Source: Desulfobacterales bacterium
GTDB lineage: Bacteria; Desulfobacterota; Desulfobacteria; Desulfobacterales; JAHEIW01
NCBI GenBank assembly: GCA_020353355.1
Contig: CP070694.1
Span: 4,497,646 to 4,530,905, forward strand
DNA length: 33,260 nucleotides
Reading direction: 5' to 3'
Positions within the stretch are counted from its first letter, which is position 1. Every line of letters starts with the position of its first letter. Positions 1-33,260 of the stretch are shown here, in pieces. A program made the translations under genes and the position numbers. The notes beneath the pieces are model-generated. The model did no database searches and was not told where the DNA came from. It saw only the letters and a list, made by a program, of their open reading frames with translations.

Positions 1-2
1 TG

Positions 3-233
3 CTGTTTCCGGCATGCATTTTACTCTTTGTAGGTATCTGGATCGAAAAAGGCATGGGATTGATTGTGCCGGGCTTGGTTCCCTCACCCATGGGGGAGGT
101 GGTGAGTTACGCACCCACCTGGGTTGAGATCGGTATAACCCTCGGCGTCCTGGCCCTCGGCATGTTTATTGTCACGGTGTTAATCAGACCGGCCCTGATA
201 ATTGAGCAGCGGTTTGAAGCGCAGGAAGACTAA
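3..233 (+). CDS. NrfD/PsrC-family membrane subunit, DsrP-like (3' end only)
   Basis: Only the last 76 codons are present; the reading frame enters from outside the window and ends at TAA. The fragment has two hydrophobic segments separated by a loop with EKGMGLIVPG and a PTWVEIG motif, which I associate with the C-terminus of NrfD-type quinone-interacting membrane subunits, most closely DsrP of the DsrMKJOP complex of sulfate reducers. Family role: moves electrons between the menaquinone pool and partner redox subunits in the cytoplasmic membrane. The NrfD family is fairly sure. The DsrP assignment is from remembered similarity; the missing upstream genes (dsrMKJO) would decide it. Alternatives are other NrfD relatives such as Hmc or Qrc subunits. 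Confidence 0.7.
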   Translation: MFPACILLFVGIWIEKGMGLIVPGLVPSPMGEVVSYAPTWVEIGITLGVLALGMFIVTVLIRPALIIEQRFEAQED

Positions 234-289
234 TTAGCGCCTTACTGGAGTTGGTGCCTTAAGAAAATCGAAATTCAGTGGTTGATTCT

Positions 290-518
290 ATGGAAAAATT
301 AGCAAACCTTCTTGATCCCGAAAATGAAGAATTTCAGAAACTGCTTCAAAGCTGCCGTTATGGCTGTGGGCAGAAAACAGGCAAGATATAAATATGAAGG
401 AAATTTAAATGGATTCGAAGTCAGATTAAGAGAGTATTATCAACAGCTGTTGTTTCCTTCGGAAGTTATTCTTGAGGATTATCTCTACATGAATAGAACA
501 GGAAACGATCTTAGCTGA
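290..518 (+). pseudogene. small hypothetical protein, apparently frameshifted
   Basis: An ATG at 290 opens a 33-codon frame (MEKLANLLDPENEEFQKLLQ...) that stops near 391. A second frame overlaps it and runs to TGA at 518, ending with residues such as VRLREYYQQLLFPSEVIL. Joining them with one +1 shift near 338-342 (around CTTCAAAG) gives a coherent charged protein of about 75 residues containing KLLKAAVMAVGRKQAR. Neither frame has a convincing Shine-Dalgarno sequence. The end overlaps the convergent DUF3786 gene by 8 bases. I do not recognise the family. It could be a broken gene, an assembly error, or two unrelated chance frames. Confidence 0.35.
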
Positions 519-1122
519 CGTTCACTTTCAGATTTTCATAAAGCAGCATTCCCACCATGGCTACACATTCCATATCCAGATATTTTTCCGTCCTTCTTTC
601 AAAAAGCACCGAGCATTGAGCGGGAAACTCCTCATCTTTGTCATTAAACAGCAGCAATAGCGGAACCTTTGGAAGCACATCGAATTTGATGCTCACATCG
701 TAAGCGAATGATTCCGATGGTGTGTATCCGCCGATCTTTTGAGCGGCCCTTTCAAGCTCTGCAAGCCGCCCGGAAAACATTTCAGAAATTGGTCTTGTAA
801 CGGTGGTGGAAAATGCGTGTATCAATGGAGCTGCATCTTTAAAGTCTATATAGGTGACCCAGTCATTCTCTTTCGGCTCATATTGCGGACACATGAGAAG
901 ATATTTGCAAAGGATAACGCTGGCGGAAAGATGGGGTTTCTTGCCCCCGGGACCATAGATGCCTTCACCGTAAACCGTATAGGGTTTGCCGAAAAATGGA
1001 ATGATTGCTTTGCCTTCGGAAACCTGTATACCGAGTTTATCTTCAAGCGTTTCTAAATCCAGCCTGGCAATCTGGGTAAGATAATTTTTGTAGGTTTTTT
1101 CAAATATCGGTGATTTTTCCAT
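511..1122 (-). CDS. DUF3786 domain protein
   Basis: 203 residues, cytoplasmic, with no signal peptide or membrane segment. The order of blocks fits DUF3786 as I remember it: an N-terminal helix, a strand with FFGKPYTVYG, an LCKYLL helix, WVTYIDFKDA, then LPKVPLLLLFNDKDEEFPA followed by LFERRTEKYLDMECV. The function of this family is not established; it occurs mainly in anaerobes. There is no conserved cysteine cluster that would show a metal site. The ATG at 1122 has only a weak upstream AAGAGA. It is the last gene of the leftward block and is separated from the cyclase gene by a palindromic element, so it may not belong to the same transcript. Confidence 0.65.
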   Translation of the reverse strand: MEKSPIFEKTYKNYLTQIARLDLETLEDKLGIQVSEGKAIIPFFGKPYTVYGEGIYGPGGKKPHLSASVILCKYLLMCPQYEPKENDWVTYIDFKDAAPLIHAFSTTVTRPISEMFSGRLAELERAAQKIGGYTPSESFAYDVSIKFDVLPKVPLLLLFNDKDEEFPAQCSVLFERRTEKYLDMECVAMVGMLLYENLKVNVS

Positions 1123-1153
1123 ATCTCTTATACTGATTTATAAGAATTTAGAA

Positions 1154-1415
1154 TTAACCGCAGATTCACGCAGATGGACACAGACTTTTAGTTCGGCCGA
1201 CTCAGCCGAACTAAAAATCCAATCGCTTCGCGATGTGTCAAACCGGTTTTTGCTTGTCAAAATCTTGCGGAATTGAATTTCTTAGCTTCTCAACTTTTGC
1301 CTTAACAAATAAAAAATTCTTTATTAATTGCCCGCAGGACATGTAATTTTTCCTTCCAACAATGTTGTCGAGAGAAAAAACTTGTCTGCGTCAGTCTGCG
1401 TGTATCTGCGGTTAA
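1154..1415. repeat. MITE-like element with 32-bp terminal inverted repeats
   Basis: The ends are 32-base imperfect inverted repeats (1154-1185 and 1384-1415; 28 of 32 positions match), both finishing in TTAA. Inside is a perfect 12-bp hairpin (1186-1197 with 1205-1216, 7-base loop). No ORF of note lies inside. It fills the gap between the DUF3786 and cyclase genes and reaches the cyclase stop codon. The structure fits a non-autonomous mobile element or a REP-like structured repeat. Confidence 0.6.
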
Positions 1416-2075
1416 CTATTCTTCAATAATGGCAAAAGCACGCACCGGAAACGACCCCATGCCTTTGACCGGTGCTGGGACGGCAAAAAATTTAAACCCG
1501 CTGGGCGGTAACGCACCAAGATTGCACATATGCTCGACGATGGGAATAGTTGCACCAAGCAAAATGCTATGGGCCGGCCGGCTGCCGTCTGCAGTGTCAT
1601 CAATGTTGAGAGAGTCTATACCCACCAGGGCAACGCCTGAAGACGTTAGATATTCAGCTGCAGCCCGCGTTAAAAACGGGTGGTTTTCGAAATACTGCTC
1701 GGTCCGCCAATGTTTATCCCATCCGGTGTGAACTAAAATTGCCTTGCCATTAAGATCGCGGCCGTTGAAAAGATCTTGACCAATGGGACGCCTTAGCGGA
1801 TCTGCACGAAATACCATGCCGTTCAAATTTGCGATCGAGGACAACTCGATGCCGGATAGATCAGCAGCCTCTTCATATCGATGAAACGGCGCATCTATAT
1901 AGGTGCCGGTATTGGCCACCATCTCGATTTTTCCGATCTGAAAAGTGGTACCTTCTGAATAATGCCCTTCAGAGTCTGCTCGACTCAAATAATCACCTAT
2001 TTTCGGCCCCGGCAATCCCGTGTAAGTAATCATACCGTCTTCGATCACATGGCTAAGCTCGATAAACCGGTGCAT
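1416..2075 (-). CDS. cyclase family protein (KynB-like metal-dependent hydrolase fold)
   Basis: 219 residues from the ATG at 2075, chosen because GGGAG lies 8 bases upstream and the product then starts MHRFIELSHVIEDGM, the usual start of the family. An ATG at 2102 would add nine residues without a better ribosome site. The fold is that of the cyclase/kynurenine-formamidase-like family, which hydrolyses amides or lactones with bound metal. The metal motif normally written HxGTHxDxxxH appears as NTGTYIDAPFH (about residues 53-63), so two of the usual histidines are replaced while Asp and the last His remain. The C-terminal blocks LVGIDSLNIDD and HSILLG are well kept. It probably acts on a lactone or amide in the pathway encoded by its neighbours; the substrate is unknown. 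Confidence 0.75.
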   Translation of the reverse strand: MHRFIELSHVIEDGMITYTGLPGPKIGDYLSRADSEGHYSEGTTFQIGKIEMVANTGTYIDAPFHRYEEAADLSGIELSSIANLNGMVFRADPLRRPIGQDLFNGRDLNGKAILVHTGWDKHWRTEQYFENHPFLTRAAAEYLTSSGVALVGIDSLNIDDTADGSRPAHSILLGATIPIVEHMCNLGALPPSGFKFFAVPAPVKGMGSFPVRAFAIIEE

Positions 2076-2138
2076 CTGACTGTCTCCCATAGGCATCGCC
2101 ATTTAAATATCTTATAGATAATGACCCAAATATCATTG

Positions 2139-2230
2139 ATAATTAAGGAATTGCGAATTAAGGAATTTAGAAATTAAATTATAACAAAATTTCGATTTAG
2201 AATTCCTAAATCCCTGAATTCCTGAATTCT
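2139..2230. repeat. imperfect palindromic intergenic element
   Basis: The gap between the RraA-like and cyclase genes holds two AT-rich arms (about 2139-2180 and 2191-2230) built from repeated AAGGAATT/AATTCCT units. The reverse complement of the right arm aligns with the left arm at most positions. No coding content. It resembles a degenerate structured intergenic repeat. It lacks a clear stem followed by a T run, so I do not call it a terminator. Confidence 0.4.
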
Positions 2231-2232
2231 AC

Positions 2233-2940
2233 TTACACTTCGATCGCGCCGCCGATTTGCTGCAAGTGCTTGCGAAAGGTATAGGTGGGATCGCCGCTGC
2301 GTTTTTTCAGATAGTCATCAAACCGAAATTGCTGCGAAAGCGTTTGGCCCGCTTTGATTTTATCAGCTTGACGTCGTTCGGTTTCCCAGATGTCTCGCGC
2401 GGAAGCCACAACATCCCCTACATGCGGTAGGGGCACAAAAACAACACCATCATCGTCTGCGAAAACAACATAATCTCCGCTAACTTTGAAGTCTCCGAAT
2501 TCTGCCATGGTCAGCGCCTTCGATGCACGCGGATAGGCGCGTCTCGGCCCTTTCGGACACGATCCATAGCTAAAAACAGGAAAGCCAATCTCAATGAGCT
2601 CGGGTGTATCCCGATGATATCCCCACACCACAATTCCGTTTAACCCGACGGCTTGTGCTTCCAGAACAATTAAATCTCCAATGCAACCTTCATGGTCTCT
2701 GCCATCATTGTCGACCGTAAGAATATCCCCCGGTTCTGCATCTTGCATGGCTTCCAGGAAAATATCCACGCTGCCGTAATGTCGTGCCGGCAGTACCCGA
2801 CCCGCAATTTTCCAGCCCCTTGCCAGGGGCCGGATTCCAATTGGTGCAACATGAATCGTAACCCCTAAAGATAAACACGCATCGGCGATCAAAGGCGTCG
2901 AAAGTTGGTTGAAAGTTTCGTTGATTATTTTGTTATCCAT
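2233..2940 (-). CDS. RraA-like protein (HMG/CHA aldolase or demethylmenaquinone methyltransferase-like family)
   Basis: 235 residues from the ATG at 2940, which has GGAGG five bases upstream. An in-frame ATG at 2955 would put that ribosome site inside the gene. Family features: N-terminal LSTPLIADACLSLG, then ARHYGSVDIFLEAM, GDILTVDNDGRDHEGCIGDL, and GIVVWGYHRDTPEL, where the Arg-Asp pair sits in the place of the catalytic Arg/Asp of 4-hydroxy-4-methyl-2-oxoglutarate/4-carboxy-4-hydroxy-2-oxoadipate aldolases. About 30 residues follow the usual end of the fold. True RraA regulators of RNase E are shorter, so an aldolase or lyase role for a 4-hydroxy-2-oxo acid is more likely. It lies between the SHMT-like and cyclase genes, all on the minus strand. 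Confidence 0.75.
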   Translation of the reverse strand: MDNKIINETFNQLSTPLIADACLSLGVTIHVAPIGIRPLARGWKIAGRVLPARHYGSVDIFLEAMQDAEPGDILTVDNDGRDHEGCIGDLIVLEAQAVGLNGIVVWGYHRDTPELIEIGFPVFSYGSCPKGPRRAYPRASKALTMAEFGDFKVSGDYVVFADDDGVVFVPLPHVGDVVASARDIWETERRQADKIKAGQTLSQQFRFDDYLKKRSGDPTYTFRKHLQQIGGAIEV

Positions 2941-3122
2941 ACTTCCTCCAAGCAAAAAATTACATCCTTGAATGATACCTTATGGCATTGCTTAACAAAC
3001 AGCCTCTTAATCAATAGTTCGATTGGTTTTATTAGTTGAATTGGTTTAATTGGTTTAGAAAATATTTACCTAAAATAACGAACAGAACAAATCAAACTAA
3101 TAATACCAATTTAAACAAAATA

Positions 3123-4358
3123 TTATAAATAAATCGGAAATTTTTTACACAACTCTTCAACGTCTTTAGCAATCTGATTTAGAACTTGCGAATTTTCATT
3201 GTTCACCATCGCCACATCCATGATTTTAACCATCTGCGCGACCTCTGTCTCTCCCATCCCCCGGGAGGTAATAGCAGGGCTGCCGATTCTTATACCACTG
3301 GTCACATCGGGTTTTTCAGAATCATTGGGAATCACATTCCGGTTAACGATGATTCCCACTGACTCCAGAGTTTTTTCAGCAATATCCCCGGTCAAGCCCT
3401 TGGATCTTAAATCCAATAATACGAGATGATTATCGGTCCCACCGGAAACTATCCGATAGCCTCTTTTATGAAACTCATCGGCAAAGCAGGCGGCATTTCG
3501 TAATGTCTGTTTCTGCAGGTCCTTGAAATTTTCTTCCATGGCCAATTTGAAGCACACCGCTTTGGCAGCCATAATATTGAATGCCGTAGTCCCCTGACCG
3601 CCTGGGAATATGGTCCGATCCAGCTTTTTCCCAAGCTCTCGCTTACACAAAATGACCCCCCCTCTACCCCCTCTAAGTGTCTTGTAGGTGGTAAAGGTCA
3701 CAAAATCGGCGTGAGGCACCGGACTGGGGATTACCCCGCCTGCCACCAATCCGGCGATGTGAGCCATGTCTACCAAGAAATATGCTGATCCGTGTCTGGC
3801 AATCCCGGCTATTCTTTCATAATCGATCAATCGAGAGTACGAGCTCGCACCGGCAACAATCATTTGCGGCTTGAAACTCTCTGCAATATTCCCAATCTGA
3901 TCATAGTCGATGCGCTCCGATTCCGGAAGCACACCGTAATATCGGAACTCAAAGCATTTGCTGGTGATCGAAGAAGGATCTCCATGGGAGAGGTGGCCAC
4001 CGTGGGAAAGCTGCATAGACAGGATCCGATCCCCAACATTGAGCACCGAAAAATATACCGCCAGATTAGCGGATACCCCGCTGTGCGGTTGAACATTGGC
4101 ATGATCTGCTCCAAAGAGGTGCTTGGCCCGCTCAACGGCCAAACGCTCCAGCGCATCGGCGTGCTGACAGCCGGCATGAAATCGATTCCCCGGATATCCT
4201 TCGGCTGCTTTAAGGTTAAACACCGAGCCTTGCGCTTCCAGAATAGAACGGGGGGCATGATTTTCAGCAGCAATCAGATCCAATGTGTTCTGGATTCTCT
4301 CTTCTTCATTTTGAATGATCCGGGCAACCTCCGGATCATCTTGCTTTAAATACTGCAT
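3123..4358 (-). CDS. serine hydroxymethyltransferase-like PLP enzyme with altered active site
   Basis: 411 residues from the ATG at 4358, chosen for AGGAGGGG just upstream; the longer frame to 4466 only translates intergenic repeat sequence. Fold type I PLP enzyme closely following GlyA along its length: NVQPHSG, SHGGHLSHG (H122), VDMAH (D197, H200), internal-aldimine Lys226, FPGGQG, SGGTDNH, and GIRIGSPAI with its carboxylate-binding Arg. Using E. coli GlyA numbering from memory, Ser35 is Ala31 here, Tyr55 is Ala51, Tyr64 is Phe60, Tyr65 is His61, and His228 before the Lys is Tyr225. Glu57 (Glu53) is kept. These changes around substrate and folate argue for another reaction, such as an aldolase or transferase on an alpha-substituted or longer-chain beta-hydroxy amino acid. 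The neighbours are catabolic genes. Confidence 0.85.
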   Translation of the reverse strand: MQYLKQDDPEVARIIQNEEERIQNTLDLIAAENHAPRSILEAQGSVFNLKAAEGYPGNRFHAGCQHADALERLAVERAKHLFGADHANVQPHSGVSANLAVYFSVLNVGDRILSMQLSHGGHLSHGDPSSITSKCFEFRYYGVLPESERIDYDQIGNIAESFKPQMIVAGASSYSRLIDYERIAGIARHGSAYFLVDMAHIAGLVAGGVIPSPVPHADFVTFTTYKTLRGGRGGVILCKRELGKKLDRTIFPGGQGTTAFNIMAAKAVCFKLAMEENFKDLQKQTLRNAACFADEFHKRGYRIVSGGTDNHLVLLDLRSKGLTGDIAEKTLESVGIIVNRNVIPNDSEKPDVTSGIRIGSPAITSRGMGETEVAQMVKIMDVAMVNNENSQVLNQIAKDVEELCKKFPIYL

Positions 4359-4520
4359 AAAGCCCCTCCTTTTATTCACCGCCCGCTTGTCCGTCTGGCG
4401 GACTGCGCTCGAGGCACAGAGAACACAGAGGATTATTTCTTTTGATTTGCCGGGAGACGGCGGCAAATCAAAACCATCTGAAGCTACGCTTCAATGGTAA
4501 ACATCCCAGGATCTACTAAA
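4359..4520. other. intergenic stretch with two perfect hairpins
   Basis: Upstream of the SHMT-like gene. Contains a perfect 12-bp stem (4440-4451 with 4462-4473, 10-base loop) and a 6-bp stem TGAAGC-tac-GCTTCA (4479-4493). A segment around 4412-4431 with repeated CACAGAG units resembles common intergenic repeats. Neither hairpin is followed by a T run on either strand, so they are not obvious terminators. I see no gene on the plus strand here. Confidence 0.4.
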
Positions 4521-4631
4521 TCAATGTATGATGTTCATCTCGCGGGCGACCATGCCCGCTCGGCTCCTAATACGGTTGTCCACCTTGAGCATCCTGGCAG
4601 TTTTCACCGCCGAACCCAGGGCGATACCCAT
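4521..4631 (-). CDS. short ORF of 36 codons, possible gene remnant
   Basis: Minus-strand frame from ATG 4631 to TGA 4521, with in-frame TTG codons just upstream and then a TAG. The product (MGIALGSAVKTARML, then KVDNRIRSRAGMVAREMNI near the C-terminus) looks like real coding sequence with Arg-rich helices, but I cannot name the family. It lies in the same direction as its neighbours, between the dehydratase and the SHMT-like gene, with no good ribosome site. It may be the C-terminal relic of a lost gene or a small genuine protein. Confidence 0.3.
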   Translation of the reverse strand: MGIALGSAVKTARMLKVDNRIRSRAGMVAREMNIIH

Positions 4632-4668
4632 GTCCAACAACCGCTAAGCGCAAATCAGACCTGCTTGA

Positions 4669-5760
4669 TCAACCTTTCTGACGGTAAGCTTCCAGTGCTT
4701 CCCATTCTAAGACCACCCCGTGGCCAGGGCGGTCCGGAGCTATCGCTTCTCCATTATCCAATTGGAATGCGTATCTGGTAAAGCGTTCCAGGCCAAAGCC
4801 ATGTACTTCCAAATACGATGCATTGGCGACAGCCGCCAGCAAGTGAACCTGTAGATCGTGTACGCCGTGGGTTGTCACCGGCAAATTGTAAGCCTCGGCC
4901 AAGTGGGCAATTTTCAACCACGGGGTCACGCCTCCGACAGTGGCGACATCCGGTTCCGGAAAAGATATGCCGCCCTGGTGGATCATCTTTTGAAACTCAT
5001 AGACGGTGTGCAAATTTTCGCCGGTGGCAATGGGAATGCCGCCTTCACGGGCAATTTTGGCATGTCCCTGGATGTCATCGGGAATTGTCGGCTCCTCCAG
5101 CCAGAAAATATCGTAATCAGCCAAAGCCCTGGCGGCCCGAATTGCATGCTCTACGCTCCATATCATGTTGGCATCGATCATCAACGGGACATCCGGTCCG
5201 ATCAATTCTCGAATTTTAGCAACCCGCTCGACATCTTCTGCCAGGCGCTCCCGGCCCACCTTCATTTTAAGCGCCCGAAAGCCGCTTTCAATAAAATTAT
5301 GGGTTTGTTCACATAACTCATCTAAGCTAAGCTGGAGGTCAACTCCTCCGGCATAGGTCTTGACGCGGTTGTTGTTGCCGCCCAACAATCGCCACAACGG
5401 CTCACCGATTTGCTTTGATTTCAGGTCCCACAGCGCAATATCAACCGCAGCCATAGCAAAAGCGGCTGCCCCGCCTCGGCCGACCCAATGGAGTCGCCAC
5501 CACATTTGGTTCCAAATGGATTCGATGCCGCGCGAATCCACCTGCAATAACAGAGACGCTAGATCTTTTGTGATCATGGCATGTATCGCTGCACCGCCCA
5601 CACCGGTGGTATACGTATAACCAAGACCTTCCACGCCATCATCAGAATGCAACCGCGCAGTTATTAGCTCAAAGTAAGACATTTCTCCATGGGTGGAATC
5701 CGACAAAACAGTTGTCAAGGGAATGCGGTAATAATCCGCTTGAATGTCCGTAATTTTCAT
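4669..5760 (-). CDS. mandelate racemase/muconate lactonizing enzyme family protein, probable acid-sugar dehydratase
   Basis: 363 residues, the normal length for the enolase superfamily. The N-terminal capping domain (about 1-125) is followed by the barrel: KMKVG (the KxK base pair), DANMIW, WLEEP and TGEN supply the three metal-binding acids; EPDVATVGGVT and THGVHD carry the Asp and His expected for the Asp-His dyad of the mandelate racemase subgroup. Such enzymes abstract the alpha proton of a carboxylate and usually dehydrate sugar acids or epimerise hydroxy acids. The exact substrate cannot be read from sequence. The start at 5760 has AGAGGT five bases upstream. Part of the leftward catabolic set, 146 bases after the SDR gene. 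Confidence 0.85.
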   Translation of the reverse strand: MKITDIQADYYRIPLTTVLSDSTHGEMSYFELITARLHSDDGVEGLGYTYTTGVGGAAIHAMITKDLASLLLQVDSRGIESIWNQMWWRLHWVGRGGAAAFAMAAVDIALWDLKSKQIGEPLWRLLGGNNNRVKTYAGGVDLQLSLDELCEQTHNFIESGFRALKMKVGRERLAEDVERVAKIRELIGPDVPLMIDANMIWSVEHAIRAARALADYDIFWLEEPTIPDDIQGHAKIAREGGIPIATGENLHTVYEFQKMIHQGGISFPEPDVATVGGVTPWLKIAHLAEAYNLPVTTHGVHDLQVHLLAAVANASYLEVHGFGLERFTRYAFQLDNGEAIAPDRPGHGVVLEWEALEAYRQKG

Positions 5761-5906
5761 CGAAACCTCTTGTGAAGCTATTCAACCTTCTAGTTTCCGA
5801 GCGTTGCCGTCGTTTCTGTGGCAATTTTTTGTAAACTTCAAACCTTTAACGCAACAACCGTACATATCAGCACGCATGAAAGGACGCCTTCAGCCATTGA
5901 AGGCCG

Positions 5907-6692
5907 TTAAGCCGCTGGAGGACGGTTGGTTGCCAAATGACGCGCCCCGTCCACATTCAATAAGACACCAGAAATAAATTCACTTTGGTCTGAGGCCAAA
6001 AATAGAGCGGCATCGGCAATGTCTTTGGGTTTGGTGTTTCTTCCCAGCGGGTGCAGGGGGCGCAATGATTCGAAAAATTCAGGCAAATGCTCTCGGCCGA
6101 TTTCATTATAAAGAAACTCGGTGTCTTCTACCAGGCCGGGTAGGATGCAATTCACCCGAATGTTATCCTCGGCAACTTCCATGGCCATTACCTGGGATAA
6201 CATCTGCTGGGCAGCCTTGGAGGCACAATAAAGTCCGGCACCAGGAAAGGCTTTGATACCGTTTATGGAAGAAATGTTAATAATCGAACCCCCGCCGGCT
6301 TTGCGCAGTTCGGGAAGCACCGCAACCATGAATCGCCACGGCGCAAATGCATTGGTTTGCATGAGGGTTGTCCAGGCCACCGGTTCAATATCTTCTAACC
6401 TTCCAAATCTCAGCACGCCGGCATTATTGACCAATACGTTGATGCCCCCAAAATACTCTAATGCCCGTGCAACCACCTTCTGAATGTCCTCTTCCAGAGT
6501 TACATCCGCCTCGACGGCTTGGATTCTCTCGCCGCTTTCAGATATCTGGGCGGATGCCTGGGTTAGCTTTTCGGCCTTTCGATCGCAAATAACAACCTTC
6601 GCGCCTTCGCGGTGAAACCGCTTGGCAATTTCAAGTCCTATTCCGCCGAAAGCCCCGGTGATAATGGCGGTTTTGTCATCCAGTTGCCCCAT
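5907..6692 (-). CDS. SDR family oxidoreductase
   Basis: 261 residues, classical short-chain dehydrogenase. Rossmann motif TGAFGGIG (about 13-20), acidic residue in ICDRKAEKL after the second strand suggesting NAD preference, NNAG block, catalytic Ser in INISSINGI, and YCASK with catalytic Tyr and Lys. The C-terminus (GVLLNVDGARHL) matches the family. The start ATG at 6692 has AAGGAGG seven bases upstream. It is the first gene of the leftward catabolic set and probably oxidises a hydroxy acid or sugar acid before the dehydratase step; that order is inferred. Confidence 0.85.
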   Translation of the reverse strand: MGQLDDKTAIITGAFGGIGLEIAKRFHREGAKVVICDRKAEKLTQASAQISESGERIQAVEADVTLEEDIQKVVARALEYFGGINVLVNNAGVLRFGRLEDIEPVAWTTLMQTNAFAPWRFMVAVLPELRKAGGGSIINISSINGIKAFPGAGLYCASKAAQQMLSQVMAMEVAEDNIRVNCILPGLVEDTEFLYNEIGREHLPEFFESLRPLHPLGRNTKPKDIADAALFLASDQSEFISGVLLNVDGARHLATNRPPAA

Positions 6693-6865
6693 GTTTGCCT
6701 CCTTCTTTTTTAGACAGGATTTACAAGATTATCAGGATTATTATTTTTCGCCACTTAACAAAGGCTGATGCTTCTATTGCGAAAAGACGGCATAAGGAAA
6801 AAACGTAGCAAAAGCTTTCATAATTCTTGGAGAGCTTTTAAGATGAATATGTCCCGATAATCTAA

Positions 6866-9388
6866 CTAATTCGACTTATCATCGACACCAGCCCCAAACG
6901 GCTTAAAGATCACCAACAGTTGTGGCAACAGCGTCAGAGCGCCGATTAAGGCAACGAACATGGCTAGGCCTGTCAACAGGCCGAAATAGATACTGGGAAT
7001 AAAATTGGATAGCACCAGAATTGAGAAACCGATGATGATCGTCAGTGATGTATAATACAGGGCACGGCCAATGCTTCGGTGACAGCGATGAACGGCCTTC
7101 ATATAATGGTGGTCGACCCTGAACTCTTTTTTATATCTGTAGATATAGTGAATCGTATTATCGACAGCAATTCCGATGCTGATGGCTGCGATAGTGATCG
7201 TCATCATGTCAAGGGGAATATTCAGCCAGCCCATCACGCCAAGGACTACCCCAATAGCAAGCAAATTGGGTACAATGGCAATCAACGCTATTTTTATAGA
7301 TTTAAACAGGATCAGAAACATCCCCATCAGCGCCAGGACAACTGCGCCAAGGGTCAAGATCTGCGATTTGAAAAGACTCTGCAGCATATTATTATACAGG
7401 ACCAGCAACCCGGTTAAATGGACCTGTTCTTGCTTTAAGCCCAGTTTAGTGATCAGGCCCTGTCGAATCTTGGCCAATAAGAGGTCGCGCTTTAATGATT
7501 TTTCGGAATCTTTGACACGAATGGTGAAACGAACCTGATTGTGCTCTGGAGATACATAGGGTTTCAACACGATGCTTCTAAATTTATCAGGCAATTCTTT
7601 GTACAGCAAGGCCAGCTGAAAATTATCCAAGGGCTTGCCGTTGATTAACTTTTCGGCAACCTTCATCATGGTCCCCAGAGACAGGACCTTGCCGGTTTCA
7701 GGCAAGCTTTCAAGGTAATCATGAATTTTCACGATCAGAGCCATCTTGTCGGAAGTAAACCAATATTTTTTATCATCTTGTGATTTATCGAATTCGCTAA
7801 ACTCGTCAAATTCCCCGTCCGCTTTGGGATTAGCCTTGGGTGCCGTCTTCGGTGCCGATGCTTCGGACTGATCCATTTCGACAATGACATCCAGCGGAGT
7901 GGTTCCGCCCAGCTTTTGATCAATGACCCTCATGCCTTGATAGATCTCCGTCGTATCTTTAAAGTAATCAATGAAGCTGTTCTCAACGACCAATCTGGAT
8001 ATTCCGAAACCACTGATAATAAACGTAAGGCAGCTAATTACCAGGATGAAGCGGCCGTGGGCTTCGGTGAATCTGGCTAACCATAGTGTCAATGAGAAGT
8101 TTGAATATCGTCTGGCTTGCGGAGTCTCTTTGCTCATCAACATCAAACCGGCAGGCAATATCAGAAATGTGACGATCATCGAGACCATAATCCCAGCAAC
8201 CATCATCCAGCCAAAGGTTTTGACAGGCAAGATGTCGCAGAGCAGCAACGAGCCGAATCCGGCTATTGTCGTCAAGGTGGCATACAGGCAGGGAGTTATT
8301 TTCAAACGGACCGTATCGAGAATAAGTTCGCGCTGGTCGGCTTCAGGATTATTGAACAGCAGTTCTCTATAGCGCACAATCAAATGAATCGCAATGGCCA
8401 TGGTGATGATCAGCTGCAGGGATATGAAGTTGGAAGATACAACCGTGACCTTCCAGCCAAACATCCCCAGAAGGCCCATCATGGAAATTGCCGAAAAGAT
8501 GCAGCAAAACAGCGGTAAAAAGACCCAGCGCTTTCTCCTAAAAATAATACTTAAGGTGACAACCAGAAGAAAGAAGACGCCAAGACCGAATATCTTTAAG
8601 TCATTTTTGATAAAACTGATCAGATCGTCTGCAATCATGCTGATACCGCCCAGAAAAAGTTCGGCGTCGGAACGGTAGTTCTCCATGATGGCACGGATGG
8701 CGGCAATATCCTGATGCCAAATCTGCTTCCTTTTGTCCCGGTGTTTTTCTAATTCCGCGGTGACGTTGTTGAATTCAGCAATCTCTGCCGCAGTCAGCGT
8801 CTCAGCGTATTGTTTTTCTCGAAAATCGTGGTAACGGGCCAGTAAGTCCTGATAGACCTCATCGGTCCGAAATGTGATCTGAAGGGCAGTGGTCTTGAGA
8901 TCCGGGCTGACCAGCAAATTTTGGTAAATGGGGCTGTTCTTAAACTCGATCCGGGCCAGTTTCCGATCGACTGTGGGCGTTTGGAGGGTTTGAATATGAG
9001 TGGCCAGTTGTTTAACCGGGACCGGCGGGCTTTCAAGCAGAGGGGCATCCAAAATCGAAACTACTTCCGAAACCCTTTCCAACTGCATTAATTCATCCCG
9101 CAGCCGCCGCAGGGTCGACAACGTCTTATCTGAGAATAAATCGTTTTTGGGGGTATAGGTCATCAACAGATAATCATATCCGCCATAGCGTGATGCAATC
9201 ATCCGCGCGTATCTTAGGTCTAGATCGGTTTCGAGGATCAGCGTTTCCGCAGATGCATCCAGTTTAAAATTCTTTGCCTGGTAGCCAAGAATGAAAAATA
9301 CGGCCAGGAGACAAAGGATGATGATTAGCGGCCTCTCAAGGATGACCTTGTCGTAAAACCGTGTGAGCAACGAGTGATGTTTTCTCAT
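6866..9388 (-). CDS. MMPL/RND family transporter (HpnN-like lipid exporter)
   Basis: 840 residues. One N-terminal membrane helix (about 17-37), a periplasmic domain to about 265, five to six helices (about 265-420) containing an SSD-like block, a helix near 450, a second periplasmic domain including a charged DEFSEFDKSQDD loop (about 525-545), then five more helices (about 685-830). This duplicated layout is typical of MMPL-type RND permeases. Family members move lipids, hopanoids or fatty-acid derivatives across the periplasm with proton drive. The gene begins 28 bases after the MlaC-like gene, the same pairing as hpnM-hpnN, but no hopanoid gene is in view, so the cargo is unknown. No strong ribosome site precedes the ATG. 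Confidence 0.85.
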   Translation of the reverse strand: MRKHHSLLTRFYDKVILERPLIIILCLLAVFFILGYQAKNFKLDASAETLILETDLDLRYARMIASRYGGYDYLLMTYTPKNDLFSDKTLSTLRRLRDELMQLERVSEVVSILDAPLLESPPVPVKQLATHIQTLQTPTVDRKLARIEFKNSPIYQNLLVSPDLKTTALQITFRTDEVYQDLLARYHDFREKQYAETLTAAEIAEFNNVTAELEKHRDKRKQIWHQDIAAIRAIMENYRSDAELFLGGISMIADDLISFIKNDLKIFGLGVFFLLVVTLSIIFRRKRWVFLPLFCCIFSAISMMGLLGMFGWKVTVVSSNFISLQLIITMAIAIHLIVRYRELLFNNPEADQRELILDTVRLKITPCLYATLTTIAGFGSLLLCDILPVKTFGWMMVAGIMVSMIVTFLILPAGLMLMSKETPQARRYSNFSLTLWLARFTEAHGRFILVISCLTFIISGFGISRLVVENSFIDYFKDTTEIYQGMRVIDQKLGGTTPLDVIVEMDQSEASAPKTAPKANPKADGEFDEFSEFDKSQDDKKYWFTSDKMALIVKIHDYLESLPETGKVLSLGTMMKVAEKLINGKPLDNFQLALLYKELPDKFRSIVLKPYVSPEHNQVRFTIRVKDSEKSLKRDLLLAKIRQGLITKLGLKQEQVHLTGLLVLYNNMLQSLFKSQILTLGAVVLALMGMFLILFKSIKIALIAIVPNLLAIGVVLGVMGWLNIPLDMMTITIAAISIGIAVDNTIHYIYRYKKEFRVDHHYMKAVHRCHRSIGRALYYTSLTIIIGFSILVLSNFIPSIYFGLLTGLAMFVALIGALTLLPQLLVIFKPFGAGVDDKSN

Positions 9389-9416
9389 AGTGATCGCTTA
9401 AATCAATGGAGGGATT

Positions 9417-9998
9417 TTAGTTGACAACCGATTCTTCCAGTTTCAGCAGTAAATCGTCAATGGTTCCGTCTTTCAGTATTTCGCTAAACTGAGACCGGTA
9501 GCTTCGAATAATGCTGACGCCTTGGATCTCGACATCATAGATCTTCCAGCTGTTCATTGAATTGTAAAACTTGTATAACATGGATATTTTTTTGTCTTTA
9601 GAGATCAGGTTGGTTGAAATATGGACTTTATTATCGACCTGCAAAGGCGGCTCATAGATGATTTTTTCTTCTGTATAAAGTGTAAGTTTATTGAGATATG
9701 ATGTTCTGAGCTTTTTTATGAAAAGGTCTGTGAATTTCTCCTTGTTTTCGGCGGTTAGACCGGGCCAGTGCTGTTTCCCCAAAGACAGCTTGGCCATAAG
9801 TTCAAAATCAAACATGGGGGTAACGATTTCGACAATTTGCTTGCTCTTTGTCTCTTGCGCAAGGTCTTGCTTCTGCAAAACCGCAACTACGGCATCAAGT
9901 TTAGTTTTCAAAAATTCTGCGGCGGGACAATTATCCTCAGCAATGGCAGTCTGACTCAAGATCAACAAACATATACCGGCATACCATAAGCGTTTCAT
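9417..9998 (-). CDS. MlaC/Ttg2D-like periplasmic lipid-binding protein
   Basis: 193 residues from the ATG at 9998, which follows AAGGA by seven bases; the upstream in-frame ATG at 10058 lacks such a site and would hide the signal peptide. The N-terminus MKRLWYAGICLLILSQTAIA is a clear secretion signal. The mature part shows the family pattern: PMFDFELMAKLSLGKQHW, then FTDLFIKKLRTSYLNKL and YDVEIQGVSIIRSYRSQF near the C-terminus. MlaC-like proteins ferry phospholipids or hopanoids through the periplasm. It is directly upstream of the RND permease on the same strand, so the pair probably forms one envelope lipid transport unit. Confidence 0.85.
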   Translation of the reverse strand: MKRLWYAGICLLILSQTAIAEDNCPAAEFLKTKLDAVVAVLQKQDLAQETKSKQIVEIVTPMFDFELMAKLSLGKQHWPGLTAENKEKFTDLFIKKLRTSYLNKLTLYTEEKIIYEPPLQVDNKVHISTNLISKDKKISMLYKFYNSMNSWKIYDVEIQGVSIIRSYRSQFSEILKDGTIDDLLLKLEESVVN

Positions 9999-10574
9999 CA
10001 TCCATTCCTTATATCTAGAAATTTGACACCTTGTGGAGTACGAATTACAAACTTCCAAGTACTCACGATATCATGAAACAAGAAGATTTTACAGGAAAAA
10101 TCTAAATTCGCAAAATAATTGGGTTGAGCGGTTCAACGTTCACCGTTCCGGGCTGAAAGGCTCGAACTGACTCATATCAAAAAGATTTCGCCACAATAGG
10201 AATGACAAGGATGATTCACCCAATGGGTGAAAGATGCAAATCGGCACAGTGTGGAACAAAGCAAGAGATGTCAAGTAATCATAGCCTTTGAAACCCGAAC
10301 CGATCACTTTAGGCAATAATAGATACAAACACCTCGATGTGTCAATTAGGAATTGGTTTAGCAAGTGAGATAATGGTGTATGCTGCCAATCCGCCAAAGC
10401 TGCTTGCGTCTTTTCCAGAGGCTTTTTCAAATGATATCTGGGGCGTTCCCGCTGAAAGACCTGGACGAGCAACGGCCTGCGGTCTAGTCATTCGGTTACA
10501 GGGGTATTCTGGCGAAGGCAAATAAAACAGTTGACGCAAAATTCATCATATTTTAAAAGATCGCAGAACATATT
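9999..10574. other. intergenic region of about 575 bases without a recognised gene
   Basis: Lies between the divergently read MlaC-like and CobO-like genes and must hold promoters for both, but I see no textbook -35/-10 pair and no B12-box of a cobalamin riboswitch. A 62-codon plus-strand frame (10337-10525) containing NPPKLLASFPEAFSNDIWG and a 110-codon minus-strand frame (10140-10472) overlap each other. Neither has a ribosome site nor a family I recognise. A short palindrome CACCCAATGGGTG lies near 10217-10229. Confidence 0.4.
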
Positions 10575-10582
10575 GAGGAGGT
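10575..10582 (+). promoter_or_regulatory. ribosome binding site deciding an ATT start
   Basis: GAGGAGGT ends seven bases before ATT at 10590, which is in frame with the CobO-like protein. No ATG, GTG or TTG exists in that frame between the TAA at 10554 and the Walker A motif, so this strong site is the main evidence for an AUU start codon. Confidence 0.5.
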
Positions 10583-10589
10583 AAGCGCT

Positions 10590-11144
10590 ATTTTTTACCC
10601 ACAGAAACGCAGCGGATACATTAAAGAAAAAGGCCTCGGTTTCATTCATATCTATTACGGGCAAGGGGTCGGTAAAACCACCAGGGCTATTGGGCTGGCG
10701 ATGAGAGCCGCAGGCGATGGCCTGCAAGTTGATATTGTTCAGTTCATGAAGTCCGGGACTTCGGCAGAAGTGACTATTTTTAAAAAGATCCCCAACATCC
10801 GGTATTGGTGTCCCGGCAAACATCCGTTTATAATGACCAGCGGCCCAAAGGCGGTACACTATGAGCATGCCTCAAAAGCATTAAGCTTTGCATTTGAGGC
10901 CATTGAAAGAGGAACTCACCTGCTCATTTGCGACGAAATATTGGATACCATAATTTTCGATGTTCTTCAAAAAGAGCAAGTGCTGAAACTCATTGAAAAA
11001 TGTAAACATAACGTCGAGCTGGTTATGACCGGCATCAATGCGCCAGCAGTAATCATAGATAAGGCTGATTATGTGACGGAATTTGTGCAGGTAAAACACC
11101 CCTATTATCAGGGGGCCCGAGCCAGGAAGGGCATCGAATACTAA
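10590..11144 (+). CDS. cobO: CobO/BtuR-type cob(I)alamin adenosyltransferase
   Basis: About 184 residues if read from ATT 10590. The product runs FYPQKRSGYIKEKGLGFIHI, then the Walker A motif GQGVGKTT (about residues 25-32; usually GNGKGKTT), LAMRAAGDG, a VQFMKSG strand, LLICDEILD, and the C-terminal family signature MTGINAPAVIIDKADYVTE followed by VKHPYYQGARARKGIEY. The enzyme transfers the adenosyl group of ATP to cob(I)alamin in the cytoplasm. The first ATG in frame (10701) lies after Walker A, so it cannot be the true start. Either AUU is used or the start codon has mutated. It converges on the corrinoid methyl-transfer cluster, supporting a local cobamide role. The final block is well conserved, so the gene is probably functional. 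Confidence 0.8.
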   Translation: MFYPQKRSGYIKEKGLGFIHIYYGQGVGKTTRAIGLAMRAAGDGLQVDIVQFMKSGTSAEVTIFKKIPNIRYWCPGKHPFIMTSGPKAVHYEHASKALSFAFEAIERGTHLLICDEILDTIIFDVLQKEQVLKLIEKCKHNVELVMTGINAPAVIIDKADYVTEFVQVKHPYYQGARARKGIEY

Positions 11145-11145
11145 T

Positions 11146-11177
11146 AAAGCTCCTCGCCGCAAGCGGCGGGGAGCTTT
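11146..11177. terminator. bidirectional intrinsic terminator
   Basis: Two 15-base arms (11146-11160 and 11163-11177) pair with one G-U wobble, GC-rich at the centre, with only AA between them, and are followed by ATTTTT on the plus strand. It lies two bases past the CobO-like stop codon and overlaps the stop codon of the convergent RACo-like gene, so it can end both transcripts. Confidence 0.8.
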
Positions 11178-13236
11178 ATTTTTGATGCAAAATCTCCTCC
11201 GGCACAAGACCTTCAAGATGGGGAAACTCATCGGTCATATGCGGCAACTGCAGGGCTCCCATAAACTCTTTCTGGAAGTTTGGCTCCACGGTCAGTTCAA
11301 TATATTCCACATTGCGGGATACCCAGTTGGCCTCCACACGTTTTTCGCGATTCAACAGCGCCGCCCGGCATCCATCCCCGGCTGCATTGCCCACAGACAC
11401 TATTTTTTCGATCTCACAATCCGGAAATAAGCCCATGATCAGGGCTTTTTCTCGATCCACATGGGTGCCGAAAGCCCCGGCGATTTTGACCCTGTCCACC
11501 TTCTCAATGCCCATACGGTGTACCATGAGTTTGCAGCCGGCATAAAGCGCTCCCTTGGCAAGTTGGATCTGCCGCACATCCTTCTGGGTGATCACGATGT
11601 CTTTACCGATACTGGTCTCTTCCGCCCAGGCCAGCACAAACTCAGGCTGGCCGGTATCCGGGTTTTTACGGAAACGATCGGATTTATGCTCTTTTTTATT
11701 GAAAGCGCCGCTTTTGGTGACGATACCGGCCTTGTATAGTTCGGCCAACAAATCCAGGATACCGGATCCGCAAATTCCCTTGGCTTTCATGTCTTTGGGG
11801 TCTGAGTAACTACGCCAGGCATCTCTGCCGATAACCTTGTAATCCACCGCATGGGTTTGCGGATCGATCTTGATCCGCTCCATAGCTCCGGGTGCCGCCC
11901 GCATCCCGAAGGCCAGTTGAGCACCCTCCAAGGCTGGCCCGGTGGCACAGGAAGAAGAAATGAGCTTCTCCTTGTTGCCCAAAACCAGCTCGCCGTTGGT
12001 TCCAATATCGATAATTAGCTGAATTTCATCACTGTTGTAAGGTTCTTCAGCAATCAACACACCGACATTATCCGCTCCTACAAAACCTGCCTCGTTCGGC
12101 AATACAAACACATAGGATGAAGGGTTAATATGGATGCCCAGATCACGGGCTCTGATATCCAGGCTGTGGTGGATTACCGGAGGAAATGGGGCCAGGCCAA
12201 CATGTTCCGGATCGAGCTGAAGCAAAATATGATGCATAGCGGTGTTGCCACCAATAGTGATATCCTCGATATCTTCCCTGGCAAGCCTGCGGTAGATCTT
12301 GTCCTCCTCCGGCACTTCTACCCATTTTTCGGGCCCTTCTTCGCCCTTCTTCTTTTTCACCTTCTTTTTGGGCGGATAGGTTCCTTGAATGGCCTGATCG
12401 ATCAACGAGTTGAGCGCTTCAATGATGTCATTGTTCATCTTTTCAAGCCCCCCCTCGTTCATCATGTGATAGGTAATGCGACTCATTACATCTTCACCAT
12501 ATTTGCACTGGGGGTTCATCATGGAGACGGTGTCGATAACTTCCATGGTGGTAAGGTCACAAAAATAGGCAGCCACCGTTGTCGTCCCGATATCAATGGC
12601 GAGCCCATAACTAGTTTCGATTTTTCCCGGCCGCACGCGAATGAGTTCTTTGTCCATCCAAACGCTGACAGTGACTTTCCAATCTCCTTTTCGCAATGCA
12701 CCGGGCAGCTGCCGCAGGGCCTGGATGTCAATGCTTAGATCGCTGAGGTTGTATTTTTTTTGCAATTGGGCGCAAACCCGCTCAAAATCCCCGGTAGGCT
12801 CCTCAAATGACGGTTTTTCTGCTTCCACATAGTACAATTTGATCGCGGGATTGTGGTCAATGTGAATGTCGCGCGCTGCCTTGCTGACCACCTGTTTGCC
12901 GGCCCGGGACTCTTCCGGCACGAAAACCAGGAGATCTCCAAGGATTTTGGCAACGCAACCCAGCCGGTACCCCGCCGTCCTTTCTTCAGCATTAATGAAC
13001 TTTTCCTCTTCTTCCTGCCAGGGGCTCACATGAGATCGCTTGGAGTCGATGCCGTATTTTTCGAAAAATCCCTCTTCGATCCGAATCTTGCATTTACCGC
13101 AGACTTTCTTTTCCCCGCACAAGGCCTCGATATCTGCACCCAATCGGCGTGAGGCCTCGATGACGCTGATTTCTTTTGGCACCTCGCCTCTGCGGCCAGA
13201 GGGTTGAAAAATCACCCGTACATTTTTGTCTATCAT
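11176..13236 (-). CDS. RACo-like corrinoid reductive activator (2Fe-2S plus ASKHA ATPase, DUF4445)
   Basis: 686 residues. N-terminal plant-type ferredoxin domain with C40, C46, C49 and C94 as 2Fe-2S ligands; linker and middle domain to about 205; then an ASKHA actin-like domain beginning YGLAIDIGTTTVAAY (about 210-224) with further phosphate motifs TIGGNTAMHH and IDIGTNGELVL. Family members use ATP to drive electron transfer to inactive Co(II) corrinoid proteins, restoring Co(I); RACo of Carboxydothermus acts on CFeSP. An unusual Lys-rich segment (about 288-315, seven Lys in residues 290-297) sits within the ASKHA part. The start has AAGGAGAG upstream. It is the last gene of the leftward cluster, so its client could be CFeSP, the free corrinoid protein, or both. 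Confidence 0.9.
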   Translation of the reverse strand: MIDKNVRVIFQPSGRRGEVPKEISVIEASRRLGADIEALCGEKKVCGKCKIRIEEGFFEKYGIDSKRSHVSPWQEEEEKFINAEERTAGYRLGCVAKILGDLLVFVPEESRAGKQVVSKAARDIHIDHNPAIKLYYVEAEKPSFEEPTGDFERVCAQLQKKYNLSDLSIDIQALRQLPGALRKGDWKVTVSVWMDKELIRVRPGKIETSYGLAIDIGTTTVAAYFCDLTTMEVIDTVSMMNPQCKYGEDVMSRITYHMMNEGGLEKMNNDIIEALNSLIDQAIQGTYPPKKKVKKKKGEEGPEKWVEVPEEDKIYRRLAREDIEDITIGGNTAMHHILLQLDPEHVGLAPFPPVIHHSLDIRARDLGIHINPSSYVFVLPNEAGFVGADNVGVLIAEEPYNSDEIQLIIDIGTNGELVLGNKEKLISSSCATGPALEGAQLAFGMRAAPGAMERIKIDPQTHAVDYKVIGRDAWRSYSDPKDMKAKGICGSGILDLLAELYKAGIVTKSGAFNKKEHKSDRFRKNPDTGQPEFVLAWAEETSIGKDIVITQKDVRQIQLAKGALYAGCKLMVHRMGIEKVDRVKIAGAFGTHVDREKALIMGLFPDCEIEKIVSVGNAAGDGCRAALLNREKRVEANWVSRNVEYIELTVEPNFQKEFMGALQLPHMTDEFPHLEGLVPEEILHQK

Positions 13237-13304
13237 TCGCGTCTCTCCTTCTTTTCGACTCAGACACTATCCGCTAGTTTTCCACCCAACGAGCCTACCG
13301 TCTG

Positions 13305-13976
13305 CTAGCCCTGCTCCTGCAATTTTCTCAACTGACTGATCATTTTAATGGCTTCCTGAACCGCATTGCCGGCCGATTCCGCGTAACCGTCTGCCCCAAA
13401 AAGATCTGCCACATCCTGCGTCACGGGGGCCCCGCCCAACATGATGGCCACATTCGGATTTTTTTCCTTGATCATCTCAATGACCTTCTTCATGCCGGTC
13501 ATGGTGGTGGTCATCATCGCCGACATGGCCACAATTTCGGAGTCGGTTTTCATCTGTTCTTCCACAAATTTCTCCAGCGGAACGTCCCGTCCAAGATCAT
13601 GAACCTCAAAACCGCCCACATCGAACATGAGTTTAATAATATTTTTACCGATGTCATGCACGTCTCCCTGCACCGTGCCGATAACCACCTGGCCCATTTT
13701 CTTTTGATCTTCCTTTTTTATGTGAGGTCTGAGAATATCCAGTCCGGCATACAGGGCGTCAGCACACATCAGCATCTCGGGAACGAAATATTCCTGTTTG
13801 TCATAGAGGTCTCCAACGGTTTCCATACCGGCCGCCAAACCGTTCATGATGGCCTCAAAGGCGTCCAATCCTTCATCCAGGGCGATCTGTGACCACTCCT
13901 TGGCCAGGTCTTCATCGTATTCCACAACGGCTTCGGCCAATTTGTCAAGAATCTCTTTTTTTCTTACGTCGTCCAT
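13305..13976 (-). CDS. corrinoid (B12-binding) methyl-carrier protein, MtaC/MtbC/MtvC-like
   Basis: 223 residues from the ATG at 13976, preceded by AAGGAGG; the longer frame to 14003 contains that ribosome site. N-terminal helical cap (about 1-90) followed by a Rossmann-like cobalamin domain: GTVQGDVHDIGKNI with D105-x-H107-x-x-G110, where His107 is the lower axial cobalt ligand, then SAMMTTTMTGMKKVIE and GGAPV. These proteins carry a methyl group between a substrate methyltransferase and a second methyltransferase. It follows the MtaA/CmuA-like gene after a palindromic element and precedes the RACo-like gene, the expected partners for methylation and reactivation. Confidence 0.92.
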   Translation of the reverse strand: MDDVRKKEILDKLAEAVVEYDEDLAKEWSQIALDEGLDAFEAIMNGLAAGMETVGDLYDKQEYFVPEMLMCADALYAGLDILRPHIKKEDQKKMGQVVIGTVQGDVHDIGKNIIKLMFDVGGFEVHDLGRDVPLEKFVEEQMKTDSEIVAMSAMMTTTMTGMKKVIEMIKEKNPNVAIMLGGAPVTQDVADLFGADGYAESAGNAVQEAIKMISQLRKLQEQG

Positions 13977-14037
13977 AGTGTCCTCCTTCCTGATCCAGCT
14001 CAACTGCCAACAAGCAGGATACAGTTGATTGAAGTCA

Positions 14038-14171
14038 GCTAAAGTGTCAAGTGAGCTAAAACGATTCCCGCTTGGAGCGGGATTAAGGAATCGCCGCCGG
14101 TTTGACCGAATTTTAAAATCGACAGCCCGCCTCAGGCGGATTAAGCATTTTAGGCACTTTCAACTTTAGGC
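14038..14171. repeat. MITE-like palindromic element
   Basis: Outer arms (about 14038-14063 and 14145-14171) are imperfect inverted repeats of a CTAAAGT...AAGTG..CTAAAA pattern. Inside are two perfect small hairpins, TCCCGC/GCGGGA (14066-14082) and CCGCCT-c-AGGCGG (14127-14139). There is no coding content. It separates the methyltransferase and corrinoid-protein genes. It could be a mobile repeat or an mRNA structure that sets the ratio of the two proteins. Confidence 0.55.
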
Positions 14172-14178
14172 ATTTTCA

Positions 14179-15228
14179 TTATTGTAATCTTCCTACTGCC
14201 GGTGAGGGTTTTTTACCGTATTCCCTTATCGTGCGCACATAAACCTCTACGTTTTCCCTTTTTACATCCGGCCAGAGATCACAGCCCGGCCATACCGCAT
14301 CCACGCCATCGTCGATATTTTTTTTGATCTCCGGCTCCACATCGGCGACGTCACCGGTAACCAGGGTGTCGTAGGGATTAAAATATCCAAAAAGCAGGAC
14401 ATCGTTCCCGATTTTTCTGCGCGTTTCAGCTATCGTATTTTTATGGTCCACACTGATCGCATCGGCACCGCATTCGTTCATCATCTCCACGATCAGATCG
14501 GTGGATCCGCAGATATGATTGACCGTGGGGCCCTTCAAGGAGTCAAATATCTTGGTGAGGTTCGGCTGGATAAGCGTCTTCCACATCCGCGGTGAAATGA
14601 GATCCGACCCTGAACCCATCTCGCGGATACTGATATAGTCCACGCCGAGTTCCTCATAATGTTGAGCGACCTTAATTACCAAATCAGTCATATCAGAAAG
14701 AAAGGCCTCAATTCTGTCCTTGTCTTTTTTAAGCCCCTTCAGCAGCAGGTCCAATTCATAGACCTGACCGGCCATGGTAAACGGCCCCAATAACCAGCCG
14801 CCAATGGCATATTTACCATCCCCGTATGCCTTGGCAATTTTAATGGCCTCATCCACCAACGGCATCCGGCCCCTCTCGAGGATATCGTCGGGGATTTTCA
14901 CATCGTCCAGGGAGTCCCATTTGTACGGAACAGTGGGATAGAGTATCTCCTCTGATTTCTCATACAGACTGATGCCGCGACCCATGGCCTCGGGTATGGT
15001 GCACATGTCATAGGGAATGATCAAGGCGTCAAAGCCGAACATCTCAGCTGTTTTGATCGCCGAACCGGCCAGATACTCGGCAGACGCATGGACCTGCGGG
15101 AAACGGATGCCCATCTCCTGGATGGCCTGGATGAGGACCATCCCCTGGCCGCTAAAAACGGGCATGACATCAATCGGTTCTTTTTTAAAAAGTTTAACTA
15201 CCCTTTCTTTTGGTTTCATTTCACTCAT
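14179..15228 (-). CDS. uroporphyrinogen decarboxylase-fold cobamide methyltransferase, MtaA/CmuA family
   Basis: 349 residues. A UroD-like TIM barrel, but not a true HemE: it has the zinc site of methylcobamide methyltransferases, H238-x-C240 in NHICGSTD and C316 in PGCDLWP, at almost the positions I remember for MtbA/MtaA. Family roles are methyl transfer between a zinc-bound thiol or another acceptor and a corrinoid protein; the family includes MtaA, MtbA, CmuA and, as I recall, the aryl O-demethylase component MtvB. The neighbouring corrinoid protein is its obvious partner. Bacteria of this kind lack coenzyme M methanogenesis, so a substrate-side methyltransferase such as an O-demethylase is a reasonable inference. 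The start has AGGGAG seven bases upstream. Confidence 0.88.
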   Translation of the reverse strand: MSEMKPKERVVKLFKKEPIDVMPVFSGQGMVLIQAIQEMGIRFPQVHASAEYLAGSAIKTAEMFGFDALIIPYDMCTIPEAMGRGISLYEKSEEILYPTVPYKWDSLDDVKIPDDILERGRMPLVDEAIKIAKAYGDGKYAIGGWLLGPFTMAGQVYELDLLLKGLKKDKDRIEAFLSDMTDLVIKVAQHYEELGVDYISIREMGSGSDLISPRMWKTLIQPNLTKIFDSLKGPTVNHICGSTDLIVEMMNECGADAISVDHKNTIAETRRKIGNDVLLFGYFNPYDTLVTGDVADVEPEIKKNIDDGVDAVWPGCDLWPDVKRENVEVYVRTIREYGKKPSPAVGRLQ

Positions 15229-15326
15229 GGTTTACTCCCTTTAGTAAGTTATAGTTTCATGTTCTCGCGACCTAATCCGGACATTACACAAAAGCCCGCT
15301 TTCCAAATTCCATCATTATCCTTTCG

Positions 15327-15998
15327 TTATCCGGCTTCGGCTGAATCAGCATCTAAGCCTTGCGGCCGCAGCGCAGCAGTTGGGCAGACGGCCGCACATT
15401 TGCCGCAGGAGGGACATTTTTCCTCTACCATTGAGGCGTCTGCAGATAGGGTCAGCCTGGTTTTATTTCCCCGGTAGGCAAAGTCTAAGAGCGGTTCTCC
15501 ATGCAGCTTGCTGCACACCCAGACACATTTGCCGCAAATGATGCACTGGATGGGATCATAGGTGATGTAAGCATTGGTGGTGTCCAAGGGCAGAAACTCC
15601 GCGGGCAGCCCCCTGAAGTCTTCAGGCCGCTTGAGCTTGACTTTGACTTTGGCCGCAAGTTTTTGCAAATCACATTTTTTGTTCTTCCAGCACGCCCGGC
15701 AATCAAGGTTATGGTAGGCGATGAGCAATTTATAGGCAGTGCGGCGTATCCGCATGACTTCCGGGGTTTGGGTGTACACCTTCATGCCGTTTTGCACCGG
15801 CAGCGTACAGGCGGTCACCAAGCCCCGGCCCTCGACATGAACATAACACAGGCGGCATCCCCCGTAGGGGAGCTCGGCCTCAGGTATATAACAAAGGTTG
15901 GGGATGTAAATCTCGGACGCCAATGCGGCCTCTAAAATTTTGGTCCCCACGCTGGCTTTCACCGCTTTGTCGTCGATGGTTAATTCAACTTGCTCCAT
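15327..15998 (-). CDS. HoxU/NuoG-N-terminal-like iron-sulfur subunit of a diaphorase
   Basis: 223 residues. It has the full N-terminal module of NuoG/HoxU/HydA: 2Fe-2S ligands C36, C48, C51, C64; a His(Cys)3 4Fe-4S site H96, C100, C103, C109; then two ferredoxin-type 4Fe-4S sites, the first starting C152-x2-C155-x2-C158-x3-C162 and the second CPSCGKCAAVCP near the C-terminus. The protein ends there, without the molybdopterin or H-cluster domain found in formate dehydrogenase or FeFe-hydrogenase. It begins two bases after the NuoF-like stop codon, so the subunits are made together. It should carry electrons from the NuoF-like subunit to a partner not encoded next to it; CFeSP/RACo are candidates by context. 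Confidence 0.9.
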   Translation of the reverse strand: MEQVELTIDDKAVKASVGTKILEAALASEIYIPNLCYIPEAELPYGGCRLCYVHVEGRGLVTACTLPVQNGMKVYTQTPEVMRIRRTAYKLLIAYHNLDCRACWKNKKCDLQKLAAKVKVKLKRPEDFRGLPAEFLPLDTTNAYITYDPIQCIICGKCVWVCSKLHGEPLLDFAYRGNKTRLTLSADASMVEEKCPSCGKCAAVCPTAALRPQGLDADSAEAG

Positions 15999-16000
15999 GC

Positions 16001-17926
16001 TTATTCATCCTCGTCGGTCGGCGCCTCACCGGCAGGTATCTCACTGGGGGGCACTTCACTGATGGGTGAAACTTTGACCACCGCGTCATACTCCGGGGGA
16101 CAGACCTCCAAGCAATTCCCGCATTTGACGCATTTTTCTTGATCAACTACTTTATAGCGCTTGGGGTGTTCGACAATCGCTTCAGTAGGACAAACGACAA
16201 CACAATGTTCGCACCCTCGATAACATTTTTGCGGAATAATGTAATAGGCGATCAGGTCGCGACACACCAGTGCCGGGCAACGTTTTTCCTGAAGGTGTGC
16301 TTGATATTCTTCTTTAAAATATCGGATGGTGGTCAACACCGGATTAGGGGCCGACTTACCCAGTCCGCACAAGGATCCGGCGATGATGTCTTCACCCAAA
16401 GCAACGAGCTGCTCGATATCCTCGGATTTGCCCAGGCCGCTGACGATATCGTTCAGAATACTCAGCATTTGGGTGGTTCCCAGGCGGCACAGGACGCACT
16501 TGCCGCAGGATTCCTGCACGGTGAAGTCCAGAAAAAAACGGGCGGCGTCAACCATGCAGTTATCTTCGTCCATGATAATCATACCGCCGGAACCCATCAT
16601 TGCGCCCGCTTCCAGAAGAGAATCAAAGTCAATGGGGGTATCGAGAAACGATTCCGGCAAACACCCCCCCTCAGGTCCCCCAGTTTGCACCCCATTATAC
16701 ATTTTGCCGCCGATTACCCCCCCACCGATATCATCGACAACCGTCCGCAGGGAGGTGCCCATGGGCACCTCCACCAGCCCGACGTTTTGCACCTTGCCTG
16801 CCAATGCAAAAACGGCCGTGCCCTTGCTCCCCTCGGTGCCGATGTTCGCAAAGAATTCACTTCCCCGTTCAATGATCACTGGAATGTAAGCGAAGGTTTT
16901 GACGTTGTTGAGCTGAGTGGGTTTTTGGCGAAATCCCGATTCAATGGACTGGGGGGGTCTGACCCGCGGAAATCCTCTTTTGCCCTCGATTGAGTACATC
17001 AGGGCACTGGACTCACCGCAAATAAAAGCCCCTGCACCTTGAAACACCTCGATGTCGAAGTTAAAGCCGGTCTCCAAAATATCTTCGCCCAACAGCCCAA
17101 ATTGCTTTGCCTGTCCAATAGCCGTTTTGAGCCGTTGCACCGCAAGGGGATACTCCATCCGGGTATATATGTACCCTTGAGAAGATTTCAGTACAAAGGC
17201 ACAGATGATCATACCTTCCAAAACGGCATGCGGATCACTCTCAAGCACAATCCTGTCCATGAAAGCACCCGGGTCGCCTTCATCAGCGTTGCAAATTACA
17301 TACTTGGGCGTGTTGGCAGACTTCAGGCAAGCCTCCAGTTTTCTACCGGTGGGAAACCCGGCCCCGCCCCTTCCCCGCAACCCTGATTGCTTGATTTGCT
17401 CCACAATATCCGCCGGGTTCATTTTGAGGGCCTTGTTCAGGGCACTGTAACCGCCCAGAGCAATGTAGTGATTGATGTTTTGCGGATCGATGAAACCGCA
17501 ATTTCTAAGCAGCAATCGGAGTTCATGTTCAGACCGGGGCAATTCGGGAATATGGGGTGGGCTGCCATCGCCGCCCTCGAGGGTTCCCAACGCAATTTCC
17601 ATGCAGGGGTCATCCTCCTGCAGATACCCTTCAACCAACCGCGTAACCATTTCCGGGGTCACATTGTTGTAACAGATACGGGGATAATCCGGTTTACTGA
17701 TGATCACCAATGGTTCATAATTGCCATAGCCCACTGAACCGGTTGAAACGATCTTGGCCTCCAGATTTAACCTGGCAAGCTCTTTTTCAAACTCCGCAAC
17801 AACCTCCAGGGCGCCTGCGGCCCGGTCACTGGTTGCAGCACCGATCCGTATCACCGGGATTCCGTCCCCTTCCAGAGACTCCCATTGCGCGATGGCGTTC
17901 TGTCTGATTTCATCAAATGTCATCAT
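16001..17926 (-). CDS. NuoF/HoxF/HydB-like NADH-binding flavoprotein with C-terminal ferredoxin domain
   Basis: 641 residues. N-terminal thioredoxin-like region (about 1-120), then the Nqo1 core: GRGGAGFPTGRKLEAC (FMN/NADH Gly-rich loop), GAGAFICGESSALMYSIEG, and the 4Fe-4S motif ESCGKCVLCRLG with a later GSLCG Cys. The C-terminus adds CPALVC and a two-cluster ferredoxin (CYRGCEHCVVVCP, with one more residue than usual between the first two Cys, and CVKCGNCLEVCP), as in HydB of electron-bifurcating hydrogenases. It should oxidise NADH or reduce NAD. It is followed immediately by the HoxU-like subunit and preceded, after a 304-base gap with a palindromic element, by the NuoE-like subunit. The ATG has no clear Shine-Dalgarno sequence. 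Confidence 0.92.
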   Translation of the reverse strand: MMTFDEIRQNAIAQWESLEGDGIPVIRIGAATSDRAAGALEVVAEFEKELARLNLEAKIVSTGSVGYGNYEPLVIISKPDYPRICYNNVTPEMVTRLVEGYLQEDDPCMEIALGTLEGGDGSPPHIPELPRSEHELRLLLRNCGFIDPQNINHYIALGGYSALNKALKMNPADIVEQIKQSGLRGRGGAGFPTGRKLEACLKSANTPKYVICNADEGDPGAFMDRIVLESDPHAVLEGMIICAFVLKSSQGYIYTRMEYPLAVQRLKTAIGQAKQFGLLGEDILETGFNFDIEVFQGAGAFICGESSALMYSIEGKRGFPRVRPPQSIESGFRQKPTQLNNVKTFAYIPVIIERGSEFFANIGTEGSKGTAVFALAGKVQNVGLVEVPMGTSLRTVVDDIGGGVIGGKMYNGVQTGGPEGGCLPESFLDTPIDFDSLLEAGAMMGSGGMIIMDEDNCMVDAARFFLDFTVQESCGKCVLCRLGTTQMLSILNDIVSGLGKSEDIEQLVALGEDIIAGSLCGLGKSAPNPVLTTIRYFKEEYQAHLQEKRCPALVCRDLIAYYIIPQKCYRGCEHCVVVCPTEAIVEHPKRYKVVDQEKCVKCGNCLEVCPPEYDAVVKVSPISEVPPSEIPAGEAPTDEDE

Positions 17927-18000
17927 AGTATTTTATCTAATCTGATTTAAGCAGAATCAAAAAATCGTTAAATCAACAAGGCATTAAAGATTCGAAGCAC

Positions 18001-18128
18001 GAAATCCGAAACAAATCCCAAATTCGAATGTTCCAATTTTCAAAACGATGCCAGCATTACGCATTCATTCAAATTTGATTTTGTTTTGGTCATTGGAATT
18101 TCTATCATTTGATATTGTTTCGGATTTC
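18001..18128. repeat. long imperfect inverted repeat between nuoE-like and nuoF-like genes
   Basis: Arms of 46 bases (18001-18046 and 18083-18128) are inverted repeats; the outer 14 bases pair perfectly (GAAATCCGAAACAA) and about two thirds of all positions match. Flanking copies of CGGATTTCGA-like units extend it to about 18147. It accounts for most of the 304-base gap 17927-18230, where I see no gene. It interrupts an otherwise tightly packed gene set and looks like a structured mobile repeat. Confidence 0.6.
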
Positions 18129-18230
18129 GATATTCGGATTTCGAATTTAATTTATCTTTAAATCAAAGTCTCCTAGACATCGACAAAGTCTTATTAATAC
18201 TAAGGCTAATAATTACTTCTTATAGGTTGT

Positions 18231-18752
18231 TTAATTATCTGCTTCCGCCTTGGCAGCTTCTGCTTCTTCCATTTTAAGGTTGACCAGTACTTCGTCTACT
18301 TTGGTAGAGGTCATCTTCGGAAAAATTTTTTCGCCGATGACCATCACCGGCGCCAATCCGCAGCAGCCAATACAGGCGACCCTGTCCAGACTGAACTGTT
18401 TATCCTCGGTAATTCCGCCCACTTCGACATCCAGCGCCCTTTCGAGGGCTTCCAGGACCAGCCCGCCGCCAACCATGTGACAGGCCGTCCCCATACACAT
18501 CTGGATGGGATGTTTCCCAAGGGGAATGTACCGAAAATGGTTATAAAACGAAGCCACACCATAAATCTGAACATCGGTCATTTCCAGATAAGCCCCGATC
18601 TCGCTGATTGCCAGCTTGGGAAGATAGCCAAAGGCCTCCTGCACCCTTTGCAGAATGGGAATAAGATGGCTTCTGTCTGGCTCAAATTGAACCAGGATTT
18701 GGGCTATTGCTGCTTTAATTTGCTGGACTTCCGCTGCGCTTTGCTCTTCCAT
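18231..18752 (-). CDS. NuoE/HoxE-like 2Fe-2S subunit of the diaphorase
   Basis: 173 residues from the ATG at 18752, which overlaps the acsC stop codon (TAATG) and indicates translational coupling; an in-frame ATG at 18764 would add four residues. The protein has the N-terminal helical bundle (FGYLPKLAISEIGAYLEM) and a thioredoxin-like domain with 2Fe-2S ligands C86, C91, C127 and C131 (CMGTAC and CIGCC). It ends in a short acidic Ala/Glu tail. It pairs with the NuoF-like flavoprotein as the NADH-oxidising head. The overlap with acsC is the strongest sign that this diaphorase works with the corrinoid iron-sulfur protein. Confidence 0.92.
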   Translation of the reverse strand: MEEQSAAEVQQIKAAIAQILVQFEPDRSHLIPILQRVQEAFGYLPKLAISEIGAYLEMTDVQIYGVASFYNHFRYIPLGKHPIQMCMGTACHMVGGGLVLEALERALDVEVGGITEDKQFSLDRVACIGCCGLAPVMVIGEKIFPKMTSTKVDEVLVNLKMEEAEAAKAEADN

Positions 18753-20101
18753 TATGCTTTCCATTGCTCAGATAGAAATTTCGGAATATCGCTTCCTTCC
18801 AGAGGACCCAGGATGATTTCCCAACCGGGAAGCTCTTCCTCCAACTCGGCCACTAGCTTCTTGGCCACGCCCGGAATGATAAGCTTTCTGTGTTTCACTT
18901 TGTCTGCCACACCGTATTTCTTAAAAAATTCAGCAATCGCCTCCCCGTTGAACTTGCCCGAGGTCCAGGCGGCCATGACTCCCAGCCCTTCGGTATTATT
19001 AATGCATAAATAAGCCGGCATATTGCCCTCCTCGATCGCCGCGGACACAATAAAATAATCCAGCGCATAATTGGTGGAGATCAGGACGGGGGAGTTTTCA
19101 TCAGGGTTGCCGATCGCGTATGCCTTTTCTTCGACGGTCATCGGTCTTCTGGGATCGCTGAAAATATTGAACCGAAGTACGAGGAGGGGCAAAAGAAAGT
19201 GTGCATTTGCTTGAGACCACACCACGATGCCGGCATATTTGGTCATGAGTGCAGCGGCTGCCAGTGTCTCCTGGAATCTATCCGGGTACATGAAGCAGGG
19301 AAAGGCAATGGTCGGATACCCAAGGGGCCTGAAGCCTTTTTTCAAAGCAGCCCTTCTAATGAGGGTTTGATCTCGAATACCTTCCAACATATTTTTAAAG
19401 CCGGGATCCAAAACCATGTCTTCGATTCCGGCATCTTTCAAATCCGATGTAACAGATACGACCGCATCGATGCTTTGCCCTTTGACGCCTGCTGCAACAC
19501 CAAGTTTTTTAAGTTTCGGAATGGCGACGTTCATATTCTCATTGGTTATGGGATAAACAAGTGGTTTTCTGTCAGCACACAGCGCGGCTGCGGAAAACAA
19601 GACATCCGTATCCTCACAGATCAAAATCAGTGCAGCTTCCGTGGTTTGATAGGCTTTTTTGACCAACGCCTGGAATTTGTCTTTATCGCCGGATTCAAAG
19701 CAAAGCGCCAGCAGATTGATCCTGAGCTTTTGTCCGATTCTTTCAAAATCAAATGTGTTGATGTGCTTTAGCTTTTCTTCGATTTCCGATTCGGCTCCCT
19801 TATCTGAGATCAGGATGGCGATGCCGGGTTCGTGAAAAAAGGTCTTCTCATGCCGGAACATGACTTGTTCTTCACCAATGGACAGTGTATTTTCACCCGT
19901 TCCGATGGTCACAAGCTTTATGGGAGGGGCCATGGCGGCCTCCAGTTGCGCCTTAACTTGCGGATCCAGATAAGGACAATCCTCAAGTTTAGCGCCCCCT
20001 GTGGCCAATTTCATGGCAAACGCAAAACAGGTTGCATAACCGCATTCTTTGCAGTTGGTTTTGGGCAACATTTTCATTATTTCCGCTCCCTTGAGCGCCA
20101 T
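18752..20101 (-). CDS. acsC: corrinoid iron-sulfur protein large subunit (CFeSP gamma)
   Basis: 449 residues, the usual length. The N-terminal 4Fe-4S domain has C17, C20, C25 and C42 (KTNCKECGYATCFAFAMK), followed by a TIM barrel and a C-terminal cobamide-binding domain (from about 330, including INNTEGLGVMAAWTSGKF). CFeSP accepts the methyl group from methyl-H4folate on its cobalt and passes it to acetyl-CoA synthase; its 4Fe-4S cluster is used for reductive reactivation. AGGAGG precedes the ATG. Lies 73 bases after acsD, a gap that contains a perfect TAGGGGC/GCCCCTA hairpin (20144-20160) without a T run. The downstream nuoE-like gene overlaps its stop codon. Confidence 0.95.
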   Translation of the reverse strand: MALKGAEIMKMLPKTNCKECGYATCFAFAMKLATGGAKLEDCPYLDPQVKAQLEAAMAPPIKLVTIGTGENTLSIGEEQVMFRHEKTFFHEPGIAILISDKGAESEIEEKLKHINTFDFERIGQKLRINLLALCFESGDKDKFQALVKKAYQTTEAALILICEDTDVLFSAAALCADRKPLVYPITNENMNVAIPKLKKLGVAAGVKGQSIDAVVSVTSDLKDAGIEDMVLDPGFKNMLEGIRDQTLIRRAALKKGFRPLGYPTIAFPCFMYPDRFQETLAAAALMTKYAGIVVWSQANAHFLLPLLVLRFNIFSDPRRPMTVEEKAYAIGNPDENSPVLISTNYALDYFIVSAAIEEGNMPAYLCINNTEGLGVMAAWTSGKFNGEAIAEFFKKYGVADKVKHRKLIIPGVAKKLVAELEEELPGWEIILGPLEGSDIPKFLSEQWKA

Positions 20102-20174
20102 AACAAACCTCCTATTTCTTCATAAAGTGAGCCAAGTAAACGTTAGGGGCTTCGCCCCTATTGCAATGGTGTAA

Positions 20175-21077
20175 TTAAACAACCATCTCTTTAATCAGCT
20201 TGAGTGCCTCCGGATGCCTGAGGATGAGGAGATTGGCTCCGGCCAAAATGAACGTGATACCGGTGATGGCCTCCCAGAGGATGCCTTGTTCTCTATTTTC
20301 CTTTGCCTCTTTGGTTCTCCAGCAATCTCCTCCGAAATCACAAAGGATGGGCATCTGCATCATTTTGTCTTTGTCAGCGAGGCCGAATTGCTTGATCTCT
20401 TCAATGATCGAAAATGTATATTCAAGTCCATAACCCAGGGCTGATGCCGTGGGATCAATCACAATCTTTTCCGGAGGGAAAAACTTGCAAAGGGCGATAT
20501 TCAATTCTTTGGTCAGATTGGCATCCATAGACGCCTGGGCCACGATGGCATGGCCGTGCTCCATTGCAGCTTTGGCAATCTCTTCATAGTTACCCTTTAC
20601 CAGAGGAGCCAGGAGTAAGTTTTTACCGGAGCATGCACGGGCGACTTGCGTTAACACCTGTGCGTCCTTCTCTTCCATATCTGTCCCCCACACGATCAGC
20701 GGGACATCCACGGCATCTGCCACTATTTTTGTAATCTCGGCCGCTTCTTCCGCTGATCCGTTCTTGCCCATGGGATCAGCGCTTAGCAGCCGAAGGCAAA
20801 GCATTTCGGCTCCGAATACCTCAACACATTTCTTGGCCCACTTGACCGGATCGGATACGACATCTTCAAATGGTTCCAATACCGACGGTGCCCAATTCTC
20901 CGGTTCTGTGTCCAGAATTTCCAATGCCAGTCCCGGTGGGTTCGGAAGTGAACCTTCAAAAAAATGGAACGGCAACGTGTTTTCTCCCCCTATTTTGAGG
21001 GCCTTTTCTCCGTGTCCCACAACGGTCTCTCTGATGTTTACTGAGATTTTCTCCAACGGCGGCTCATACTTCATCAT
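20175..21077 (-). CDS. acsD: corrinoid iron-sulfur protein small subunit (CFeSP delta, CdhD/AcsD)
   Basis: 300 residues. A TIM-barrel protein with the family blocks VGGENTLPFHFFEG-like (IGGENTLPFHFFEGSLPN here), PVKWAKKCVEVFGAEMLCL, VPLIVWGTDMEEKD, DPTASALGYGLEYTFS and PILCDFGGDCWR. It forms the heterodimer with AcsC that holds the cobamide at the interface. The start with two adjacent Met codons follows AAGGAGG. It is 12 bases after acsE, so the two are cotranscribed. Slightly shorter than the roughly 310-320 residues I recall for acetogen homologues. Confidence 0.95.
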   Translation of the reverse strand: MMKYEPPLEKISVNIRETVVGHGEKALKIGGENTLPFHFFEGSLPNPPGLALEILDTEPENWAPSVLEPFEDVVSDPVKWAKKCVEVFGAEMLCLRLLSADPMGKNGSAEEAAEITKIVADAVDVPLIVWGTDMEEKDAQVLTQVARACSGKNLLLAPLVKGNYEEIAKAAMEHGHAIVAQASMDANLTKELNIALCKFFPPEKIVIDPTASALGYGLEYTFSIIEEIKQFGLADKDKMMQMPILCDFGGDCWRTKEAKENREQGILWEAITGITFILAGANLLILRHPEALKLIKEMVV

Positions 21078-21089
21078 ATCTGCCTCCTT

Positions 21090-21968
21090 CTATACTTCTA
21101 ACCAGGAATGTGAATACAGAGACTTGCCCATCAGAACCTGAACCGTTTTTACATACTCAAGCTCTTTTTGAGGAAGCGCAGAGATATCCATATTCTCTTC
21201 ATCCATGGCACGATAAATGAGCTCAACCATCTCCGGCACCTCTCCCCGGATGAGACGAATAAGTTCCCGGTCAAAGCCACTGACAATGGCGGAATGCTGG
21301 CCATATCTTCCGATCATGACCAGGAAAGTGCGATTGAGCAGGCTTTTCAGTTCCTTGGGAGCACCATAGGATAAATTGGACAACCCGCAGGTAGACTTGG
21401 CCCCCGGTAGCAAATCCTGCAGCATCTGGATAAATTCAAGGTATGAGGTTACCTGGCGTTGATCAACGCCAATGGGCAGCAGCACAGGGTCCACCCAGAT
21501 ATTCTCATTGGCAATGCCCAATTCATTTGCAACGGCCGCCGACTCCATAATACTGGCTGCGCGTTCATCTGCATCAGAAGGCAATCCGGCATCGTTGATA
21601 ACGGAGAGGACCACGTCAGCCGAATATTTGGCTGCCAGCGGCAGCATGGTTTCCATGCTTTCTGTGGCTCCGGAAGCGGAGTTGAGGAGGGCCTTACTTT
21701 TGCAGAATTTAAGGCCTGCCTCCATGGCTAACGGATTGGTCGTATCCAAACACAGGGGTAGGTCGGTAACCTCTTGGACCGTATTGATGAGCCACTCCAT
21801 GGTCCCTTCAGGATCCTTTTTTACAGGCCCTACATTGACGTCCAAGTAGTCCATGCCATTTTTCGTCTGCGCAGCGACACATTGCTGGATCGGACCCGGT
21901 TCTCGCTCCTTTATCACCCGCGAGATCTCTCCGGACATAACATTTAAGTCTTCACCAATGAGAATCAT
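21090..21968 (-). CDS. acsE: 5-methyltetrahydrofolate:corrinoid iron-sulfur protein methyltransferase
   Basis: 292 residues, about 30 longer than the Moorella enzyme, mainly at the C-terminus. Pterin-binding TIM barrel: YLDVNVGP, PLCLDTTNP and GLSNLSYGAP (the Asn corresponds to the one that helps activate methyl-H4folate), with NRTFLVMI. It moves the methyl group from methyl-H4folate to CFeSP, or back in the oxidative direction. It is the first gene of the leftward acs cluster. GGAGAGG lies about seven bases before the ATG. A 269-base gap upstream contains direct and inverted repeats that could be regulatory. In the methyl-entry model it also links the free corrinoid route to folate. Confidence 0.93.
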   Translation of the reverse strand: MILIGEDLNVMSGEISRVIKEREPGPIQQCVAAQTKNGMDYLDVNVGPVKKDPEGTMEWLINTVQEVTDLPLCLDTTNPLAMEAGLKFCKSKALLNSASGATESMETMLPLAAKYSADVVLSVINDAGLPSDADERAASIMESAAVANELGIANENIWVDPVLLPIGVDQRQVTSYLEFIQMLQDLLPGAKSTCGLSNLSYGAPKELKSLLNRTFLVMIGRYGQHSAIVSGFDRELIRLIRGEVPEMVELIYRAMDEENMDISALPQKELEYVKTVQVLMGKSLYSHSWLEV

Positions 21969-22021
21969 AATACATCCTCTCCTTTTTTAATGGTATTTTA
22001 GGCCTTTTAAACCGTATTTAA

Positions 22022-22070
22022 CGGGATGGCTATAGTCCACGGGATGATTTTTTACCGGATAATGGACTAT
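22022..22070. promoter_or_regulatory. paired repeats upstream of acsE, possible operator
   Basis: CGGGATG occurs twice (22022-22028 and 22040-22046), and ATAGTCCA/TGGACTAT form an 8-bp inverted repeat (22032-22039 and 22063-22070). They lie 54-102 bases upstream of the acsE start, a typical place for regulatory sites. I cannot assign a regulator or a clear -35/-10 pair. Confidence 0.25.
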
Positions 22071-22237
22071 TTTAATGAGTTTTCGACAAGCTTTGACGTT
22101 AGGAAAAGAAGGGAATTTGCCCCCAGGAATTGAGAGTAGATTTTGCCGGGATGGCGAACATCACAATGGACTTAATTGGATCTGGTTTGCGATAAAACTA
22201 ACATGGCGGTAAATGACGACGGATGCGGTGCAGTATC

Positions 22238-22753
22238 TTACATTTGTTGACCCTGTCCGATATAATCCAAATAATTCAATGCATCTTCATCACCCAATTC
22301 AGCAGCATGCTTGAAATCTTCCATGGCTTTGGCATTATCACCCGACAAAAGATAAACTCGGCCTCTGCCGTAATAATACATCCCGTTTTGCGGTTCGAAC
22401 TTGAGCGCCCGATTGATTAAAGAAATCGCCGTTTGAAAATCGCCGAGCTGGCCATAGGATATGCCCTGCTCAAAATGGGCCCGGCTGTGATTTGGATTCA
22501 GGGTTATGGCTTTTGCAAAATAGCGGATAGCGGCTTTATCGTTTCCATAGGTGGCAACCAGGGCGCCCTTCCTGAACCAATAGTCCGCGTCTTTTTGCAA
22601 AGCTTTAGATTTCTTCTTCGTCGTTCGGCTTAAGGCCGGACCCTTTTTGCTCGATGTCTTTTCTTGCGCCCACGACAGGTCCCAATAACCGCTAATAAGT
22701 GTCAAAACCAGAAAGCCGCAAAATAAAATTAAGCGCGTTTGTTTGTGTTTCAT
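22238..22753 (-). CDS. exported TPR repeat protein
   Basis: 171 residues with a signal peptide (MKHKQTRLILFCGFLVLTL..., cleavage near the WAQE at about 29-32), a Lys/Ser-rich linker, and three TPR motifs (about 56-160), for example AIRYFAKAITLNPNHSRAHF and AISLINRALKFEPQNGMYYY. It is a periplasmic or envelope-bound protein-interaction scaffold; the partner is unknown. TAGGAGAA precedes the ATG by six bases. It lies on the same strand as the acs cluster, 269 bases upstream, but with no functional link visible. Confidence 0.8.
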   Translation of the reverse strand: MKHKQTRLILFCGFLVLTLISGYWDLSWAQEKTSSKKGPALSRTTKKKSKALQKDADYWFRKGALVATYGNDKAAIRYFAKAITLNPNHSRAHFEQGISYGQLGDFQTAISLINRALKFEPQNGMYYYGRGRVYLLSGDNAKAMEDFKHAAELGDEDALNYLDYIGQGQQM

Positions 22754-22856
22754 GCAATTCTCCTATATCATAAGTACAAAATTTTATTGTACTATATGTC
22801 ATAAATCGCCGGCCTGTCAAAATAAAAAGGCCGTGACGATGCCGAACAAATCCATA

Positions 22857-22885
22857 TTGACAATAAACCTGTGCTTCGCTATTTA
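22857..22885 (+). promoter_or_regulatory. possible sigma70-type promoter for the ABC transporter operon
   Basis: A perfect TTGACA (22857-22862) is followed after 17 bases by TATTTA (22880-22885), a weak -10. It lies about 130 bases upstream of the substrate-binding protein gene. The poor -10 makes this tentative. Confidence 0.3.
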
Positions 22886-23017
22886 GCGTGTTCATCTTTA
22901 TCCGATCGCAGGAAGCTATCATATAATGGGGTGGAGCTAAATCCGATACTTAATTGATAAGGCTCTCGAAATCCGTCTTTTACCCCTGCATTGTGAAAAT
23001 TTAAAAAGGAGGCTGGT

Positions 23018-24214
23018 ATGAAGAAAACATCATTTTGGCTTGGAATCCTGCTTGCGCTTATCTTGACCATCCCATCTGTGGTTGCCGCACAACAAAAGGT
23101 TCGCGGCGTCACCGATACCGAAGTTACGATCGGCTGGAGCACACCCCTCTCCGGCCCGGCGGCTCTCTGGGGAGTGACCGGACTGGGTGGCAAAGCATGG
23201 CTCGATTATATCAATGATCAGGGGGGCATCCACGGCCGCAAGATCAATGTGATTCTCAAGGATGACGGATACAATCCCGCCCGGGCAATGGCCAATCTTC
23301 AAGAGATGAAAAATGAAATCTTCGCGGTAACCGCCCTGCTGGGGACCGCGGTGGTCAATGCCTGCCGGGATTTTTTCCCGGAAAACAAAATGCCTCTGAT
23401 AAATGCCTACGGAAATACCCGCATGTTCGAGGATTACCCCAAGGATAAACTCCGCTATATTTTCGTTTCTTACCCGGATTACCGGGACGAAGCAGAGTTC
23501 CTGACGGCATGGGCCTTCAAGAACCTGGGAAGCAGGAAATTCGCTATCTTCTATCAAAATGACGATTACGGGAAACTCGGCTGGTTAGGTATGGCCAACG
23601 GAGTGGGGCAACTGTCCGGCGCCGAGACAGTCGCAGCGGTTCCCTATGAAGTCACCGAAAGGGCCCTCAGCGCCCATGCCCTCAAGCTCAGGGAGTCCGG
23701 AGCAGATACCCTTCTGCTGTACACGAGCCCGGTCCATGGTCCGCTGGTCCTCAAAGAAATGGCCAAAGTCGGGTATCGTCCCAAGGTGTTGGCCTCTTTT
23801 CCCCTGGGCGATCCTATCATGTACCAGATTGCCGGCGAGGTCTGGGAAGGAGTTTATCCCGCCGGACCGAACCTCGGTGGCATGCCGGGTGTAGACCCGG
23901 AGGCCGACCGGATTGCTGATATCCTTAAAAAATACAATCCCAAAATCGCCGGTAAGGAGTACCTGGGACTTTTCGGGGCTGTCAGCTCGATGTACCTGGT
24001 AGAAGGCCTCAAGCAGGCGGGACGAAATCTCACCCCCGAAACCATGATCCGGGGGATGGAATCCATCAAGAACTGGCAGTCTGAAGCAGGCGGCGCCAAA
24101 GTAACGTTCGGACCCAATCGCCATCATGGTGCCAACGGCTCTCGGTTGTACCGTGCACAGGGAGGAAAGCATATCCCCCAAACAGACTTCATCATGTACC
24201 AACCGAGGTTTTAA
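23018..24214 (+). CDS. branched-chain amino acid-type ABC transporter substrate-binding protein (LivJ-like)
   Basis: 398 residues. Signal peptide MKKTSFWLGILLALILTIPS with cleavage near VVAA, then the type I periplasmic binding fold: VTIGWSTPLSGPAALWG, YINDQGGIHGRKINVILKDD, YNPARAM, and FAIFYQNDDYGKLG. There is no lipobox Cys. Such proteins capture amino acids, but relatives also bind aromatic or aliphatic acids and urea. AAAGGAGG precedes the ATG. It is the first gene of a plus-strand operon whose fourth gene is an acyl-CoA ligase, which points to a carboxylic acid rather than an amino acid substrate (inference). Confidence 0.9.
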   Translation: MKKTSFWLGILLALILTIPSVVAAQQKVRGVTDTEVTIGWSTPLSGPAALWGVTGLGGKAWLDYINDQGGIHGRKINVILKDDGYNPARAMANLQEMKNEIFAVTALLGTAVVNACRDFFPENKMPLINAYGNTRMFEDYPKDKLRYIFVSYPDYRDEAEFLTAWAFKNLGSRKFAIFYQNDDYGKLGWLGMANGVGQLSGAETVAAVPYEVTERALSAHALKLRESGADTLLLYTSPVHGPLVLKEMAKVGYRPKVLASFPLGDPIMYQIAGEVWEGVYPAGPNLGGMPGVDPEADRIADILKKYNPKIAGKEYLGLFGAVSSMYLVEGLKQAGRNLTPETMIRGMESIKNWQSEAGGAKVTFGPNRHHGANGSRLYRAQGGKHIPQTDFIMYQPRF

Positions 24215-24217
24215 ATC

Positions 24218-24970
24218 GTGCCTTTGCTAGAAGTTGACGATCTATCTATCAGCTTCGGGGGCATTCAGGCCCTGGCAGAGGTAGACTTCCAGGTGGAAAA
24301 TGGGGAGATCCTCTCGGTGATCGGTCCCAACGGCTCGGGCAAGACCACCATGTTCAACTGTATCTCCGGTGTGTACCGTCCCGACGAGGGTCTCATCCGC
24401 TTTCGCGAAAAAAGTCTGCTCGGTCTATCGCCGGATTCGATCGCCCATAGAGGAGTCGCCCGCACGTTTCAGAATCTGCGTCTCTTTCTGCACATGACCG
24501 TTGTGGATAACCTGCTTCTGGGCCGACACATCAAGTTTCACAAAAACCTCATCCATGCCCTCCTCCGCCTGCGCCGCGAGGAAATCCGCCACCGCGAGGT
24601 AGTCGAGGAGATCATCGATTTTCTGGATCTTCAGGCCTATCGGCAGACCCGGGTGTCCGATTGCCCCTATGGCGTTCAAAAGCGAGTGGAGATGGGCCGC
24701 GCCCTGGCCATGGAACCCCATTTGCTCCTGCTGGACGAGCCCATTTCTGGACTGACCTCGGAGGAAAAGGAGGAGACGGCATACCGCATCAACGAAATCC
24801 GGGGCCGATACAAGACGTCCATCCTTCTGGTGGAACACGACCTCAGAATCGCTTCCAGGTTGGCGGACCGCATGATCGCCTTAGACTACGGAAAAAAGAT
24901 TGCCGAAGGCAGCCCGGAGGAGGTCCAGCGCACGCCTGAGGTAATCAAAGCCTATTTGGGCGAAGATTGA
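24218..24970 (+). CDS. ABC transporter ATP-binding protein, LivG type
   Basis: 250 residues starting at GTG, three bases after the binding-protein stop codon, with GAGG upstream. Walker A GPNGSGKTT, Q-loop RTFQNLRLF, signature region CPYGVQKRVEMGRAL (LivG proteins usually have a variant rather than LSGGQ), Walker B LLLLDEP, and the switch His in LLVEHDLRI. The C-terminal PEVIKAYLGE is typical of LivG. It energises uptake together with the LivF-type ATPase. Confidence 0.92.
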   Translation: MPLLEVDDLSISFGGIQALAEVDFQVENGEILSVIGPNGSGKTTMFNCISGVYRPDEGLIRFREKSLLGLSPDSIAHRGVARTFQNLRLFLHMTVVDNLLLGRHIKFHKNLIHALLRLRREEIRHREVVEEIIDFLDLQAYRQTRVSDCPYGVQKRVEMGRALAMEPHLLLLDEPISGLTSEEKEETAYRINEIRGRYKTSILLVEHDLRIASRLADRMIALDYGKKIAEGSPEEVQRTPEVIKAYLGED

Positions 24971-25044
24971 AAGGACAACGCGGAAAGGGGAATTCGGAAT
25001 GCGGAATAAAGAATTCAATGGTACCAGATTCCGTAATGTGAAAG

Positions 25045-25821
25045 ATGGAAACGTTACTCAAAATCGCCAACATTGAGACCCTTTATTATGACAGGATCTA
25101 CGCCCTGCATGGCCTCTCGCTGGAGGTGAAGGCAGGGGAGATCTTTGCAGTCCTGGGGCCCAATGGTGCGGGCAAGACCACGTTGCTCAAAACCATTGCC
25201 GGCCTGCTCAAAGACCAACCCAAAAAGGGCGCCATCCACTTCATGGGCAAACGCATTCACCGCTTGGCCCCGGAGCGGGTCGCGCGGCTGGGAATCGTCT
25301 ATGTTCCGGAAGATCGCGGACTGTTCCGAGAACTCAGCGTTAAGGAAAACCTGGACCTGGGATGCTGGGGACGATCGGATTCCGGCATCACGGACGACGT
25401 TGAATTCATCTACCAGCTGTTTCCCATTCTTAAGAACCGCGCATATCAGCAGGCCGAGACCCTCTCCGGCGGGGAACAGCAAATGCTGGCCATGGCGCGT
25501 GCCATGCTGCGGCGACCGAAACTGCTCATGCTGGATGAACCATCCCTGGGGTTGGCCCCCCGCGTGGGGCGTGAGGTATATGAAGCCCTCTCCAAGATCA
25601 GTCAGGCGGGCACCACCATTCTGCTGGTTGAGCAAAATGCCAAGATGGCCCTGCGCATCGCAAATTTCGGCTATATCATGGAATCCGGGAGGATCGTGCT
25701 GGAGGGCACCGCCCAGGAACTTCAAGAAAATCAAGATGTACAGGAGCTGTACCTGGGGGTGGGCGGTGATACGGTATCGCCCAAGGGATGGCGTTTATAC
25801 AAGAAAAGGAGAACATGGTAA
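25045..25821 (+). CDS. ABC transporter ATP-binding protein, LivF type
   Basis: 258 residues. Walker A GPNGAGKTT, VYVPEDRGLFRELSVKENL (LivF-like Q-loop region), canonical signature LSGGEQQMLAMARAM, Walker B LLMLDEPSLGLAP and switch LLVEQNAKMAL. After the usual end (LYLG) about 18 basic residues follow (KGWRLYKKRRTW). The 74-base gap from livG contains repeated GGAAT units and the ATG has only a weak ribosome site. The stop codon overlaps the start of the acyl-CoA ligase gene (TAATG), coupling their translation. Confidence 0.92.
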   Translation: METLLKIANIETLYYDRIYALHGLSLEVKAGEIFAVLGPNGAGKTTLLKTIAGLLKDQPKKGAIHFMGKRIHRLAPERVARLGIVYVPEDRGLFRELSVKENLDLGCWGRSDSGITDDVEFIYQLFPILKNRAYQQAETLSGGEQQMLAMARAMLRRPKLLMLDEPSLGLAPRVGREVYEALSKISQAGTTILLVEQNAKMALRIANFGYIMESGRIVLEGTAQELQENQDVQELYLGVGGDTVSPKGWRLYKKRRTW

Positions 25822-27620
25822 TGCAAACCCAGGCGACCCATTTTCCGCAGCTCTTTTTCGAACAGGTGGAACGCTTTAAAGAGCGGGTCGCCCTGCGCCA
25901 TAAGGACTATGGTGTCTGGAATCGGATTTCGTGGATGCAATACGGCTGCAAGGTGCGTGAGGTGGCAGCCGGTCTGCTGGCTCTGGGTTTGCAGCCGGGG
26001 GATCGCGTGGCCATCCTGGGGGACAACCGCCCCGAATGGCTGATCTGCCATTTAGGTGCCATGACTGCCGGTGGGTGCACCTGCGGTGTTTATCCCACCT
26101 CGGCTCCGCAACAGGTGGCCTACGTGGTCGGCCATTCGGAAGCCAAGGTGCTTTTCGTGGAAAATGAGGAGCAGGTGGACAAAGTCCTCCAGGTCATCGA
26201 CGAGCTGCAGCACACCCGGGTGGTGGTTTGGGATCCCAAGGGACTGTGGGGCTTCTCCCATGAGAAGATCACTTTCTTCGATGAGTTCCTCTCTGCGGCG
26301 CGAACCTACCTACGGGACCACCCTGAATCTGTTAGCGCCAGCATGAACGCCATTGAGCCGGATGACACGGCCATGATCATCTATACCTCCGGCACCACCG
26401 GACCGCCCAAAGGGGCCATGCTTTCCCACCGCAATATTTTGAAGCTGACAGAGTCCTTCGTTGCCGCCACGCCGTTTTATGAAAACGATGAGCTCCTATC
26501 ATATCTACCGCTGGCTCACATCTACGAGAACCTGGTTTCTTTATTCCAGGCGGTCTGGGCAGGCGGCACCGTGAATTTTGTGGAAAGCATTGACACCCTG
26601 CCCCAGAACCTGAGGGAAATCTCGCCGACCGTCTTTTGCAGCGTGCCCCGCATTTGGGAGAAATTTGTATCGATGATCACCATCCGTATGTCCGACTCCA
26701 CCCTCTTAAAAAAAGCGCTCTACAAACTGGCCGTTGACGTGGGCCTGCGCTATGTGCGTACCCCCAAAGGCAGCCGGCAGCGAGCTGCGTGGGGGTTTCT
26801 CTACTGGCCGTTGTATTGGCTGGTTCTTTACCATTTGAAGCGACAGCTCGGATTCGAGCGCATCCGTTATGCGGTGTGTGCAGCGGCCCCGGCTTCTCCC
26901 GAGCTATTTCAATACTACAACGCTCTGGGCCTTCCCTTGAGAGAAGGCTATGGACAGACAGAATCCACCGGGGTGATTGCCGTGCAGCGAATTGACCGGC
27001 CGCGCTGGGGTTTTGTTGGCGAACCGCTGCCCGGTGTGGACGTCAAAATCGCTGAGGACGGCGAAATCCTGGCCAAGGGGCCCAACGTCTTTAAGGGCTA
27101 CTTTAAGGATCCCGAGCTTACGGCCCAGACCATCAAAGACGGCTGGCTGCGCACCGGAGATGTGGGTGCGATGGAGGATGGCCATCTCAAAATCCTGGAT
27201 CGCAAAAAGGATATTCTCATCACGGCCGGCGGCAAAAACATCACCCCGGCTTATATCGAAAACAAGCTAAAATTCAGCACTTACATCCAGGATGCGGTGG
27301 TCATCGGCGATGGTCGCAAATACCTGACGGCCCTGATCCTCATCGACGAAGACAATGTCACCAAATATGCCCAAGACCACCGGGTGCCGTTTACCACCTT
27401 TGCCGATCTCACCCAGAATCCAACGATTCAAAAGCTGATTGAGTTGGAAGTCTCTAATGTCAATAAAACCGTTTCTCAGGTGGAGACCATCAAGAAATTC
27501 GAATTGCTTCCACGGCGCTTCTATGAGGAAGATGGAGACGTCACTCCCACCAAGAAGGTCAAGCGCCGTTTTTTGGAAAAACGTTACGCCGACCTGATCG
27601 ATAAAATGTACAGCAGGTAG
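25821..27620 (+). CDS. long-chain-type acyl-CoA ligase (AMP-forming)
   Basis: 599 residues from the ATG at 25821, nine bases after AAGGAG and overlapping the livF stop codon; the frame extends 11 codons upstream but without a better site. ANL-superfamily motifs: IIYTSGTTGPPKGAMLSH (ATP-binding), YLPLAHIYEN, GYGQTEST, WLRTGDVGAMEDGHLKILDR, GKNITP, and the C-terminal catalytic Lys in TPTKKVKRR. It activates a carboxylic acid to its CoA thioester. The GKNITPAYIEN form is typical of FadD15-like bacterial long-chain ligases. Position inside the ABC operon suggests that it traps the imported acid as CoA ester. Chain or ring type of the substrate cannot be told from sequence. Confidence 0.92.
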   Translation: MQTQATHFPQLFFEQVERFKERVALRHKDYGVWNRISWMQYGCKVREVAAGLLALGLQPGDRVAILGDNRPEWLICHLGAMTAGGCTCGVYPTSAPQQVAYVVGHSEAKVLFVENEEQVDKVLQVIDELQHTRVVVWDPKGLWGFSHEKITFFDEFLSAARTYLRDHPESVSASMNAIEPDDTAMIIYTSGTTGPPKGAMLSHRNILKLTESFVAATPFYENDELLSYLPLAHIYENLVSLFQAVWAGGTVNFVESIDTLPQNLREISPTVFCSVPRIWEKFVSMITIRMSDSTLLKKALYKLAVDVGLRYVRTPKGSRQRAAWGFLYWPLYWLVLYHLKRQLGFERIRYAVCAAAPASPELFQYYNALGLPLREGYGQTESTGVIAVQRIDRPRWGFVGEPLPGVDVKIAEDGEILAKGPNVFKGYFKDPELTAQTIKDGWLRTGDVGAMEDGHLKILDRKKDILITAGGKNITPAYIENKLKFSTYIQDAVVIGDGRKYLTALILIDEDNVTKYAQDHRVPFTTFADLTQNPTIQKLIELEVSNVNKTVSQVETIKKFELLPRRFYEEDGDVTPTKKVKRRFLEKRYADLIDKMYSR

Positions 27621-27625
27621 CCCGT

Positions 27626-28606
27626 ATGGATCTCATTGAAAATTATAAACAAGAACTACAGCTCATCCGCAAGCCGTGGACCCGGGTTTGGGTCGGTGCT
27701 TTCGTCCTCCTCCTCCTGTTGCTGCCCTGGTTTGCCCCGGAATATATCATCTACACGTCAACGCTCATTTTCATTTACGCCGTCGGGGTTCAGGGACAGA
27801 ATTTGCTGATCGGATACACGGGCCAGATCTCCTTTGGGCAGGCAGGCTTTCTGGCCATCGGTGCCTTCACCTTCGGGCACCTGAGTCGCTTCGGCATCCC
27901 TTGGCCCATCGGCCTTTTGGGTGCCGGTCTGGCGGCAGGTTTGTTCGGCATTTTGGTGGGCTTTCCTTCTCTGCGCCTGAAGGGCCCGTATTTGGCTATT
28001 GCGACCCTCGGCTTCGGCATTGCCGTCTATCAGATTTTCGCCAATTCCGAGTTGCTATCTGGCGGCCGCATGGGGCTTGTCATTCAAAAACTGGAGCCCA
28101 TCTTTGGCTTATCTCGCCTAAATTTTAATTATTATTTTTACTTTTTAATCGCGCTGGTGTTTACACTGGCCACTTACAATATCATCTCTTCTTATGTGGG
28201 GCGCGCCTTTATCGCCATCCGTGACAATGATATCGCGGCCGAGGTCATCGGGGTGAATCTTACCCGCTACAAGCTGCTGGCCTTTGCCGTCAGTTCCTTT
28301 TACACCGGAATTCAGGGCGGGCTTTACGGTCTCCTCCTAGGGTACTTGGAGCCCAACATGTTCACCTTTATGGAATCCATCACCCTTTTCGTGGCCGTCA
28401 TCATCGGGGGATTAGCCTCCGTGGAAGGCTCGATCATGGGGGCGGCGTTCGTGATCCTCGTCCCCCAGTTTTTCAGTGAATTCAAGGAAATGGTTCCCGT
28501 GGTCTTTGGGGTAACCATACTGCTGGTGTTGATCTTTGAGCCCCTTGGGCTTTACGGCAGATGGTTTAAGATGAGACTTTATTTTCGAAACTGGCCCTTG
28601 AGGTGA
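27626..28606 (+). CDS. ABC transporter permease, LivM type
   Basis: 326 residues with eight or more hydrophobic helices. Family motifs: QNLLIGYTGQISFGQAGFLAIGA, GLFGILVGFPSLRLKGPYLAI, ATLGFG, and the EAA-like loop AFIAIRDNDIAAEVIGVNLTRYK. It forms the membrane channel with the LivH-type permease. It starts five bases after the acyl-CoA ligase stop codon. Confidence 0.92.
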   Translation: MDLIENYKQELQLIRKPWTRVWVGAFVLLLLLLPWFAPEYIIYTSTLIFIYAVGVQGQNLLIGYTGQISFGQAGFLAIGAFTFGHLSRFGIPWPIGLLGAGLAAGLFGILVGFPSLRLKGPYLAIATLGFGIAVYQIFANSELLSGGRMGLVIQKLEPIFGLSRLNFNYYFYFLIALVFTLATYNIISSYVGRAFIAIRDNDIAAEVIGVNLTRYKLLAFAVSSFYTGIQGGLYGLLLGYLEPNMFTFMESITLFVAVIIGGLASVEGSIMGAAFVILVPQFFSEFKEMVPVVFGVTILLVLIFEPLGLYGRWFKMRLYFRNWPLR

Positions 28607-28710
28607 GATTTCTTCATTTTGTTAATGATCAATTGAGGTAGCAGCTAGTCAATGAAATTGTTCTCATCTCTCCCTTTTAAAGGGGCGGGTTGGGGTGGAG
28701 GTGAATAAAT

Positions 28711-29592
28711 ATGGCAAACTTCTGGCAGTATGTGATTTCAGGTCTCGCCACCGGCGCCACATATGCTCTGGTGGCTTTGGGCCTGGCCCTCATCTATCGC
28801 TCCTCTCGCATCCTGCATTTTGCACACGGGGATATCACCACCGCCGGGACCTTTGTGGCTTTCACCCTGCTGGGGTTGAAGCTTCACTACATGGTTGCAT
28901 TTTTTTTAGCCCTGCTCTTCGGAGCGGTCCTGGCAATGAGCTTCTATTTCTGTGTGTTGATCCCGGCCCAGCGTCGTGAAGCATCCCAATTGGGGCAGAT
29001 CATCCTCACTCTGGGACTTGGGCTTATCCTTCAGGGTCTCGTGGCCTACTTTGGCGGCACCGAGACCCAATCCTTTCCATTTCCCCTCTCAGACTTTAAA
29101 ACCTACCAGATCGGCGAAGTGGTCATCAGCCAGTTGAGTCTGGGCACTTTTGGCATCGGGGTGTTGGCCTGCCTGCTTTTTTACCTGCTGGTGCAAAAGA
29201 CCCGGATAGGACTCGCCATGCGGGCCACCTCTGAGAATCTTCCCGCGGCCCAGACCATGGGTATCCCCACCCGTCAAATCCTTGCCCTGAGCTGGGGATT
29301 GGCCGCACTGCTGGGCGTTTTGGCCGGTATTTTTCTGGCTCCCGCTCTGCTGCTTGATCCCTTTTTCATGCTGGAACCTTTTCTGAAGGGCTTTGCCGCT
29401 GCGATTCTGGGGGGACTGAACAGCCTGCCCGGTGCCATTGTGGGCGGCCTTATTTTAGGCGTTGCCGAGAGTCTAGCGGGTGGTTATGTTTCCATCGCCT
29501 TCAAAAACACCTTCGCCTTTCTGATTATCATCCTGGTTCTGCTCGTCCGTCCCGAAGGTCTGCTGGGCAAAGAGTTCAAGGAGCGCGTATAG
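28711..29592 (+). CDS. ABC transporter permease, LivH type
   Basis: 293 residues, eight predicted helices. Motifs: GLATGATYALVALGLALIYR, ILHFAHGDITTAG, LILTLGLGLILQG, the EAA-like loop GLAMRATSENLPAAQTMGI, and FAAAILGGLNSLPGAIVGG. The ATG lies seven bases after GGAGGTG. The 104 bases between livM and livH contain no gene. It completes the importer of binding protein, two ATPases and two permeases. Confidence 0.92.
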   Translation: MANFWQYVISGLATGATYALVALGLALIYRSSRILHFAHGDITTAGTFVAFTLLGLKLHYMVAFFLALLFGAVLAMSFYFCVLIPAQRREASQLGQIILTLGLGLILQGLVAYFGGTETQSFPFPLSDFKTYQIGEVVISQLSLGTFGIGVLACLLFYLLVQKTRIGLAMRATSENLPAAQTMGIPTRQILALSWGLAALLGVLAGIFLAPALLLDPFFMLEPFLKGFAAAILGGLNSLPGAIVGGLILGVAESLAGGYVSIAFKNTFAFLIIILVLLVRPEGLLGKEFKERV

Positions 29593-29649
29593 TTGCACCG
29601 AATTACGAATGTGACGGGTTTAAAATATCCGAACGCTGGTGGTTTGCAT

Positions 29650-29845
29650 ATGGATGATTCGAGCAAGAAGGTTGCGATTATTACCGGCGGGTCTTGTTCC
29701 CTTTCCGACCCAGACGGCCTATGTTGCCACCCAATTCAGCGTGGTCGGATTTTCAAAATCCTTACGGCTGGAGGCCGCCGACTTCGGGGTGAACGTTAGC
29801 GTTGTTTGTCCGGGATTTGTGCGCACGCATTGCCCTGTTAAATAG
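29650..29845 (+). pseudogene. SDR dehydrogenase remnant with internal deletion and frameshift
   Basis: The N-terminal end (MDDSSKKVAIITGGS, frame of 29650) is that of a short-chain dehydrogenase. After about 15 codons the sequence jumps, in another frame, to the C-terminal half: PTQTAYVATQFSVVGFSKSL and VNVSVVCPGFVRTH, ending at TAG 29845. About 120-130 residues, including most of the Rossmann fold, are missing. The catalytic YxxxK reads Y-V-A-T-Q, so the Lys is also lost. Not functional. Confidence 0.75.
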
Positions 29846-30083
29846 TTCGAGATTTTTAGATCACTCCTTGCCATTTTAACAATTTATTGGTTATCCTTAA
29901 ATTCGACAATCTCTAAAAAGCGCTCAAACTAAGATTTGAGCGAAGAAAGTCCAAATCTCATATAAATCTATTAAAAGCATTGACCCGGTCTTTTTTCGCC
30001 CTTACCCTTTAGGCATGCTTCCTGGAATCAGCGTCGGTTTTTCAGCTTTGTATCAGCGGACAATAAAAGTAGGAGGTAATTCC
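29846..30083. other. intergenic stretch with a perfect 8-bp hairpin
   Basis: CGCTCAAA (29921-29928) pairs with TTTGAGCG (29935-29942) across a 6-base loop. No T run follows. No gene is visible; the region should contain the promoter of the superoxide dismutase gene, but I cannot pick a convincing -35/-10 pair. Confidence 0.3.
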
Positions 30084-30605
30084 ATGAAACGAATATTGAT
30101 GTTTATGATGGCGGTTTTGCTCGTGGCTGGTGGGGCGAGAGCCGATGAAGTGGTGGTGACGATGCATCTCGTGTCGCCAAGCGGGATAGGGAAAGAAATT
30201 GGCAATATCACGGCAAAGGACACTCAGTACGGAACTGTTTTTTTCCCCAATCTGAGCGAGCTTCCTCCCGGGTTGCACGGGTTTCATGTACATCAAAATC
30301 CTGATTGCGGTCCCGGCGAGGTCCAAGGAAAGATGGTTGCCGGTCTGGCGGCAGGTGGTCACTATGATCCGATGGATAGCGGGTATCACGCGGGCCCTTA
30401 CGGAGATGGTCACCTTGGTGATTTACCTGCCCTATACGTGGATGCAGAAGGGAAATCCACACATCCGCTGTTGGCGCCACGCATAAAGGTTGGTGACTTG
30501 CGCAACCGTTCGTTGATGATCCATGCCGGCGCCGACAATTATGCGGATCAGCCCGCGAAATTGGGTGGTGGTGGCGCCCGAATAGCGTGTGGTGTCGTCA
30601 AATAG
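30084..30605 (+). CDS. sodC: periplasmic Cu/Zn superoxide dismutase
   Basis: 173 residues from the ATG at 30084, seven bases after AGGAGGT; the longer frame to 30015 would bury the signal peptide MKRILMFMMAVLLVAGGARA. Copper and zinc ligands are present: HGFHVHQNPDC, AAGGHYDP, HAGPYGDGHLGDLPALYVD, MIHAGADN, and the C-terminal GGGGARIACGVV with the second disulfide Cys. It converts superoxide to peroxide and oxygen in the periplasm. It stands alone, convergent with the two-component genes. It fits oxidative-stress defence in an anaerobe exposed to oxygen. Confidence 0.95.
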   Translation: MKRILMFMMAVLLVAGGARADEVVVTMHLVSPSGIGKEIGNITAKDTQYGTVFFPNLSELPPGLHGFHVHQNPDCGPGEVQGKMVAGLAAGGHYDPMDSGYHAGPYGDGHLGDLPALYVDAEGKSTHPLLAPRIKVGDLRNRSLMIHAGADNYADQPAKLGGGGARIACGVVK

Positions 30606-30664
30606 AAAAGGGCAGAAAGGGAGGTAAACCGAGTATATCGTATTTTACCCTTCTTCATCCGTTT

Positions 30665-31345
30665 TTAGGAATCAAAATCTTGATTCTGCACGTCGACAAT
30701 CCCGAGACGGATGGCAAACTGAATTAGCTGAGTGATGTTATCCAGCTGCAGCTTTTCCATGATGTTGGCGCGATGGGTTTTTACCGTGCTGGGACTGACG
30801 CAAAGAACATCTGATATTTTTTTGGTCGAGTGCCCCTCGGCAATCATCTGAAACACTTCACGCTCACGATTGGAGAGTTTAGCGTATAGATCTTCCCGGG
30901 TGGAGGTTTTCTTCAAGCTCAAGTAATCATCAATAACCCGTCGCGAAATGGAAGGACTCAAATACACATCACCTTTCATGGCCGCGGATACGGCCTTGAC
31001 AATTTCCACGCCGGTGGAGTCTTTGAGCAGATAGCCCGAAGCGCCCAAACTGATAAGCTCGCTGATGTAACGGTCGTGGGAATGCATGGAAAGGATAATG
31101 ATTTTGGTTTGAGGCAGTAGCTTTTTTATTTGCCGGGTGGCTTCAATGCCGTTTAACAACGGCATGGCAATATCCATAATCACAATATCCGGATTTAACT
31201 TCTGCACTTTATTGACTGCTTCCCGTCCATCTTGCGCCTCTCCGATCACCTTAATATGCGGCTCTGCCTCCAGCAATTTGGCCAGACCCTGTCGCACAAT
31301 GGTGTGGTCGTCTGCCAGGAAAATTTTGATGGGTTGATCAGTCAT
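30665..31345 (-). CDS. NarL/FixJ-family response regulator
   Basis: 226 residues. Receiver domain with D12, D13 and phospho-acceptor D58 (VIMDIAMP), LSMHSHDRY and the conserved Lys in LLKDS; C-terminal LuxR-type helix-turn-helix (LSNREREVFQMIAEGHSTKK through STVKTHRANIMEKLQL). The start overlaps the histidine kinase stop by 8 bases, so the two are translationally coupled and form a pair. Target genes are unknown; the nearest candidate, the sodC gene, is convergent. Confidence 0.95.
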   Translation of the reverse strand: MTDQPIKIFLADDHTIVRQGLAKLLEAEPHIKVIGEAQDGREAVNKVQKLNPDIVIMDIAMPLLNGIEATRQIKKLLPQTKIIILSMHSHDRYISELISLGASGYLLKDSTGVEIVKAVSAAMKGDVYLSPSISRRVIDDYLSLKKTSTREDLYAKLSNREREVFQMIAEGHSTKKISDVLCVSPSTVKTHRANIMEKLQLDNITQLIQFAIRLGIVDVQNQDFDS

Positions 31346-32972
31346 ATGCGCTTTCTTTTATGGGAATTTCTATGCGAATACGGGTACCGTTACCCGGTGA
31401 TGCGCGCAGCGTGAATTTGCCCCCCAGCATGGCCGCCCGCTCCCTCATGGACAACAGGCCCAGGGCCTGTTGATGGCCCCTAAACTCGCCGGCATCAAAT
31501 CCAATTCCGTCATCCTCAGCCAAGAAAATAATTTGGGGATAGCTTTTAATGATCGAGAGTTTAAAATGCCCGGCAGCCGCATGCTTCAACGTATTGGTGA
31601 GGGCCTCCTGGGAGATGCGATACAAAATGCTTTCGATTTCGGGATTTACGCGGTCTTCAAATCCTACCATCTTAAAATCAATTTTTAAATCACTGTGTTT
31701 CGAAATATCGGCCAAATAGACATCCAAGGCCGGCTCCAGTCCAAGGTCACTTAATATGGAGGGGTGCAAGCGATAAGAAATACGACGCATTTCGTGATAG
31801 GTGCGATTAATTTGTTTTTTTACATCAAGGATATGCTCTTTTATATGAATTAGTTCCGAAGACAATTCTTTTTCAATGGTCTCCATGGTAAAATTGATCC
31901 CGGTTAACGCCTGACCGGCTTCGTCGTGCAACTCTCGTGCAATGCGTTTGCGCTCCAATTCCTGGGACTGGAACAGCCTGGCCGTCAATCCCTTGAGTTC
32001 TTCCCGATGGCGCGCAATGGTCTGAAGCAGACTGGCATTTTCAATCGCACCGCCCAAAAAATTTCCAAGGGATCCCAACAAATGAAAATCCTGGCCGCTG
32101 GTTATGTCTTTATCGGGCGGGGCATCCAATGCTAAGAATCCGCAAGCCTTTTCTTTGGCGGTGATCAAAAAACAGGTCAGCTCTATGGACGCTTGACCGT
32201 CTGGGCTTAGCAACACGGCCTTGAACGGCGGGAATATAGGTTCGGGAATCAAAACGAGATCTTCTTCCAGCAATGATGTCATCAGGGCTTTATCGTGCAG
32301 CTGGATCTGACTCGATTTTCCGGTGCCGGCAGCCGGCAGCCCATGCTGACTTTTGAGGACAAAGATGTGTTTGTCGTGATCGATTAAAAAGATGGCACCG
32401 GCCTTGAGTTCCAGCACCTCTAACGCCTTTTTTAAAGCAATCTCGAGAACGGCATTCAAGTCATGGGTCTTGTTCATGGCAAAGGCCACCGAGTTTAGCA
32501 CCAATAATTCATGATGCCGTTGTCGAAAATTGCGAATGGCGTCCATGCGGGCGGTAATATCCTTGGCAATGCCCTGATAGCCGATGATGTTTCCGTCTTT
32601 TCCCCAAACCGCATTGCCGCTGAGCAGGCAATGGAGCAGGCTACCGTCTTTTTTTCTAAATTTGGCTTCGAAATCCTTTACAAATCCATCACGATCAATC
32701 TGCTTCTGAAACACCTTCCAGTGCATGGTATTGTGGTATACCTTTTCCGCGGAACCCACCGAAAACAAGTCTGCTTTGCTGTCGTATCCCAGAAGTTCCA
32801 CGGCGGCCTGGTTCACATCTTGAAACGAACCATCTTTAAACGTAATAAAGATCATGTCCTTTGAACCTTCAAAAAGACAGCGATACCGGCTCTCGGAATC
32901 TTTAAGATCCTCTTGAAGTTTGCAAACGTCGACCGGGCTTCCTGCAGGTTTTGGTTGTTTAATACGTGTCAC
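31338..32972 (-). CDS. soluble PAS-GAF histidine kinase (HisKA_3 type)
   Basis: 544 residues starting at GTG, seven bases after GGGAGG. No membrane helix or signal peptide, so it is cytoplasmic. Order: a short N-terminal coil, PAS domain (about 25-145, YRCLFEGSKDMIFITFKDGS to GIAKDITARMD), GAF domain (about 165-325), a coiled-coil, dimerisation/phospho-acceptor helix with ERKRIARELHDEAGQ, then HATPase (SQEALTNTLKHAA, DDGIGFD, GLLSMRERAAMLGG, GNGTRIRIEIP). It is NarX/DegS-like and should phosphorylate the coupled NarL-type regulator. The signal could be redox or a small ligand; no haem CXXCH or Cys cluster is seen. Confidence 0.93.
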   Translation of the reverse strand: MTRIKQPKPAGSPVDVCKLQEDLKDSESRYRCLFEGSKDMIFITFKDGSFQDVNQAAVELLGYDSKADLFSVGSAEKVYHNTMHWKVFQKQIDRDGFVKDFEAKFRKKDGSLLHCLLSGNAVWGKDGNIIGYQGIAKDITARMDAIRNFRQRHHELLVLNSVAFAMNKTHDLNAVLEIALKKALEVLELKAGAIFLIDHDKHIFVLKSQHGLPAAGTGKSSQIQLHDKALMTSLLEEDLVLIPEPIFPPFKAVLLSPDGQASIELTCFLITAKEKACGFLALDAPPDKDITSGQDFHLLGSLGNFLGGAIENASLLQTIARHREELKGLTARLFQSQELERKRIARELHDEAGQALTGINFTMETIEKELSSELIHIKEHILDVKKQINRTYHEMRRISYRLHPSILSDLGLEPALDVYLADISKHSDLKIDFKMVGFEDRVNPEIESILYRISQEALTNTLKHAAAGHFKLSIIKSYPQIIFLAEDDGIGFDAGEFRGHQQALGLLSMRERAAMLGGKFTLRASPGNGTRIRIEIPIKESAYD

Positions 32973-33140
32973 TCGTAAACCTCCCGATATACAAACGACC
33001 CCTGAAAGCGTTGATCTGCAATTCGATCAATATTCATGAAGGATGGCAACCCGGATTGCTGAGAAACAATATATGTTGACAGGCCGAATTAAGATGTAAG
33101 TTACTGTAAATATATATATTTTCAAAAAATGTCAAGCAAT

Positions 33141-33188
33141 AAAAAAAGCCCTTTGCCGCAGCAAACCACGGCAAAGGGCTTTTTTTTT
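33141..33188. terminator. strong bidirectional intrinsic terminator
   Basis: Stem AAAGCCCTTTGCCG (33145-33158) with CGGCAAAGGGCTTT (33169-33182), a 10-base loop, flanked by a T run on the plus strand and an A run on the other side. It lies upstream of the histidine kinase gene, so it most likely ends a leftward transcript entering from beyond the window. Right of it (33189-33260) I see no gene, only a small hairpin CAGCGG/CCGCTG near the edge. Confidence 0.85.
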
Positions 33189-33260
33189 AGACAAATTAGC
33201 AAATATTTTCACGCTTTGCGCTATGCCCTTTGCTTTAATGCCAGCGGATACTCCCGCTGT

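Follow-up and report, generated by a model that had tools for sequence, protein, structure and literature searches.

A Methyltransferase Cassette of Desulfobacterota with Alternating MtrH and AcsE Partners and a Possible Role in Methyl-Sulfur or Methyl-Selenium Demethylation

In the genome of a Desulfobacterales bacterium, genes for a UroD-fold methyltransferase, a corrinoid protein and an AcsE-type methyltransferase lie in one row. This raises the question of which end of a methyl transfer chain the UroD protein serves, and on which substrate. The original prediction held that this protein itself attacks a methyl ether or methylthio compound, with AcsE acting as the methyl-H4folate side. Here, we compare the locus with its relatives and weigh this proposal against other uses of the same genes. 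All coordinates are positions within the window, which is the whole 33,260-nt stretch of contig CP070694.1 that we analysed; the genome consists of this one contig (5.3 Mb) and was scored 84.69% complete.

Composition of the Locus

The genes stand on the minus strand in the order AcsE, AcsD, AcsC, NuoE, NuoF, HoxU, UroD protein, corrinoid protein and AcsV/RACo, with intergenic gaps of -13 to 304 bases across the row. The features are as follows:

21090..21968, minus: AcsE-type methyl-H4folate:corrinoid methyltransferase, the second full-length AcsE of the genome (family profile match)
20175..21077, minus: AcsD/CdhD, small subunit of CFeSP, a paralogue of the copy in the main CODH/ACS operon
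18752..20101, minus: AcsC/CdhE, large subunit of CFeSP with N-terminal Cys motif (553 bits, cut-off 306), a paralogue of the main-operon copy
18231..18764, minus: NuoE-like subunit (family profile match)
16001..17926, minus: NuoF-like NADH-binding subunit with a C-terminal ferredoxin domain (family profile match)
15327..15998, minus: HoxU/N-terminal [FeFe]-hydrogenase-like Fe-S subunit of 223 aa, matching mainly the N-terminal part of hydrogenase models
14179..15228, minus: UroD-fold methyltransferase of the MtaA/Mlp type, 349 aa, with zinc ligands H238, C240 and C316; predicted substrate-side enzyme
13305..13976, minus: corrinoid protein of the MttC/MtaC type with a D-x-H107-x-x-G motif; start at ATG 13976 preferred to TTG 14003
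11176..13236, minus: RACo/AcsV-type reductive activase of corrinoid proteins, 686 aa (NF040756 455 bits, below the curated cut-off of 800; best PDB match RACo 3zyy at 3.5e-105)
11148..11175, minus: GC-rich inverted repeat followed by T, just past the activase gene, seen by eye and absent from the terminator scan list

The inverted repeat is a probable operon end. Scans for sigma-70 promoters and terminators gave barely more sites than shuffled sequence (19 vs. 16.9 and 19 vs. 16.2, respectively).

The corrinoid ORF extends over 13305-14003 and encodes 232 aa if read from TTG. The ATG at 13976 is preceded by GGAGG and is the more likely start; counted from it, the histidine of the sequence D-V-H-D-I-G is residue 107, which bears out the intact cobalamin motif of the original prediction. 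Both B12-binding domains are recognised (94 and 78 bits, Pfam), and the protein, with its D-x-H-x-x-G motif, scores 211 bits against pyl_corrinoid (TIGR02370, cut-off 215.3). Among the proteins compared, its closest relative outside the cassettes is found in an mlp-like cluster of Acetoanaerobium (45% identity), while paralogues in its own genome reach at most 42%. We class this Acetoanaerobium cluster as mlp-like by inference, because it holds four UroD genes together with a corrinoid protein and an activase.

Conservation of the Cassette in Desulfobacterota

A protein search (E <= 1e-60) identified the cassette UroD protein in 22 of 395 Desulfobacterota genomes, the window's own included, and in 17 of the 327 genomes of better quality. 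A pattern-based scan of a second collection, which partly overlaps with the first, yielded 14 cassette loci. The finding stands far above chance: relatives of the UroD protein with 57-92% identity exist, and in most of them the corrinoid gene adjoins the UroD gene. Close relatives come from metagenome-assembled genomes of Desulfobacterales and other Desulfobacterota, and the nearest named record reaches 92% identity in that portion of its UroD protein which can be read.

We examined 35 loci with profiles (the window, L026-L039 and L079-L098). Counts are per locus rather than per genome, as L031 and L037, L080 and L081, and L089 and L090 share genomes, L032 and L085 probably derive from the same contig (66,963 bases each), and further overlap is possible. 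The corrinoid protein was found in 32 of these loci and an AcsV-type activase in 31; where one or the other is missing, the locus is cut off by a contig edge, represents a second copy or is unreadable in part. The order UroD-corrinoid-activase is kept in most loci and differs in some distant members (L093, L094, L096, L098). A cassette of three genes, encoding the UroD protein, the corrinoid protein and the activase, is thus conserved in Desulfobacterota. Since the activase is retained in MtrH-type loci whose examined stretch contains no CFeSP gene, it probably serves mainly the corrinoid protein of the cassette.

MtrH and AcsE Alternate beside the Cassette

One family of 24 ORFs recurs in the loci, with 20 of its members adjacent to the UroD gene on its upstream side; it was identified as MtrH (one scanned member: PF02007 172 bits; NF002142 288.7 bits, cut-off 287). 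With a family profile, MtrH was detected in 27 of the 35 loci, one of these a contig-edge fragment. In four loci (the window, L026, L039 and L079) its place is taken by the row AcsE-AcsD-AcsC-NuoE-NuoF-HoxU. A fifth AcsE-type locus, L038, begins inside HoxU at a contig edge, so that only HoxU is visible. The remaining three loci (L029, L089 and L093) contain neither MtrH nor the AcsE module, and all three of their genomes carry MtrH elsewhere. None of the 35 loci contained both.

The same association is seen at genome level, where MtrH occurs in 19 of the 22 cassette genomes vs. 0 of 17 genomes without the cassette. The three exceptions are the window's genome, an AcsE-type relative (G276) and one genome that is 76% complete. 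In seven further cassette genomes, MtrH was present in the four that are not of the AcsE type and missing from the three that are.

Enzymes of the MtrH and AcsE families both act between a methyl-pterin and a corrinoid. As the two alternate and never occur together (27 vs. 5 of the 35 loci), AcsE takes the folate side within the window and leaves the opposite end to the UroD protein. This supports the assignment of AcsE (or MtrH) to the folate side and of the UroD protein to the substrate side, as had been proposed for this locus. The exchange is a natural experiment that reveals the folate-facing component.

The proposal also stated that no MttB, MtaB or MtmB homologue is nearby, and none was found among the 28 window ORFs scanned. 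Two recurrent neighbour families of MttB size (f15 and f16), considered as hidden MttB-type substrate methyltransferases, proved to be FAD-oxidase and Fe-S proteins.

Zinc Site and Placement of the UroD Protein

The UroD protein matches the URO-D domain at 205 bits (Pfam) and falls below the curated cut-offs of the MtaA/CmuA models (TIGR01463, 217.6 of 235.4 bits; PRK06252, 231.3 of 244 bits; NCBIfam). It lies further below those of the narrower models MtaA_Meth (220 of 400 bits) and MtbA (141 of 600 bits). All three ligands of the predicted zinc site are present, as originally described, and the His-Cys-Cys (HCC) site recurs in 33 of 34 cassette UroD rows; the remaining row is unreadable at one ligand. 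According to PMC10418091, HCC ligands mark the S-methyltransferases of the superfamily, and the O-methyltransferases lose one or both cysteines.

Database matches point the same way. The best PDB sequence match of the single protein is MtaA of the methanogen M. mazei (1.4e-46; 30-31% identity), and CdmB, from the O-demethylase branch, is absent from its matches up to E 0.01. The search is able to detect that branch, since a further UroD protein encoded in this genome, L108, finds CdmB as the top PDB entry (1.1e-21). A profile of 28 sequences matched MtaA at 5.5e-83 and CdmB at 6.2e-6, the latter ranking below HemE structures. This profile combines 24 cassette members with a paralogue from the window's genome, an Acetoanaerobium protein and the products of two second UroD genes; these last two fall with MtaA in the tree and helped the MtaA score. 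The predicted structure of the UroD protein (mean pLDDT 86.8) has the MtaA entries 4ay8 and 4ay7 as its closest folds (TM 0.88).

In the phylogeny, the cassette UroD proteins form a single clade of 34 tips (UFBoot 100), which includes no sequence from the two Clostridia records compared. With UFBoot 85, the clade adjoins a branch that holds MtaA, two of the four proteins from Acetoanaerobium and the second UroD genes that accompany some cassettes. The only named references in this tree are one methanogen MtaA, one HemE and the two Clostridia records; a fused UroD-corrinoid protein of the window's genome was trimmed to 420 residues. Constrained placements were compared on 42 taxa, after 19 cassette rows had been dropped from the 61-taxon set, with the O-demethylase branch represented by CdmB and CdmB-like proteins of the window's genome instead of MtvB and OdmB. 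Placing the clade next to the CdmB-like proteins cost 22 log units (AU p 0.045, SH p 0.055). Placing it next to all five non-HCC proteins of the window's genome, a wider group that includes L109 with MtaA rather than CdmB as its best PDB match (4.9e-11), cost 18.5 log units (AU p 0.063, SH p 0.104), and placing it next to the MtaA branch cost 2.7 log units (AU p 0.19). The CdmB-like placement is thus rejected only narrowly and the wider-group placement is not rejected.

The zinc site, the best database match and, with modest support, the tree suggest that the UroD protein belongs to the MtaA/Mlp branch of S/Se-methyltransferases; the tree favours this placement without settling it. The same three lines of evidence favour the methylthio half of the original substrate proposal over its methyl ether half. 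The suggested kinship with MtvB/OdmB-type O-demethylases is not supported: the HCC site, MtaA as best match with CdmB weak or absent, and the position beside the MtaA branch point away from it, even if the rejection is a narrow one. Grouping with thiol-side enzymes of the MtaA type had been named as an outcome that would speak against a substrate-side role; this kinship is partly seen in the sequence, but the gene neighbourhood still puts the UroD protein on the substrate side.

A Second AcsE/CFeSP Set

The genome has a complete operon (activase, AcsD, CODH, acetyl-CoA synthase, AcsC and AcsE) near 3.48-3.49 Mb. As this main acs operon is located elsewhere and its AcsE, AcsD and AcsC are only 46%, 43% and 47% identical to those in the window, the window set is a paralogue. 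It is closer to a set in genome G299 (58%, 52% and 53%, respectively), which sits in an archaeal-type CdhA/CdhB/CdhC operon together with NuoE and NuoF that are 40% and 56% identical to those of the window. On this evidence, the module in the window resembles a piece of an archaeal-type CODH/ACS operon minus the CODH/ACS genes. No CODH or acetyl-CoA synthase gene lies beside the window's AcsE-AcsD-AcsC. The window AcsE aligns to MeTr 1f6y at 1.2e-54 and keeps the equivalents of D75, N96, D160 and N199, which we take to be the functional Asp/Asn positions of that enzyme.

Proposed Mechanism and Alternatives

We propose that the cassette is related to mlp clusters but wired to folate, that it removes the methyl group from a methyl-sulfur or methyl-selenium compound, and that the window lineage uses the orphan second MeTr/CFeSP set for this, a reading to which we give a probability of about 0.52. 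A small methylated compound would be held through its sulfur (or selenium) at the His-Cys-Cys zinc of the UroD protein, and this enzyme would transfer the methyl group to the cob(I)alamin of the corrinoid protein. Once oxidised, the corrinoid would be reactivated by the AcsV/RACo protein, perhaps with electrons from NADH via NuoEF-HoxU. The methyl group would then pass to tetrahydrofolate, by MtrH in most relatives and by AcsE in the window, either directly or possibly via the adjacent orphan CFeSP (AcsC/AcsD), and the resulting methyl-H4folate would be oxidised or used in the Wood-Ljungdahl pathway. A more specific version seems doubtful to us: that the module replacing MtrH in the window lineage (orphan MeTr, CFeSP and NADH-dehydrogenase genes) came from an archaeal-type CODH/ACS operon, that the methyl group passes through two corrinoid proteins in series, and that folate-wired mlp clusters are the route by which methyl-S/Se demethylation feeds the Wood-Ljungdahl pathway in some Desulfobacterota. 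We know of no precedent for such a CFeSP relay, nor of an AcsE that uses this type of corrinoid protein. Points against a sulfur or selenium substrate in general are the weak tree support (UFBoot 85, with the alternative placements at the AU and SH values given above), the UroD scores just under the MtaA/CmuA cut-offs, and the GlcD/GlcF-like genes near five relatives described below. SelB exceeds its cut-off in 37 of 39 genomes and thus carries no information on selenium use.

The main rival runs the same components in reverse: AcsE (or MtrH) would load the methyl group of methyl-H4folate onto the corrinoid protein, from which it would reach a thiol on the UroD zinc. This acceptor could be homocysteine, making the cassette a split methionine synthase, or sulfide. 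We regard this as unlikely. The HCC site and the kinship with MtaA are typical of thiol methylation, and the window's genome has no PF01717 (MetE) or MesB-like match and only two short PF02574 proteins (frames of 294 and 344 aa). However, a MesB-like query was matched in 21 of the 22 cassette genomes, which means that no replacement of methionine synthase is needed there; the only exception is the incomplete genome of the window. This weakens the split methionine synthase except in the window's own genome, though the identity of the query is itself weak (PF01717 22.9 bits; PRK00957 34.8 bits, cut-off 258; only spurious repeat proteins in the PDB). An occurrence in 22 of 395 genomes is also a scattered distribution for a biosynthetic step. 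PF02574 was matched in 6 of 22 cassette genomes vs. 6 of 17 others, and PF01717 in 2 of 22 (both weak) vs. 4 of 17. The idea drawn from these two families, that cassette genomes generally miss a methionine synthase, was dropped once the MesB-like query matched 21 of the 22 cassette genomes and 16 of the 17 others; it is kept here only as part of this rival.

Two further readings assign the UroD protein a different substrate or a different end of the chain. If it acted like MtvB or OdmB, it would attack a methyl ether such as a methoxylated aromatic or a methoxy acid. UroD-fold O-demethylases do exist, as described in PMC13222342. In five relatives of the cassette (L080, L082, L083, L094 and L096), genes for FAD-oxidase and Fe-S (GlcD/GlcF-like) proteins lie close by, accompanied in four cases by a Liv-type transporter (assigned by Pfam in L080 and by similarity in the others). 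These would suit methoxy acids or, more generally, a methylated hydroxy acid and thus an O-substrate, and a Liv-type operon (Pfam) also lies about 1 kb upstream of acsE in the window. As the zinc site is HCC rather than carboxylate-containing or absent, and as both the PDB matches and the AU values given above (0.045 and 0.063) run against the CdmB side, we find O-demethylation rather improbable. Slightly harder still to accept is that the UroD protein is a thiol-side enzyme fed by a substrate methyltransferase encoded elsewhere, e.g., one of the 18 MttB-family proteins. The genome does contain 18 MTTB loci and 10 B12-binding_2 proteins (that of the cassette included), so cross-talk is possible, but about 310 kb separate the UroD gene from the closest MTTB locus. 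Nor was an MttB found among the cassette neighbours scanned (14 recurrent families, one member each, and six other ORFs), and since the enzyme that does recur beside the cassette works on the folate side, the opposite end is left to the UroD protein.

If demethylation of a methyl-S/Se compound is indeed the function, MtaA-like (Mlp) enzymes would be tied to one-carbon oxidation in Desulfobacterota, and the cassettes would be concrete candidates for anaerobic methyl-sulfur demethylation outside methanogens. To our knowledge, methyl-sulfur demethylating enzymes are poorly known in Desulfobacterota.

Relation to Known Systems

The core of the cassette is of the same kind as the type 1 mlp clusters of Kountz and Balskus (PMC10418091), with which it shares an MtaA-like UroD protein (Mlp), a corrinoid protein, a Ram/RACE activase, the HCC site and an occurrence in anaerobes. 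Type 1 clusters carry at least an Mlp2 and an Mlp3, whereas the window cluster has one UroD gene, which in the tree above belongs to a clade of its own. The cassette adds a folate-side methyltransferase, MtrH or AcsE, while the same source describes a folate methyltransferase as missing from the first three clusters examined, and proposes that Mlp enzymes recycle selenium and salvage methionine, with no folate partner encoded in the clusters. The terms "Desulfo", "MtrH" and "AcsE" are absent from the main text of its version 4; version 3 has a single "Desulfobacterota". What sets the cassette apart from these clusters is its folate wiring, together with its single clade of UroD proteins and the exchange of MtrH and AcsE. 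A literature search at title level found no publication on this cassette, which is not proof of novelty.

The methylcobamide:CoM methyltransferases MtaA, MtbA and MtsA share the fold and the zinc ligands of the UroD protein. Unlike them, it scores below the curated cut-offs and is accompanied by a folate-side enzyme. With the MtvB, OdmB and CdmB systems the cassette shares its layout, which consists of a UroD-fold methyltransferase I, a corrinoid protein, a methyltransferase II of the AcsE kind (presumably the nature of CdmA and MtvA) and an activating enzyme. It differs from them in UroD branch and zinc site, and its match to CdmB is weak or missing.

AcsE, AcsD and AcsC of the window are true homologues of those of the Wood-Ljungdahl pathway and of archaeal-type ACDS operons (52-58% identical to the G299 set). 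Unlike in those operons, they are tied to a methyltransferase cassette instead of adjacent CODH and acetyl-CoA synthase genes. The module of L039 is 68-82% identical to that of the window, yet the L039 UroD protein is only 57% identical and belongs to another subclade. This suggests that modules may have been exchanged between cassette lineages.

Other corrinoid methyltransferase proteins

Four loci encode MetH-like proteins that differ from MetH in carrying a UroD domain where MetH has its homocysteine domain, the layout being otherwise that of MetH. Their UroD, pterin-binding and B12-binding domains were assigned by Pfam in two of the four proteins and by similarity in the other two, and a RACo-type gene comes after the MetH-like gene in all four loci.

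L198, 5657-8287: MetH-like UroD protein, ~880 aa
L199, 1002-3632: MetH-like UroD protein, ~880 aa
L200, 398-3037: MetH-like UroD protein, ~880 aa
L205, 1773-4457: MetH-like UroD protein, ~880 aa

Frames of 889-903 aa found in six genomes from two families suggest that the same protein is encoded there, and PF02574 had no match in five of these six genomes. As neither PF01717 (the MetE family) nor a MesB-like query had a match in the genome carrying the window, and PF02574 identified only two proteins there, both short, the methionine synthase of this genome is unclear.

The same genome contains 18 MTTB-family loci (L148-L165), with in-frame stop codons that comprise one TAG in each of four loci, TGA in one and TAA in one. 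The TAG codons could encode pyrrolysine. It also encodes a fused UroD-corrinoid protein with the zinc-site residues His-Asp-Cys, the layout of which resembles that of CmuA.

L111, 6350-8227: fused UroD-corrinoid protein, 625 aa

Genes around the cassettes of relatives

A second UroD gene lies near the cassette in L080, and similar genes are found in seven further cassette loci (L082, L083, L084, L086, L087, L088 and L093).

L080, 13747-14784: second UroD gene

In the tree, the second UroD proteins group with methanogen MtaA, and the one member scanned matched PRK06252 (methylcobalamin:CoM methyltransferase) with 312 bits, above the cut-off of 244. GlcD/GlcF-like FAD-oxidase and Fe-S genes occur near the cassette in L080, L082, L083, L094 and L096 (Pfam on L080 only), accompanied by a Liv-type ABC transporter in L080, L082, L094 and L096. 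Two small gene families, DUF6951 and DUF2284, recur in the cassette loci, mostly directly past the activase gene; neither was found in the window.

Cassette loci aside, the nearest relatives found of the window AcsE, AcsD and AcsC are those of a bacterium, G299, in an operon that also holds NuoE/NuoF.

L201 (G299), 77-10599: archaeal-type CODH/ACS operon with CdhA, CdhB, CdhC and DUF166

Other genes of the window

Three further features lie outside the cassette and the acs row.

10701-11144, plus strand: putative BtuR/CobO-related ORF, 147 aa, convergent to the cassette
23018-29592, plus strand: Liv-type transporter operon, divergent from the acs row
30015-30605, plus strand: copper/zinc superoxide dismutase

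The 147-aa ORF lacks the N-terminal P-loop region and falls into one cluster with a BtuR/CobO adenosyltransferase from cassette locus L039. An AMP-binding (acyl-CoA ligase-like) gene sits within the Liv-type operon. The superoxide dismutase is encoded by a genome with an anaerobic pathway.
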